A DNA stretch of 53,989 bases from Myxococcota bacterium. GTDB lineage: Bacteria; Myxococcota_A; UBA9160; UBA4427. Positions 1 to 53,989 of the stretch are shown here, piece by piece. A program made the translations under genes and the position numbers. Under the pieces are notes generated by a model. It saw nothing but the letters and a program-made list of their open reading frames with translations, was not told the origin of the DNA and made no database searches. The DNA lies in NCBI GenBank assembly GCA_029268645.1, contig JAQWNI010000171.1, positions 1 through 53,989 of the forward strand. Reading direction: 5' to 3'. Positions within the stretch are counted from its first letter, which is position 1; each line of letters opens with the position of its first letter.

Positions 1-570
1 GCCTTCGACGAGGACATGGGGGTCCAAACACCTGACCCCGTTTTTGTGGGGCGCATGGAGGAATACATCCAAGGTTTAGGCGTGCCGATCCGACGCCACC
101 CGGCGGCCCGCGCCGCCCAGTCTCCCAACGTGGCGCTGCGCGCGAGGGATGCGCAGACGCTGACAGACCCCGAGATCCTCGACGGCGAAGCGGCCTTTGC
201 CGAGGCGGGCTGCGATGTGTGTCACGTTCCGGCTTTGCCCACCGGCGACAGCCATCCCATCCCGCAGTTTCGCAATCTCACCATTCGACCCTTGACCGAC
301 CTCTTGCTCTGGGACATGGGGCCAGACCTTTGCGCCGAAAGCGGCGAGGGCGACGCCGGGCCCTGCGAGTGGCGGACGGCCCCGCTCTGGGGGCTTGGTC
401 TTCAGGAGACGGTCAGCGGGCACTCGACTTTTCTCCACGATGGTCGCGCGCGAACCGTGGACGAAGCCATTCGACTGCATGGCGGCGATGCGCTGAATGC
501 TCGAGTCCTCTACGAAGGGCTCTCTGAGGCTCGCCGGGCCCACTTGATTCTTTTCTTAAGCAGTCTCTAA
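1..570 (+). CDS. Di-heme oxidoreductase family c-type cytochrome, 3' part
   Basis: The reading frame is open to the first base of the window, so the gene begins upstream and only about 189 C-terminal residues are present. A c-type haem attachment motif CDVCH lies in the middle, and the segment FLHDGRARTVDEAIRLHGG near the end is the typical C-terminal signature of the DHOR/MauG-like di-haem oxidoreductase family. Such proteins are periplasmic electron-transfer or peroxidase-like enzymes. The start of the protein, with the expected first haem site and signal peptide, is outside the window. The substrate cannot be told from this part. Confidence 0.8.
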   Translation, partial: AFDEDMGVQTPDPVFVGRMEEYIQGLGVPIRRHPAARAAQSPNVALRARDAQTLTDPEILDGEAAFAEAGCDVCHVPALPTGDSHPIPQFRNLTIRPLTDLLLWDMGPDLCAESGEGDAGPCEWRTAPLWGLGLQETVSGHSTFLHDGRARTVDEAIRLHGGDALNARVLYEGLSEARRAHLILFLSSL

Positions 571-703
571 CGCCAGCCGGTCTCGGGGCTGGGCCCGCTT
601 TCGTCTCGGCGCGAGACGCGCCGGCCTATGGATGCCTGGGTTCTCAAGCCGGGATAGAATGAGCCTCTCATTGTCCACGACCCGGGCCAGGAGAGCAGGC
701 GCC

Positions 704-1867
704 ATGCAGCAGCGAAACCCCTTCTATGCCTCGTTGGCCGGTTTTTGCATGATTGCCATCGGGCTCTGCTTATGTCGCTACGCCTATACGCCGCTGATTC
801 CGTCCCTGATTGATCACGACTGGGTGACAAAGGCCGGGGCCGGTTATCTCAGCGGCTTTAACTGCCTTGGCTATCTCACCGGTTGCCTCGGCGGTCTGTT
901 TCTCCCGAGTCGCTGGGGGGTCCGCCGCCTGCTGCAGCTTTCGCTCGCTTTGGCGGTGGTTGGTCAAACCCTGTCCGCGTGGGACGGCGGGTTCGCCTAC
1001 TTGGCCTTGGCCCGGGCTTTGACGGGAATGGCCGGCGCCTCCTTGGTCATTCTCACCCCCTCACTCGTGCTTCAACAGGTTCCGGAAAGCTGGCAAAAAA
1101 TTGCCAGCGGGATTTGCTTTACGGGAGCCGGGGCCGCCATTGTGTTTGTCTCATTGGTGTTGCCCGAATTTCTTTCCATTTCCGTGACGGCGGGCTGGCT
1201 CTTTGAGGCGGCTTTGACGGGCCTGTTCGCGGTGATCGCCTGGCCGATGACCCTGTCGGCGCCGAAGGGGGGCTCGGCGGCCGCTGCGCAGGCTGAAAGC
1301 CCGCGACCGCCTGGGGCCAAGGCGTCTCTTTGGTTGCTGGGGTCCGCTTACTTTCTGGCCTCGATTGCCATCACCCCCCACATGCTTTTTCTGACCGATT
1401 ATCTGCATCGCGATCTCCACGTAGCGACCGCCGTGAGCAGTCGCCTCTTTAGTTTGGTGGGGGTCGGGAGCCTGATCGGCGCCTTGAGCGCCGGCGTGAT
1501 CGCGCGAGTGCTGGGGACGTCGCGGGGCCTGGTCGCGAACTACGTCCTGGGGTCCGTCGCCATCTTGATCGTTTTGATCACCGACAGCGTATTTCTGATC
1601 ACCCTTTCGGCCTTCATGATGGGCTTCTTTCTTTTCTGCTGCGTGACGCTGTCTTCGATTCGAACCGGGGAAATCACCGGACCGGCGCATCATCCGCGAG
1701 ATTGGGGCGTCTTAACCCTGGCTTTTGGGGGCGGTCTTGCGATTGGGAGCTACGGACTCTCGGGGATGATTTCGCTGGGGGCATCCTATTACGATCTCTT
1801 CATCATCGCCCAAGGGATCGCAGTTGTCGCCCTGGTTCTCTCGGTGTGGCTGCTCTTCAAGAAATGA
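704..1867 (+). CDS. YbfB/YjiJ-type major facilitator transporter
   Basis: A hydrophobic protein of 387 residues with about twelve predicted membrane segments. The N-terminus (FCMIAIGLCLCRYAYTPLIP) and the repeated Gly-rich helices resemble the YbfB/YjiJ branch of the major facilitator superfamily, inner-membrane transporters of unknown substrate. I chose the ATG at 704 because an AGGAG lies 13 bases upstream and membrane helix 1 follows at once; an in-frame ATG at 632 would add 24 polar residues. A central charged loop near residues 190-205 separates the two six-helix halves, as usual in this superfamily. It stands alone between the cytochrome and a convergent PhoX-like gene. Confidence 0.75.
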   Translation: MQQRNPFYASLAGFCMIAIGLCLCRYAYTPLIPSLIDHDWVTKAGAGYLSGFNCLGYLTGCLGGLFLPSRWGVRRLLQLSLALAVVGQTLSAWDGGFAYLALARALTGMAGASLVILTPSLVLQQVPESWQKIASGICFTGAGAAIVFVSLVLPEFLSISVTAGWLFEAALTGLFAVIAWPMTLSAPKGGSAAAAQAESPRPPGAKASLWLLGSAYFLASIAITPHMLFLTDYLHRDLHVATAVSSRLFSLVGVGSLIGALSAGVIARVLGTSRGLVANYVLGSVAILIVLITDSVFLITLSAFMMGFFLFCCVTLSSIRTGEITGPAHHPRDWGVLTLAFGGGLAIGSYGLSGMISLGASYYDLFIIAQGIAVVALVLSVWLLFKK

Positions 1868-1888
1868 GACCGCTCCGTGGCCGCGGCT

Positions 1889-3241
1889 TCATTCGGATAG
1901 CGTTTCGCCTTTGAGCCAGCGTCGGCCCATGAGGCCAAGCGAAAGTGCGAGGGCGGCGGTGCCAACCGGGCCGATCAACGGAACGTCTTGAATGGGATTT
2001 TGAATGAACGGCCCCGTGATTTCATAGGTGACGCCGCGATTGCCTCGTGCTGAAGGGCCGCGCTGGGAGCTGAAGTAGAGTCGAGTTCCATCCGGGCTGA
2101 GGGCGGGCCCGGTGATCTCGGTACCCGATTGGCCGGTGACGCGGACGATCGGTTTAACGGCTCCGCTGGGAGTCAGCGCGACAATTTCGAGATTGCCGGC
2201 ATCTTCGGCGACCAGGACATCGCCGGTCGGAGAAGTCCACAGGTTATCTGGGTTGGTGAGCTGCGGGTCAGCCGAGGTCGATGCATCGTAAAAAATGCTG
2301 ATCAGATCATTTTCAAGATCGAGAGACCACACCCTGTTGTCTCCGGTGGTAGCGAAGTAACAGAACCCGTCCGCATACCCAATGCCTTCTCCTCGATCGA
2401 AGGCCGAGGCTTGCGAAGCTTGAAAACGGGTCTCGAGCCCGGATGAAGGGGCCGGGTTGGGAATGACGTGCCAGCCGACCGGGCGCACTTGGCCTGGCGC
2501 GATGGGGCCTTGACCGTCCGGATCGAGAATCTCCAGCGCTTCGAGCACGCCTTGAGAAAGATCTTCCGCAACGTCTGGGCGGAAGCGATACAACAGGCCG
2601 TTGGATTCGTCTTCTGTCAGATAGACGATGCTGGTTTCAGGGTCGACGGCCGCGGCCTCATGTCGAAAGCGGCCGAGTCCGGGTCGAGCGATGCCCTGTG
2701 ATCCAGGGGTGAAGGGGTCACACTCGTAGCTGTAGCCGAAGTCTGTTTCTTCACAGGAGATCCAGGTGTGCCAGGGGGTGGGCCCCCCAGCACAATTTCG
2801 CGTGGTCCCGCTGAGCACAGAGTACGCATTGATGATCTCGCCCCCGGCATCGAAGGCCAGAGCCCGGGCGCCGCCCCGTCCACGGCTTCGCTCTGAGTTG
2901 GCGACATAGACCCAGCCACCGTCGGGCCTCGCAAAAGTGGCTCCCCCGTCCGGAGCACGAGGCCAAGCAGCGGCGGCTGAGGCAATCGGTTTCTCTTCCG
3001 CGACCGCAACAATCCGCGCGGAAAACTCGGGCGGGAGCATTAAGCCTTGGGCGTCCGGGGGCTGAAGGGGGCCAAAGGCGTCGGCCCCGACGACGCTTGC
3101 CTGAGCAGAGCTGGGCACCAGCCAGTTCGACCCGCTGCAAAGGCCCGCCCCGAGCGCCGCCGCAGAGCGTAAAAACCCGCGTCGGGTGGGACGTGTGATC
3201 GGTGTTTCTTCGGCTTCAGGTCGCGGGTCGTCGGAGTGCAC
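1889..3241 (-). CDS. PhoX-like (DUF839) Tat-exported protein with C-terminal anchor
   Basis: A protein of 450 residues. The N-terminus carries a twin-arginine signal (TRRGFLRSAAALGAG) followed by an Ala-rich cleavage region, so export folded through Tat is likely. The body contains CAGGPTPWHTWISCEE, the recognisable core of PhoX/DUF839 proteins, which are Ca/Fe-dependent alkaline phosphatases or phosphatase-like beta-propellers. The last 30 residues form a hydrophobic segment (GPVGTAALALSLGLMG) followed by RR and K, preceded by VPLI, which looks like a C-terminal membrane or sorting anchor. Phosphatase activity is inferred from the family only. The neighbouring broken gene also encodes a secreted propeller-type protein. 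Confidence 0.8.
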   Translation of the reverse strand: MHSDDPRPEAEETPITRPTRRGFLRSAAALGAGLCSGSNWLVPSSAQASVVGADAFGPLQPPDAQGLMLPPEFSARIVAVAEEKPIASAAAAWPRAPDGGATFARPDGGWVYVANSERSRGRGGARALAFDAGGEIINAYSVLSGTTRNCAGGPTPWHTWISCEETDFGYSYECDPFTPGSQGIARPGLGRFRHEAAAVDPETSIVYLTEDESNGLLYRFRPDVAEDLSQGVLEALEILDPDGQGPIAPGQVRPVGWHVIPNPAPSSGLETRFQASQASAFDRGEGIGYADGFCYFATTGDNRVWSLDLENDLISIFYDASTSADPQLTNPDNLWTSPTGDVLVAEDAGNLEIVALTPSGAVKPIVRVTGQSGTEITGPALSPDGTRLYFSSQRGPSARGNRGVTYEITGPFIQNPIQDVPLIGPVGTAALALSLGLMGRRWLKGETLSE

Positions 3242-3256
3242 GGTCAGACCTTTGTC

Positions 3257-4317
3257 TTAGTTGAGTTTCATGCGGAGCAGGCGACCTTCGCCTGCTGTTC
3301 GAGTTCGATCGGTCAGGTAGAGGTATCCCTCGCAGACCGCGACGCCGTTCGGCGCGGTCAGCAAGCCTCCCCCAACTGCTGACGCAGGCCATCCGGGGAG
3401 ACCTTTATGAGTCCTCCGAGAGGCGGAGTCAGTCCGAAGATGCCCGGCAGCCCGCGCCGTGCGTATTCAAGGACGAAGAGGTCGCCTCTCGTGTCGTGGC
3501 TGAGGTCGACGATGGTGGTGAACCCTTCGGCCGCAATCGGGTAGCCCTCGTCTTCGGTCGAGATATTGTAAACCCGAGCCGAATTTTGCGTGAAGGGCAG
3601 ACCGGTGAGTTCGCCGACCAGACAGCCTTCGTCGGTTTCGACATTGCTCGCTAAGCCCATCACGATCGTCATGTCGCCGTCCGAGAAAAACGCGATGTCA
3701 TTGGGGCCGTTGGCGTCTAGAAAGCCGCCGCCTTCGTCCACCGCTGCCGATGAGGGAAGCCCTTCTAGGACGCGCTGGTAACTCAGGTCTGCATTCAGGC
3801 GTCCGACTGCTCCACTGTTTCCCACAAAGGCTGGTCGGCCGTAGGCTGCGGTGTAGAAGAGGCTCTCGGTGTCACCGCCTTGCCCGGCTTCTGCGACGTA
3901 GACTAAGGAATCATCTTCCTGTGGTGAACAAGCAATCCCGCGTGGGCTGCTCAAATTCCGTGCGAGGATTTCGAATTCTCCGGTGTTGAACCGCTCGCTG
4001 GGATCGAGGTCGGTTCGCAAATCTCGGATGACCGCAGCGGCGTGCTCCGGCGTGGCTCCACAGGCCACAGGGTCCGAATGGATCTTTCGGAGAATTCTTC
4101 GGTATCGGCGTTCGAGCTCCCTTTGGCATTGCTCGGAACGATCGGGCCCTTCCAGGAGAGCTCTCGATAGATTGCGCCCGACGCAGTGGGACGCCTTCAC
4201 CTGGGCCCGGGTCACCTCAAGGCGACATTGCTCAAGATCGCTCCCTGAGGCGACTGGAGCAAAAAATAGAATCAAGACGACAGCAGCGGGCAGCAGCGTA
4301 CGAGCGAGAGCAGGCAA
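3257..4317 (-). pseudogene. ScyD/ScyE-like secreted propeller protein, frameshifted
   Basis: A signal peptide (residues 1-25) is followed by a Cys-containing helical stretch and then a propeller-type domain (SSPRGIAC, NGPNDIAFF, GGLIKVSPDG) typical of the ScyD/ScyE family. Frame 1 ends early at about 3358 with LRQQLGEAC. Directly after it, in another frame, comes GGLLTAPNGVAVCEGYLYL and then a stop at 3257, exactly the ending expected for this family. The switch falls at a run of five C (plus strand 3369-3373); one extra C restores a single frame across both parts. This is either a real one-base deletion or a homopolymer sequencing error. An intact gene would encode about 353 residues. Confidence 0.72.
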
Positions 4318-4742
4318 GATGGCTCCAGGAAAGCGGGAATTCGATCAATTCGAAAAGGGGTCATGCGAGGCTTGATTTGCGCTTCGCAGGTGGACTTCTT
4401 CGAATCAATCACGATCAGTATAGGGTCATAGCATCCGTCTTGAGTTCGAAATCTCTCTAGTTACTCATCTTCAAACTTCATGATGAGGGTGCAACCGAGA
4501 CGCAATTGTTCCCGGAGAAGCTCAAAACAGAGAGATTTTTGTCATCAAAAGTTCTCTCTGATAACCAGTACAGGCGATTCCAATTCATGGGTGTAGGATG
4601 AGGGCCGAGGGAAGGCGGCTGAAGTCGGGGCTTGCCCAGGTCTTCTGGATTTTCTCCAACGCCCCGAATTCAATAAAATTGGATGGATGGTATGAGCGGC
4701 TTAATGATCTCGGGAGGGCTTCCTGTCCGAGCTTTCTTATTG
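4318..4742. other. Divergent intergenic region, 425 bp
   Basis: This spacer separates two genes transcribed away from each other, so promoters for both are expected here. I see no coding sequence I can support. The only clear structure is the long interrupted inverted repeat at 4528-4560. No convincing paired -35/-10 boxes were found. Confidence 0.5.
4528..4560. repeat. Interrupted inverted repeat (hairpin or operator)
   Basis: The arms CAGAGAGA (4528-4535) and TCTCTCTG (4553-4560) pair perfectly over 8 bp. Inside them TTTTG (4537-4541) pairs with CAAAA (4546-4550) around a TCAT loop, with a 1x2 internal bulge. There is no T-run on either side, so a rho-independent terminator is unlikely. 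Its place between divergent genes suits a regulator-binding site or a structured leader. Confidence 0.6.
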
Positions 4743-5867
4743 ATGCGATTCGGAGCGGCTTGTCTAATCGGTTTGGTCCTGGCCTGGCCCTTTCAGGCTG
4801 ATTCGCGATCGAGTCGGGCAGACCAGTGCCAGATCGTTGAGGCGGAGACTTGTGTCAGTACCCCAGCCGAATACAAGTCTGCGTGGGATCGGTATGAAGT
4901 GCGGTGTGTCGATCCCTCGCTTTTCGTGACGGTGCCCTGGGGCTATGACGTGGCCGGAGGGGGAACAACTGACGACACGCATCTCTATCCGGAAGAGTTT
5001 GCTTTGGCTTGGGCGAATGGCAGCACTAATCTCGAGAAATATCTGGAATTGCGTTGCCGGTATCGCCAAGACCCGATCAAAGCGCGCGTGGGAATAGGTT
5101 CCTTTATTGGGTTCCCTGTCCCGATCGAGAACCGCAATCCCGACGCGGCCCGTGATCCCATCTCGGTGTTTGTGTACACCTTGAAGGCTTTGCAGCGCAA
5201 CGATCAAGACTTTACAGCGGGCGACGCTCGACTTCGAGTTCCTTCCTTTGAGACCTGGTTCCAGCTTCTCGAGGGCGCCATGGATTTGAGATTTGATCTC
5301 GCCACGCAAAAAGAAGTGGTTTTGCGGTACTCCGATATCCCGGTCTTTGAGTCCAAGCCTCTCTGGCGACAAACGGATGTCGTTCGTGTCTTTACGGAAA
5401 TCACCGGCTGCCAAAGGAGTTTGAATTGGAGGAAATATCCCGGTTTTCCGCCCACGTCAGATCTGAAGGGATGCAATGAGAGCTATCTGCGTTCTCGTGA
5501 AGCGGCGGGTGGCGTCAAAGTGGGCCCGGGCGGTCCGACGACCCAGATCTGTCTAGAAAATTTTAAAAATCGATATGACGGACCTCGTGATGCATCGGCA
5601 TTTCGTGGTCTGCTCGAACTATGCCAAGATGCAAACGCGCTGAATACCGGCGTAGGTCTCGGTTACAACCCGATGCCGAACCCCTTCGTTTGCAAAGGCT
5701 GGAAGAACCAAACCGTGGCCGAGAAATATACGGGGCGCGAGTATGTGGTGCCGAATGGAGCCCTTCGGCCCGAGGAGCAAGGCGAGACCTGGGAAGTTGT
5801 CACCCTAGAGCCTGTCCCCGATGCTCGATATAGCCTCCGTTCGGGTTACTGTAGACCCGGAGATTGA
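4743..5867 (+). CDS. Secreted protein of unknown function
   Basis: I do not recognise this family. With the ATG at 4743 the protein has 374 residues beginning with a signal peptide (MRFGAACLIGLVLAWPFQA). ATGs at 4683 and 4704 would put up to 20 residues before it, and none has a clear ribosome binding site. The mature part contains about ten cysteines, many aromatic residues and no membrane segment, so a disulphide-stabilised periplasmic or extracellular protein is likely. There is no catalytic signature I can name. It is a single gene, with a divergent broken ScyD-like gene upstream. Confidence 0.6.
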   Translation: MRFGAACLIGLVLAWPFQADSRSSRADQCQIVEAETCVSTPAEYKSAWDRYEVRCVDPSLFVTVPWGYDVAGGGTTDDTHLYPEEFALAWANGSTNLEKYLELRCRYRQDPIKARVGIGSFIGFPVPIENRNPDAARDPISVFVYTLKALQRNDQDFTAGDARLRVPSFETWFQLLEGAMDLRFDLATQKEVVLRYSDIPVFESKPLWRQTDVVRVFTEITGCQRSLNWRKYPGFPPTSDLKGCNESYLRSREAAGGVKVGPGGPTTQICLENFKNRYDGPRDASAFRGLLELCQDANALNTGVGLGYNPMPNPFVCKGWKNQTVAEKYTGREYVVPNGALRPEEQGETWEVVTLEPVPDARYSLRSGYCRPGD

Positions 5868-5924
5868 TCTCCGTATTCGCCGAATAACCTAGATCGATGC
5901 AGAGGGTGAGCATCCCGTTGTAGA

Positions 5925-6248
5925 ATGCGACATGATGGGTCAATGGATGACGGCACGCCGAAGGGTCTAGAAGCATCGGGACTCGATCCGAAAATGTTGG
6001 TTGAGATTGCCCGAATAAAAATGCCATTCGGTCGCTATGCGGGCCGGAAGCTGATCGACCTGCCAGAGCCCTACGTCGTTTGGTTTGCCAGAAAAGGTTT
6101 CCCCAAAGGTCGCCTCGGACTTTTGTTCGCGACTCTACTTGAGATCAAAACGAATGGTCTCGAGCCCATCCTGGCTCCCTTTCGCGACAAGAATGACCCC
6201 CGGTACGAGGAAAGAGATCCGCGAAAGTTTCGTGAGGGCGATCGCTAG
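5925..6248 (+). CDS. DUF3820 family protein
   Basis: A small soluble protein of 107 residues. The segment MPFGRYAGRKLIDLPEPYVV followed by WFARKGFPKGRLG is the conserved core of DUF3820 (annotated in some genomes as a putative quorum-sensing-regulated virulence factor). The usual length is 70-110 residues. The biochemical role is unknown. An in-frame ATG at 5943 is an alternative start. The next 275 bases before the histidine kinase contain no gene I can support. Confidence 0.75.
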   Translation: MRHDGSMDDGTPKGLEASGLDPKMLVEIARIKMPFGRYAGRKLIDLPEPYVVWFARKGFPKGRLGLLFATLLEIKTNGLEPILAPFRDKNDPRYEERDPRKFREGDR

Positions 6249-6523
6249 TCTTCCTCTACCTACGAGACTCCCCAGGTCCGCTGATGGGTTCTTGGGCAAG
6301 CCCCCGGGGCTTCCGACGCTGAGCAAACCCTCAAAACGATCTGAAGCGCGCCGATTGCGCATTTCTACCCTGTTTCGTTTACTGCGGTTCGGACAACGGC
6401 ATCATCGGCTCGAATCGGTAGCCTATGGGCGTGGCGATTGGCTCCTGTCGCCGAAGTGCTGAGCTTGGCCAAGTGTGGTCAAGTGAAGGGCGTATCCTCT
6501 GGGAGGTTTGCTGAATTCCTCGC

Positions 6524-9082
6524 ATGGCTCAGTCACCGGTTTCTGAAAACGAGTTCGATCTGGAAGACATCGATAAAATCGTTGACTTCAAGGGTGTCGA
6601 TTGGAAAGAAAACGCTGAGCAGTCGTTGCGGTTGGCTCTCCCGCCGGTTGTTCTCCTCGCTGGCTTCTTTGTTTTGGCCGCCGGCCTGGTTTGGGCGTCA
6701 ATTGATCGCCCCTTTTACCTTGAGATAGCCGGCCTTCATCTCGTCGGTGCGCTGACGATGATCGGTTGCGGCGTGCGCTGGCGAAACCATCCGCCGAAAA
6801 ACGCCAGTGCCGCTACGGCTCTCTTGATTTCGGGACTGTACCTGCTTTCGGCATTCGCCATGGTTGCCTATCCCGACCCGGTCCTCGGGCTGCTTCCACT
6901 GTTTCTTGTGGCGGTGACGGCATTCTTCGTTGTCAATACGCGCTGGATGCTTTTCGCCTATGCGGTCGGTTTCCTTGCTTCGGGGACGGCCGTTTTTGTT
7001 GAGCCGCCGACCCGTGATCTTTCGGTGATCGCCTTCTTGCTCGTTATTTCGTTGCTTTCCGCAACTTCGTTTCGCATCACGCGAATCAGCGATTTTTCAC
7101 AACTCCAAGCTTGGCGGAGCCAGGCTCAACGTCGCGATCAGCAGCGCCGACGTGCAGTGGACTTGCTCCAGAGAAGTGAGTCTGCGCTGTTAGCGGCACA
7201 GCGAATCGCACGGGTGGGGAGTTTTGTCTGGGTCGTAGCCGACGACAGTTTGCACTGGTCAGATGAACACTATCGGATCTTCGGGCTGGACCCGAAAGGA
7301 AGCCCGATCACGAACGCCCGTTTTATTGAACTCGTCCATCCGGATGATCGCGCCATCCTGGTCCGTGCTTTTGCCTCGGCGCTCGCTGATCGGATTCCGG
7401 TGGATGTCGAGTTCCGGATCAAAAGAGACGATGGGACCGAACGCTTTCTTCACGGTCGCGGGGAGACAGAAGTGGACTCGTCCGGTCAGGTCCTTCGCCA
7501 TCGTGGGACCAGCCACGATATCACCGAGAGGAAGCACGCGGAGGAAGCGCTCCGCTCAAGCCAGGAACGTCTGCGAGAAACTCTCGAAGCGCTTGATGCG
7601 AGCAATGCGGTCGTATTGAATCGCAAGGGGGTGATTCAATCGGTTTTGGGAACATCCCCTGAAAACAATCGGTATGGCCTCAAAAGTGATGAGGTCGCTG
7701 GGAGCTCGATCCGTCGTTTTATCCCCGGAGAGGAAGGGCGCGCGATTGAGGTTCGTCTGGAAAAGGTGTTCGCGACGGGCCGTTCGGAATTTATGGAATC
7801 TGTTGTGGACTTCTCGGGTCGGCCTTTTCATTTCGACACTGCCTTGCGCCCGCTGCACGATTCTGAAGGCCGGGTTGATAGCGTTCTTGCAATGGTTCAC
7901 GACGTAACACCAAGAGTCGAGGCAGCGCAGGCCCTTGAACATGCGCGACGCTTGGAAAGCCTCGGCGTATTGGCGGGGGGCATCGCCCATGACTTCAACA
8001 ACTTACTGGTGGGGATTCTAGGGAACGCAGATCTTGCTTTTCGACAAACCCATAATCTGGAGGGGATTCGGGACCCGATCGAACAAATACTGATCTCCGG
8101 CGAGCGCGCTGCAGAGTTGACGCGTCGTCTTCTTGCTTATGCTGGTCGAGCAGAGCTTTCTTTTGAGTCGATTCATTTCCCACCATTGGTGGATGAGACG
8201 ACGCAATTGGTCCGGGCTTCGATTAAGGGCGGAGCTTCGATCCGAGTAGACCACGTTGAACCCGCCACTTGGATTCGTGCCGATGTGACTCAGGTTGGTC
8301 AGGTCGTGATGAACTTGGTCAGAAATGCGGCCGAGGCCATAGGGGACAGCGGTGGACAGGTGGAAGTCAAAACCGAGATTTTCCGGGCTGATCGCGAGCA
8401 ACTGGCAGCCTATCGATTGGGTTCAGAATCTGACCCCGGTGATTTTCTGCTTCTGGAAGTGGCCGACGACGGTCCGGGTATGGATGACAAAACCGTTGAA
8501 CGGATCTTTGATCCCTTCTTTACAACTAAGTTTGATGGTCGAGGCCTTGGCTTGGCCTCAGCACTGGGCATCGTCCGGGGGCACGGTGGTGCCATTCAGG
8601 TTAAGAGTGCACCAGGAGCCGGAACGCAAATTCGCGTCTTGTTCCCTCTGGCAGAAGAGGGCGTCGTTGCGGCTCCCGACTCGAAGGTCACTTCCGGTGG
8701 GGGGTCGGATCGAATTTTACTTGTTGATGACGAATCGGCGGTCCGCCGCACCACGAAAAAGATGCTGGCCAGTCAGGGGTATTCCGTGATCGATGCCGCT
8801 TCCGGGGCGCAAGCGCTGGAACTTCTTCAGGAAAACCAGGTTGATCTGGCTCTCTTAGACGTAACGATGCCCGGAATGGATGGTCTGGAGCTTTTTGAGG
8901 CGATTCGCAAACGTCTTCCTGATCTGCCCGTCATCATGATGAGCGGCCACAGTCCACAAGACGTCGCCGGACGACTGTCGGGCAGTCGGCGGGTCGGTCA
9001 CTTGCAGAAGCCCTTTCGGCTTGCCGTTTTGGGCCAAGCCATCGAAACCGCGCTGGCCTCTGGCAACGACGCTCGGCTTTAG
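6524..9082 (+). CDS. Membrane-bound PAS hybrid histidine kinase with receiver domain
   Basis: 852 residues. Order of domains: six or so membrane helices (about 35-185), a coiled segment, a PAS_3-type sensor (about 225-340, ending GTSHDITERKHAEEAL), a second PAS (about 350-465, ending MVHDVTPRVEAA), a dimerisation/phosphoacceptor domain with His489 in AGGIAHDFNNLL, an ATPase domain (NLVRNAAEAI; ADDGPGMD; GRGLGLASALG) and a C-terminal receiver with Asp779 in LLDVTMPGMDG. All catalytic boxes look intact. The AHDFNN class of hybrid kinases usually works by phosphorelay. No separate output protein is adjacent. The signal is unknown. Confidence 0.9.
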   Translation: MAQSPVSENEFDLEDIDKIVDFKGVDWKENAEQSLRLALPPVVLLAGFFVLAAGLVWASIDRPFYLEIAGLHLVGALTMIGCGVRWRNHPPKNASAATALLISGLYLLSAFAMVAYPDPVLGLLPLFLVAVTAFFVVNTRWMLFAYAVGFLASGTAVFVEPPTRDLSVIAFLLVISLLSATSFRITRISDFSQLQAWRSQAQRRDQQRRRAVDLLQRSESALLAAQRIARVGSFVWVVADDSLHWSDEHYRIFGLDPKGSPITNARFIELVHPDDRAILVRAFASALADRIPVDVEFRIKRDDGTERFLHGRGETEVDSSGQVLRHRGTSHDITERKHAEEALRSSQERLRETLEALDASNAVVLNRKGVIQSVLGTSPENNRYGLKSDEVAGSSIRRFIPGEEGRAIEVRLEKVFATGRSEFMESVVDFSGRPFHFDTALRPLHDSEGRVDSVLAMVHDVTPRVEAAQALEHARRLESLGVLAGGIAHDFNNLLVGILGNADLAFRQTHNLEGIRDPIEQILISGERAAELTRRLLAYAGRAELSFESIHFPPLVDETTQLVRASIKGGASIRVDHVEPATWIRADVTQVGQVVMNLVRNAAEAIGDSGGQVEVKTEIFRADREQLAAYRLGSESDPGDFLLLEVADDGPGMDDKTVERIFDPFFTTKFDGRGLGLASALGIVRGHGGAIQVKSAPGAGTQIRVLFPLAEEGVVAAPDSKVTSGGGSDRILLVDDESAVRRTTKKMLASQGYSVIDAASGAQALELLQENQVDLALLDVTMPGMDGLELFEAIRKRLPDLPVIMMSGHSPQDVAGRLSGSRRVGHLQKPFRLAVLGQAIETALASGNDARL

Positions 9083-9130
9083 TGAAGCTTCGGTCAGCAA
9101 TCCCGTGACCTGCCGATTGAGGAGCGCACC

Positions 9131-9949
9131 GTGACAAAAAGTTCACCCCATCTGATCGTCGAAAAGCGAGAGGGCATATTAATTCTGACGATGAATCGCC
9201 CCGAGGTTAAAAACGCTCTCAGCCCTCAGATGCTTGTGCAGCTCGCGGCGGCGTGGCGAAGTTACCGGGACGACGATTCACTCCGCTGCGCAATTCTTAC
9301 GGGTGCTGGCGATGAAGATTTTAGCGCTGGGGGTGATCTTCAGCTGACGATGCCCCTAGTGACCGGAGCCCGACAGCCTGAAGACGAATGGGATCATACG
9401 CTGCTGTCTGACATGACTCAGTTTACCGATGGAATCCTAAGGGGCTTTACTCTCTATAAGCCGGTCATTGCCGCGGTAAATGGGCGCGCCTTGGGAGGGG
9501 GCACCGAGATCACCAATGCATGCGATCTGAGAGTGGCGTCTGAAAATGCGATATTCGGGACACCTGAAGCCAAAGTTGGCCTCTTGCCGGGGGGCGGTTC
9601 GATTACGCGGCTGCCACGGCAGATTCCCTACGCGAAAGCGGTTGAGATGCTGATGGTCGGAGGTTCATTCACCGCGCAGGAGGCGCTGGAAATGGGCCTG
9701 TTGAATTATGTGGTCCCGCCGTCTGAGCTGCTCAAGAAAGCCTTCGAGCTGGCGGAGAAACTCGCACAAAACGGCCCCTTGGCTCTTCGGAAGATTAAAG
9801 AGGGCTTGATGCGATCGAGTGGGCTGCCTCTTGACGAAGCGTACGCGATCGAAAACGAGGTCTCGGCGGCTGTGATGTCCTCAAAGGACGCGCGGGAAGG
9901 TCCTCGGGCCTTTAAAGAAAAACGTAAGCCTCAATTTACGGGTGAGTGA
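9131..9949 (+). CDS. Enoyl-CoA hydratase/isomerase (crotonase family)
   Basis: 272 residues, usual for the family. The start is the GTG at 9131, with GGAGCG about 10 bases upstream. Oxyanion-hole segments are visible as DFSAGGDL (near residue 60) and ALGGGTEITNACD (near 120), followed by FGTPEAKVGLLPGGG. It should act on an acyl-CoA thioester in the cytoplasm, in fatty acid or aromatic degradation. Which reaction (hydration, isomerisation, other) cannot be fixed. It follows the histidine kinase by 48 bases and precedes a phosphatase by 51, so cotranscription is possible. Confidence 0.88.
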   Translation: MTKSSPHLIVEKREGILILTMNRPEVKNALSPQMLVQLAAAWRSYRDDDSLRCAILTGAGDEDFSAGGDLQLTMPLVTGARQPEDEWDHTLLSDMTQFTDGILRGFTLYKPVIAAVNGRALGGGTEITNACDLRVASENAIFGTPEAKVGLLPGGGSITRLPRQIPYAKAVEMLMVGGSFTAQEALEMGLLNYVVPPSELLKKAFELAEKLAQNGPLALRKIKEGLMRSSGLPLDEAYAIENEVSAAVMSSKDAREGPRAFKEKRKPQFTGE

Positions 9950-10000
9950 AGCATTCGAACAGATCTTCGGCCGTAGGCCGGAGGCAAAGAGGGAGCCACT

Positions 10001-10753
10001 ATGTCCACGCCTGAGCATTTGGCCGATTGGGTCGAACTCGAAGGGTGTTTCAACTTTCGAGACCTAGGTAGCTACCACACGGCCTCCGGCCAACAAATGC
10101 GGAGTGGTCTCGTTTATCGATCTGATGGTCTTCAGCATCTCAGCGATCGAGATCTGAAAAAACTCCGAACCGACTTGGGGCTTAAGGTCGTCATTGATCT
10201 GCGCTCTCCGCTGGAAGTCGAGGAAATTGGCTGCGGAGAGATCGCGAACCAGACTGACATCGTTTCTGTTCCGCTCTTTAATCAGACGCGGGCCGACGCG
10301 GATCGGCAGTCGAATTTCCCGATTCCAGAGAACATGGGCGAACTCTATTTTCTGATGCTGCAGGTGGCGGGTCCGCCGATTGCCGAAGTGATTCGTTTGC
10401 TCGCTACGGCAGAAGCGCCTGCTGTCTTTCATTGTGCAGCGGGCAAAGACAGAACCGGTGTCATTTCTGCGGTGTTGCTTTCTTTGATTGGCGTGCCGCG
10501 AGAGACCATCGTGGCGGACTACGCGTTTAGCCGACAAAACATCGACCGAATCAATGAAAGGCTTGATTCAAGCGATACGTATAAGAATCTGATGCATACG
10601 ATGCCGGACGACGCCTATGATGCCGACCCCGCTGCCATGGATTCGTTCCTGAGCCGAGTCGATGATGCGCACGGGAGCGTAGAAGCCTGGGCGGAATCAG
10701 TCGGGATCGACCGATCCATGAGAGATCGACTCGAGGCGAAACTCCTCGAGTAA
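10001..10753 (+). CDS. Tyrosine phosphatase, Y_phosphatase3 family
   Basis: 250 residues. The P-loop FHCAAGKDRTG contains the nucleophile Cys145 and Arg151. The N-terminal FNFRDLG and LVYRSDGLQHLSDRD segments are characteristic of the bacterial LipA/MptpB-like Y_phosphatase3 group, which acts on phosphotyrosine, phosphoserine or phosphoinositides. A strong GAGGGAG lies 8 bases before the ATG at 10001. There is no signal peptide, so it is probably cytoplasmic. Confidence 0.88.
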   Translation: MSTPEHLADWVELEGCFNFRDLGSYHTASGQQMRSGLVYRSDGLQHLSDRDLKKLRTDLGLKVVIDLRSPLEVEEIGCGEIANQTDIVSVPLFNQTRADADRQSNFPIPENMGELYFLMLQVAGPPIAEVIRLLATAEAPAVFHCAAGKDRTGVISAVLLSLIGVPRETIVADYAFSRQNIDRINERLDSSDTYKNLMHTMPDDAYDADPAAMDSFLSRVDDAHGSVEAWAESVGIDRSMRDRLEAKLLE

Positions 10754-10779
10754 GGGGCTGGTGCCGTGGTTCGATCGTG

Positions 10780-11166
10780 TTAGCCGCGAGGACCGCTTTT
10801 CATGACCATCACCTCGACGCCGCCCTTTGGCCCGATAAAAGAAGCACCGATCCATCCGGTGAGTCCGACGATGATCGCGCCGAAGAAGGCTGCCGAAAAA
10901 CTCGCGAGTTCGAAGTTCTTGACCATCATGGATACCAGGCCCAGCATCGCCGCGTTGATGACCAAAATGAAGATGCCGAGCGTTAAGACGGTAAAGGGTA
11001 GGGTGAGAAGGAGAACCAGAGGCCTGATGATGGCATTGACGATTCCAAGCAAGAGTCCCGCAGCCAGGAAGGATCCTGTTCCGTGAATTTCCATGCCGGG
11101 GACGATCTCGGTGGCGAGCCAGAGCCCGAGTACGTACAACGCAAATCGAATCACCAATCCCGGCAT
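10780..11166 (-). CDS. Phage-holin-family membrane protein (DUF/PF04020 type)
   Basis: 128 residues with four membrane helices and the motif GIVNAIIRPLVLLLTLPFTV, typical of the small chromosomal 'mycobacterial phage holin IV' family. Despite the name, most members are ordinary chromosomal membrane proteins of unknown role, and no phage genes are nearby. GGGAGG lies 8 bases before the ATG. It converges with the phosphatase gene. Confidence 0.82.
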   Translation of the reverse strand: MPGLVIRFALYVLGLWLATEIVPGMEIHGTGSFLAAGLLLGIVNAIIRPLVLLLTLPFTVLTLGIFILVINAAMLGLVSMMVKNFELASFSAAFFGAIIVGLTGWIGASFIGPKGGVEVMVMKSGPRG

Positions 11167-11248
11167 CGGTTTCCTCCCGTTTTGAGTGCTTTGAAAAGAT
11201 GCCGACCCGCTGCGTGGGCCGCATCTTCGGCAGAGGCGCCAAGTCCCC

Positions 11249-12001
11249 TCAGCTCGTGGTCGCGCCCCCGTTGAGTCCTATCGTTTGGCCGGTCAGCCAG
11301 CTGGCTTCATTCGAGGCAAGGTAGACCACTGCGGCGCCGACCTCATCCGCCGTCCCCAGTCGGCCAACCGGCACTTGCCGTACGATGGATTCAAGGCCGG
11401 CTTCCTGGCCCTCCAGGGTATGCTCCATCAGCCCTAGGGCAAGGCTGTTGGCCGTGACGCCACAATGAGCGACCTCCATGGCGATATGCCGCATGAAGCC
11501 AATGGCTCCACTCTTGGCCGCCCCATAAAGCGAAACGCCCATAGAGAGTCCCACCTGTCCAGCGCCAGAAGAGATTGTGATCAGTCGTCCCCAGTTTCGC
11601 TCACACATGCCGTCGAGAACCGCTCGGCTGCAATGCATCACACCGTACAGGTTAAGAGCGATAAACCGATCCCATTCTTTTTGCGGCATTTCGCGGAACG
11701 GATGAAGGCCCATGTCCGGCGGCACGCCTGCGTTGTTGACCAGGATGTCGACCGGCCCTAAAGAGTTCTCGATGTCCCGAACACCCTGTTCAATCGCCTC
11801 GGCTCGTGTGACATCAAAAGGGCTCGGGTGGCTTTTTGCGCCGGTCCTCTGGATGGACTCGGCCACCTGGGCCGCCCGCTCGGGCACTACATCGTTCACT
11901 GCAACGGCTGCGCCACGGGACGCGAGGCATTCTGCGATTCCGGCCCCAACATTTTGTCCGGCTCCGGTTACGAGAGCCACTCGCCCTGCTAAGTTGAACA
12001 C
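11249..12001 (-). CDS. SDR family NAD(P)-dependent oxidoreductase
   Basis: 250 residues starting at a GTG with GAGGGAG about 8 bases upstream. The cofactor motif is VTGAGQNVGAGIAE (TGxxxxxGxG), followed by NNAG and the catalytic Ser (ITISSGAG) and YGAAK (YxxxK). It is a classical short-chain dehydrogenase/reductase of the FabG-like shape and ends with TGQTIGLNGGAT. The substrate is unknown. Confidence 0.88.
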   Translation of the reverse strand: MFNLAGRVALVTGAGQNVGAGIAECLASRGAAVAVNDVVPERAAQVAESIQRTGAKSHPSPFDVTRAEAIEQGVRDIENSLGPVDILVNNAGVPPDMGLHPFREMPQKEWDRFIALNLYGVMHCSRAVLDGMCERNWGRLITISSGAGQVGLSMGVSLYGAAKSGAIGFMRHIAMEVAHCGVTANSLALGLMEHTLEGQEAGLESIVRQVPVGRLGTADEVGAAVVYLASNEASWLTGQTIGLNGGATTS

Positions 12002-12069
12002 GTTGCTTAACTCCCTCGCTTTATAGACGACTCGACTGCTTGAGCCGAGCAGTTCCCAAGTGAGAACGG

Positions 12070-14172
12070 TTACGCTTCTTCAATCCGACGGTGCAGATCG
12101 ACATCCCACCCAGACGGTAGGGTGCCGGTCGGTGCAGTCCCTTCTTCGATCAAGTCCGGGTGTTGATCGTTCCAAGTGGTCCACCAAAGTTTGGCTTCGC
12201 GGCGTCCCCATTGCCCCTGTATAAGGCAGCGTTCCAGGGCGTCGAGCAGTGCTCCCGCATCGGCGGGGCGCTCTTCTGGTTTTTTAGCGAGGGCCTGGAG
12301 AACCAATGCTTCAAGTTCGGGGGAAATCGGACGCCCCAATCGTTGGGATGGTGATTCCGGTTGTTCGCCAATGTGCTTTGCCAAAACCTCTACGGGTGTT
12401 TCCCCAGAAAATACATCCGTTCCCGTCAACATGGAGTAGAGGATCGCGCCGAGTTGATATACATCGCTCCGCGCATCCATATCGTCGGGGCTGTCGACCG
12501 CTTCGGGTGACATGTAAAGGGGCGTACCCGTCAAGGCGTTGACCTGGGTCAGGGCGAGGTCTTCTTTTTGCCTCTGCTGACGAACGAGTCCGAAATCCAA
12601 CACCTTGACAAAGTCCAACATGCCGCCGATTTCACAGAGCATGATGTTCGAGGGTTTGAGGTCACGGTGGATCAGCCCCATTCCATGCGCCTCGGCGAGC
12701 GACCCACAAATTTGGCGCATGATGTAGACCACACGCGCCTCCGGCTGAGGGCCGTCATCTTCGATGCACTTTCCGATTGTAATCCCTCGCAGCAGTTCCA
12801 TGGCGTAATAGAAGGTGCCATCGGGCGTATACCCATAGTCGTAGATTTCAATCGTATTTGGATGCGATAGAGAACTGGACACCTGAACTTCGCGCTCGAA
12901 CCGGGCGACGGCTTCCGCGTTGGAGCCATCGCTGTCGAGGACCTTGACGGCTGTGGGCCGTCGGAGCAGGGCGTGGCGAGCGCTGTAGACAGTTCCCATG
13001 CCTCCGCGGCCGAGTTTGCGTTCGATTGTGTAGCGGCCGAGTTGTTTGACCTCGGCCACTTCGCCCTGCAGTCGGATGACGACAAAGGAGTAGCCAAACA
13101 TCCCGAGAGCGCCGAGGCCGAGCAGGGCGATCAGGATCAGGAGTCGTGTTCGCACCGTCGTCAGTGCGGCAAAGGCTTCTGAATAATTCATCTCAGTCAC
13201 AATGCCGAGCTTAAGTTGAGGGACCCAGGCCCAGCTTCCGACGACTTTCACACCTCGATAGTCGCGGTAGCCTGAGACATTGATGCCCTCTTCTCCCGAA
13301 ATGGCGCTGGCGGCCATTTTGGTCAGGGGGCGGGCAAGCGGAGGAGAGGTTGGCTTGTAGCCACGGGTGAGGTCTCCGCCCGGCGCTCGTATGTGGACCG
13401 AGAGCGCCGAAGTGGCGCTTGGGTCTTTATCGATCAGGCCAATTCTTCGCAGTTGGTCTTCGAAGCGACTCCGTGACACCAGAATACCGTCCGAGTCGAA
13501 CGCGTAGGTTTCACCGGTTTCGCCCGGTTGAGCCACACTGAGAATCCGTGAGAAGTCGCCCTCCGGGTCGATCGTGAATCCGAGAAGAGCGATCAATTGG
13601 CGATTCGGGTCGTAGATCGGAACGCCAGCAATCATCGCAATCTCGGGGTGGCCCTGGTCCGCTATTGGATGCCATTGGATCGGGGGGGTGAAAATCACTT
13701 TTCCTTTTTGGGCGAGCTTGAGGAGGGCGGGGGCTTCGCTGGGTCGGCTGCCAACGGCATTGCGGTCCTCGCTGGCCAGCATATAACCGCTTGCGGTGAT
13801 GACACCCCATGCCTCGAATTCGCCATCGTGAGTGAAATGATCGAGGACTCCCGAAAGCTGCTTGGCGGCGGTGGAGTTCAGCAAAGCATCGGTGTTTTCG
13901 CCCTGGGTTCTGACAAGCGCCGTGAGCGATCGAATGGAGTCGACGACCCTGGGGTCGGCGCCGATTAAGGCTACGCTGGCCATCGACTCTTTTCGCCAGA
14001 TTTTGAGGGCCGCGACGGCGGCCTGGCGCGTGGTTAGCAACTCGTTGCGCACCTGGTTCTGCATGGTGTGCTCAAGAGACCGCAGCGTGATCCAGCCGAA
14101 TCCGGCGAGAAGCAGCGCGAATAAAAGAGGCCAGATCCAGAGATGACGACGAAAGTGAACCAGCATTTCCAC
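12070..14172 (-). CDS. Membrane sensor Ser/Thr protein kinase with N-terminal Cache-like domain
   Basis: 700 residues. A first membrane helix (about 11-30), a periplasmic domain of about 290 residues of the double-Cache/chemosensory type (VITASGYMLASEDRN; MIAGVPIYDPNRQLIALLGF), a second membrane helix (about 345-370, LLILIALLGLGALGMFGY), and then a Hanks-type kinase domain (GRGGMGTVYSARH; AVKVL; LIHRDLKPSNIML; VLDFGLV). All catalytic residues are present. Most bacterial Hanks kinases have the kinase first and the sensor last; here the order is reversed, like a histidine kinase. The start is GTG at 14172, or ATG at 14166. Confidence 0.87.
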   Translation of the reverse strand: MEMLVHFRRHLWIWPLLFALLLAGFGWITLRSLEHTMQNQVRNELLTTRQAAVAALKIWRKESMASVALIGADPRVVDSIRSLTALVRTQGENTDALLNSTAAKQLSGVLDHFTHDGEFEAWGVITASGYMLASEDRNAVGSRPSEAPALLKLAQKGKVIFTPPIQWHPIADQGHPEIAMIAGVPIYDPNRQLIALLGFTIDPEGDFSRILSVAQPGETGETYAFDSDGILVSRSRFEDQLRRIGLIDKDPSATSALSVHIRAPGGDLTRGYKPTSPPLARPLTKMAASAISGEEGINVSGYRDYRGVKVVGSWAWVPQLKLGIVTEMNYSEAFAALTTVRTRLLILIALLGLGALGMFGYSFVVIRLQGEVAEVKQLGRYTIERKLGRGGMGTVYSARHALLRRPTAVKVLDSDGSNAEAVARFEREVQVSSSLSHPNTIEIYDYGYTPDGTFYYAMELLRGITIGKCIEDDGPQPEARVVYIMRQICGSLAEAHGMGLIHRDLKPSNIMLCEIGGMLDFVKVLDFGLVRQQRQKEDLALTQVNALTGTPLYMSPEAVDSPDDMDARSDVYQLGAILYSMLTGTDVFSGETPVEVLAKHIGEQPESPSQRLGRPISPELEALVLQALAKKPEERPADAGALLDALERCLIQGQWGRREAKLWWTTWNDQHPDLIEEGTAPTGTLPSGWDVDLHRRIEEA

Positions 14173-14276
14173 TGATTCTAGTCGCCTTATGGCAATTGCG
14201 CCCAGCCAGTCTAGAGGGCGCGTGCTATCTCTTTTCTGGCCGAAGAGTCGAATGCATCAATCGAGGAGGGGCGCGA

Positions 14277-15044
14277 GTGCCCGTGGCAAATTTCTCTCTG
14301 AGCGGAAAGGTCGCCATCGTAACGGGCGGCAGCCGCGGAATCGGCCGATCGATCGCTATCGCGTTGGCAGAAAACGGGGCCGACGTGGTCTTGGCTGCGC
14401 GCAAGCCCGATGCGTTGGCCGAGGCAGTCTCCGCCGTAGAGGCGACGGGGCGCCGGGCCTTGGCAGTGCCGACGAATGTCCGTCGGTCGGACGAGCTTCG
14501 TGCACTGGTGTCAACGACCCGAGAAAAGTTTGGCCGCCTCGATATTTTGGTCAACAACGCCGGCACGAATCCGGTTTTTGGTCCGATGCACGAAATCGAT
14601 GAAGCTGCTTGGGACATGATCATGAACACGAATGTCAAATCGGCTCACATCTTATCCAATGCGGCCCGTGAGTTGATGATCGAAAACGGAGACGGGGGTG
14701 CCGTCATCCATGTCAGCTCTGTGGGCGGTTTTCTCGCGTCGGACGTCCTGGGGGGGTACTCGGTATCAAAGGCCGCTCTCATTATGCTCACCCAGGCTCA
14801 AGCCAAGAATTGGGGTGCGGATGGAATCCGGGTCAACTGTATCGCCCCGGGGTTGATCAAGACCGAGTTCTCTCGAGCTCTTTGGGAGAACGAACGAATT
14901 AGCCAAGCCTCGTTGTCGGAGACCGCCTTAAATCGGATGGGTGAGCCGGACGAAATGGCGGGCGCGGTCGTCTACCTGGCGAGCGAGGCTTCCTCCTTCG
15001 TGACCGGGCAAACCCTCATCCTGGATGGCGGCCGGCGGGTCTAG
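14277..15044 (+). CDS. SDR family oxidoreductase
   Basis: 255 residues from GTG 14277, chosen because GAGGAGGGG lies 6 bases upstream; starts further 5' would overlap the divergent kinase promoter. The cofactor motif is TGGSRGIGRSIA, with NNAGTN, Ser in HVSSVGG and YSVSK as catalytic residues. The C-terminus SFVTGQTLILDGGRRV is typical of the family. The kind of substrate (alcohol, acyl or steroid) is not shown by the sequence. Confidence 0.9.
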   Translation: MPVANFSLSGKVAIVTGGSRGIGRSIAIALAENGADVVLAARKPDALAEAVSAVEATGRRALAVPTNVRRSDELRALVSTTREKFGRLDILVNNAGTNPVFGPMHEIDEAAWDMIMNTNVKSAHILSNAARELMIENGDGGAVIHVSSVGGFLASDVLGGYSVSKAALIMLTQAQAKNWGADGIRVNCIAPGLIKTEFSRALWENERISQASLSETALNRMGEPDEMAGAVVYLASEASSFVTGQTLILDGGRRV

Positions 15045-15049
15045 GAGGC

Positions 15050-15072
15050 CACGGGTCTCTTCGAAACCCGTG
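15050..15072. terminator. Hairpin between convergent genes
   Basis: CACGGGT (15050-15056) and ACCCGTG (15066-15072) form a 7 bp stem around a 9-base loop, 5 bases after the SDR stop and 15 bases before the end of the opposing gene. There is no good T-tract, so termination is inferred from position. Confidence 0.45.
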
Positions 15073-15087
15073 TGGATTTCGAGAAAG

Positions 15088-15666
15088 TCAGCGCGGGACG
15101 AAGGCTTGTTCGAGTTCGTCGAGCTTTGCGAGTTCCGACTTCGAAATCTTATTACCGAGCCCGAGGATGCCTCCGCTGGTTTCCGCAACCTGTCGGGCCC
15201 GGGCCATGACGTCACCTCGCAGATTCGCAATGGTTTCCGAATCAAGAATCTGCGCCAGCATCGCCATGTAGGTGCGCCATGTTTGTTGCAGCTCTGGGGC
15301 GGGTCGCTCGGAGAGTCTCCCCTCTAGGAGCATGTAACTAATGTCGCTTCGTTGAAGCCCGTATTGAGCGGCAGCGTCGAGCACGGCCTTGCGTTCATGG
15401 GGGTCGACTTTACCGTCCGCCCAGGCGACTTCGACAAGGGGCGTTAGGGACAGCGCCGCCACGGTTTCCGTGGTCAGACCCAACTCGACGAGTCGCTCAA
15501 CGAGAGCGGGGTCCTCGATGCCCCAAATCACCACGAAGGCGTCAGAGGCTGAGCCGCCCTCCGCACGCCGAGTTTGGATTGCTTGGACGATCGCGTCGCG
15601 ATCGAGTCCCTGATAAAAGGATTCGGTCAGGTCATTGCCCAGTGCGTCGAGTTCGGGATTTGACAT
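15088..15666 (-). CDS. TerB-like domain protein
   Basis: 192 residues, soluble and mostly helical. The segment PLVEVAWADGKVDPHERKAV resembles the first metal-binding helix pair of TerB/tellurite-resistance-like domains (W-ADG-xxx-ExxxI pattern). The N-terminal 80 residues are not recognised. No tellurite operon is nearby, so only the domain can be named. The gene ends 15 bases past a shared hairpin with the convergent SDR. Confidence 0.6.
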   Translation of the reverse strand: MSNPELDALGNDLTESFYQGLDRDAIVQAIQTRRAEGGSASDAFVVIWGIEDPALVERLVELGLTTETVAALSLTPLVEVAWADGKVDPHERKAVLDAAAQYGLQRSDISYMLLEGRLSERPAPELQQTWRTYMAMLAQILDSETIANLRGDVMARARQVAETSGGILGLGNKISKSELAKLDELEQAFVPR

Positions 15667-15752
15667 GGCGTCATTCTAACGCAGGCGATTGGGAGTGGCT
15701 GCGGCGGAGCGGTCTGGCGCGTACAAGGTGGGTCTGGGGTAACTTTCAGATC

Positions 15753-17078
15753 GTGTGCGATTCCTTTGTAGTATCGGGTCTGAATTCTCGGGATGGAACG
15801 ACGCTCTTCGCCAAGAACAGCGATCGACACGTCCATGAGCCGCAGGCGTTTGTGCAGTTTCCCGCAGCCTATCATCCGATGGGTTCCCAGGCGCAGTGCA
15901 CCCATATCTCGATTCCTCAGGTGGCGGAGACCTATGGGGTAATGGGGCATTCCCCCGGCTGGGTTTGGGGCTATGAGCAAGGGGTCAACGAGCACGCAGT
16001 CGCGATTGGAAATCACAGTGTTTTCAGCCGAGAGCCCCTCGAAAATGAGCCGGGCCTCATCGGAATGGATCTCGTTCGACTCGGTTTAGAAAGAGGTCGG
16101 GATGCTCGGGAGGCTCTGGAAGTCATTGCCACCTTGATTGAGCAGCATGGGCAGGCAGGCAGTGCTCGGGGACCGGGCGAAGCGGGTTACCACAATGCCT
16201 TTCTGCTGGCCGATCCAGCGCAGGCTTGGCAAATGGAAACCTCGGGTCGGCGCTGGGCGGCCCGAAAGGTCGATTTGGCAGTTCAAAGCAATCATCTTTC
16301 GATGCGCTCGAACTGGTTGATTGGCTCCCGAGATCTCGAATCCTTCGCGCGTCTTCAGGGTTGGTGGGGTGGGCGTGACCGCCTCGATTTGGCGGCGGCT
16401 TATCGAGATCCCGATGTGCAGGGCGCGTTCTCTGCGGGACGATCTGAGCGGGGGGAGAATCTGCTCGAAGCGAGCCGTGGCAAGCATGACGTCACGAGCC
16501 TGGTGGGTGTCCTCAGGGACCACGGCGAGACGGATGGGATCCCGAACGAAGTCCGCAGAGAAGGAGATTCTCAGCAAACCTCGATCTGCATGCACGCCGA
16601 GCCAGTGGGAACGACAACAGCCAGTCTCGTGGCCGCTCTGCCGGAGAATCGCAGCCGGCCATGGCCGGTTTGGGCCTCATTTGGCTCGCCGTGTCTCGGG
16701 ATTTTTCTACCGCTGTACATGGACGGGTGGGTACCCGATTCGCTGGCGAGCGGCGTGGGGGTGGCCTCGCCTGGGGCGGGTCCGTCTGCATGGGCGGCCT
16801 TTTCTGATCTTCGCAACGCAGTTGACGCGGCGGAGGGCCGACCGGATTCGGCGCTGCGTGCTTCCTTTGATGCGCTGTCCGAGCAACTTGAGGAGGAGCG
16901 GATTTTGGTTGAGCGGGAAGCGACCGCGTTGCAAGGGGCAGGAGAAGAGGTCGAAGCGGCAGCTGTTCTGAGTGCCTTTATGGCGACCGCGGCCGATCGT
17001 GCGATCGACACGGCGGTGACCGAGTCGAATCGCCTCAGGCGGTCGATGCGCTCCGAGAGGGTTGATCAAATTCGTTGA
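15753..17078 (+). CDS. C69 family/secernin-like Ntn hydrolase
   Basis: 441 residues. I place the start at GTG 15753 because it makes the second residue Cys (M-CDSFVV), which in the C69/secernin family becomes the N-terminal nucleophile after Met removal; longer frames upstream have no such logic. Family features are GTTLFAKNSDRHVHEP, the EQGVNEHAVAIGNHSVF block and the helical C-terminal tail. The family includes dipeptidases and amide hydrolases. No signal peptide is seen. The 3' end overlaps the opposing Xre regulator by 44 bases. Confidence 0.82.
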   Translation: MCDSFVVSGLNSRDGTTLFAKNSDRHVHEPQAFVQFPAAYHPMGSQAQCTHISIPQVAETYGVMGHSPGWVWGYEQGVNEHAVAIGNHSVFSREPLENEPGLIGMDLVRLGLERGRDAREALEVIATLIEQHGQAGSARGPGEAGYHNAFLLADPAQAWQMETSGRRWAARKVDLAVQSNHLSMRSNWLIGSRDLESFARLQGWWGGRDRLDLAAAYRDPDVQGAFSAGRSERGENLLEASRGKHDVTSLVGVLRDHGETDGIPNEVRREGDSQQTSICMHAEPVGTTTASLVAALPENRSRPWPVWASFGSPCLGIFLPLYMDGWVPDSLASGVGVASPGAGPSAWAAFSDLRNAVDAAEGRPDSALRASFDALSEQLEEERILVEREATALQGAGEEVEAAAVLSAFMATAADRAIDTAVTESNRLRRSMRSERVDQIR

Positions 17079-17292
17079 TCATCCCGTGGCGCACCGGTTT
17101 GGCCCGGACAAAATATTCAGCACGCAGCTCCCAAGGGACCCCGAGCGCGAACAGGATTTGGCGTTTCGTGCTTTGTCTGCACGGCCGACCCTTTTCCACC
17201 GCATGGATTGTACGCGGGGAGACACCGGCTTTGTCGGCCAATTCATTCTGGGTCCAGCCCAGAGCTTGTCGTGCAGCGCGGATTCGATTCAC
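17035..17292 (-). CDS. Small Xre-family HTH regulator
   Basis: 85 residues, little more than one helix-turn-helix: IRAARQALGWTQNELADKAGVSPRTIHAVEKG is split over the usual five helices. The GTG start at 17292 has GAGAAGA about 8 bases upstream. The resemblance to stand-alone Cro/C-type regulators is clear, but no partner toxin is adjacent. Its last 15 codons lie antisense within the C69 hydrolase gene. Confidence 0.8.
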   Translation of the reverse strand: MNRIRAARQALGWTQNELADKAGVSPRTIHAVEKGRPCRQSTKRQILFALGVPWELRAEYFVRAKPVRHGMINEFDQPSRSASTA

Positions 17293-17475
17293 GATTTCTT
17301 CTCAAAACAGGGTGGAAAGCGTACCCAGGGAGTCTAGCGCTGACCGGACCGGGGCCGTAATGGACCCCCCTGGGGCAAATGCGGAGCGCCTAAACGGTAC
17401 GAGGGCAGCATTTTGGGTTGAATGCCTAGGCCGGGCCTTCGAAAGGTCTCCGGTGGGGACGCTTTCAAGAGGTCT

Positions 17476-17553
<78 letters not shown>

Positions 17554-17713
17554 GCAGAAGGACGCGGGAGCCTATCCGGCGGTCCTCGGGGTGTCAACGC
17601 GACCCGGCCCGAAGAGTTTCCACGGATTTTGGTGAGGGGCCGCTACCTTCCGCGCTTGGGAGTGCACCGTTTCAGCACGGGCCGTGTAGGCATGCACTAC
17701 AAGCAAACGGCAC

Positions 17714-17790
17714 GCCCCGGTAGCTCAGTTGGATAGAGCAGCTGCCTTCTAAGCAGCGGGTCGGGGGTTCGAATCCCTCCCGGGGTGCCA
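17714..17790 (+). tRNA. tRNA-Arg (UCU)
   Basis: The 77-base cloverleaf has D-arm AGCTCAGTTGGATAGAGC, anticodon stem GCTGC/GCAGC with loop CTTCTAA (anticodon TCT), T-arm GGGTTCGAATCCC and an encoded CCA. The first pair of the acceptor stem is G-U. It stands at the border between ordinary chromosome and the polysaccharide/NRPS region. Confidence 0.95.
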
Positions 17791-17831
17791 CTGAAGTCGT
17801 CGAAGCTCGTCCTGATTCGCGATTTGCCCGT

Positions 17832-19022
17832 TCAGCCCCGATCCGAAGCTGTTGTGCTGAGAAACTCCCGGTAGATTTTTGCATGCCCCTCTGCCATCCG
17901 ACCTGCATCGAATTTTCGAGCACGTTCGGGACCTAGCACCGCCATTGCCCGCTTTTTGTCTGGGGATTTGAGGTGCTCGCGTAGGATCCGGGTTAGCTCC
18001 TCTGGCTGGCTGGGATCAAAAAGCGTGCCCGTTTCGGGTGTCAGGATTTCTTGCGGACCGCCCAATGACGCAGCAATCAAGGGCGTACCCAAACAAAGTC
18101 CCTCGACAAGAACAAGGCCGAAGGGCTCAGGAAAAGTCGAGGCATGTAGCTGAAGGTCGGCTGCGTTGAGTAGGTCGGGCACGTCGCCTCGCGAGCCGAG
18201 AAAGCGAATCGTGTTTTTCAGGTCTGCGTTTCGGATACGCGTTCTCATCGAAGAAACGTGGTGTTGATCTTCGTCCCGAATAGCGCCGACAAAAAGGATG
18301 CAAAGCTGGTCTCTTTCAGCTGGAAGAAGGTTCTCTACGGCCGATACGACAACATCGTGGCCTTTCCAGGGCTGAAGGTTTCCCACCATGGCAACCAGGG
18401 TTTGATTTTCGAGGATGTCTAGCTCAGCCCGGACCTCGGCTGAGTTTCGATGCACTCGTTTCCGAAACCTTTCCAGATCAATACCCAGCTTGACTTCCGA
18501 AAGGCGTTCCAGCGGAAATCCTTCTGACTCAAGCTCTTGATAGACATGGTGAGAAATGCAGATATAGCGATCGAAGCGCCGAGTCCAGTAGCGCTTAATG
18601 CGGGTCGCGGGCAGGTGGTAGGGCCCCCCCATTACGTTGACAATGCAGGGGATGTTCAGAGACTTTGCCGCGGGCAGCCAATCGTCGTATCCATAGTGGG
18701 GCGAGTTATTGAGGTGGACGAGGTCTACGTTTTGCGTTTTAAGGAATCGGCGTCTCGTCTGGATAGATCTGAGCATCCCGAATGCTTTTTTGAAGAGAGA
18801 CGGGCTCGAAGCATAGTCTCGCTCGGCTGACTGAAGTTCTGCCCAGATATGGACATCGACACCAATGTCTCGTAACGGTTGAACGAAGCGATTTTCCTCG
18901 TAGAAGACCACGACGGCCTCGAATTCCCGATCGTTCTGAAGCCGGATGCTATCGAAAAGTGCTTGATGGGAGCCGCCTGCGGTGCCGTCATTACAAAACT
19001 CGCAGTAGAGGATTTTTTTCAT
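17832..19022 (-). CDS. GT4 family glycosyltransferase
   Basis: 396 residues from ATG 19022 (a GTG at 19034 would add four). The GT-B fold is shown by the N-terminal FCNDGTAGGSHQALF glycine loop, the mid-protein VAMVGNLQPWKGHDV and the E-x7-E motif EPFGLVLVE near residue 310, all typical of the GT4 retaining family (glycosyltransferase group 1). It transfers a sugar from an NDP donor in the cytoplasm, probably onto a lipid-linked glycan, as the flippase gene lies just upstream in the same direction. Confidence 0.9.
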   Translation of the reverse strand: MKKILYCEFCNDGTAGGSHQALFDSIRLQNDREFEAVVVFYEENRFVQPLRDIGVDVHIWAELQSAERDYASSPSLFKKAFGMLRSIQTRRRFLKTQNVDLVHLNNSPHYGYDDWLPAAKSLNIPCIVNVMGGPYHLPATRIKRYWTRRFDRYICISHHVYQELESEGFPLERLSEVKLGIDLERFRKRVHRNSAEVRAELDILENQTLVAMVGNLQPWKGHDVVVSAVENLLPAERDQLCILFVGAIRDEDQHHVSSMRTRIRNADLKNTIRFLGSRGDVPDLLNAADLQLHASTFPEPFGLVLVEGLCLGTPLIAASLGGPQEILTPETGTLFDPSQPEELTRILREHLKSPDKKRAMAVLGPERARKFDAGRMAEGHAKIYREFLSTTASDRG

Positions 19023-19069
19023 TCTGTGATCCACGCGGGACGATGTGTTGCAGCGTAGTTCATGGTTAT

Positions 19070-20584
19070 CTAATTCGCTCTAAGTGTAAGGGTCTTCCTG
19101 ATTCTATGGCGGTCTTCGGCGGGAAGAATGCCACCCATGACGACCAGAGTCAGGAAAAGGGTTACAACGCATGCTTTGTAAATGAATGCGAGCCACCCCG
19201 ACTCGCTTTCGATATACGCGCAAGTGAGAACAGTCGCGAATCCGAGGATGATGAGTTTTATAACCGGCCGCCACTCGTAATGGACACGCCAAAGGCGTTG
19301 TGAGGCCCAGTAACAACCTGCGTAGCGAACGGCGAAAGCGACCACGGTGACTCCAGCGGCCCCATAACCGAGATAGCGCGGAATGAAAATCGCGTATCCC
19401 ACTAGGGCCACAACCGCGGAGACCCAATTTGCCGCAGTGATGAACTCGGTCCGTTCCTTCATGTGAATCCCCACATCCTGAAATCCTGTCCAACCTTGAA
19501 GCACGTAGGCTATGACGATCACGGGAACAAAGTGTGCGGCCGAGTAGAAAGCAGGTGTTGCCATGAGGTGGAGCACATCTTGCACAAAGACCGATAGCCC
19601 CACTGCTGTTGAGATGAGGAGAATGTTGAGATAGATGAAGGCGCGTGAGTAAATCACATCCCGATCGGGCCTTGCTGCGATTTCGAAGCGAGCCGGCTGC
19701 CAGATCATTTCAAAAGGCATGTAGCCTATAGCGGCGAGCAGAAAACCAAATTGATAGGCGAGAGAGTAGACGCCGACGACCGCCGTGTCGGCCGCCGCTT
19801 GAAGAAAGTAACGATCACCGAAAGTTACAGCGAAAGTCGCCATTTGTGTTCCGATGAGCGGAATTCCATAGCGAACGAGATCCCGGGTTGCCTGGCGGGA
19901 GAAATGAATTCCGACGTTCTTGAGGAGAAGTCCTCCGAGAACGGCACCGACAACGCTGCTCGCGATGAGGCTCGCCATAAAGACGCCTCGAACTCCCATT
20001 TCGAGTTCGACCAGGAAATACAAATTAAGTCCGACTTGGAGCAGCAGTTTGCCAAGCTGGCTGAGTACGAAATAGGTAGATTGTTCGCGTACTCGAAAAG
20101 CTGTTAGGGGCGCGATTGAGAAGCTGGAGGCAGCCAGACTCATTGCGGCAAGCCGGATGAGGCCTGCGTTGTCCCGACTGTCGAAAACAAGATCGGCCAG
20201 CCATGGGGCCAATGAATATGTCAACGCACCCATTAAGCAGTAACTGAGTGCCAGGACCATGAATGATGTCGAAACGACAGCATCTCGCTCCTGGTCCGTC
20301 GCGGCTTTGTGGTAGTACCGAAATATCCCGATGGCGATTTGCGCACCTGCGACAATCGAAATGATGTCGAGGGTCATCTCGATCAGTTCCATCACACCGT
20401 AGTCGGACGGAGTGAGAAACCGGGTGTAGATGGGAAGCATAAAAAATGAAACAGCTTTGCTAAGGACGACACCGAGTCCATAGATCAGTGTATGCCGGCC
20501 GATTCGGCTCATGCTGAATGGACCGTAATTCGGTTCGCCATCAGCTGAGGAGCGCCCCTCCGCCGTATCCCTCACGTCACCCAT
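19070..20584 (-). CDS. Oligosaccharide flippase (Wzx-like)
   Basis: 504 residues with about 12-14 membrane helices. The N-terminal block GLGVVLSKAVSFFMLPIYTR followed by FLTPSDYGVMEL is the signature of polysaccharide-type MOP flippases. It should move undecaprenyl-linked glycans across the inner membrane. It is followed by the GT4 gene after 47 bases, likely one transcription unit. Together they suggest a short surface-glycan locus. Confidence 0.88.
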   Translation of the reverse strand: MGDVRDTAEGRSSADGEPNYGPFSMSRIGRHTLIYGLGVVLSKAVSFFMLPIYTRFLTPSDYGVMELIEMTLDIISIVAGAQIAIGIFRYYHKAATDQERDAVVSTSFMVLALSYCLMGALTYSLAPWLADLVFDSRDNAGLIRLAAMSLAASSFSIAPLTAFRVREQSTYFVLSQLGKLLLQVGLNLYFLVELEMGVRGVFMASLIASSVVGAVLGGLLLKNVGIHFSRQATRDLVRYGIPLIGTQMATFAVTFGDRYFLQAAADTAVVGVYSLAYQFGFLLAAIGYMPFEMIWQPARFEIAARPDRDVIYSRAFIYLNILLISTAVGLSVFVQDVLHLMATPAFYSAAHFVPVIVIAYVLQGWTGFQDVGIHMKERTEFITAANWVSAVVALVGYAIFIPRYLGYGAAGVTVVAFAVRYAGCYWASQRLWRVHYEWRPVIKLIILGFATVLTCAYIESESGWLAFIYKACVVTLFLTLVVMGGILPAEDRHRIRKTLTLRAN

Positions 20585-21326
20585 TAGAAAGGCTCTTTCT
20601 CTGGCATTTCCGACCCCTTAAGCCAGACTGATCACGACGCTTGCCTCGATGAAGAGTTGAGCTTGGCTTGGCGTTCGAACGCACCTTGGAAGGACTTGGC
20701 CGTGGGGGTTCTTTGAGGTCAGGGTCGTGTCCAGCGGGAACCGTAGCGAATCTGTTGACTGTCATTCATAACAGCTTTGCAGAACCTCAAATCCAGCAAA
20801 AACGTCAGGGTCTCGATGTTTGTCCCAACCAGAATCGGCCGGCAAGTCTCGGGCCGACAATGGGCACGGGGTTCATAGGCCCGTGGTTGGAGAGTTTGGT
20901 GTGCATGTGCGATAGCCGATCTCCGAGAGTAGAATCGAGGGCCTACTGAAGAGATCGCTCTCGTATACGGATTTGCCACGATTGATTCGTCCATCAGACC
21001 CCCTTGGTTGCATCTGAGCGGAGCCTTCCAACCCGACGGGACCTCCGGGGCGGGCTGGCAATCCGGATTTCGATCGACCCCGGGGGCCCCTTTAAAAGGA
21101 GAGGGCCGTACCCCGCGACGTGTCGAGCACCCCTCGTTTTGCATAGAGCCGCTCGTCCATTTTTGCCGCTTAAGAAGTGGCGTCTGGCCAAAGATTCAGG
21201 ACAAAATGACCGATGTTGTCTACAGGGTGGAGTTCTCCGTCTTCGTCTGTGGATTCAGCAGCGACTTTTCGTTTGGGCAGGTGCCCCGCCCAGCCTAGAG
21301 ATCTAGATTCCATCCAATGGAGAGCG
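20585..21326. other. Divergent intergenic region, 740 bp
   Basis: This separates the flippase from the FkbH-like gene. Open frames occur on both strands but all are Arg/Pro/Ser-rich with no family resemblance and no matching ribosome binding site. I see no tRNA, insertion sequence end or long repeat. It presumably carries the promoters of both neighbours. Confidence 0.5.
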
Positions 21327-23447
21327 ATGGTTTTCGCTTCTTTTAAGGATCCTGCGAATATGACGTCAATCAAGCATCAATCGGGATACCAAAGCCTTCG
21401 CGCGCATCGTGACGGGGTGATCGACGCGTGGCACCGAGTGCATTTCCAACCGAGCCGAGTTGACCGATATCAAATAGAGGGGGCGGGTCCCGAAAGCGTC
21501 CCGCGGCTAAAAGCTGCTTTTGTCGAACCTCTGTTCGAACTCTTTTTGAGCTACCTCGAAACCGGCGAATCCCGATATCGAGATGTCTACCTCGATGAGC
21601 GACTGCGCTATGCCCCTCACCAAGCGTCTCCGTCGATCCGTCGCGAGTTTTTTTCTGAGGTCCTCGAAGAAGATGCGGGCGTGTTGGCGGACATTCTCGG
21701 TGGAGAATGGCAGGAGCTTGAAAAGACTTGGATAGGCCTTCACGAAAGTTTGCGAGAGGCCTCTACCGGCGATTCTATCCGGCTTCTGACCCTCGGCGAT
21801 TGCGTGATGAACGATCTGCGGGTCTTTCTCATTCCCGCCAGTCGCGCGCTCGGAATTGATCTCGATATGCGGGAGCTCTATTTCAGCGCGTTGATCGGGC
21901 GAGAACTCTCGACGGCCCAAGCCGAACGGTTTCTCGCACAGAATCCGATGGATTTGATTGCGTGCTCGTTTTTTACCTACGAAGGCATCCCGCCCTACGT
22001 AGCACTCTTGCGCGATGCGGACAGGCTTCGATGGTCGGGTCTTGACGGCCGGGTTGATGCTTTGGTTGGTCTGGCCGCTGACATGTTGAATCGGCTCCGA
22101 GAAAAGACCGATGCTCCGTTTCTTCTCCATGACGCATGTGGGCTACCGCTCGGCCGATGGCGACGGCGTCTGCCGATTTTGCCGCCGATTTCCTATGGGC
22201 GTCAGCGCATGTTGAAGCGTTTGAACAGTGGACTTGCTGAATTGGCAGAGGCTACGCCGAATTGCTTGCTCATTTCGGAGTCCGAGGTGGTTCGTCGCGA
22301 AGGGCATCGTGCTTGTTCGGAAGAGATCGTCCCGGCGCGAATTGCTCAGCAAGCCATGTTCCATACAGCGCGTTTCGGCTCTCTGCTCGCGAGTCATTAC
22401 GTGGAGGCTCTTTCATCATTTAGAGATCTTCGGAAAGCAAAAGTTCTTTTGGTCGACTTTGATAATACGCTCTGGGACGGCGTCATGGCGGACGGTCAAG
22501 TCATTCAGCATAAAGATCGGCAAGAGCTGCTGCTCAAGCTAAAGGAGTCCGGGATCGTTCTTGTTGCTGTCAGCAAAAACGATCCGAAGAATATCCGTTG
22601 GGACGAAATGGTTCTATCCCCAGATGATTTCGCTCTGAAAAAAATATCTTGGGACATCAAGGTCAAGTCAATAGAGCTAACGGCTCAAGAGCTCGATCTC
22701 GGGATGGATTCTTTCGTCTTTATTGACGATAGCCCTCAAGAGCGGGAGTTCGTCCGCAGCGCTCTTCCTTCCGTAATCAATTTTGATGCAACCCTCGCTT
22801 CGACTTGGCGTGCGCTCGCGCGACTTCTTGAATTTCCGAACACAAGAGACACGGCCGAGGCCAGAGCTCGTACGGAAATGTACCGAGCTCAGGCAGAAAG
22901 GAGAAAGGCGACAAGTGGTTCAGTTGACTTTGAATCCATGCTGGGCGATCTCGGCTTGGTTCTGCGATTTGGCGTGGCGAGGACCGAAGACCTCGACCGT
23001 GTGACAGAGCTCGTTCAACGCACGAATCAATTCAATACGACGACGATCCGTTATGACCGAAGCCAGCTGGAGGAATTTGTTGCCAGCGCAGAGCAAGAGA
23101 TTTATGTGGCAAACTTGGCTGATCGATTCGGTGATTTTGGTCTTGTCGTTGTCGTCATTGTCGAACGTGAGGATTCCCGGGTCGTGTTTAATTCTTTCAT
23201 AATGAGTTGTCGTGCGATGGGTTACGGCGTTGAGCAGGTTGCGTTGTCACGCGTGATGGAAGCAGAGGGGGCAGGGAAAGAATTTGTTGGTGTTTTCCGA
23301 CCCTCTGACCGCAATGATCCAGCAAGTGGGTTGTATGGAGAGGCGGGTTTTACGCAAGACGGCACAGAAACAGAGTTGTGGAAGCTGTCAGCCGCGAAGT
23401 CTCCGGGTGTTGTGCCGGCATGGATCCGAATTGAGGCGAGAACCTGA
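21327..23447 (+). CDS. FkbH-like HAD-IIIC phosphatase/acyltransferase
   Basis: 706 residues from ATG 21327 (GGAGAG just upstream); ATG 21360 (AAGGA 10 bases upstream) is nearly as good. After an N-terminal region of about 370 residues comes the HAD domain: VLLVDFDNTLWDGVMADG carries the DxD nucleophile pair, VAVSKND and FVFIDDSPQERE complete the active site. The C-terminal GNAT-like part reads RTNQFNTTTIRY and FNSFIMSCRAMGYGVE. Such proteins move a glyceryl unit from 1,3-bisphosphoglycerate to an acyl carrier protein in polyketide pathways, but relatives also occur in surface-glycan loci. It is divergent from the flippase and convergent with the NRPS operon, so its pathway is open. Confidence 0.85.
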   Translation: MVFASFKDPANMTSIKHQSGYQSLRAHRDGVIDAWHRVHFQPSRVDRYQIEGAGPESVPRLKAAFVEPLFELFLSYLETGESRYRDVYLDERLRYAPHQASPSIRREFFSEVLEEDAGVLADILGGEWQELEKTWIGLHESLREASTGDSIRLLTLGDCVMNDLRVFLIPASRALGIDLDMRELYFSALIGRELSTAQAERFLAQNPMDLIACSFFTYEGIPPYVALLRDADRLRWSGLDGRVDALVGLAADMLNRLREKTDAPFLLHDACGLPLGRWRRRLPILPPISYGRQRMLKRLNSGLAELAEATPNCLLISESEVVRREGHRACSEEIVPARIAQQAMFHTARFGSLLASHYVEALSSFRDLRKAKVLLVDFDNTLWDGVMADGQVIQHKDRQELLLKLKESGIVLVAVSKNDPKNIRWDEMVLSPDDFALKKISWDIKVKSIELTAQELDLGMDSFVFIDDSPQEREFVRSALPSVINFDATLASTWRALARLLEFPNTRDTAEARARTEMYRAQAERRKATSGSVDFESMLGDLGLVLRFGVARTEDLDRVTELVQRTNQFNTTTIRYDRSQLEEFVASAEQEIYVANLADRFGDFGLVVVVIVEREDSRVVFNSFIMSCRAMGYGVEQVALSRVMEAEGAGKEFVGVFRPSDRNDPASGLYGEAGFTQDGTETELWKLSAAKSPGVVPAWIRIEART

Positions 23448-23448
23448 T

Positions 23449-24075
23449 TCAGGAGTCAGGAGGTAAGGAGGCGCTTCCAGGATGAGCGGGCGTCGAGAGG
23501 GCCTGCACTCCGGTATCATCTTTCGCGATGACCCAGCCTTTGACGTCAGCTAGGTAGAAAATTCGAGGGTCTTCAAAGTTTTTTTCGCCACCCGTTGTGG
23601 CTTCGAACCTCTTGGCCATGCTTCGGATGATGACCGGTTCACGCGACGGATTCAGGACTTGCAGCTGATGGGCTAGTTCTGCGAGATGGTCCGCCCAGTC
23701 GCGTCTTCGTTCTCTCCGGTCGATGACTGCTTCCGCATAGTTGGCGGTCAGTAGAGTGGCCATCAGCACAATCGCGAGCCGCCGTTGTGACTGCCCCGAG
23801 AAGGCTGTTTGGCCGCTCGGTTTTTTTTCGGGAAAAGCTTCCGCGACCATCCAAGTGCCCCAGAAAAGCGCTGTGACGTGGTAGCGGCTTTCGAGCCAGG
23901 CATAGAGCTGGAACTCCGTCTCGACGAAGTCGGGGCCATCTCCGTCTCAGGAAATTCTTGGATAAAGGATGTTCCAGGATTCCCTCGTGAAACTCAATGC
24001 AATGGACTGGGTATCGGCTTGTCGCCAGCCCATCCAATTGTCCGCGAGGTGAACAGGAAGGGTGAATCTTCGGGA
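23449..24075 (-). pseudogene. Decayed GT39-type membrane glycosyltransferase
   Basis: Two pieces in one frame. The first (24075-23950) reads HLADNWMGWRQADTQSIALS and RESWNILYPRIS, the first periplasmic loop of GT39/ArnT-like glycosyltransferases. An in-frame TGA at 23949-23947 stands where these proteins have Trp. It is followed at once by DGDGPDFVETEFQLYAWLES, the next conserved block. The frame then jumps to the family's C-terminal tail (one membrane helix, DPRIFYLADVKGWVI), so about 300 central residues are missing. There is no start codon or first helix. Family identification is from memory of the motifs. Confidence 0.65.
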
Positions 24076-24085
24076 TCACGTCTGT

Positions 24086-25009
24086 CTACATCCCTCTTTG
24101 TCGGTGAAAGCGACCCATACGCTCAAGTAATCGTGTGGCGATCCAGCCGCCGTAGTATTTGAGTGATTCAATCGGCTGAATACAGTCTCCTGGCGGTCGG
24201 GGCGCCCATCCAAGCTTGCGTAGGAAAGAGTTCAACGCGTAGATCAGGGCATACCTTTTTGTGAGAGCCGTGTAGTAGACGACTCCGATCGAGATTGAAA
24301 CAAGGGCAGCCTTGCGATCAGTGTTGTCATGTCGAGGGAGAGTCCGCGACATGTGGGCCGAAGTGGATGGCATGAAGACCCCTTGTCCGGGCAGTAGGTC
24401 GTCGTGGACGACCGCTCTAGGGGCATGATGCTCTCGCCAGTTGACGTCGGCCAATGACCCCCGAACGATCCACCCTTCTACGGCCAGTTCGTCTACGGTA
24501 TTTCGGTCATTTGGATCCCATGCAGAAAATTGCTTCTGGCCTTGGATCTGAAGGAAGAAGTTGTTTTCTCGGTCTATGTGGAATGGGGTGAGCGAGGGCG
24601 GGGCTGAGATAAAAATGTAGGCATCGGAGTCAAATATAGTTTGACTTTCCTGGCCGATGAGTTGAGCCCCGGCTGCGATGACTTCGTCGATAAGTGGCCC
24701 ATACTCAGGGTCGCTACGGACTTCGTAAATGGCGATCCAGCTTCCGGGTTCATGGAGGTTGTCGAAAATATCGTCGATAGATCGACCCTGCGGAGGTTGG
24801 GTTCCCAAGATGAAGTCTGAGCCAGCCTCAGCGTTGGGGTCAATGAATTTAACTTTTCCCGTTTTCGCTGAATCGAGACGTTTGGCCAGTTCCCGAAGTG
24901 CTTGTGCACTGAGCAATGGATGGTCGGAGAATTCGTGTTCGATGCGGTTTATTTTTCGTGCATCGAAAGGGTGAGTTGACCTGATTTTGCGGTCGCCTAT
25001 GCCCGTCAT
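24086..25009 (-). CDS. JmjC/cupin-like Fe(II) oxygenase
   Basis: 307 residues. The metal triad of the Fe(II)/2-oxoglutarate cupin fold is visible as His144-x-Asp146 in TPFHIDRENNFF and the distal His219 in MPSTSAHMSR, with the typical IQGQKQFSAWDP strand between. This matches transcription-factor-like JmjC or cupin_8 hydroxylases. Its ATG overlaps the upstream hydrolase stop (ATGA), making it the last intact gene of the NRPS operon. A role in hydroxylating a carrier-bound residue or the finished product is an inference from position. Confidence 0.75.
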   Translation of the reverse strand: MTGIGDRKIRSTHPFDARKINRIEHEFSDHPLLSAQALRELAKRLDSAKTGKVKFIDPNAEAGSDFILGTQPPQGRSIDDIFDNLHEPGSWIAIYEVRSDPEYGPLIDEVIAAGAQLIGQESQTIFDSDAYIFISAPPSLTPFHIDRENNFFLQIQGQKQFSAWDPNDRNTVDELAVEGWIVRGSLADVNWREHHAPRAVVHDDLLPGQGVFMPSTSAHMSRTLPRHDNTDRKAALVSISIGVVYYTALTKRYALIYALNSFLRKLGWAPRPPGDCIQPIESLKYYGGWIATRLLERMGRFHRQRGM

Positions 25010-25917
25010 GACTGCCGAGCCTTTGGTGCCAGCGCAACAAGTTCGAACCAGTCGGTCAGGTCCTGAATCAGCCTGTTTCGGTCTTCGGTCGTCTGGAAAG
25101 TGTGACCTGTTTCCGGATAATGGGTTAAGTGAATCAAAGCGGGGCGACTAAGGTTCGGGTACAGGTCGCGTAATTGCCCAGGGTAGTTGTAGTAATTGCT
25201 CCATCCACCCGTAAATCCGTAAAAGAGATGGCAGCCTCGTTGAATTGTTTCCTCGATGTGTCGAGCAATATCATACTTGTCGGAGAGGCCTGTCCTGAAT
25301 AATTCCGGTCGCTCTTTCTCTGAGGAGCGCTTGAATGACCGGCGAAGTAGGTCTTGGATTTGCTTCGGATTGACGTTCTCTAGGCTCAGGAGGTGGTTCA
25401 TTCGCTCTCGACTACGCAGACGGGGGAGATAGTGGTTTAAGTACCATTTGGGTGTCCGGTGAACGGTGGGGTCGAGCAGGGCGGCTCCAACCACTCGCGA
25501 GTCACCGCGCGCTGCCCGGAGCGAGTTGTCGGCGCCGGAGCAGAGGCCGGCCAGAATAAAGCGAGAAACTCCAATTTTTGATTCCAGGAAGTCGAAGGTT
25601 TCTGCAATGTCGACCAATACTCCGTCGGAAAGGGTGCGACCGTCCTTCCGCGGAGGACTGTCGCCGACTCCTGCGAAGTCAAAGCGGAAGGCAGGAAGTC
25701 CGCGCATCGCGGCCGCTCTGGCCAAGCGGACATGAAGACGACTGGGGCCGGCCTTGTGAAGGATTCCCGCATTGAGAATCACTAGGCAGGGTCTATCCGT
25801 GTCAACTTTGACAGAGGGAAGCGTTAGGATCCCATTGAGGTCCGAACTGAAGCCATATTGAATGGCCCGTTCGTCGGGGGAAGTACTGCATTCAGCCGTT
25901 TGGGTTTCAGGGGTCAT
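25006..25917 (-). CDS. Alpha/beta hydrolase, exosortase-A-associated type 1 like, Cys nucleophile
   Basis: 303 residues from ATG 25917, which overlaps the upstream stop as ATGA. The fold is shown by ILNAGILHKAGPSRLHVRLA, FRFDFAGVGDS and the nucleophile elbow GLCSG, where Cys126 replaces the usual Ser. A C-terminal catalytic His is likely in ETGHTF. The HKxGPxRLxVRLAR pattern and the Cys elbow match what I remember of 'hydrolase 1, exosortase A system-associated'. In this operon it may release or edit carrier-bound intermediates, since no thioesterase domain is present in the megasynthases. Confidence 0.72.
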   Translation of the reverse strand: MTPETQTAECSTSPDERAIQYGFSSDLNGILTLPSVKVDTDRPCLVILNAGILHKAGPSRLHVRLARAAAMRGLPAFRFDFAGVGDSPPRKDGRTLSDGVLVDIAETFDFLESKIGVSRFILAGLCSGADNSLRAARGDSRVVGAALLDPTVHRTPKWYLNHYLPRLRSRERMNHLLSLENVNPKQIQDLLRRSFKRSSEKERPELFRTGLSDKYDIARHIEETIQRGCHLFYGFTGGWSNYYNYPGQLRDLYPNLSRPALIHLTHYPETGHTFQTTEDRNRLIQDLTDWFELVALAPKARQS

Positions 25918-26669
25918 GGAGCCAGGCCCGTCCATGTAGAAATGGTTTGAATCGCCCGGGCCGAAACAGGGCCGGCTCCGAAATTGCTCTCTTCAAGCCA
26001 CGGGGGAGGGGCATCGGTCTCTTCGAAAGCCATGCGTCTAAGGTTCTGTCCGATAAGCTCTCGAAAACGATCGGGAATCAGCTTGGAACCCAAGACGAGT
26101 GCCTGGTGGGGCCAAGAAGAATGACTTTCGCGGGGCTCTTTCTTGATCTCCAGAAGCATCTGCTCAAAATCTCGTACGTTTGCAGCGCCTCCCGAATCCA
26201 TTGGCACCGGTTGATCGAGCTGGCCGGTCCACTGTGCGCCCAAGACCGATTGGGAACGGAGGTCAACCGGATCCCACAAGATGAGGCCTTGAGTGTCCGC
26301 GTGTCTCAGCCCAGCGGCGGTCGCGAGGAGCGCTCCGAGCCGAAGGCCGAGAAGGTGTACGCCTTTCAGCTCGGCGATCGCCCTAAGCTCATTGATAGCC
26401 ACCCCGATGTCTTCGACCCAGTCGTTGAGTGTGACCGAATCTACGTCGCCGGCGGAGTCCCCGGTTCCCCGGTAGTCGAACCGCAGGACATGCCAACCGG
26501 ATCGAGCTAGGGAGTCCGACAGGATCCGAAAGGAACGATGTGCGCGGCTAGATTCCGACCCTAAGGGATTGCAGAGGACGACACCCTTCCCTCCGGGTCC
26601 TCGGAGGACGGGCGGATGGTAGAGGCCGTAGAGGCGTTTCCTCTCTGGACCCATAAAGAAAGGGTTCAT
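25914..26669 (-). CDS. Alpha/beta hydrolase-like, exosortase-A-associated type 2, no Ser nucleophile
   Basis: 251 residues from ATG 26669, overlapping the NRPS stop as ATGA; an in-frame GTG at 26750 would lie inside the NRPS. The fold markers are VLCNPLGSESSRAHRS and LRFDYRGTGDS. The elbow reads GLRLG with Arg110 where the Ser/Cys nucleophile belongs, a pattern I recall for 'hydrolase 2, exosortase A system-associated'. So it is probably a pseudo-hydrolase or a binding partner of the next gene product rather than a classical thioesterase. Confidence 0.7.
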   Translation of the reverse strand: MNPFFMGPERKRLYGLYHPPVLRGPGGKGVVLCNPLGSESSRAHRSFRILSDSLARSGWHVLRFDYRGTGDSAGDVDSVTLNDWVEDIGVAINELRAIAELKGVHLLGLRLGALLATAAGLRHADTQGLILWDPVDLRSQSVLGAQWTGQLDQPVPMDSGGAANVRDFEQMLLEIKKEPRESHSSWPHQALVLGSKLIPDRFRELIGQNLRRMAFEETDAPPPWLEESNFGAGPVSARAIQTISTWTGLAP

Positions 26670-29600
26670 GAAAGCTTGCCTTCTCGGGGTGCCCGCATCG
26701 CGATCTGTCGCAGGGTCTGGAAAAAGAGAAGTCTCGGGCTGAACGACCAACCGGTAAGGCTTTCAACTTCTTGAATAACGCGTAGCGCTTGGAGCGAAGT
26801 CCCTCCCAGTTCAGCGAACGAATCGTGAACGCTCACCCGATCCACGCCCAGGAGGTCTTGCCAAATGTGAGCGAAAGTTTTCTCTATAGCGGATTGAGGC
26901 GCTTCGAAGGCCGCGACGGTTGTTTTGCTTGGATCTGGAAGAACGCGAGAACGGACTGCGCCTCCTTTGTCTCGGGGAATGTTGTCGACTGGTAGAATTA
27001 TCCCGCCGAGAGATTGGTCTTTTAACTCACGGGCAAGGGCGTTTCTCAGGGTTGTGGACGTCGGTTCGCGGTCACCGTTGTAGGCAACCCATGTAATCAA
27101 TCTACTGTCCCCGGTCGAGCTAGGGCGGGCTTCAAGGTGAGCATCATCAACGAAAGAGAGGGCTTGAAGGGCTTTTTGAAGTCTCGGGATGTCGATCCAT
27201 CCTCCTTGTGCCCAGACGAGCCCGTCCTGTCTTTCCGAAATATTGAGATCTCCATGAAGTGTCCAGACGGCCCGCCAAGGTGTATTGAAGGGAAGGGTGT
27301 CCCCCAGCTGACTCAAGACAAGCTGACCGGGAATGCCGGGAGGAAGCTCAAGCCCATTACTGTCGATGACACGCGATTCGAAGCTTGGAGCTGGCCCGCC
27401 GGCGAGGGGTTCTCCAGAAGGCGGATTCTCGCTCCGAGGGAAAAGAAGGCCCCAGTGGCCGGTCGAGAGACTGCCGCCAACGTGCCAGGTGCCTTTGGAA
27501 GCGGTTGGGAGGTCGATCTGGAGCCTTTGCGTCAGATCGCCGTGGATCCAAAGCGAATCGAGTCGATTGCCGGCGGTGGCTCCAGGGAGCGCATAAAGGA
27601 GGGCCCCGCCGGTTTCGATACTCGTCGGCTCCAGATGCATGATCCAAGCCCGCAGACGCAACTCATCCACGGCGCAATTCTCGGTTGGAGTCGCCAAGGT
27701 CGCTCCGCTGGCTAGGGCACTGAGTACGGCGGGGGCGAATGCCGGATCATCAGGGCAGAGCAGCATGAGATAACGGTCTCCGGGACCCAGCCCCTGGGCG
27801 CTCTGTCTGCTTTCTAGGACGACTTCCAAGGTTTCCAGAGTGATTGATTGGGTCGATGAGGAGACGGGCCCTACCAGCTGACAGATGTGAGCAGAGGATG
27901 CGCGACGGCTTACTCGAAAAGCTTCCGTGCAGGAGCTTTCTGTAAAAGAGTCAAGGCTCCAGGATGGGACTCGTATATTCCGATCTGCGATCGATGAGTC
28001 GTGGAGAAGAGCACGGCCGCCAATCTGTTCGATCCAGTCGTTTATAGATTTTTCTGGAATGGAGCTGGGAATTGGTGCCCAGCATGCTCCTGCTCGAAGA
28101 ACACCGAGTAAAGCGATGATAGACTCGGGCGAACGTTGCATCTTGATCGCTACGGAATCCCCTTCTTTGACTCCAGATTCCAAAAGCGCACGCGTAATCT
28201 CCAAAGATCGAGCATGCAGAAGTCCTCGATCCCACGTTCCCCGCTCACTTTCAAGTGCCACTGTCGCAGGAATTTCAAGGGCCCGCGTCAGACGATCTGG
28301 ATCAAGCGTTCCGCCAGGGCGAGCATGATTCCACTCCCGCAATTGGCCTCGTTCTTTCTCAGTCAAGAGAGAATGCTGAGAGATGGGTTGGTCCGGAGCT
28401 GAGACCGTACGCTCGAGAACTTGCAGAAGCCACCCAATAATTTTTTCAATGCGCTCCGCCTCGTAAAGGTCGGTTCGATAGTCTATGGCACCCGAAAGGG
28501 TATCCCCGGCGTCGCGAACCCAAAGGTTGAGTTCCGAATGTGTCGCATGGAAATCCTGCGGGATCTGTTCCACCTCAAGCTCCCCCCAGTGGGTGAGCCG
28601 GTCCCCGGTATTCTGGTAAGAAAAGTTGATCTGGAACAGGGAGCTATCTTTCAATTCTCCCGGCATGGCCCTCAGGAAGTCATCGACAGGGCACGCCTGA
28701 TGACTCATGGCCTCGAGGCTAATCTCCTTGACTTTGCGGATCATCTCGCGGAATGAGACCCCGGGTTTCCAGTCGATTCGGAGAAAGAGTGTGTTGGTAA
28801 AGGGGCCAATGACGCCTTCGAGATTGCTCTGGTCTCTGCCTCGGACCGGAGTGGTGATTGTAACGTCGCTTTCGTTGGCCATTCGCCCGACCAAGATGGA
28901 CCAGATGGATAACAGCAACATGTAAACCGTAACGCCTTCACTCCGAGCGAGGTCGGACAGGCGTGCCACAAGATTATCGCTGAGTGAAAAATTAAATCGG
29001 GCACCGGCATGATTGGCTTGCTCGGAGCGTGGATGGTCGGTTGGGATAGGCAATGTTCTCAGACCACCGTAGAGGCGCTGTTGCCAGAAGAGCAAATCTT
29101 CTCGGGCCCGTTCGCTTTGGCCTCGGGCCCGTTGCCAGTAGGCGAAGTCTTCGTAGCGGAGAGCCGGTCGAGAAATTCCAGTTTCCTCTTGGAGGCAATG
29201 CGCCCGATACAGGAGGCCCATGTCCTGCAATAGGATGTCAAAGCACCAACCATCCCAAGCAATCGAATGACTCACAGCGTAAATTGCATGTTCTTGGGGG
29301 CCGAGACGAGCAAGGTACAACCGAAGCGGTGGCTCGCTCGATAGATCAAAAGGAATGCGGGCCATGTCTTCGAGCCATTGTTGGAATTCTGCGTTGCGCC
29401 TTTCCTCGGGCAAGCTCGAAAAATCGATTCGTTGAAGAGGAATCTCGAGTTTAGGATCTTCTTGGCTTGTGACCCGTGACGCTTCTTCAAAAAATCGAGT
29501 TCGAAGCATCGGGTGCATATCAACGAAGTCTGATAGAGCAGCCTGGAGGGCCGTTCTATTCAGTTTGCCTCGAAGGCTCCAAGCTCCTGGTAGATTGTTT

Positions 29601-29890
29601 TCGCCCGATTCCGGGCGAATCTGCTCCAGCATCCAAATTCGTTCCTGAAAGGGCGAGAGGCAACCATCGGCCTGGGGCCCCACCGCAAGGACCGGTGTTT
29701 CTGCGGTCGTTGACTCGGACTTGGCTTCTCGAAGGATTTCAAGAAGATCCACTTTGGCTGCCCTGATTTCACCGCCGAGCGCCTCGTCGATCGAACCTTT
29801 TGGTGCATCAACGATTAGGCGATCGTCCTCCGCGCGGATTCGGATGTCTCGGGCGGCTAGAGCCTTGAGAAGAGCAGCGGCCGACCTCAA
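26666..29890 (-). CDS. NRPS module: TubC docking-C-degenerate A-PCP
   Basis: 1074 residues from a TTG start with GGAGAGGG 7 bases upstream. Residues 1-55 resemble the TubC N-terminal docking domain (LLKALAARDIRIRAEDDRL). A condensation domain spans about 75-510; its HHxxxDG motif reads HSIAWDG, so the catalytic second His is Ser209. The adenylation domain (about 535-970) keeps the overall outline (ALLGVLRAGACWAPI) but has lost the phosphate loop (LVGPVSSST in place of YTSGSTGxPKG), the RTGD and GRxDxQVK boxes and the A10 lysine. The carrier domain is intact (LGGTSL, Ser1032). There is no thioesterase. It overlaps the next hydrolase gene. Confidence 0.88.
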   Translation of the reverse strand: MRSAAALLKALAARDIRIRAEDDRLIVDAPKGSIDEALGGEIRAAKVDLLEILREAKSESTTAETPVLAVGPQADGCLSPFQERIWMLEQIRPESGENNLPGAWSLRGKLNRTALQAALSDFVDMHPMLRTRFFEEASRVTSQEDPKLEIPLQRIDFSSLPEERRNAEFQQWLEDMARIPFDLSSEPPLRLYLARLGPQEHAIYAVSHSIAWDGWCFDILLQDMGLLYRAHCLQEETGISRPALRYEDFAYWQRARGQSERAREDLLFWQQRLYGGLRTLPIPTDHPRSEQANHAGARFNFSLSDNLVARLSDLARSEGVTVYMLLLSIWSILVGRMANESDVTITTPVRGRDQSNLEGVIGPFTNTLFLRIDWKPGVSFREMIRKVKEISLEAMSHQACPVDDFLRAMPGELKDSSLFQINFSYQNTGDRLTHWGELEVEQIPQDFHATHSELNLWVRDAGDTLSGAIDYRTDLYEAERIEKIIGWLLQVLERTVSAPDQPISQHSLLTEKERGQLREWNHARPGGTLDPDRLTRALEIPATVALESERGTWDRGLLHARSLEITRALLESGVKEGDSVAIKMQRSPESIIALLGVLRAGACWAPIPSSIPEKSINDWIEQIGGRALLHDSSIADRNIRVPSWSLDSFTESSCTEAFRVSRRASSAHICQLVGPVSSSTQSITLETLEVVLESRQSAQGLGPGDRYLMLLCPDDPAFAPAVLSALASGATLATPTENCAVDELRLRAWIMHLEPTSIETGGALLYALPGATAGNRLDSLWIHGDLTQRLQIDLPTASKGTWHVGGSLSTGHWGLLFPRSENPPSGEPLAGGPAPSFESRVIDSNGLELPPGIPGQLVLSQLGDTLPFNTPWRAVWTLHGDLNISERQDGLVWAQGGWIDIPRLQKALQALSFVDDAHLEARPSSTGDSRLITWVAYNGDREPTSTTLRNALARELKDQSLGGIILPVDNIPRDKGGAVRSRVLPDPSKTTVAAFEAPQSAIEKTFAHIWQDLLGVDRVSVHDSFAELGGTSLQALRVIQEVESLTGWSFSPRLLFFQTLRQIAMRAPREGKLS

Positions 29891-29921
29891 TGGTCAGCCC
29901 TCTCCGAACCTAGGTAGTCCA

Positions 29922-32900
29922 TCAGAACGAGACCTCTTCACGATTTTTTGATTCGCCGCGGTCCAGCGAGACGCCTTGGCCCAATACTCCGAGAGCATCG
30001 ATGTATTCAGCCAATGCGGCCAGTCCAGGGGTGGCAAAAATTCTTCTGAGGGGGAGTTCAACACCCATCCGCTCACTGACTTGCGCGACCACGCGAGTCG
30101 CTAGGATTGAATGGCCTCCGAGGTCAAAAAAGTCTTCGTCGGCACCGACTTGGTCAACGTTCAGCACCTCGCTCCAGATCAGTGCGAGTTCTCGTTCGAC
30201 GCCGGGCGCGGGCTCTCGGTATTGTCTTCCCGCATCTTGGTCGACGTCGGGCAGAGGCAACGCCTTTCTGTCCGCCTTTTTGTTGGGCGTCAGGGGAATC
30301 GAGTCGAGGCTGATGAAGTGCTGCGGAACCATATAGGCGGGTAGTCGCTGCCCGAGGTGCGCTCGCAGAGCCGATGCATCAGCCAGCCCAGACGCAGCCG
30401 AGACGCAATAGGCAGCAAGGCGTGTATCGCCCGGATCCCGTTCGTACACCATCACCACCGCTTCAGCTACAGAAGGGTGGTCGGCCAAGGCAGATTCGAT
30501 TTCGCCAAGTTCGATTCGATAACCCCGGACCTTGACTTGGCTGTCGAGTCGGCGGCTGAAGACAAGCCGGCCTTTCGTGTCCCATCGTACGAAATCTCCC
30601 GTTCGATAGAGCCGGTCTCCAGCGCGGAAGGGGTTGTCGATGAAGCGCTCCTCTGTCAGTTCGGGCTTTCCGAGATAACCGAGCGTCAGGCCTTCTCCAC
30701 CGATGAAGAGTTCTCCGGGTACACCCACTCCAGTGGGTTCGAGGTTGTTATCCAAAACGTAGACTTGTGTGTTTCCAATCGGTTGACCGATTGGCACAGT
30801 CGTTTCCTCGCCGTTGAGCTCGTGCAACGTCGACCAGATCGTGGTTTCAGTCGGGCCATACATATTGAAGACCCGTGCGGCCCTCGCAGACAGCTCTTTT
30901 GCAAGGTCGGCGGGAAATGCCTCGCCTCCGCAGAGGGCGGTGAATCCTGAACCACCACGCCATCCTGATTCCGAGAGCAGACGCCATGTTGCGGGGGTGG
31001 CTTGCATTGTGCTGGCGTGACTTTGTTCGAGAAGTTTTCGGAGCGCTCGACCGTCACGGGTTTCCGCCTCGGTCGCCACGATCGTGCAAGCCCCAACGGT
31101 TAGGGGAAGGAATAGTTCCAGTACTGAAATGTCAAATGAGAGAGTGGTCACGGCCACTAGTCTGTCCTGCGGACCGAGTCCTGGATTTCGAGCCATCGTT
31201 TCTAAGAAATTCACCACGGCTCGATGCGGCACTTCGACGCCCTTGGGGGTGCCCGTCGAACCCGATGTGTAAATCACATAGGCCCGAGCGTCTTCGTCGG
31301 AGGGCTGGTCCACGGACCGTTGACGGAAGCCCTCGCTGGGTACTTCATCCACGAAGACGGGGCCACCAAGTCGGACTTCGGGCAGGCTTTCAGCGAGGGA
31401 CCTAGTCGTCACCAGGGTCGCTAGATCAGAGTCCTTGACCATATGTCGGATGCGCTGTGGGGGGAATTCTGGGTCGAGAGGCACATAGGCCGCACCGCAT
31501 CTCCAGATCGCAACGGCTGCCACGACCATCTCGATCGAGCGCTCGAGGGCGAGGCCGACGAGGTCGCCCGGTCGAACTCCGATTTCCATCAATCGGTTCG
31601 AGAGAACCAGAGAGTCTTCTTGGAGGGCTCGATAAGTGATGCGATCGTTTCCACATTCGAGCGCGATGGATTCGGGGGTTCGCTCCGCTTGGCCAAGGAT
31701 GATTTCGTGAATTTTAACTGAAGCATCATGGGGCTGTGCTGTCTTGTTCCACGATTCCAAGACAAGCGAGCGTTCATCTGCAGCAACCGTCGGGAGTCGT
31801 CCAATTTCTATTTCGGGTTGATCCGCGACCGTTCGTAGTAGCACCTCGAAGCCAGCGAGCCTGCGGCGTATTGATTCGGAGTGGAAAAGGTTTGTGTTGT
31901 ACTGCGTTGCAATTTCCAAACTGCCCGCAGATTCTGTGAGATTGATGAAGATTTCGAAATTTTCAAAGGCTCGTGGGTTCGATCGAAATTCAACTTCGAG
32001 GTCAGGGAAACCGAGCTTCTCGGGATCGATGGATTGATCGAGGTTGAACTGGATGGGAACTACTGGGACGCGACTGGGATCCCGTGTCATGGGGATCTGT
32101 TTGAGCAGGCTTCCGAAGGTGTACTCCTGGTGGTCGAAAGCGTCCAGAAGAGCGGACTGAGTTTTGGCCAGAAGTTCGGAAAAACTCTCGCCCCACTGGA
32201 TGTGACTTCGAACTGGGAGCAAGTTTACGCAATGCCCGACTACTCCCGGCAAGCCAGCTGCGGATTGGCCTGCGGCGGGAATCCCTGTGACGACATCCCC
32301 GGCACCGGTCAATCGGCTTACGTAGGCCTCCCAGGCAGCGAGGAGAAGTGCAAAAAAACTGACTTTGTGCTTAGCGGCGACATCCTTTAGATCGGAAACC
32401 AAGGTTTGGTTGATCCGCGTGTCGATTCGAGCAGATTCGAAAGTGCGAAGTGCGGGGCGCGGCTCATCAGTGGGCCAGTCGAGGACTGGAACATCTCGGT
32501 GAAATTTTTGAATCCAGAATTCGCAGGTTTCAGTGTCGTCGATTTGCGTGAGTCGATCAGCGTATGCGCTGAAGGGCGTTGCAGGGGGAAGAGTGAGGGG
32601 CGACGCAGAGTTCGTGGTCAGTGCGTAGAGGCTACCCAAGTCTTTTAGAAGAACGGCCGTCGACCAACCATCGCAGACGATGTGGTGAGCGGAAATGATG
32701 AGCTCCGAGAGTGAGTCAGATAATTTGACCAACCAGAATCGAGCCAGTGGGCCATGCTCGAGATCGAATGGTCGTTTCACAGCTTCATGGATTAGCGACT
32801 CCAGCGCTGACGAATTGTGATCCGGACCCTGTGCCGACCAGTCCCTTGAAGTCACGTCAGCAACGCCCACTGGGGCCACGCAAAGTGTTTCGCCGTCCGG

Positions 32901-33155
32901 GCTCAAGGTAGTCCGCAGAGCCTCGTGTCGTTCCACCAAGAGCTCAAGCGCCCGAAGCAGAGCTGGCATGTCGAGTTCGCCCTTGAACCGAAGCGAAACC
33001 GACTCATTAAAAGCGCAGTTTGCGTCGTCGCCCAGCTGGGCCGCTGTCCAGATTTCCTTCTGGGACTCTGTGGCCGAGATGGTCCTGGAGAGTTCGCCCC
33101 CTGCGAATGGGTCGAAATCAACGGGAATTAAGTCGTGTTGGTCCTGCTCACTCAT
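29922..33155 (-). CDS. NRPS module: C-A(Gly)-PCP
   Basis: 1077 residues. Condensation domain about 20-450 with intact HHIVCDG (His157, His158, Asp162). Adenylation domain about 480-960 with YTSGSTGTPKGVEV (629-642), YRTGDFVRW, GRLDSQVKVRGYRIE and NKKADR. The pocket residues I read are D-I-L-Q-L-G-M-I-W-K, one position from the published glycine code DILQLGLIWK, so glycine is predicted. Carrier domain with Ser1016 in LGGHSI. It is the third synthetase of the operon and ends 31 bases before the last one. The upstream donor would be the carrier of the ACP-aminotransferase protein. Confidence 0.92.
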   Translation of the reverse strand: MSEQDQHDLIPVDFDPFAGGELSRTISATESQKEIWTAAQLGDDANCAFNESVSLRFKGELDMPALLRALELLVERHEALRTTLSPDGETLCVAPVGVADVTSRDWSAQGPDHNSSALESLIHEAVKRPFDLEHGPLARFWLVKLSDSLSELIISAHHIVCDGWSTAVLLKDLGSLYALTTNSASPLTLPPATPFSAYADRLTQIDDTETCEFWIQKFHRDVPVLDWPTDEPRPALRTFESARIDTRINQTLVSDLKDVAAKHKVSFFALLLAAWEAYVSRLTGAGDVVTGIPAAGQSAAGLPGVVGHCVNLLPVRSHIQWGESFSELLAKTQSALLDAFDHQEYTFGSLLKQIPMTRDPSRVPVVPIQFNLDQSIDPEKLGFPDLEVEFRSNPRAFENFEIFINLTESAGSLEIATQYNTNLFHSESIRRRLAGFEVLLRTVADQPEIEIGRLPTVAADERSLVLESWNKTAQPHDASVKIHEIILGQAERTPESIALECGNDRITYRALQEDSLVLSNRLMEIGVRPGDLVGLALERSIEMVVAAVAIWRCGAAYVPLDPEFPPQRIRHMVKDSDLATLVTTRSLAESLPEVRLGGPVFVDEVPSEGFRQRSVDQPSDEDARAYVIYTSGSTGTPKGVEVPHRAVVNFLETMARNPGLGPQDRLVAVTTLSFDISVLELFLPLTVGACTIVATEAETRDGRALRKLLEQSHASTMQATPATWRLLSESGWRGGSGFTALCGGEAFPADLAKELSARAARVFNMYGPTETTIWSTLHELNGEETTVPIGQPIGNTQVYVLDNNLEPTGVGVPGELFIGGEGLTLGYLGKPELTEERFIDNPFRAGDRLYRTGDFVRWDTKGRLVFSRRLDSQVKVRGYRIELGEIESALADHPSVAEAVVMVYERDPGDTRLAAYCVSAASGLADASALRAHLGQRLPAYMVPQHFISLDSIPLTPNKKADRKALPLPDVDQDAGRQYREPAPGVERELALIWSEVLNVDQVGADEDFFDLGGHSILATRVVAQVSERMGVELPLRRIFATPGLAALAEYIDALGVLGQGVSLDRGESKNREEVSF

Positions 33156-33167
33156 GGGGGGTGGCTG

Positions 33168-33193
33168 TTCATTCCTCTAATTCATTCCTCTAA
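33168..33193 (-). repeat. Perfect 13 bp tandem duplication before an NRPS gene
   Basis: TTCATTCCTCTAA occurs twice without a gap (33168-33180, 33181-33193). On the coding strand each copy reads TTAGAGGAATGAA, a ribosome-binding-site-like AGAGGA touching an ATG. The ATG of the 5'-proximal-to-gene copy opens a six-codon frame whose TGA overlaps the start of the NRPS gene at 33155. Confidence 0.8.
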
Positions 33194-33212
33194 AAGGGGG
33201 CGCTCTTGGATT

Positions 33213-35285
33213 TCAGGAAACGCGTAAATAATGATTTGGTCGATTGGGATCTGGCACGTACCAGGCTGGTTGCCCTGAGGGATCTTTGCCTAGGCGTGCG
33301 CCCGGGACGGGCGGCTCTTTAGGAATATCGGGAACTGATGCGGTGACCGATCGCAACCGAGGCTTTGCTGCCGGATAGAAACCGTATTCGATCATTTTGG
33401 CGACACTGCGGCGAAATGCTTCTACCATGAGTTCGATTTCTGCCTCTCCGTGGGCCAAGGTGAGGTAGGAAGGGAAACCCTGCTGGAGATAGATTCCTTC
33501 GAGGCGGAGGAAATACCAGAGAAGGCCGCCCAATTCGCTTTCGTCGAGATTCCGCAGATACATCACTGACGCGAAATGTGATAGCTCGACTGGCGCAGCA
33601 TGCTCCTTGAATATGGCGTTCACTCTGTCCGCAAACTGGGCGGTTTTCCGGTTGAGGTCCTCTTGGAGCTCCGGTCCCTCCTCCTTCAAGAAGACGAGCA
33701 TCGCATGCGCCGCAGCGATGGCGAGTGGATGGCGAACGAAGGTGCCGGCAAAGAACGTGACTCCCGCTTCTGGCATCGAGTCGTCACCGTATTGCCACAC
33801 GCCCCCATCAAAGGTGTCCATGACGTCGCTTCGGCCGGCGATGATTCCCATGGGCATGTTCGCGCCAGCGACCTTTCCGTAGGTGGCGAGGTCGGCCGAC
33901 ACATCAAAGTAGCCCTGCGCTCCAGCGGGGTGGCAGCGAAAGCCCGTGACGACCTCGTCAAAGATGAGTAGAGATTCGCACTGCTGGGTGATCCCGCGGA
34001 GAGTGTGGAGAAAATCACGAGGCTGGAGCTCGGGCCTTCGGCTCTGAACAGGTTCGACCAAAACGGCTGCGAGCTTGGGTCCCAATCGTTCGATCACGCG
34101 CAGGGATTCATCTTCGCCGTAGGGTAGGACGACGATATCTTGGACGGCCCGCTTGGGGATGCCAGGGGCTGCGGGGAAAGTGAGTGGTTTGTCGAGGTCA
34201 GATGTACCGCGGACGATCACTTCGTCGAAGTTGCCGTGATAGCTTCCGCTGAAGACAACGATTTTACTCCTTCCAGTGAAAGTGCGGGCGCATCGGATCG
34301 CAGCCTGGACGGCCTCCGAGCCGGTGCACACGAAGCTTGCTCGATCAAGGCCTGTTAATTCGCAAACCAGCTCCGCTGTTTCTCCAGCCAGGGGCGTTTG
34401 CGGACCGACCTCGATGCCGCGATCCAATTGCGTGCGGAGGGCGTCGAGGACGCGCGGGTGGGCGTGGCCGAGGAAGTTGGGCCCGAAGCCATTGAGCAGG
34501 TCGATATAGATGTTGCCATCGATATCTTTTAGGCGCGCTCCTTCCGAGTGCTCAACCACAATCGGATAGACCATCTCCTTCCACGCCCGATGAAAGAGCG
34601 AAGCCGTTCGGGGGTCCGCATGGTGTGCGCGATGCTTTTGAACATGGTCCCGAGACCGGCGGGTGCGATCCACGTACTGTTCGATCAGGTTCTCCAAACC
34701 GAGCCTTCGGTGCTGGTCGAGTTCATCAATTTGGTCGATTCGAAGCGGGCGGTCGTCTCCTCGGCGAGGTTGGACAGGCTGCGGTGGGGCGCTTGCCGTC
34801 TTCCTTGGCTGTGAGGGCAGCGTCGAGGGTGGACTCGGAGCAGCCGCCTCGCTGTGCAGCGTATCGCTTTGGTCCGCGTCTGGTGCTGCGCGCAACGTCT
34901 CGAGTTGTTGTTTCATCAACTCGAGCTGCTTGGCAATGATGGTTTCAATTTCTTGGCGATTGTTTGCGGGCGGACCCGAAGTCGATTGCAGAGCCGAGGG
35001 GGGTGTTTCGGGTGAGGTCTGATTGCATGTGTTAGCTGAGGTGGGGACGTGCGGTGCGATATGCCTCGCCAATGCGTTGATGCTGTTGTGTTCCTCAATG
35101 AGCGAGCGCAGTTTGACATCGATGCCAAAGATGGACCGGATCTCTTGAGTTAGCTGAGTCAGAGAGAGAGAGTCGAAACCCAGTTCGAGAAAATGGACGT
35201 CCGGTGAGAGCTCGGAACCTGACACGCCAGAGAGTTCACTAAGGAGGCTCTGGATGCGGACGGTTAGAGTTTCATTGGGGGGCAT
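33213..35285 (-). CDS. PKS-type ACP fused to class III aminotransferase
   Basis: 690 residues, with AGGA 9 bases before the ATG. Residues 1-80 are an acyl carrier domain with Ser39 in LGFDSL. A linker (80-200) contains a coiled coil (IAKQLELMKQQLETL) and a Pro-rich stretch. Residues 200-660 are a glutamate-1-semialdehyde-aminomutase-like aminotransferase: TGSEAVQAAIRCART, IFDEVVTGFR with Asp443, and the PLP lysine Lys471 in TYGKVAGANM. The end YVPDPNRPNHYLRVS is typical of AMT domains in mycosubtilin-type synthases. It should convert the carrier-bound beta-ketone into a beta-amine before transfer to the glycine module. Confidence 0.9.
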   Translation of the reverse strand: MPPNETLTVRIQSLLSELSGVSGSELSPDVHFLELGFDSLSLTQLTQEIRSIFGIDVKLRSLIEEHNSINALARHIAPHVPTSANTCNQTSPETPPSALQSTSGPPANNRQEIETIIAKQLELMKQQLETLRAAPDADQSDTLHSEAAAPSPPSTLPSQPRKTASAPPQPVQPRRGDDRPLRIDQIDELDQHRRLGLENLIEQYVDRTRRSRDHVQKHRAHHADPRTASLFHRAWKEMVYPIVVEHSEGARLKDIDGNIYIDLLNGFGPNFLGHAHPRVLDALRTQLDRGIEVGPQTPLAGETAELVCELTGLDRASFVCTGSEAVQAAIRCARTFTGRSKIVVFSGSYHGNFDEVIVRGTSDLDKPLTFPAAPGIPKRAVQDIVVLPYGEDESLRVIERLGPKLAAVLVEPVQSRRPELQPRDFLHTLRGITQQCESLLIFDEVVTGFRCHPAGAQGYFDVSADLATYGKVAGANMPMGIIAGRSDVMDTFDGGVWQYGDDSMPEAGVTFFAGTFVRHPLAIAAAHAMLVFLKEEGPELQEDLNRKTAQFADRVNAIFKEHAAPVELSHFASVMYLRNLDESELGGLLWYFLRLEGIYLQQGFPSYLTLAHGEAEIELMVEAFRRSVAKMIEYGFYPAAKPRLRSVTASVPDIPKEPPVPGARLGKDPSGQPAWYVPDPNRPNHYLRVS

Positions 35286-35322
35286 GTCGATATCCTGTGG
35301 TCAATTCCAAGCGGCGAGAAAA

Positions 35323-38300
35323 TTATGTTTTCTTGAGGAGAGCAAGCTGCTGTTCAATTAGGTCTAACTGGTTCTCGATGAGCACTGTGACGGAGCTCTC
35401 TGTTGAATCGACCCTTTGAATCGGGCGGGTGGCGCTTTGAGAGGCGGCGTTGATTTCGATCCAATGGCGTTTCCTCTGGAACGGGTACGTCGGGAGCGAC
35501 ACCCGGCGTTTCTCTTGTGCCGCAAAGAAAATTTCCCAGTCGAGATCGACGCCTAGTGTCCAGAGGCGACCGACTGCGTTGAGAAAAGAAGAGGGCTCCT
35601 GCTCAAGGTCGCCCGCCGCTTCGAGGGTCGATACGACGCGCTGCCCCAACTCGGGCCCGCCGGTCTGTCGGGCAAAAGTACTCGTCGTATTGCGTGGGCC
35701 GACCTCTAGGAAGACCTGGTCCGGGGCGACCTCTCGCGCCGTCCGAAGGGCGTCTGCGAACCGTACCGGTGACCGGGCATGACGTGCCCAGTAATTCGGG
35801 TCTTGCGCTTCGTCCGGCGACAGGGCCCTGCCTGTGGCCGTAGAAATAATGGGCAGTGTCGGGGCATTGAGACTTTTTCGAGCCACCTGCTTCCGAAAAG
35901 GTTCAATGATGGGATCCATCATCGCGGAGTGGAAGGCGTGCGAGGTGTGGAGAATTTGATTCACCACGCCCAGGCTCTCCAATTCCACGCTCAGGGCGTC
36001 AATCTGTGAGGAAGGGCCGGAGACGACCGACAAGATCGGTGAATTTTCGCAGGCGAGAGAGAGGCCGTCGGGGAGAATGGCCTTGAGCTCTTCAGCGCCC
36101 ATTCTCGCCGAGAGCATTGAGCCTGCGGGCATTGACTCCATCAGGCGCCCACGTTCCGCGACCAGAACGAGGGCTTCCTCTAAGGACATTACGCCCGCAA
36201 GGCATGCAGCCGTGAACTCTCCCACGCTATGCCCGATCATCGCGGTTGGCGTGATTCCTAAACCCATCCAGAGGCGAGCTAGGGCGTATTCGATGCTGAA
36301 AATAGCCGGCTGTGTAAAGGCTGTTTTTTGGAGCGTTTTGGCTGCTGCGGTTTCTTGACCCAATTCGGGGTGAAGCAGGCGGATCAGATTGAGCCCGCAG
36401 TGTTCTTGGAGGATGGCCGCGCAGGCGTCCAGGGCTTGACGGTAGAGGGGCTCAACGGCGTAGAGGCCTCGACCCATGTGCGGAGATTGGCAGCCCTGGC
36501 CTGGGAAGAGGAAAACCACGCCTGGTGGCCTTTGGGGCGCTTCGGACCGGCGAACTCGAGGTCCAGGCCCATCGCCTCGGAGTAGCTCGGCGGCCGAATT
36601 GTGGTCCGGGGCGACAAAAAAACTTCGATGAGAGAGGGGCTTTCGGCCGATCGCCAAACTCCAGGCGACGTCGCCAAGACCCTCGGCACTTTCAGATTGG
36701 AGATATTGAGCGAGCTTGCTTTCGAGCGTTTGGCAGCGGTCTGGGTTTTGGCCGGAAACGAGCAGAAGGTGTGCGGGTCGCCGAGTCGGCTCGCAGCGGG
36801 GCTGATCCCAGTATTCTTCCAGGATCACGTGTGCATTGGTGCCACCCACGCCGAAGGAACTGACCCCGGCTCGGCGAGGTGCATTGTGAGTATTCGTCCA
36901 GTGCATGGTTTGTTGAGAGACGAAGAAAGGAGTCTTCTCGAAGTCAATCTCGGGATTTGAGGATTCAAAGTGGAGGCTCGCCGGAATCTTCTGGTGTCGA
37001 AGGGCTAGCGCCGTCTTGATAACGCCCGCGACGCCCGCTGCGGCGGTGAGGTGGCCAACGTTGCTCTTGACCGAGCCCAATGCACAAAATTGAGTTCGCT
37101 CAGTGCTTTCCCGGAAGGCTTGAGTGAGCCCAGCCACTTCAATCGGATCACCGAGGGGTGTGCCCGTACCGTGGGCCTCGACGTAAGAGATATCTTCAGC
37201 AGAAAGGTCTGCCTGCTCCAGAGCCATTGCGATGACGCTCGCTTGGCCTTCAATGCTCGGAGCTGTGAAGCTTGCTTTATCAGCTCCATCGTTATTCACG
37301 GCTGCGCTTCGGATCACCGCGTGAATGGTATCGCCATCCTCTACCGCATCGGTCAATCTTTTGAGAACCACCATTCCGGCGCCGTCACTGAATACCGTTC
37401 CGGTGGCGTCAGCATCAAACGGCCGGGTGTGCCCGTCTACGCTCTGCATGCCCCCTTCAAGGTGAAGGTGACCACTCCGAATGGGCGCTGTCACGGCCAC
37501 GCCACCGGCCAATGCGATGTCGCATTGGCCTGCTCGGAGCGCATGAAACGCTTGAGAGATCGCGACCAGGGAGGTCGAACAGGCACTCTGCACGTTGACC
37601 GCCGGTCCCTTGAGGTCCAGCTTGTGAGCCACGCTGATCGGGGCGTAGTCCTTGTCGTTCACCAGGCGTGCTTGAAGAGTGCCCACGGACTCTGAAAGGT
37701 CAGGTCTTTTCCACAAAAAATTGGGTTGGTAGGTGTTGTGAACGACGCCACCGAAAATTCCAATCAGGTTTTCACATCGTGAAGGGTCGATACAGGCATC
37801 TTCGAGAGCAGACCATGCGGTCTCGAGAAAAACGCGTTGCTGTGGATCCATCACTTGCGCGAGTCGTGGGCTGACGCCGAAGAATTCCGCGTCGAAGCAA
37901 TCCCCATCCTCAAGGATTCCTCTTGCGGCTACGTAATGGTCTGCAGTGGTCTCACGCGGGTCGTTGCCGGGGTCGAGCTCGTCCGTCTCGAAGAAAGAAA
38001 TTGACTCACGGGCCTCGCATAGATTGCGCCAAAAAGACGGCACGTCCGCTGCCCCTGGAAAGCGCCCGGCCATACCCACAATGGCGATTCGCTCGAGAGC
38101 GCTGTTGTCTTGCCGGCCGTTCCGTCTGGTCCGGCCGGAACGACTCCCCTGCTTGACCCATTCCGCCAAGTCGAGGGCTGTCGAGTGTTGAAAAACTCGA
38201 ATGGGCGGAATCTCGATGCCGTGCCGCCGCTTCATTTCCTCTACGAAGCGCAGAGCCAGCAGAGAGTTGGCCCCGAGATCGAAAAACGAGTCCGTTGACG

Positions 38301-40068
38301 CCAGTCCGTCACGGTCGAGAATTTCCGCCCACAAGTTGGTCATTTGGGATTCGAGGGAGTGACCCGATGCCCCCCCACGATGGCTGGTTTCTGCTCGTTG
38401 GGCTGGGAGCGCACCTCGGTCGATTTTTCCATTTGGGTTCATGGGCATCCGTTCGAGGATCACCCACTCGTCGGGAAGCATGAAGTGGGGTAAGCGAGCG
38501 TTCAGGAAATCCCGCAGCTCCTCTTGGCTTGGGGGGTGGCCTTGCAATGGACCGGTGATGTAGGCGATGAGTTTGCGCGACTCACCTCGGAGGGGAGCAA
38601 TGACTGCGACATCTCGCACTTGGGGGTGTGAGGAAATGGATGATTCGATTTCGCCGGGTTCGATGCGGTAGCCCCGGACTTTAATCTGTCCATCGACTCG
38701 CCCGATGAATTCGAGAAGTCCATCTGGTCGCCAGCGGACTAGGTCACCGGTCCGGTAGCATCGGGCTTGCGGATGATCGGAGAAAGGATCGGTGACAAAC
38801 GACTCATCGGTGCGCTTTGGTTGATTCAAGTAGCCGGTGGCCAGGCCGTCTCCACCGGCATACAACTCGCCGGCTTCTCCAACGGCAACTGGATTCATGT
38901 GCTCATCGAGGACTCGAATCCAGCTATTGGCAATGGGTCGGCCGATCGGCACGGAATCGCCGACCTCATCCCCTGGCTGGAGAACGTGGCAACAGGTAAA
39001 GGTCGTGTTTTCCGTCGGCCCGTATCCATTGATGAGCCGACTACCGGGGGGCATGGCCTCGAGGACTCGACGCACCCGCTTCGGGGACAAAACATCGCCC
39101 CCAGCCAACAATTGCCTTACTCCGGCCAGCGCATCGGGGAAGTAATCCGCCATTTCATGAAAGAGCGCGGCGGTCAACCAAGCCGTCGTAATTTTCCGAG
39201 TCGCGAGAAATGCGGATAGATCCTGGAGAGACTGAATACCGCTTGGGAAAAGATGGAGCTGCGCGCCGTGGAGTAGGGCTGACCAAATTTCAAAAGTCGA
39301 GGCGTCAAACCCCATAGGGGCGAAGCAGAGAATTCTTTCCTCGACACCCCACTGTGCAAAATCGTTGTTCTCGACAAGGCGAAGGATCGCACGGTGCGGA
39401 ATGCACACTCCCTTGGGTTCACCGGTGGAGCCCGACGTATACATCACGTAGGCGATGTCGAGTGGGCGCCGGTCGACCAGGGGACGCCCCGCCGATACGT
39501 CTCGAAGCCAGGAGCTGCCGGGATCGACAGAAAAACACTCCAACCGAACTCCAGGTGGGAGGGCGCCGTGGAGGGTCTGGCAGCGGCCGCTGCCGGCTTG
39601 ATTCGTCAAGATTGTTTCGAGGTGAGCTTGCTGAAGGATTTGCGCCAGGCGGGCGTCTGGAAAGCTCGGGTCCAGGGGGACGTAGGCTGCCCCGGTCTTG
39701 AGGATGCCGAGAATCCCAGCGAGCATTTCCGGCGATCGTTCCAGGCAGATCCCGACGAAGTCTCCGGTTCCGATGCCGTGGCTCAAGAGCCCGTTCGCGA
39801 TTCGGTTCGCCCAGGCCTCTAGCTCGGAATACGGAATTCGTGTTGCAGCCCAGAGCGCCGTGGCGGTCGGGGATCGGTCCGCTTGTTGTTCGAAGCAAGT
39901 GGCGACATCGGAATCCCGCGGGTAGCTAGAGGAGCGTCCGTTCCATTCTGAGGGCACAGGCATGGGGCTGGCGGTCGGCCCCCGTGACTCGAACTCCGCC
40001 GATTCCGGCGACGGGATGGAGTTGGGCTCCGTGGTCGGGGGCGGCATGTTATGACGGTCAGTAGACAC
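35323..40068 (-). CDS. Hybrid NRPS-PKS: A-PCP-KS-AT
   Basis: 1581 residues from GTG 40068 (GAGG 10 bases upstream; a frame open further upstream is less convincing). Adenylation domain about 50-560 (YTSGSTGEPKGV, YRTGDLVRW, GRVDGQIKVRGYRIE, NGKIDR); pocket residues D-A-F-W-L-G-G-T-F-K, close to the valine code DAFWIGGTFK. Carrier Ser602 (LGANSL). Ketosynthase with Cys830 (QSACSTSL), EAHGTGTPLGDP and KSNVGHL. Acyltransferase with Ser1281 (GHSVGE) and HAFH, the malonyl-type motif. No ketoreductase or dehydratase. A C-terminal coiled coil (NQLDLIEQQLALLKK) is a likely docking element to the ACP-aminotransferase, 37 bases downstream. There is no starter C domain, so this is the loading protein. 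Confidence 0.92.
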   Translation of the reverse strand: MSTDRHNMPPPTTEPNSIPSPESAEFESRGPTASPMPVPSEWNGRSSSYPRDSDVATCFEQQADRSPTATALWAATRIPYSELEAWANRIANGLLSHGIGTGDFVGICLERSPEMLAGILGILKTGAAYVPLDPSFPDARLAQILQQAHLETILTNQAGSGRCQTLHGALPPGVRLECFSVDPGSSWLRDVSAGRPLVDRRPLDIAYVMYTSGSTGEPKGVCIPHRAILRLVENNDFAQWGVEERILCFAPMGFDASTFEIWSALLHGAQLHLFPSGIQSLQDLSAFLATRKITTAWLTAALFHEMADYFPDALAGVRQLLAGGDVLSPKRVRRVLEAMPPGSRLINGYGPTENTTFTCCHVLQPGDEVGDSVPIGRPIANSWIRVLDEHMNPVAVGEAGELYAGGDGLATGYLNQPKRTDESFVTDPFSDHPQARCYRTGDLVRWRPDGLLEFIGRVDGQIKVRGYRIEPGEIESSISSHPQVRDVAVIAPLRGESRKLIAYITGPLQGHPPSQEELRDFLNARLPHFMLPDEWVILERMPMNPNGKIDRGALPAQRAETSHRGGASGHSLESQMTNLWAEILDRDGLASTDSFFDLGANSLLALRFVEEMKRRHGIEIPPIRVFQHSTALDLAEWVKQGSRSGRTRRNGRQDNSALERIAIVGMAGRFPGAADVPSFWRNLCEARESISFFETDELDPGNDPRETTADHYVAARGILEDGDCFDAEFFGVSPRLAQVMDPQQRVFLETAWSALEDACIDPSRCENLIGIFGGVVHNTYQPNFLWKRPDLSESVGTLQARLVNDKDYAPISVAHKLDLKGPAVNVQSACSTSLVAISQAFHALRAGQCDIALAGGVAVTAPIRSGHLHLEGGMQSVDGHTRPFDADATGTVFSDGAGMVVLKRLTDAVEDGDTIHAVIRSAAVNNDGADKASFTAPSIEGQASVIAMALEQADLSAEDISYVEAHGTGTPLGDPIEVAGLTQAFRESTERTQFCALGSVKSNVGHLTAAAGVAGVIKTALALRHQKIPASLHFESSNPEIDFEKTPFFVSQQTMHWTNTHNAPRRAGVSSFGVGGTNAHVILEEYWDQPRCEPTRRPAHLLLVSGQNPDRCQTLESKLAQYLQSESAEGLGDVAWSLAIGRKPLSHRSFFVAPDHNSAAELLRGDGPGPRVRRSEAPQRPPGVVFLFPGQGCQSPHMGRGLYAVEPLYRQALDACAAILQEHCGLNLIRLLHPELGQETAAAKTLQKTAFTQPAIFSIEYALARLWMGLGITPTAMIGHSVGEFTAACLAGVMSLEEALVLVAERGRLMESMPAGSMLSARMGAEELKAILPDGLSLACENSPILSVVSGPSSQIDALSVELESLGVVNQILHTSHAFHSAMMDPIIEPFRKQVARKSLNAPTLPIISTATGRALSPDEAQDPNYWARHARSPVRFADALRTAREVAPDQVFLEVGPRNTTSTFARQTGGPELGQRVVSTLEAAGDLEQEPSSFLNAVGRLWTLGVDLDWEIFFAAQEKRRVSLPTYPFQRKRHWIEINAASQSATRPIQRVDSTESSVTVLIENQLDLIEQQLALLKKT

Positions 40069-40244
40069 GGGTTGCCTCGCGTCCTCGGGGAATTCGAGCC
40101 CCGAAACGATGTTTTCATCAAGACGGATGCCAGAGCATCCCTGCCCGGTCGCGATCCCGGGTCTCTCTCCCCAGGTTCTCTTGAGCGGACTCACAAGTAA
40201 GGGGCCAGCGTGCCGCAAAAGGTAACAGAAACAACGCCGAACAA

Positions 40245-40250
40245 ATTATA
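40245..40250 (-). promoter_or_regulatory. Possible -10 box of the NRPS-PKS operon
   Basis: A perfect TATAAT on the minus strand, 177 bases before the GTG of the first synthetase, directly behind the small palindrome CCCCGAGGGG (40251-40260). I find no matching -35 at 16-18 bases, so a weak or activator-dependent promoter is possible. It is a short motif and could be chance. Confidence 0.35.
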
Positions 40251-40357
40251 CCCCGAGGGGAATGGAAGCCGTTTCCGTCTGCATTGCAGGCCTAGGAGAC
40301 GGCTGTGCATGCCGTCGATCCGCCCGCGAAGGGGCAAGGGCTCGCCCCGATGGCCTG

Positions 40358-40765
40358 CTAGCTCGCAGGCGGGTGGTAGAGCGCGCGACCTTGTCGTGTT
40401 CGGTGGCGATTGATGAGGTCGAGCCGTCTCGACCGGTGATGCCACCATTCAGAACCGTCGCTGCGGTTGACAACTCGGCCCCCCACCTCTCGGAGCAAAA
40501 CACGGGTGTTTTCAGCGCTCAACTCGGGAAAAGAGCGATCTAAGGTTTCAAAACGACGTTCCAGCTGAGTCTCATGAATAAGCAGATCAAGGGCTTGCTC
40601 TCGTTGATTCGACCGCCAGCGGTTTTCAGGCAGGTATCGGGCAGCCTCTCGGTCCTTGGTGGCTTGCTCGCGTTCCCGCCAGTCTCGCAGGAAAAAGAGA
40701 ACGTAAGAAGATGCTGCGGTTAAGACGGTTCCGATCATGGCCGCATGCGAACCCAACCATTCCAT
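40358..40765 (-). CDS. Small membrane protein of unknown function
   Basis: 135 residues from ATG 40765, chosen for GGAGG 7 bases upstream; a longer open frame runs 5' but has no such signal. One membrane helix (MIGTVLTAASSYVLFFL) is followed by a basic/acidic helical stretch and a C-terminal WWHHRSRRLDLINRHR. I do not recognise the family. The gene ends 290 bases before the NRPS operon, in the same direction, and starts opposite the diiron gene. Confidence 0.6.
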   Translation of the reverse strand: MEWLGSHAAMIGTVLTAASSYVLFFLRDWREREQATKDREAARYLPENRWRSNQREQALDLLIHETQLERRFETLDRSFPELSAENTRVLLREVGGRVVNRSDGSEWWHHRSRRLDLINRHRTRQGRALYHPPAS

Positions 40766-40910
40766 TGAGAGCCTCCAGGTGTCCCCCGCTCTACGGATCG
40801 AAAGGCACTTGAGTTGAGAGCCCACTCCAAATTCCCACGGGGCATTATTGAGTGGGCCAACCAAAGCTGGCATTTCTGAGAAAACTCGGGCACAATCCAG
40901 GCTGTTATTT

Positions 40911-40922
40911 GACCGATCGGTC
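40911..40922. promoter_or_regulatory. TetR-type operator palindrome
   Basis: GACCGATCGGTC is a perfect 12 bp palindrome inside TTTGACCGATCGGTCAGAA, the shape of many TetR/AcrR operators. It ends 15 bases before the start of the diiron gene and just after a TGTTAT that could be a -10 box. The TetR gene two genes on at 42181 is the natural candidate to bind it. Confidence 0.55.
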
Positions 40923-40937
40923 AGAAAAGGAGAGGCC

Positions 40938-42107
40938 GTGAATTTTTCACCCATCGAACTCATTCCGGAGCAAACAGCGGCGATTGTCTCGCGCGAGCGC
41001 CGAGTGAACCGTTTTGTTCGCGGTCTCGACGAGCGCCTCGGTCGCTGGCGTCTGGGCGGCCGACGCGGAGACTACGACGATCAGCGCTTTGAATTTGAGG
41101 GAGGGGCCGGTGACGCGCTTCGTAAGAAGCACTACGACAAGAGCCTCCGGCTGCTTTGGAAAGCAGAGGAGCAGATTCCCTGGTCAACTTTTCGAGACTG
41201 TACGAAAAATGAGAAGGTGCTGCTTGAGCTTGCGCAGGGCTCCTTGGACACTGTCGAGCGGACTCACCTCCAAAAGATTAAGAGCGCCGAGTTCCGCGCG
41301 CAGCTTGACCTTGAGTACACCCCAGAGCAAAAACAAGCTCTGGTCAACATCTTGTCGACGATTGGCCACGGGGAGGCGTATGCGTGGATGGTGTCGACAG
41401 AATTGCTGAGCAATGGGGTGCGCGGTACGGGAGCTCGTGCGGCCTTGACGATGCAGGTGATGGAAGAGGCCAAGCACTTCGTTGTTCTTCGCGAGCTTAT
41501 CCACGCCTTCGATTGCCCGGTTCCAAGAATGTCCGTATGGGAATACATCGTGATGGAGAGGACTCTGAAATCGAGGGGGCTCGAAAAATTCTTTGGGATG
41601 AATGTCTTGATTGAAGGTTTTGCACTGAACCTCTTTGGTCTCCTTGGGAGTCTTCCTGGTCTCGATGTCTTGCGCCTCTTTCATTTGGACGAGTCTCGCC
41701 ATACGGCACTGCCGAGTAACTACTTCAGCGAAAAACCGCTGACTCAAAGGCAGAAATCGAGTTTTCCGCGCCGACTACGAAGGAGCCTTCTGCTGGCACC
41801 CACGCTTCCTTTGATGACATACTTTGAAAAAGATTTTGCCGTTCTGGGTCTCGATATTTACGACTTTGCGGGTTCGATGCTTCGAAAAGTGGCGCATCTC
41901 TCGGATCGCGTGGGCTTTGAACTTCTCATTCCTCAGGAAAAGCTACTTCCGATCGTCAATCAAATCTTTAACAAGCGAGCCTCTCGGACACGCAGGCACC
42001 ATGTCTTCAAGAAGTATCATCGGGCAGAGACCACTCTGGGTAAGGCTGAGCGCGCGAGGGAAGCCGAGGTTTTCGAACTCAATCAGCCACCGGCAGCGGC
42101 CAACTGA
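40938..42107 (+). CDS. Ferritin-like diiron oxygenase-type protein
   Basis: 389 residues from GTG 40938 with AAGGAG 6 bases upstream; an ATG at 40848 would put the operator inside the gene. Helical, with metal-ligand-like motifs GHGEAYAW, MEEAKHFVV and LDESRHTAL, as in ferritin-like diiron proteins (the AurF-type N-oxygenases and related hydroxylases have similar ExxH spacing). The exact branch is not certain. It heads a plus-strand series with TetR, two P450s and a desaturase-like protein, which suggests an oxidative pathway on a hydrophobic substrate. Confidence 0.7.
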   Translation: MNFSPIELIPEQTAAIVSRERRVNRFVRGLDERLGRWRLGGRRGDYDDQRFEFEGGAGDALRKKHYDKSLRLLWKAEEQIPWSTFRDCTKNEKVLLELAQGSLDTVERTHLQKIKSAEFRAQLDLEYTPEQKQALVNILSTIGHGEAYAWMVSTELLSNGVRGTGARAALTMQVMEEAKHFVVLRELIHAFDCPVPRMSVWEYIVMERTLKSRGLEKFFGMNVLIEGFALNLFGLLGSLPGLDVLRLFHLDESRHTALPSNYFSEKPLTQRQKSSFPRRLRRSLLLAPTLPLMTYFEKDFAVLGLDIYDFAGSMLRKVAHLSDRVGFELLIPQEKLLPIVNQIFNKRASRTRRHHVFKKYHRAETTLGKAERAREAEVFELNQPPAAAN

Positions 42108-42180
42108 GGAGTACGTCTTTTAGGGTTGCGTGGGTGGTTGGCCCGATTTACCTCGATCGGCAATGGGATAGAATCTGGCG

Positions 42181-42840
42181 ATGAGCGACCATGCAGCCCA
42201 AGGGCAGGAGAATCTACGAAGCTACGTTCCTGCCGGTCAGCCTAACGTAAAAGGTGCAGCTTCTCGCGAAGCCATCCTAGAGGCGGCCCGCGAAATCCTT
42301 GGGACGAAGGGCCTGGGCGGCTTTAGTTTGGCGGCCGTGGCTCGGGCAGGTCGATGCAGTAAAGGAACGGTTCTTTATCACTTTGGTACCCGAGAGGGAT
42401 TGTTGATCGCGCTGATATCCGAGGGCGCCAATTTCTTTCGTGCGACGCTCGAGTCGGCTTTTTCGCGTTACGAGTCAGAACAGGGTGGCATCGGGGAGTC
42501 GATTCGGGGAGCCATGACGGATCTCTTTCGATCTGAAAACAAAATGCTCCTTTCTGCGGAAAGAGAACTCAGTGGAATGGGTCAACGGGATGAGGCGATC
42601 GCAGCGGAACTCCGCAGCGGGGTCGCTTCCTTGATTGAATCGATCGCCCGTTTTGGAGATTCCATTTCACTCGGCCCAGACTATGAAGATTTAACCGCGC
42701 GAGCGCTCTGTATGGTGACGGCGACATTTGGTCACGTCGAGCTCTGGCTTTGCTCGGGTGGGGGCGACCCGGCTCCTCATCGAGAGGCGGCCATTCGAAG
42801 TGCTCGAGCCATCGCCTTGGAAGGGATCGGGCCTCTCTGA
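42181..42840 (+). CDS. TetR/AcrR family transcriptional regulator
   Basis: 219 residues. The N-terminal DNA-binding domain reads ILEAAREILGTKGLGGFSLA then AVARAGRCSKGTVLYHFGTR, with the YHFGTREGLL recognition helix end. The C-terminal ligand domain is not specific. It follows the diiron gene by 73 bases and precedes a P450 by 68 bases. It probably binds the palindrome at 40911 and represses the series until a ligand is bound. Confidence 0.93.
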   Translation: MSDHAAQGQENLRSYVPAGQPNVKGAASREAILEAAREILGTKGLGGFSLAAVARAGRCSKGTVLYHFGTREGLLIALISEGANFFRATLESAFSRYESEQGGIGESIRGAMTDLFRSENKMLLSAERELSGMGQRDEAIAAELRSGVASLIESIARFGDSISLGPDYEDLTARALCMVTATFGHVELWLCSGGGDPAPHREAAIRSARAIALEGIGPL

Positions 42841-42908
42841 AGCCGGCCCTTGTTCTTCCTAGGGCCCCACTCGTTCAGGCGCCCCAACCCCAAAGGACGT
42901 GCGAATAC

Positions 42909-44081
42909 ATGGAGCAAGAAGAACTACCGGTCGAAAACCCACCGACGGGCGCAGAACTGTACGCGGAATATGCAGAGCTGCGTGCCGAAAATCCGGTCTC
43001 CCGAAACGAAGGCGAACCTTGGCGCGTGGCTCGATACGAAGACGTTCGCCATGTGCTGAAAGCCCATGCAGACTTTTCTTCCGAAGTTTCGCAGCGCATG
43101 CAGGAAGACGAAGATCGTACGCCCACGATGCTCTTTACCGACCCGCCGGCCCATGATCGCCTGAGGGCCCTCGTGAGCCGTGCTTTTACGCCTCGGCAAG
43201 TCGCCGCCCAGGAAACTCAAATCGAGGAGCGCTGTGAAAGGTTGATGTTGAACTTGGCGAGTAAGAGTCGAGGAGATCTCATCACAGAGTTTGCCGCACC
43301 CCTTCCGGTCGGTGTAGTCGCGACCATGCTCGGAGTTGAAGATGGGGATTTCGTTCAGTTCAAGCACTGGTCCGATACGATCTTCACCAATATCGGAGAG
43401 ATACTGATTGGGACACCCAGTGAGGCGGCCGTCCAGGCCGGGGGAGAGATGTCTGCGTATTTCCTCGAGCGAATCGGCCGACTCCGTCAAACCCCGGGTT
43501 CTCATTTGCTCTCGGATCTGGTGTATGTCGAGACCGCTGAGGGGCATCTGACGGATGGCGAACTCTTGATGTTCTGTTTTCTTCTTCTGATCGCTGGGAA
43601 CGAAACGACCACAAGCTTAATCGTAGGATGCGTTCGAATATTCCACGACAGGCCCGACCTATTCGATCGCCTTAAGCTCTCCCCCGATTTGATCCCTGGA
43701 TTTATCGAAGAAACCCTGCGCTATCACTCTCCGTTTAGAGCGACACTGCGCAAAGCGAGGCGAAACCTCCACCTTGGAGGTCAAGATATTCGTGAGGGTG
43801 ATCTTATTCTGCCGCTTATTGCCTCGGCGAATCGTGATGACAGGGTCTTCGATTCGGCTGACCGATTCATTTTTAACCGACAACCGAATCCACATCTAGC
43901 CTTCGGACTTGGGATCCACAGCTGCTTAGGGGCGACATTGGCGCGGATGGAAGGGCGCTTGGCGGTTGAGTCTATGCTGCGTCATCTGGATGGCCTCTCG
44001 CTTTGTGACCCCGAAATGCCCGAACTGGATGGGTTCGGTGCGCCCGCTTCAGTCGGGGTTGAACTCCGGCCTTCGGGATAG
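42909..44081 (+). CDS. Cytochrome P450
   Basis: 390 residues from ATG 42909 (AAAGGA about 11 bases upstream). I-helix LLIAGNETTTSL, ExxR in EETLRYHSPF, and the haem loop FGLGIHSCLG with ligand Cys339. It is a soluble bacterial class I P450, needing ferredoxin partners that are not encoded here. It lies next to a second, divergent-sequence P450 in the same direction. Confidence 0.94.
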   Translation: MEQEELPVENPPTGAELYAEYAELRAENPVSRNEGEPWRVARYEDVRHVLKAHADFSSEVSQRMQEDEDRTPTMLFTDPPAHDRLRALVSRAFTPRQVAAQETQIEERCERLMLNLASKSRGDLITEFAAPLPVGVVATMLGVEDGDFVQFKHWSDTIFTNIGEILIGTPSEAAVQAGGEMSAYFLERIGRLRQTPGSHLLSDLVYVETAEGHLTDGELLMFCFLLLIAGNETTTSLIVGCVRIFHDRPDLFDRLKLSPDLIPGFIEETLRYHSPFRATLRKARRNLHLGGQDIREGDLILPLIASANRDDRVFDSADRFIFNRQPNPHLAFGLGIHSCLGATLARMEGRLAVESMLRHLDGLSLCDPEMPELDGFGAPASVGVELRPSG

Positions 44082-44142
44082 ACAGCGGTGCTGTCTTGCG
44101 CCATCTCTCGACCCGTGATGTGCTCTTTTCGAGGTCATCCGT

Positions 44143-45348
44143 ATGAAAACTGATTGTCCGACGGTCGATTTGGCTCAGCCGGAAGTCTGGCGGGAGCCTG
44201 CGGGCCTGATCGCGGGTTGGTTCGAACAGCCCGTTCGCGCTGGCCGCATTGCCTCGACAGGTGGGTTGATGCTTTTTCGTCATGCGGATGTTCAAGCAGC
44301 CCTCTGCGATACTACTTTGGGCGCCATGGGCACTCGGGCCTTTGATCAAATTGGATGGACCGAGGGTCCGTTTGTCGATTGGATGCGTCACAACGTCGTC
44401 GCCTTGGATCCACCTGACCACACCCGACTTCGGAGTCTGGTTTCGCGTGTGTTTACTCCGCGTCGCGTCGCCCAAATGGCGCCCCAGGTGTATCAAGCCG
44501 CCCACGAGCTGGCTGACCAGATCGCCGATGATCGAGAGGTCGATTTCTATAAGACCTTTGCCCAACGACTTCCCCTGACAATTATCTGCTCAATGCTTGG
44601 CATTCCTGAAGTCGACCACGGTCAAATGCAGCGCTGGACCGAGGCCATCAATACAGCAACGGGAATCCCGAGAGTCAGTGCGCGGTCCGCCGCAGACGAT
44701 GCGATCCAAAGTATGGGCCTTTATGTGAATGGCTTGACTGAAGAACGAAGGCAGAGCCCTCGGCAAGATCTTCTGACCGCTCTTGTCGAATCCCATGATC
44801 AGGGCGAGCGCCTGAGTGCAGTCGAGCTCCCCGCTATGGTGATTCAGATCTTGGTCGCGGGACACGAAACGACACGAAATCTGATCGGCAATGGCCTCTT
44901 TACACTCGTGCAACATCCCGATCAAATGAACGATCTGAGGAACAATCCATCGCTGATAGAGAACGCCGTTGAAGAGATGATTCGCTTTGAGCCACCTTTG
45001 ATCTGGGTCGCCCGACTTGCGAAGCAACCAGCGAAGCTGGCTGGAGAGGGCGTTGGCACGGGTGAGCTGATTTTACTGAATCTCGCAGCCGCAAATCGCG
45101 ATCCGGAAGTCCATAAAGAGCCGCAGAATTTTGATGTGCGCCGAAAATCCATCCGGGCTCTTTCGTTTGGAATGGGCGCCCATTTCTGCATTGGCGCGAG
45201 CCTTGCGCGGCTTGAAGCGCGGATCGCCTTCGAGGTCTTGTTGACGCGATTTTCCCAAATCGATTTCTTCGGTCCGAAGCCGCAGTTCGCTGCCTATACT
45301 GCTCTTCGCACTTTGGAAGAGTTGTCGCTTCGCTTTACGGCGGCGTGA
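44143..45348 (+). CDS. Cytochrome P450
   Basis: 401 residues, GAGG 9 bases before the ATG. I-helix LVAGHETTRNL, ExxR in EEMIRFEPPL, haem loop FGMGAHFCIG with Cys349. It differs clearly from the preceding P450, so the pair is not a recent duplication. The substrate is unknown; its neighbours suggest hydroxylation of a lipid, sterol-like or peptide-polyketide product. Confidence 0.94.
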   Translation: MKTDCPTVDLAQPEVWREPAGLIAGWFEQPVRAGRIASTGGLMLFRHADVQAALCDTTLGAMGTRAFDQIGWTEGPFVDWMRHNVVALDPPDHTRLRSLVSRVFTPRRVAQMAPQVYQAAHELADQIADDREVDFYKTFAQRLPLTIICSMLGIPEVDHGQMQRWTEAINTATGIPRVSARSAADDAIQSMGLYVNGLTEERRQSPRQDLLTALVESHDQGERLSAVELPAMVIQILVAGHETTRNLIGNGLFTLVQHPDQMNDLRNNPSLIENAVEEMIRFEPPLIWVARLAKQPAKLAGEGVGTGELILLNLAAANRDPEVHKEPQNFDVRRKSIRALSFGMGAHFCIGASLARLEARIAFEVLLTRFSQIDFFGPKPQFAAYTALRTLEELSLRFTAA

Positions 45349-45383
45349 GTTTTCTCTCTGTGACGGCGGGCTAGGGTTTGATC

Positions 45384-46301
45384 GTGTATGCAAAAGCCAA
45401 AAAGATCGTTGCTTACTTCTTTTTTCCGGTTGTGATGACGGCGGCGATGTGGGGATCGATCCTGCTGATGGACCGGGGTGTTTCGGCGGAAGTCGTGACG
45501 GCCAGCGTTATCTTCGCCTCGTACGTGTATTTGGCTGTCCTTGAGCAGGTCTTTCCCTTACATCGAGAGTGGCTCGGATCCCATGGCGACGTTGGGACTG
45601 ATGCGGCGCTGGGAGCGACGAATGCTTTCATCAACTTTGGTTTTCAGCCTCTGATTCTGGCGGGCGCGGCGGGTGTGGCAGGCTGGATTTCTGCCTGGAT
45701 CGGCACGGGGCTTTGGCCCGATGGCTGGCCCTTAATCGCCCAGCTTGTCCCTGCACTCTTGCTTGGGGAACTCGTCGAGTACAGCGTCCACCGTTCCATG
45801 CACGAAGTGCCATGGCTTTGGCGATTTCATGCGCCTCATCACAGCTCAACGCGCTTGTATTGGCTTAACGCCGTGCGTTTTCACCCCTTGGACGTTCTTT
45901 TGATTGGCCCATCCAAGTTGATTCCACTGGTTTTGCTGGGCGCCGGAGGCGATGTGATGGCTCTGGTCCTCATTTTTGCGGCAGTCCACGGATCTTGCCA
46001 GCACGCGAATATTCCATGCCGCATCGGTCCGCTCAATTGGGTCTTTAGTATGGCTGAGCTCCATCGATGGCATCATTCACCCATCCTCTCTGAGGCGAAC
46101 CATAATTACGGGGGAAATCTGATCTTCTGGGACATTGTCTTTGGAACGCGATGGATGCCCAAGGATCGCCAGCCCCCGGTGAGTGTCGGGATTGAAAGCC
46201 TCCCTGGATTTCCGAAGCGCTATTCGGAACTGATGATGGCCCCGTTTCGGTGGAAACGTTTGGTAGCCGAGGCGAGCCCCCGCGACTTGGGTCAGGACTA
46301 A
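45384..46301 (+). CDS. Sterol desaturase/fatty acid hydroxylase family protein
   Basis: 305 residues from GTG 45384 (AGGG 7 bases upstream; TTG 45378 is possible). Several membrane helices and the three histidine boxes of the family: HRSMH, HAPHHSS and ELHRWHHS followed by NHNYGG. These bind a non-haem diiron centre at the membrane. It closes the plus-strand oxidative series and is followed by convergent genes. Confidence 0.88.
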   Translation: MYAKAKKIVAYFFFPVVMTAAMWGSILLMDRGVSAEVVTASVIFASYVYLAVLEQVFPLHREWLGSHGDVGTDAALGATNAFINFGFQPLILAGAAGVAGWISAWIGTGLWPDGWPLIAQLVPALLLGELVEYSVHRSMHEVPWLWRFHAPHHSSTRLYWLNAVRFHPLDVLLIGPSKLIPLVLLGAGGDVMALVLIFAAVHGSCQHANIPCRIGPLNWVFSMAELHRWHHSPILSEANHNYGGNLIFWDIVFGTRWMPKDRQPPVSVGIESLPGFPKRYSELMMAPFRWKRLVAEASPRDLGQD

Positions 46302-46341
46302 AAGATCGTTTCTGTGGCGATGCACCAGCGAATGGAGAAAG

Positions 46342-46761
46342 CTATTCCGCTGCAATTCGATCTTGAATGATTTGAGGGGTGCGAAGCAGCAGGTCTCCGG
46401 AGGTATTGACGGTGACCAATTTGGTGAACCCAGTTGCGCAACGCCGCTCTTCTTTTTGGCTGCTGATCTCGTACGCGATAAAGAGGCTGTGCGTATATTC
46501 CTGGATCCAGGCGGAAATCCCGAAAGATTCAGCATAGGCAAGGGGATGTATGTGCCGGCAGTGGCTTTCGATGACCAGAAATCGATAGTTGAGTTCGAGT
46601 AAGTTCTGTCCGTCGAGGCGCAAACCTCGGAGTAGCTGAGTCCGAGCCAATTCGAAATATTTGTAGTAGTGACCATGCCACGCGATGCCGAGAGGGTCTG
46701 AGTCGTGGAATGGCACTTCGTGTTGGATGTGAATCTGGTGCAGGCGCCGAGAGTTCGTCAT
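46342..46761 (-). CDS. Hotdog-fold acyl-CoA/ACP thioesterase
   Basis: 139 residues. HEVPFHDSDPLGIAWHGHYY followed by KYFELART is the conserved YbgC/4-hydroxybenzoyl-CoA thioesterase N-terminus, with the catalytic Asp in DSDPLG. It is last of a minus-strand trio after a halogenase-like flavoprotein (97 bases upstream) and a FabG-like reductase. Such a thioesterase often releases acyl chains in aryl-polyene and resorcinol clusters. Confidence 0.85.
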   Translation of the reverse strand: MTNSRRLHQIHIQHEVPFHDSDPLGIAWHGHYYKYFELARTQLLRGLRLDGQNLLELNYRFLVIESHCRHIHPLAYAESFGISAWIQEYTHSLFIAYEISSQKEERRCATGFTKLVTVNTSGDLLLRTPQIIQDRIAAE

Positions 46762-46858
46762 TCTTTATGTGATCTCGTTCTGGGGTTCAAATTGGTTTTA
46801 GAGTGAGGAGTAACGGGGTTAATTGAACTCTTGAACTCCAGATGCAAGCTGCGGTCGT

Positions 46859-48508
46859 CTAGGCTGTAAAGTCAGTTCGGAGATTCGTTGCTTGTCCCAT
46901 TGATTCGAAGAGCGTAGTCAAGCGCCGCCGGTCCACGGGTGTAGTGTGCTCGATGATATTCAGGCCGGGGTGTAGTCGCCTGATTTCTTCGGTCAATTCG
47001 GCCTGTAGGGTCTGCGCAAGGCGCATGTTTTTTGCCAAGCGTTTCAGAAGCTGGTCGGAATCGCAGCTCTTGAGCAGGCCCCCGTTGAGTCTCTGTAGGA
47101 ACTCGAGGCGGGTGTAATCAAAAAACGTAGGCGATGTAGGAGGGCAATCAGTCTCTGCATCGGCCCATCGCCTGAATAGGCTTTGCGTTCGGTAATTGAG
47201 TGCGTTAAACCGCTGCATGATCGGTTGGGCAACCTCCATAAATGCAGCGTCGCAGAGTCGATCATTGAAGTAGATAAGAGCGACGCTGCCCCAGTACATA
47301 GTGAAGTCCCATACGATTTTGGCAGACATCACTCTGGCATTTCCCATGATTCCATATTGTCGATGGTAATTGGCGAGATAGGTACGCCCCAAGAGCCGGT
47401 AGGCCTGATCGTATTTCGTAGTCCGTGCAGCGATCTCCTCACTCTTTAAATCACGTGAAATCAGGTCAGTGAGATATCCGTTGGCCATGGCAATGAAGTC
47501 GCTGCCCGGAGAGTAGAGAGGGTCTGTAAAGAGCCCAGCATCGCCTGCCACACCCCATCGGTCTTGACTGAAGACCTGAGTCACTTCATGGGAGTAGTTC
47601 TTCAAGGCCTTGAAGTCCATGACTTGATCGATCACTCGGCGAATTTCACGCGCACATTGCGGTTCGTTCAGGGCCATCCAGTGCATTGCGCTATCGAGGG
47701 TTGAGATTTCTTTGAACGAGTGCATTCGGTCGTCGGCTACGATTCCGATGCTGGTCCGGGCCTGATTGAGTGGAATGAGCCAAATCCAATAGCCAGCCCC
47801 CATCAGGTGGTTCGTGCTTAGACGGCGGCTGTGCTGGTTTCTCGCCTTCCAATGGCTACAGCTTGACCAATTGTCAATGTCGAGAGGGTGGTCGATTCGA
47901 AACCAAGCCGCGTTGACCTGATGCCGGCTACGTTTTTCAAGCCCAAGTTGTTTCTTTAGGAAGCTGGCTCTTCCGCAGGTATCGATCAGCCACTTGCAGC
48001 TGATCTCGTGGGTTCCGGCTGCATCCTCTAGTAAAACGCGGTTGACTTCTTTTTCGGGAGCGATGATGGCTTTTTTGGCAACGCAATCGATTTCAATTTC
48101 GATCCCAATCGACTTGGCCTTGGTCCTTAAGGCTGTTTCGAATTGCCCTCGGTCGATTTGAAAACTGGGAACATGCATGAAGTCACTGGGGCCACATTCG
48201 GGACGCTGGGAAATGTCTTGATTTTCTTGAGCGCTAAAGAGGAAGCGCAAGCCAAATTTCTTGACTTCGTTGGACATGATGTCTTCGAGTCCAAGCACCT
48301 TCTCGAAGTAGTGGCTGGCTACTTCGACAGAGGATTCCCCGACCTTGTGTGTTGCTGGTTGCGGAAGATGTGGGGATTTTTCAATGATCAGAACTCGAAG
48401 ATCCTGAATGCTGCGTTTAAGTTGAATGGCTAGGCAGAGGCCTGCTAGACCCCCGCCGGCGATCACAACATCGTGATGGCGACTCCCCATGCTCTGAAGT
48501 TGGGTCAC
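46859..48508 (-). CDS. FAD-dependent oxidoreductase, halogenase-like
   Basis: 549 residues starting at a GTG that overlaps the upstream stop (GTGA); ATG 48490 is an alternative. FAD site GGGLAGLCLA (18-27). The WxWxIP signature of flavin-dependent halogenases is present as WIWLIP (241-246), and Lys84 in KKFGLRF aligns with the catalytic Lys region of PrnA-type enzymes. GDAGLFTDPLYSPGSD is the second FAD-binding block. Halogenation is possible, but halogenase-like oxidases of unknown activity also occur in aryl-polyene/flexirubin clusters. Confidence 0.8.
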   Translation of the reverse strand: MTQLQSMGSRHHDVVIAGGGLAGLCLAIQLKRSIQDLRVLIIEKSPHLPQPATHKVGESSVEVASHYFEKVLGLEDIMSNEVKKFGLRFLFSAQENQDISQRPECGPSDFMHVPSFQIDRGQFETALRTKAKSIGIEIEIDCVAKKAIIAPEKEVNRVLLEDAAGTHEISCKWLIDTCGRASFLKKQLGLEKRSRHQVNAAWFRIDHPLDIDNWSSCSHWKARNQHSRRLSTNHLMGAGYWIWLIPLNQARTSIGIVADDRMHSFKEISTLDSAMHWMALNEPQCAREIRRVIDQVMDFKALKNYSHEVTQVFSQDRWGVAGDAGLFTDPLYSPGSDFIAMANGYLTDLISRDLKSEEIAARTTKYDQAYRLLGRTYLANYHRQYGIMGNARVMSAKIVWDFTMYWGSVALIYFNDRLCDAAFMEVAQPIMQRFNALNYRTQSLFRRWADAETDCPPTSPTFFDYTRLEFLQRLNGGLLKSCDSDQLLKRLAKNMRLAQTLQAELTEEIRRLHPGLNIIEHTTPVDRRRLTTLFESMGQATNLRTDFTA

Positions 48509-49224
48509 GCAACGCCACCATTAACCGACAGTGTTTGGCCGGTCATGTACGCCGCTTTCTTCGAAAAAAGAAAAACGACGGTGCCGCTAACTTCCTCGGG
48601 TTTTCCGATTCGCTGCATCGGAATGATCTGGCGCACCGCTTCCGAATCGAGATCCTGGGTCATCTCGGTTTCAATGAAGCCCGGAGCGACGGCATTCACA
48701 GTGATTTTGCGTTTGGCGAGTTCAAGAGCGAGCGATCGGGTAGCGCCGATGATTCCTGCTTTCGAAGCACTGTAGTTGACCTGCCCACGAACCCCGACGC
48801 TTCCAGCGGTCGAGGTGATGCTGACAATTCGCCCCCCACTTTTTGCTCTGATCATAGGCATAGTGCACGGTTTCAATACGTTGTAGAAGGAGTCTAAATT
48901 TGTCCCGATGACATCATCCCACGCCGAATCCGCCATAGCGGGAAACGCACTGTCTCTGCGGAGGCCGGCATTGCAGACGACGCCGTAGTAAGGCCCGTTT
49001 TTCTTTATATCCTCACTGATTGCAGCGAGAGTGGCGGATCGATCAGAAACATCGAAAGGAAGAAGGGTCGCTTGCCCCCCCTCAGACCGGATCAATTCAG
49101 CGGTTTCGTCTGCGTCCTCGTGACGTTCTCGGTAGTTGATCACGACGGGGTGGCCGGACCGGGCAAGATCCAGAGCAATGGCCCGGCCGATTCCTCGGCT
49201 TGCACCGGTCACCAAGGTCCTCAC
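48505..49224 (-). CDS. 3-oxoacyl-ACP reductase (FabG-like SDR)
   Basis: 239 residues from GTG 49224 with GAGGAG 8 bases upstream. TGASRGIGRAIA, NAGLRRD, ITSTAGS and YSASK are the classical FabG motifs, and FVAPGF-like AVAPGFIETEM follows. It should reduce a beta-ketoacyl carrier intermediate with NADPH. It is the first gene of the trio and is translationally coupled to the halogenase-like gene. Confidence 0.88.
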   Translation of the reverse strand: MRTLVTGASRGIGRAIALDLARSGHPVVINYRERHEDADETAELIRSEGGQATLLPFDVSDRSATLAAISEDIKKNGPYYGVVCNAGLRRDSAFPAMADSAWDDVIGTNLDSFYNVLKPCTMPMIRAKSGGRIVSITSTAGSVGVRGQVNYSASKAGIIGATRSLALELAKRKITVNAVAPGFIETEMTQDLDSEAVRQIIPMQRIGKPEEVSGTVVFLFSKKAAYMTGQTLSVNGGVA

Positions 49225-49420
49225 TTGCGCACTCCTCTTCGAGGGGGAGGCCGCCGGCCGCGAATAGGCTCGAACTCGACCGCCGCTCTGTTTCGCCTCG
49301 GGAGTATACCCGCCCCTGCCTGCTCGAGTGCAGCAGTCCGCTCCGCGCGGATATTCATGTATTCTCCACCTTGATCATGATGGCTTTGCGACGAATCTGC
49401 GACCAAGGGCAAACACTCGA

Positions 49421-50833
49421 ATGAGGGTGGCTTTCGTCTCTGGAAATCGCGAGCAGCTTCCGGATCCGGTGATCCCTCTGGGGATCGTTACGGTGGCGGC
49501 GAATCTTCCGGCTCGCCATCCCAGGATCTTGATCGACCTGTGCTTTGAAGAGGACCCCGTGCCTGTTCTTTGCTCCCGCATCCAAGAGTTTGGGGCGGAT
49601 CTGATCGCCCTGGGCATGCGGAACATCCAGAGCGCAGACTACAGCGGGAAGTCGGATGCAATTGAGTATTACCGTGAATTGATTCAGTCAATTCGGCAAG
49701 TCACCAATGCACCCGTCGTGCTAGGGGGAAGCGGATTCAGCGTTATGCCCTCGGAACTCATGGCTGCGTTGCGCCCTGACTATGGGCTTTCTGGCGAGGC
49801 GGATCGAAGTTTCCCAGCCCTTGTGGAAGCGCTTGAGGGAGCCAGCGGCTCTGAAAAGATCGCGAACTTGTATTTCTTCGAAGGCGACGAGGTGGTGTCG
49901 ACGGTGGCGCCGATTGAATACTGCGACTTGCGAAACGCGCGGCCTGCCCAGCGCAGCCTCGTCGATCCACGACACTACGCGGTGCACGGTATCGAGGGTA
50001 TTCAGACGAAGCGAGGGTGCCCTCTCAGTTGCATGTATTGCACCTACCCCTTAATCGAAGGAAGGGTTGGACGCGCGCGAGAGCCGAGGGCGGTGGCCGA
50101 AGAGTTTTTGAGCCTCACTGACGATGGCCGGCGCGTCGAACATGTCTTCATCGTCGATTCAGTTTTCAACCTTCCGCGCCGTCATGCCAAAGAAGTTTGC
50201 CAAGCCTTGATCGAGCATTCAGTGTCGATACCGTGGACCTGCTACGCGAATCCATTGGGTTTTGACGTGGACGCCGCACAACTCATGAAAGAGGCCGGCT
50301 GTGCAGGTATGGAAATTGGCTCAGACTCGGGTACCGACAAGCAGCTTCTTGTCCTCAAGAAGGGCTTCACGACCGATGACATTCGATCGATGAGCCGGAT
50401 CGCTAAAGAAGTTGCGTTGCCAGATTGCCACACTTTTCTTTTGGGTACGCCGGGTGAAACACTGGATGACGTTCGTCGCACCCTTGATTTTATCGTGGAC
50501 CTAGACCCCTTTGGCGCGATTTTGATGGCCTGGGTGGATGACTATGAAGCGCTCGACGTGGGATTGGCGATCGAACGACAGCGTCTGCGGGATTCAGTGC
50601 TTGAACTGTTGGATTCACACAAGAGTGAATTTCCCTGGTGGAGCATCCCTTCGATCGGGGCTAACTACGACCCCGCTCTTTTCAAGATGCTTCGCCGGCG
50701 TGGATATCATGGGCCACTGTGGCAACATATGAGAAAGCTCGTTTCGCCTCGTACAGCGGCGTTGAAGAGAAAACGCCGGACGAGTGGTGAACGGGCCGAC
50801 AACGGCTCATCAGGGATGCCCAGCGCCGGCTAG
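49421..50833 (+). CDS. Radical SAM protein with B12-binding-like N-terminal domain
   Basis: 470 residues from ATG 49421 (AAGGG about 12 bases upstream). The N-terminal Rossmann-like half (MRVAFVSGN...; VVLGGSGFSVMP; LSGEADRSFPALVEAL) resembles the cobalamin-binding domain of class B radical SAM enzymes, but the DxHxxG lower-ligand motif is not evident. The cluster motif is TKRGCPLSCMYC (CxxxCxxC), followed by the GxIxGxPGE-like FLLGTPGETLDD. Reaction unknown; methylation or ring rearrangement is typical of this class. Confidence 0.85.
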   Translation: MRVAFVSGNREQLPDPVIPLGIVTVAANLPARHPRILIDLCFEEDPVPVLCSRIQEFGADLIALGMRNIQSADYSGKSDAIEYYRELIQSIRQVTNAPVVLGGSGFSVMPSELMAALRPDYGLSGEADRSFPALVEALEGASGSEKIANLYFFEGDEVVSTVAPIEYCDLRNARPAQRSLVDPRHYAVHGIEGIQTKRGCPLSCMYCTYPLIEGRVGRAREPRAVAEEFLSLTDDGRRVEHVFIVDSVFNLPRRHAKEVCQALIEHSVSIPWTCYANPLGFDVDAAQLMKEAGCAGMEIGSDSGTDKQLLVLKKGFTTDDIRSMSRIAKEVALPDCHTFLLGTPGETLDDVRRTLDFIVDLDPFGAILMAWVDDYEALDVGLAIERQRLRDSVLELLDSHKSEFPWWSIPSIGANYDPALFKMLRRRGYHGPLWQHMRKLVSPRTAALKRKRRTSGERADNGSSGMPSAG

Positions 50834-50892
50834 TGCTGGGGCGTCCGGTCTCACTGCAGGCAACCCAAGCTTTTCCAGGAGGAAGGCCCATT

Positions 50893-51372
50893 ATGACGAA
50901 TAGAAACTCCTATTTGGAGTCAGAATGCGTCGAAGCAAGTAGAAAAAAGGGGGAAGCGATTTTCCTCGGTGTGATCAGTGCTTTGAGCCTGCTGCTGATT
51001 TCTTCGTGCGCGACGGTGACCGAGCCGTCGGTGACGTCGCCGCCTGCTGCGCCAATGCACTCGGACTATCCGTACTTCGTTACGACATCCGGATCCGCCA
51101 ATCAAAAGGAGAACATTGTCCGTTCCATGAAGGCGGCAGGTCTCACGGTTCAGGCCGAACCTCAGGGGAATTTTTATACGCTGGAAGTCGTTCTCGGTAG
51201 GGTGAGAGACACGAATTCCTGTGGGAGCATGAGGAACGTCATCTACAAAGTGACGCAGATGGGAGCTCGGATCATGGTCATCAAGGCACGGGGCTGGACG
51301 GGCTCCTGTACGCCGGGCATTTATGATGAAATGAGCAAGATTTTGGCTTCGAATGCTCGAGGCTCATCCTAG
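50893..51372 (+). CDS. Small lipoprotein of unknown function
   Basis: 159 residues from ATG 50893, chosen for AGGAGGAAGG about 8 bases upstream. An unusually long charged N-terminus (about 25 residues) precedes a hydrophobic stretch and a lipobox LISSC, so export and lipidation are likely. The mature part has three more cysteines and no family I recognise. It converges, 12 bases apart, with the membrane protein gene downstream. Confidence 0.65.
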   Translation: MTNRNSYLESECVEASRKKGEAIFLGVISALSLLLISSCATVTEPSVTSPPAAPMHSDYPYFVTTSGSANQKENIVRSMKAAGLTVQAEPQGNFYTLEVVLGRVRDTNSCGSMRNVIYKVTQMGARIMVIKARGWTGSCTPGIYDEMSKILASNARGSS

Positions 51373-51384
51373 AACTGTTTTTGG

Positions 51385-52401
51385 CTAGGGGTCATTGCTG
51401 AGCCGCTGGCGAGCTGTCCGAATCGGTCCCCAAGTCAGAAAGACCAGGCCGGGCGCAAGCCAGATCATTTCTCTCATTCGGACGAGAAGAGCCACGGCCA
51501 CACCCACCTCGGCGGGATAACCGAGCATTCCAAATATCCAGATCTGCGCTCCTTCGAGGACGCCTACGCTCGCAGGGATGGGCAGCATCTGCGAAGCGCC
51601 TGTTGCAAAAATGGCAGCGACCACCGCAACCGGTTCCGTAGGAAGGCCGAACGCATCAAGCAGAAGGCCAAATTCAAGGATCACGAAGAGATTGGCCACG
51701 ATTCCGGCGAGGAAGCTTAAGGCGAGGCGGCCTCTCGAGCGCTCCAGCCGAGCGGTGGCCGCTTCCGAGGCTTCAATGAGCCCCATCTGGTTTTGAACGA
51801 ACGACCATTCCTGGGCTCGCGTAAACCGGGCGAGAGCGCTGACTAATCCAGAGCCGTTGCGCAGCCGTTTGGCTGCGAATAGGGCTCCGATGAGCAAAGC
51901 CAAGGCCCCCGCACTGACCGTGATCAGTGCATTCGTAATTTCTTCGAGTCCGTTCTGGAAGAGGAGGAGCGCGAAGCAGACGGTAAATGGCGCTGTGGAC
52001 CCAAGTTCGAGAGTTCGGTCTACCACTGTGCTTGCGATAGAAGCGTCGGTCTTGACTCCATCTCGCGTTAAGAGCCAGGCTCTCAATGGGTCGCCGCCCA
52101 TCCGTCCACTCGGGATCAAGCTTCCGAGGCTATGAGCCGCACTTCGGTAGATCATCATCCGGATAAAACCAGGCGCGACAGTCAGCTGCTTGAGCAAGAA
52201 TTGCCACCGCCACGAGAGTGTTGCGATTCCGGCTGTGAGTGAAAGGATGAAACCAAAGAAGGCTGGGGCGGCGTAGTTTTTTTGGAGGACCGTCCAGGCG
52301 CCGCCGCCGTATTGGCTTAGAAACCAAGCGAAGAGGCCAGTTCCAAAAGCAAGATTGACCCAAAAGATCAGTTTGGAACGGAATATCTGAGAAACTTGCA
52401 C
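51385..52401 (-). CDS. LPG synthase TM-domain family protein (UPF0104)
   Basis: 338 residues with about eight membrane helices and the family blocks SLIPSGRMGGDPLRAWLL, VVDRTLELG and PIPASVGVLEGA. Members are related to the flippase part of MprF, and stand-alone copies occur in hopanoid, carotenoid or glycan gene sets. The GTG start lies 3 bases after the stop of the radical SAM gene, so the two are cotranscribed. Confidence 0.85.
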   Translation of the reverse strand: MQVSQIFRSKLIFWVNLAFGTGLFAWFLSQYGGGAWTVLQKNYAAPAFFGFILSLTAGIATLSWRWQFLLKQLTVAPGFIRMMIYRSAAHSLGSLIPSGRMGGDPLRAWLLTRDGVKTDASIASTVVDRTLELGSTAPFTVCFALLLFQNGLEEITNALITVSAGALALLIGALFAAKRLRNGSGLVSALARFTRAQEWSFVQNQMGLIEASEAATARLERSRGRLALSFLAGIVANLFVILEFGLLLDAFGLPTEPVAVVAAIFATGASQMLPIPASVGVLEGAQIWIFGMLGYPAEVGVAVALLVRMREMIWLAPGLVFLTWGPIRTARQRLSNDP

Positions 52402-52404
52402 TTC

Positions 52405-53607
52405 TTAGCCAGGGCCTGGGTTATAGCCTTCAATGACGGCGCCGTCTCTCAGGTGCTCATCAAGGATCGTCTCAAACGGTCGCTGATCGAGGACTTCGAA
52501 CTGACTGGCTTCAACCTCAAAGTGGGCACTCTGGGCTGTATAGGGTGCGACTCCGGGCGATCCTGGGGTGAGCACTTGAACGATGGGAAGGAGCCTACGC
52601 TGAATCTCAGGCCGCTCTCGCGTTGAGATGACAAGTTTAGCTTTCGGGAATTGCAGCGACATCAATGCGACGAATCGAGTGAGTTCGTCATCGCTGACGC
52701 CCTTACGGTATTCGGCTCCGCTGGCTTTCCGCAGTCGCGGTAGGCTCACGTAGACTGAAAACCCCAAGGCGTCGAGATGTCTGATGTGAGAGCACAGGGC
52801 AAGAAATTCGGCGGTCAAGTCCGGATTGAGCCCCAAGAGCACGCCTGGATTGACCGATCGCATGCCAACTTCATAAGCGCGTTCGAAATTAGAGAGTCGT
52901 CGTGGAAAATCCGACCGAGGGTTGCCCACTGTGGAACCCATGAATCGAGAGTAAATAGAGGGGTCGTACGTTTCCTGAAAAGTACACATAGTCACGTGGG
53001 GTTTGAAGGCCCCTCGCTCATCTCGCTCAATTTCTTCAAAAAATTTCTTATATTCATCTCGTTCAAGAGAGCCGACATTGATGAGGACGTGTGAGAAGCC
53101 GATTTTGATGGCAAAACGCATCGCTTCGGCAGCGTGGCTCAGCATTCCCTTTCTCTGATTCCCGTGCTGGTATTCACCGGAGAGAATGGCGACTCCCGGC
53201 ATGTGCCGGGCTCTGAGGATTTCGAGCTGTTCCCGCACTTGAGCGGGGGAGGCTGTTTTGCGCAGTAGCTTCGTGTTGGGCCCGCGCATGCCGCACATTT
53301 TGCACTCGCCGTCGCACTCGTTTGTAATGTAGAGCGGCGCGAAGGTTTCGATTTTCCCCTGGTCTTCACCCCGGGCCTTCTCTGCACTTGCAACCAATTG
53401 CGCGGTCGTCACTGCTGAATCAAAAAGAAGTGATGCGGTTAGACTGTCTTTTAGCTGGACTCCGGTAGTCAGCTGGCCCAGGCGCACGGCGCCGCTACCC
53501 GCTCGGGCATGGTCACGGGCGACTTCACTCTCGGCCCGCAGTAAATCAGCGTTAACCAGGAATTTATCCACATCCCTTTGATAACACTCCCTATTTCGCT
53601 TTTCCAC
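52405..53607 (-). CDS. ThiH/HydG-like radical SAM enzyme
   Basis: 400 residues from a GTG placed directly after the upstream TAA. The cluster motif is NECDGECKMCGMRG (CxxxCxxC). The later segments RFMGSTVGNPRSDFPRRL, ERAYEVGMRSVNPGVLLGL and the C-terminal BATS-like region match the tyrosine-lyase branch (ThiH, HydG and relatives). No thiamine or hydrogenase genes are adjacent, so another substrate is likely; the neighbours are a truncated unknown protein and a membrane protein. Confidence 0.8.
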   Translation of the reverse strand: MEKRNRECYQRDVDKFLVNADLLRAESEVARDHARAGSGAVRLGQLTTGVQLKDSLTASLLFDSAVTTAQLVASAEKARGEDQGKIETFAPLYITNECDGECKMCGMRGPNTKLLRKTASPAQVREQLEILRARHMPGVAILSGEYQHGNQRKGMLSHAAEAMRFAIKIGFSHVLINVGSLERDEYKKFFEEIERDERGAFKPHVTMCTFQETYDPSIYSRFMGSTVGNPRSDFPRRLSNFERAYEVGMRSVNPGVLLGLNPDLTAEFLALCSHIRHLDALGFSVYVSLPRLRKASGAEYRKGVSDDELTRFVALMSLQFPKAKLVISTRERPEIQRRLLPIVQVLTPGSPGVAPYTAQSAHFEVEASQFEVLDQRPFETILDEHLRDGAVIEGYNPGPG

Positions 53608-53989
53608 TTACAAGGTCTTCTTCAACCGTCGACGACGAATTGCGCTTCGTGCCGCCCGGAGCGCCATTCGTCCGATGACTCGAGCGCTGGGCGCCGGCCA
53701 TTCCATCATGCCTTGGGTAACAGATATCAGCCTGCGATCGCTTTGATTCCAATCACTCACAAAGACCGGTTTGTAGACCGTCGGGCTTCGGCCGATTTGG
53801 TCGATGTCGAGGAGTGCGTTGGGTTCAGTGCATTCAATTTCGCAAGAAACTCCGGGAAGACATGCCTGAGCGGAATCCCGGGCATCAGCAACGCGCTCCC
53901 GCTGCTCCGGGGAATCCGTTTCGACTCGAATGACGAGGCGATCGGGCAACGCGATCGCGAAGAAGACAGAACTATCGATGACGTCGGCG
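53608..53989 (-). CDS. C-terminal part of an unidentified protein, cut by window edge
   Basis: The frame is open to the last base of the window, so the gene begins outside. About 126 residues are visible, including PTVYKPVFVSDWNQSDRRL and a basic C-terminal tail (RRRRLKK). I considered an adenylate-forming (PaaK-like) C-terminus but cannot support it. The stop codon touches the GTG of the radical SAM gene, which indicates one operon. Confidence 0.6.
   Translation of the reverse strand, partial: ADVIDSSVFFAIALPDRLVIRVETDSPEQRERVADARDSAQACLPGVSCEIECTEPNALLDIDQIGRSPTVYKPVFVSDWNQSDRRLISVTQGMMEWPAPSARVIGRMALRAARSAIRRRRLKKTL

Follow-up and report, generated by a model that had tools for sequence, protein, structure and literature searches.

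In the MycA module of mycosubtilin/iturin synthesis, an ACP and an aminotransferase (AMT) follow KS-AT and form a beta-amine on-line, and the starter is a fatty acyl group (ACL-ACP). A survey from 2013 on embedded PLP domains (PMC3870968) tabulated A-CP-KS-AT-CP-PLP1 and KS-AT-CP-PLP1 lines, with entries from Thiocapsa marina (F9UAS6), Pedobacter heparinus (C6XWU5), Salinisphaera shabanensis (F7QBN5) and Thiorhodococcus drewsii (G2E5C9). This is a domain survey that gives no product, and its main text is silent on 'vicinal' and 'exopolysaccharide'. We analysed a stretch of 53,989 nucleotides from a Myxococcota bacterium (hereafter, the window), which shares with the surveyed lines the core order and a GSA-type aminotransferase, and with MycA the ACP-AMT after KS-AT. 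Its class III aminotransferase with an ACP after KS-AT places it among the beta-aminating NRPS-PKS lines. Unlike MycA, it has as predicted starter an amino acid on A-T (Val-type code), and the line is short-chain, with no TE and no cyclic lipopeptide.

The window contains a seven-gene minus-strand operon (40218 to 24086) encoding four NRPS/PKS proteins, hyd2, hyd1 and a cupin-like protein. Six-frame ORFs and Pfam gave the protein order A-T-KS-AT, ACP-AMT, C-A-T and TubC_N-C-A*-T; Pfam detected no KR or TE domain in the four proteins, and the operon has neither. The Pfam E-values of the assembly-line domains were about 1e-8 to 1e-86, indicating that the domain order did not arise by chance. The first-pass annotation had described this one-strand order and the absence of a ketoreductase, and both were borne out; its picture of the operon stood for the four proteins but missed the three downstream genes and the dead C3 domain. 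The features are as follows.

40218-35323, minus strand: A-T-KS-AT protein (ORFs and Pfam)
38425-39894, minus strand: A1 adenylation domain of the loading module, code DAFWLGGTFK (PF00501/PF13193; alignment to GrsA PheA positions)
38155-38343, minus strand: T1 carrier domain, Ser motif DLGANSLLAL (PF00550)
36820-38094, minus strand: ketosynthase, Cys in ACSTSL, His in HGTGT and NVGHL (Pfam, motifs)
35656-36516, minus strand: acyltransferase, GHSVG and HAFH, malonyl-type (Pfam, motifs)
35285-33213, minus strand: ACP-AMT protein (ORFs and Pfam)
35058-35258, minus strand: ACP, ELGFDSLSL (Pfam, motif)
33366-34724, minus strand: class III aminotransferase (AMT), PLP lysine in DLATYGK (PDB matches 6kfm/6kfu)
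33155-29922, minus strand: C-A-T protein (ORFs and Pfam)
31770-33083, minus strand: C2 condensation domain, intact HHIVCDG (Pfam, motif)
30276-31691, minus strand: A2 adenylation domain, code DILQLGMIWK (Pfam, GrsA alignment)
30000-30188, minus strand: T2 carrier domain, DLGGHSILA (Pfam, motif)
29890-26666, minus strand: TubC_N-C-A*-T protein (ORFs and Pfam)
29726-29875, minus strand: TubC_N docking domain (PF18563)
28340-29662, minus strand: C3 condensation domain, second catalytic His lost, HSIAWDG (Pfam, motif)
26900-28270, minus strand: A3*, degenerate adenylation domain, no TSGSTG, GPTE or NxK motif (Pfam)
26699-26872, minus strand: T3 carrier domain, intact Ser, ELGGTSLQA (Pfam, motif)
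25914-26669, minus strand: hyd2, alpha/beta-hydrolase fold, elbow GLRLG; start overlaps the NRPS stop by 4 nt
25006-25935, minus strand: hyd1, alpha/beta-hydrolase fold, Cys nucleophile in GLCSG; predicted acyltransferase/release enzyme
24086-25009, minus strand: Cupin_8-like protein, last gene of the operon, HxD...H (PF13621, E 1.9e-5, under the Pfam cut-off)
21213-23447, plus strand: FkbH-like HAD protein, DFDNT, convergent to the operon (motif; matches to loader proteins upstream of KS in relatives)
19070-20584, minus strand: Wzx-type oligosaccharide flippase, Polysacc_synt (profile match)
17832-19034, minus strand: GT4 glycosyltransferase (profile match)

The catalytic motifs were kept in KS, AT, the ACP/T domains, A1, A2, C2 and AMT, and the downstream hyd2, hyd1 and cupin-like genes overlap by 4 nt or 22 nt. 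The Cupin_8-like protein is a possible 2OG-Fe(II) hydroxylase, as predicted from its HxD...H; its gene has an orthologue in the same-genus MAG TMED88 and a 33% match near another related locus (L072). The FkbH-like protein had no Pfam match and is conserved in TMED88; as its kind has no link to C-A*-T lines outside the window genus, we set aside the idea that it loads T3, which stays a lead at most. P450, TetR and fatty-acid-hydroxylase genes lie at 40848-46301, where TMED88 has ORFs of similar size; they were not counted as part of the pathway.

Alignment to GrsA positions gave the codes DAFWLGGTFK for A1 and DILQLGMIWK for A2, which we take to be Val-type and Gly-type, respectively. The GrsA reference stretch itself yielded DAWTIAAICK, which is the published PheA code, as expected. 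HAFH in the AT is of the malonyl type. The best PDB matches of the AMT domain were the mycosubtilin AMT structures 6kfm/6kfu (E about 1e-122 for the domain, 1e-131 with the ACP); the match to 6kfm had an E-value of 4.8e-122, while the next kind, GSAM, had 2.3e-57. The PLP lysine was aligned as well (DLATYGK versus DLVTYGK in mycosubtilin). Given a Val-type A1, a Gly-type A2, a malonyl AT, a mycosubtilin-like AMT and no KR, a beta,gamma-diamino acyl-glycine is the natural prediction. The carrier-bound product is predicted to be a 3,4-diamino-5-methylhexanoyl-glycyl thioester, made from valine, malonate, beta-transamination and glycine; the AMT would then act on a gamma-amino-beta-keto chain. 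On these motifs and codes, the predicted chemistry is well supported and the beta,gamma-diamino prediction reasonable, and the same evidence backs the earlier proposal of a valine-like starter, malonate extension, transamination and glycine.

The last module has lost its catalytic functions and kept its carrier. C3 reads HSIAWDG where HHxxxDG is expected, A3* has neither the core A motifs nor a readable code, and the T3 serine is intact. We therefore count neither domain as active: A3* is without core motifs and specificity code, and C3 lacks the second His throughout the window clade. The His loss, H[SA]xxWD[GA], occurred in exactly five loci, the window and L012-L015, whereas C3 domains of other hyd-linked lines kept the second His. 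The double loss in C3 and A3*, with open frames, was likewise found in five loci, from the window genus, Thiocapsa and a gammaproteobacterial MAG. Compared with TMED88, A3* was 64% identical with no frame break, and no operon gene had a frame break; dN/dS was about 0.1 in proteins with unsaturated dS, pointing to purifying selection, and where dS was saturated (C3, A3*, the cupin-like gene) the frames were intact. The dN of AMT was 0.075, the lowest together with KS. By sequence comparison, the empty last module is retained, not decaying.

To our first-pass annotation, the layout had no described counterpart. A scan of genome contigs retained 80 loci, most of them KS-AT-T-AMT-C-A, and the KS-AT-T-AMT-C core was present in at least 60 related loci from many phyla, many of them with an amino-acid loader. 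By code alignment, the A domain before KS was Val-type in Verrucomicrobia, Rhodobacterales, Variovorax, Planctomycetota and the window genus, Pro-type in cyanobacteria, Bacteroidota, Verrucomicrobia and a mycobacterial MAG, and Thr-type in Burkholderiales and others; other loci, such as L041, had an FkbH-type loader instead. Within the window's own family, 2 of the 30 genomes searched had the line, namely its own genome and the TMED88 MAG. In a quick maximum-likelihood tree of AMT, the window, TMED88, a gammaproteobacterial MAG and two Thiocapsa formed one group (support 99), to which a Gemmatimonas MAG was the nearest neighbour (98). Thiocapsa marina, the nearest cultured relative found, has, like the window, C-A-T, C-(A*)-T and hyd2-hyd1 behind the core. 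A unique layout is ruled out by this recurrence and by the tabulation in PMC3870968, and the window belongs to a broad, already catalogued kind. The TE-less, hyd1/hyd2-linked and glycan-associated context is a more interesting result than the layout. Our searches of open literature yielded nothing relevant on polysaccharide-linked NRPS/PKS, exosortase-associated hydrolases or natural beta,gamma-diamino acids, an absence that is weak evidence.

What is new here is that a conserved pair of alpha/beta-hydrolase-fold proteins stands where a TE would be; the earlier reading had overlooked this pair, a Cys-nucleophile enzyme and a pseudo-hydrolase, as well as the polysaccharide-locus setting. The hyd2-hyd1 genes follow the lines of three AMT clades, often with a PPTase. 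In hyd1 the nucleophile was Cys, in GxCSG, in all 20 sequences, with conserved Asp and His; the hyd2 elbow was GxRLG or GLGLG (Arg or Gly), with Ser or Cys in none of 19 sequences. Both therefore lack the GxSxG serine of serine alpha/beta hydrolases and thioesterases. A hydr1-like match at E 1e-10 or better was present in 16 of the 20 line genomes searched, and in 15 of these at least one such match was near the line on the same contig. Counting hydr1-type matches on line contigs together with locus matches, the pair is encoded near the line in 15 of the 20. The models of hyd1 and hyd2 had the alpha/beta-hydrolase fold (mean pLDDT 86 and 76, respectively), and their nearest structural neighbours were esterases and lipases; those of hyd1 included no known acyltransferases, which counts against a transfer role. 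SyrC and CmaE, for example, are alpha/beta hydrolases with a Cys nucleophile that move aminoacyl groups between carriers, and a transferase role of hyd1 would fit their behaviour.

Exosortase A-associated hydrolases 1 and 2 (TIGR03100, TIGR03101) are distant homologues, likewise encoded as an adjacent pair in polysaccharide loci. In contrast to them, hyd1 and hyd2 are paired with an NRPS-PKS, and they scored far under the curated cut-offs (67.7 versus 168.45 bits for hyd1, 93.9 versus 202.75 for hyd2). A fused hyd2+hyd1 protein of about 600 aa, with the Cys kept, is encoded on plasmids of Azospirillum, Rhizobium and Shinella. In the annotated records its neighbours were an ACP plus either an amino-acid:ACP ligase or an AMP-ligase, or else it lay in a glycan locus; three such loci (L152, L153, L156) contain flippase and glycosyltransferase genes, and no such assembly line was present within the stretch of the plasmid records read. 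In the L152 fusion, the hyd2 half carries a Ser (GHSIG). A further hyd2-hyd1 pair is encoded in the window's genome, where it follows a KR-DH PKS and precedes an XrtA-type glycosyltransferase; TMED88 has a matching one.

The flippase and GT4 genes of the window lie 3.5-7 kb past the operon, and the same was found in TMED88. With simple uniform-placement nulls and distances read by hand from listed coordinates, a flippase was within 20 kb of AMT in 11 of 20 genomes, mostly hyd-positive (0.52 expected, P = 1.4e-13), or in 5 of 14 with clades collapsed (0.28 expected, P = 4e-6); Poly_export or Bac_transf was within 35 kb in 15 of 40 genomes picked by AMT only (3.5 expected, P = 5e-7). The spacing from hyd1 to the flippase start is -4 to +37 nt in five loci of Parvularculaceae or alphaproteobacteria. 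L015 sits in an XrtA-type EPS locus, surrounded by exosortase, chain-length and ligase genes; no such genes of the XrtA/PEP-CTERM type were recognised among the window ORFs scanned. The V. paradoxus line (L094) runs on into Wza/Wzc genes, and that of Aliiroseovarius (L095) is within an EPS locus. Four hyd-positive lines (G063, G075, G080, G083) had no flippase nearby on the same contig. Related Rhodobacterales lines end in a TE and are likewise close to EPS genes, so the setting alone is no proof of glycan attachment; and since EPS loci tend to collect accessory genes, linkage is not function.

Our preferred reading, to which we give an even chance, is that the diamino-acyl-glycine is built on the line and passed by hyd1/hyd2 to a glycan, with a free product as a live alternative. 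The loading module would take L-valine, which one malonate would extend; the on-line PLP aminotransferase would turn the beta-ketone into a beta-amine, and the resulting 3,4-diamino-5-methylhexanoyl unit would be coupled to glycine. With its C and A domains both dead, the last module would contribute its carrier domain only, and hyd1, with its Cys nucleophile and together with the nucleophile-less hyd2, would remove the chain in the absence of a TE. The most likely acceptor would be a surface glycan that is lipid-linked or still growing and is handled by the adjacent flippase and glycosyltransferase. Of all this, the sequences show the domain order, motifs, conservation, linkage and fusion, whereas the substrates, the transamination, the transfer by hyd1 and the glycan acceptor are inferred. 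The dead C3 in the chain's path counts against this explanation. Extended to the relatives, it becomes tentative, and we doubt it rather more than we believe it: a widespread NRPS-PKS class would build amino-acyl substituents for surface polysaccharides, not free metabolites, the hyd pair would be a general carrier-to-lipid-linked-glycan transferase, and the substituent here would be a beta,gamma-diamino acyl-glycine.

Short of probable, yet a serious possibility, is that the product is a free diamino dipeptide or its lactam, with hyd1 an ordinary thioesterase acting on T2/T3, export by the flippase or another pump, and incidental EPS neighbours. MOP-family flippases could export a free peptide, the Rhodobacterales sister lines end in a normal TE, the hyd models look like esterases and lipases, and genomic islands gather both kinds of gene. 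Against this, the linkage to flippase and EPS markers is strong in unrelated clades, five loci have the flippase in operon register after hyd1, the hyd pair stands beside carrier proteins in glycan loci without an assembly line, and the nucleophile is always Cys, never Ser.

The other alternatives concern the chain itself. A2 might put a second glycine on T3 in trans, giving X-Gly-Gly. This is plausible for the relatives, some of which have one Gly-type A per two T domains, in either position (L025, L037, L040, L041 and L055 versus L035), or two Gly-type A domains (L030, L032, L044, L067); in the window it is unlikely, because C3 of the window clade has lost the catalytic His and is probably unable to condense a second residue. 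A statine-like gamma-amino-beta-hydroxy unit would result if the AMT were bypassed or a KR acted in trans on the same ACP, an objection that the first-pass annotation had itself raised. The window holds SDR genes at 11249-12001, 14196-15044 and 48505-49224, but they are distant, outside the operon and roughly 8-13 kb or more beyond its ends; the related lines examined have an AMT and no KR within the line, and AMT is among the most constrained domains, with its PLP lysine kept, so we consider this outcome very improbable. The death of both A3* and C3 might also point to a relict, non-functional line with a decaying last module, which is harder still to credit, given the double loss kept with open frames in five loci, the lack of frame breaks and a dN/dS of about 0.1 (unsaturated dS) in other domains.

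If the glycan-transfer reading is true, it would give a role to the orphan assembly lines of many uncultured phyla, to the exosortase-A-type hydrolases, so far annotated by neighbourhood alone, and to the clusters in rhizobia and Azospirillum that encode amino-acid:carrier-protein ligases. Each would be a route for hanging amino-acyl groups on surface glycans, with as many as two amines per unit in the present case. Acceptance of gamma-amino-beta-keto chains by the AMT also becomes testable, as a route to vicinal diamines.

In Dlt D-alanylation and in mycobacterial PKS-to-sugar transfer, carrier-bound (amino)acyl groups go onto a glycan or sugar. These systems use transferases other than hyd1/hyd2 (DltB MBOAT and PapA), which to our knowledge are not homologous to the window's pair. 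With the statine-type NRPS-PKS lines, the window has in common that an amino acid and malonate would give a gamma-amino acid skeleton; it has an AMT in place of the statine-type KR, and therefore a beta-amine is predicted, not a beta-hydroxyl.

A divergent block at 40848-46301 of the window encodes an unknown protein, a TetR regulator, two P450s and a member of the fatty-acid-hydroxylase family. Genes of similar size occupy the matching position in TMED88, a same-genus MAG that carries the same line; the block is apparently unconnected with the NRPS-PKS operon. Elsewhere in the window, a B12-binding radical SAM protein, a BATS-domain protein and an LPG_synthase_TM protein are encoded near one another (49328-53607), and a Ser/Thr kinase carries a dCache sensor domain at its N-terminus (12070-14172).

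An additional pair of the hydrolase-fold genes hyd2 and hyd1 was found downstream of a KS-AT-KR-DH-(A_C)-T type PKS both in the window's own genome (G000:C255, locus L105, 3-5127) and in TMED88 (locus L143, 1097-12570), and at both loci it is followed by XrtA-type or GT2 glycosyltransferases. On Azospirillum and Rhizobium plasmids, a fused hyd2-hyd1 of ~600 aa occurs in gene clusters (L150, L151 and L154) that also hold an ACP, an acyl-CoA dehydrogenase, an amino-acid:ACP ligase, a DUF1839 protein and a GH2-like protein.

Two Variovorax plasmids (L092 and L093) carry lines belonging to the same family as the window line, flanked upstream by a 2OG-Fe(II) oxygenase gene and downstream by genes for TIGR04325 methyltransferases; the hyd pair was absent from both within the stretch examined.

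In L041, L025, L037, L040 and L055, an A-less C-T module (carrier domain checked in L041 only) precedes C-A[Gly]-T, and two carriers may share a single Gly-type A domain. At nine loci (L021, L025, L030, L032, L037, L041, L044, L055 and L089), an FkbH-type protein upstream of the KS replaces the A-T loader, and the KS-AT-T-AMT line downstream is the same as in the A-T-loaded lines. This arrangement suggests that the chain starts from a glyceryl unit and yields a 3-amino-4,5-dihydroxy acid.

What the first reader, a model, noticed from the sequence alone, without database searches (positions are those of the whole stretch)
26981..28288. Decayed adenylation domain kept inside an otherwise intact NRPS
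The domain holds its place and rough length but has lost the phosphate-binding loop, the RTGD and QVK boxes and the A10 lysine, while reading frame and flanking C and PCP domains are preserved. That pattern suggests selection for structure rather than decay of a dead gene. The PCP must then be loaded in trans, or the module acts as a relay or release station.
Basis: partly seen in the sequence, partly recalled or inferred. Interest (0 to 1): 0.8.

Follow-up and report, generated by a model that had tools for sequence, protein, structure and literature searches.

The report
Dead adenylation domain in retained NRPS module
One module of a bacterial peptide assembly line keeps an amino-acid-activating domain that has lost its catalytic motifs but is still held under selection, and related bacteria have discarded the opposite activating domain of the same two-module unit, which suggests that one activating domain serves both modules.

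Summary
Residues 535-970 of the 1,074-aa protein at 26666-29890 (- strand, TubC_N-C-A*-PCP) are an adenylation domain without the P-loop, A5, A7, A8 and A10 motifs. The only ortholog found (MAG TMED88, 69% identity) has the same losses, no frameshift, and A* nonsynonymous change far below synonymous change (pN 0.225, pS 0.74). So A* is catalytically dead by motif but maintained.

The informative result is comparative. Orthologous C1 and C2 domains (100/100 clades) occur in Bdellovibrionota and in the window's phylum. Three loci carry C-A-T-C-A-T with both A domains intact. Fourteen Bdellovibrionota loci carry C-T-C-A-T-TE: module 1 has no A. The window genus carries C-A-T / C-A*-T: module 2's A is dead. 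The surviving A has nearly the same pocket code in every case (DILQLGM(I/V)WK, glycine by recall). Best explanation: the intact A of module 1 loads both PCPs, as shown elsewhere for SidD and CmnA/CmnI. The mechanism is known; the reciprocal loss is, to my knowledge, a new variant. A non-elongating module 2 remains the main rival.

The parts
26666..29890 (-). Module 2 protein, TubC_N docking - C2 - A* - PCP (1,074 aa)
   Evidence: ORF; Pfam; ortholog 69% identical in L020
29726..29875 (-). TubC_N docking domain (residues 6-55)
   Evidence: Pfam PF18563, 34 bits; 83% identical to ortholog
28340..29662 (-). C2 condensation domain (residues 77-517)
   Evidence: Pfam PF00668, 291 bits; groups with C2 domains of all related lines at 100/100
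29249..29269 (-). Altered C2 active site HSIAWDG (second His replaced by Ser)
26981..28288 (-). A*: degenerate adenylation domain (residues 535-970)
   Evidence: same losses in L020
27842..27871 (-). Remnant of the A3 phosphate-binding loop, GPVSSSTQSI
   Evidence: alignment
26699..26872 (-). PCP2, with intact phosphopantetheine serine (LGGTSL)
   Evidence: Pfam PF00550, 41 bits
29922..33155 (-). Module 1 protein C1-A1-PCP1 (1,077 aa), all core motifs present
   Evidence: Pfam; HHIVCDG, TSGSTGTPKG, YRTGD, QVKVRG
30276..31691 (-). A1, intact adenylation domain with pocket code DILQLGMIWK; proposed to load PCP1 and PCP2
   Evidence: TIGR01733 435 bits, one of only two hits over the curated cut-off in the genome; code
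33213..35285 (-). ACP - class III aminotransferase (beta-amination step)
   Evidence: Pfam
35323..40218 (-). Loading and PKS protein A0-PCP-KS-AT
   Evidence: Pfam; A0 code DAFWLGGTFK
25914..26750 (-). Alpha/beta hydrolase with GLRLG in place of GxSxG
   Evidence: conserved next to the module in L020
25006..25935 (-). Alpha/beta hydrolase with GLCSG (possible Cys nucleophile); candidate release enzyme

Best explanation
A* is a catalytically dead adenylation domain kept as a structural part of the second elongation module of a PKS/NRPS line (A0-T-KS-AT / ACP-aminotransferase / C1-A1-T1 / TubC_N-C2-A*-T2). The only intact elongation A, A1 in the adjacent gene, loads its amino acid (glycine by pocket code) onto T1 in cis and onto T2 in trans, with the docking domain bringing the two proteins together. 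C2 then joins the second residue and a discrete hydrolase releases the product. The line descends from a C-A-T-C-A-T ancestor with near-redundant A domains, so either A could be lost: Bdellovibrionota deleted A1, the window genus let A2 decay in place. Shown here: motif loss, constraint, orthology of the C domains, the reciprocal distribution of A domains and the shared pocket code. Inferred: loading of T2 by A1, competence of C2, glycine, the ancestral state, the release step and the scaffold role.
For: Motif loss in both species. Constraint: A* pN 0.225 against pS 0.74, omega about 0.08-0.16 with dS near saturation, one indel in the module. C1 and C2 form two clades at 100/100, each holding every locus, so the modules correspond. 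Three loci (L080, L083, L093) have both A domains; fourteen (L021, L022, L024, L026, L084-L092, L094) have C-T-C-A-T-TE with no A in module 1, seen as about 520-545 aa between C motifs instead of about 1,040-1,065 where they share a polypeptide and one AMP-binding match in L026 against two in L080, L083, L093. The surviving A has DILQLGMIWK in the window and DILQLGM(I/V)WK in the Bdellovibrionota; L093 has DILQLGMVWK twice and L080 has DILQLGMVWK and DITQLGVVWK. Only A0 and A1 pass the NRPS A cut-off in the genome. Experimental precedents: the SidD A1 domain loads T1 and T2 past a dead A in module 2 (PMC10192304); CmnA-A1 loads CmnI in trans (PMC12400406); albicidin and others have an inactive A complemented in trans (PMC8949500). 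Altered C motifs are commoner with small acceptors (PMC8097023), and an HQxxxDM C domain is active (PMC11546977).
Against: C2's second His is Ser, and its C6 and C7 motifs are also eroded, so it may not condense. No loading was measured. Only two species carry A*. The A tree cannot place A* (very long branch) nor separate A1 from A2. L083's A1 has a different code (DISDITGVWK), so the two residues are not always alike. The genome is 83% complete and holds a third NRPS A domain on contig C186.
Confidence: 0.6

Rival explanations
1. Module 2 no longer elongates. C2 lost its catalytic His and A* died together; the module persists as a docking, relay or release platform, for example receiving the chain or presenting it to a hydrolase, and the product is one residue shorter than in relatives.
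For: C2 reads HSIAWDG in both species, where the 17 other C2 loci read HH; C6 and C7 motifs are eroded; the integrated TE of the Bdellovibrionota is absent and discrete hydrolases follow.
Against: The PCP serine, C1/C4/C5 motifs and docking domain are conserved, and C2 evolves about as slowly as C1 (pN 0.154 against 0.147). Some C domains tolerate loss of the second His, and one active C has Gln there. No known C domain moves a chain thiol to thiol without an amine (own knowledge).
Confidence: 0.25
2. T2 is loaded in trans by an A domain outside the pair: A0, the C186 enzyme, or one missing from the incomplete assembly, as with stand-alone A-T proteins in albicidin or syringomycin.
For: Genome 83% complete; a third NRPS A domain lies on C186.
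Against: No stand-alone NRPS A-T protein was seen near the cluster. Relatives always keep one A in the module pair, with the glycine-like code, which is best explained by sharing within the pair.
Confidence: 0.1
3. A dying gene caught early, with no current function for A* or the module.
For: A* changes faster than A1 (pN 0.225 against 0.154), with low conservation around the old P-loop (40% identity).
Against: 64% identity and no frameshift where neutral drift gives about 11% identity and many stops.
Confidence: 0.05

Closest known systems
SidD / Nps6 fusarinine C synthetase (fungal; dA in module 2; PMC10192304)
   Same: Two-module NRPS, dead A in module 2, the module-1 A loads both carriers with the same residue.
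   Different: There the dead A lacks about 290 N-terminal residues and the line is iterative. Here the domain is near full length with motif loss, on a separate docked protein, in a bacterial PKS/NRPS line.
Capreomycin CmnA-A1 / CmnI, viomycin VioI (PMC12400406)
   Same: Bacterial; one A loads a second module's T in trans.
   Different: CmnI has no A domain at all; here a dead A is retained.
Albicidin, cystobactamid, ramoplanin, enduracidin (PMC8949500)
   Same: Inactive A inside the line, judged by low conservation of core motifs in albicidin, complemented in trans.
   Different: Complemented by a dedicated stand-alone A-T protein, none of which is seen here.
Bdellovibrionota lines L021, L026, L084 and others (found here; no product known to me)
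   Same: Orthologous C1/C2, same PKS-aminotransferase front, one A for two elongation modules.
   Different: Opposite A lost, by clean deletion; integrated TE; loading A with another pocket code (DVQ-type).

Membership tests
Catalytically active NRPS adenylation domain | A3 phosphate-binding loop (T/S)SG(S/T)TGxPKG | tested here: not met
   GPVSSSTQ-SI; GSAFSPPQ-SI in L020
Catalytically active NRPS adenylation domain | A5 (Y)GPTE and A7 (Y)RTGD | tested here: not met
   VGGSLS and FNTPW at those columns
Catalytically active NRPS adenylation domain | A8 QVK(I/V)RG and A10 catalytic lysine | tested here: not met
   LVWAQG; Ala at the A10 column in both species
ANL fold (structural membership) | Overall adenylation domain fold | tested here: inconclusive
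   AlphaFold2 pLDDT 65.8; Foldseek top hits are all NRPS modules (5u89, E 2.9e-38), but the model is weak and intact A domains were in its alignment
Dead or missing A module loaded by another module's A (SidD/CmnI kind) | A lost or inactive while the PCP serine is intact | tested here: met
   (inactivity judged by motif, not assayed)
Dead or missing A module loaded by another module's A (SidD/CmnI kind) | An intact A elsewhere in the line with a suitable specificity | tested here: met
   A1 DILQLGMIWK, nearly the code of the A that remains in A-less relatives; glycine assignment is from memory
Dead or missing A module loaded by another module's A (SidD/CmnI kind) | Competent condensation domain in the recipient module | tested here: inconclusive
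   HSIAWDG instead of HHxxxDG
Dead or missing A module loaded by another module's A (SidD/CmnI kind) | Measured acylation of the second PCP | not testable with these tools
   needs intact-protein MS
Pseudogene | Frameshifts, stops or neutral dN/dS | tested here: not met

The most novel reading that the evidence does not exclude
Module 2 (HS-type C2, A*, T2) has been turned into a non-elongating, docked carrier station with A* as pure scaffold, after reciprocal A-domain loss in a bimodule whose A domains were interchangeable.
Probability: 0.2. Interest if true: 0.7.

Novelty: new variant of a known kind. Interest (0 to 1): 0.48.

Why it matters
If A1 loads both carriers here and A2 does in the Bdellovibrionota, one family of orthologous assembly lines offers a natural experiment: the same two modules with both A domains, with only the first, or with only the second. 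It would show which carrier and docking features allow inter-modular loading, and that module counts cannot be read from A domains. It would also warn genome-mining pipelines, which would call this line one residue short or the module broken.

Tried and rejected
Placing A* by tree: the A* branch is about 7-10 changes per column and the attachment is not trustworthy; A1 and A2 do not separate, and L080's two A domains group together (98/92), which suggests exchange. dN/dS as an exact value: dS is near or at saturation (pS 0.66-0.76), so I rely on pN against pS and on neutral simulation. More A* orthologs: none recognised in 90 genomes of the window's class nor in 377 drawn from its phylum, apart from G000 and G001. 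Plasmid records gave only generic NRPS matches. A paper supporting the glycine code: the string DILQLGLIWK is in no held paper. 'A* is an active divergent A': rejected, since nearly all ATP, Mg and substrate ligands are gone in both species. 'Assembly artefact': rejected, since a separate MAG has the same module.

Full report
What is there. The minus strand carries A0-PCP-KS-AT (35323-40218), ACP-class III aminotransferase (33213-35285), C1-A1-PCP1 (29922-33155), TubC_N-C2-A*-PCP2 (26666-29890), then two alpha/beta hydrolases and a cupin-like protein. The finding's coordinates are residues 535-970 of the last NRPS protein. Pfam recognises only the first 90 residues of A* (61 bits), against the whole domain at 279 bits for A1.

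Check of the observation. Aligned with intact A domains of related lines, A* lacks the phosphate-binding loop, A5, A7 (with a deletion of about 25-30 residues before it), the A8 lysine and the A10 lysine; it keeps A2 in part and the Arg and Asp of A8. At the ten pocket columns it reads PAPELIVHWA, which is no recognisable code. The ortholog in MAG TMED88 (L020, also G001; 69% identity over the module) has the same losses.

Decay or maintenance. Between the two species A* has pN 0.225 and pS 0.74; A1 has 0.154 and 0.67; C2 has 0.154 and 0.76; T2 has 0.178 and 0.69. Synonymous change is near saturation, so exact ratios mean little. Neutral simulation at d = 1.6, the dS of neighbouring genes, gives 11% identity (maximum 15%) and 19 stops in the stretch, against the observed 64% and none; the whole module has one 1-aa indel. 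A* therefore evolves faster than A1 but under clear constraint, weak around the former P-loop (40%) and strong in stretches such as the region before the old A7 (84%).

C2 reads HSIAWDG in both species. By equal-length alignment the first His is kept and the second, usually called catalytic, is Ser; relatives read HHxxWDG, or HHAIFDG in L093. Positions of the C6 and C7 motifs are also changed. Whether this kills C2 is open: a review says mutation of this His does not always abolish activity, and an HQxxxDM domain is active (PMC11546977); altered motifs are commoner when the acceptor is small, and fuscachelin C3, which accepts glycine, reads HHxxxDE (PMC8097023).

Comparative evidence. A profile of C2 found strong matches in 16 of 368 genomes of the phylum of G377 (a Halobacteriovorax MAG, Bdellovibrionota) and weaker ones in the window's phylum. 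I examined 19 loci. In the tree of C domains, C1 and C2 are two clades at 100/100, each with one member from every locus, so module 1 and module 2 correspond across them. The A domains do not: L080, L083 and L093 have both; fourteen Bdellovibrionota loci have no A in module 1, with C followed directly by T; the window and L020 have an intact A in module 1 and A* in module 2. Pocket residues of the surviving A are DILQLGMIWK in the window and DILQLGM(I/V)WK in the A-less relatives; L093 has DILQLGMVWK in both modules, L080 DILQLGMVWK and DITQLGVVWK, while L083's first A differs (DISDITGVWK). That this code means glycine is from memory; no held paper prints the string I searched.

Mechanism. In each of the two lineages two C-T modules share one functional A, and it is not the same one. 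The simplest account is that a pair of near-redundant A domains allowed either to be lost because the other could load both carriers. In the window this is A1 (29922-33155) loading T2 in trans, with the TubC_N domain as a plausible connector. In the held genome only A0 and A1 pass the curated NRPS A cut-off; a third A domain on C186 is interrupted, and the assembly is 83% complete. A* is probably kept because a C domain and its A domain form a structural platform; that is inference, helped by the report that the SidC A2-T2 construct was unstable without its C domain (PMC10192304). The AlphaFold2 model of A*-T2 is of modest quality (pLDDT 65.8); its Foldseek neighbours are NRPS modules, but intact A domains were in its alignment, so it does not prove the fold.

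Known or new. Loading of a second carrier past a dead or absent A is experimentally known (SidD, SidC, CmnA/CmnI) and dead A domains complemented in trans are known or proposed (albicidin, ramoplanin, enduracidin). The window is thus a new case of a known mechanism. What I have not seen described is the reciprocal loss of A domains in one orthologous bimodule, and the pairing of a dead A with an HS-type C domain. My literature search was limited to one open-access library.

Limits. Two species only for A*; the ancestral state is by parsimony, not by a rooted tree; no biochemical data; codes read by alignment.

Noticed in passing
G000:C186:5278-7839 (L006, L098, L100): A third NRPS A domain in the same genome is interrupted by what looks like a bacterial luciferase-like monooxygenase domain between A4 and A5, behind a formyltransferase-like N-terminus; other motifs intact. 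Domain names by eye, not by profile.
   Followed up: partly
25914-26750: Alpha/beta hydrolase next to the NRPS has GLRLG instead of GxSxG in both species, so the serine nucleophile is missing; its neighbour at 25006-25935 has GLCSG (Cys). Both resemble exosortase-associated hydrolases (TIGR03101, TIGR03100).
   Followed up: partly
24086-25009: Cupin_8-like protein with an HID motif and a distal His, conserved beside the NRPS in L020; possible hydroxylase of the product.
   Followed up: no
35323-40218 and L021, L022, L026, L084-L094: The loading A domain has another pocket code in the window genus (DAFWLGGTFK, valine-like by recall) than in the Bdellovibrionota (DVQFTAHVVK-type, proline-like by recall), so the starter seems to have been exchanged.
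   Followed up: partly
42750-48508: Two cytochrome P450s, a fatty acid hydroxylase-type protein and a Trp-halogenase-like FAD enzyme lie upstream; not tested whether they belong to the cluster.
   Followed up: no
L080 (G331): The two A domains of L080 group with each other (98/92) although their C domains do not, which suggests exchange between A1 and A2 within a line.
   Followed up: partly
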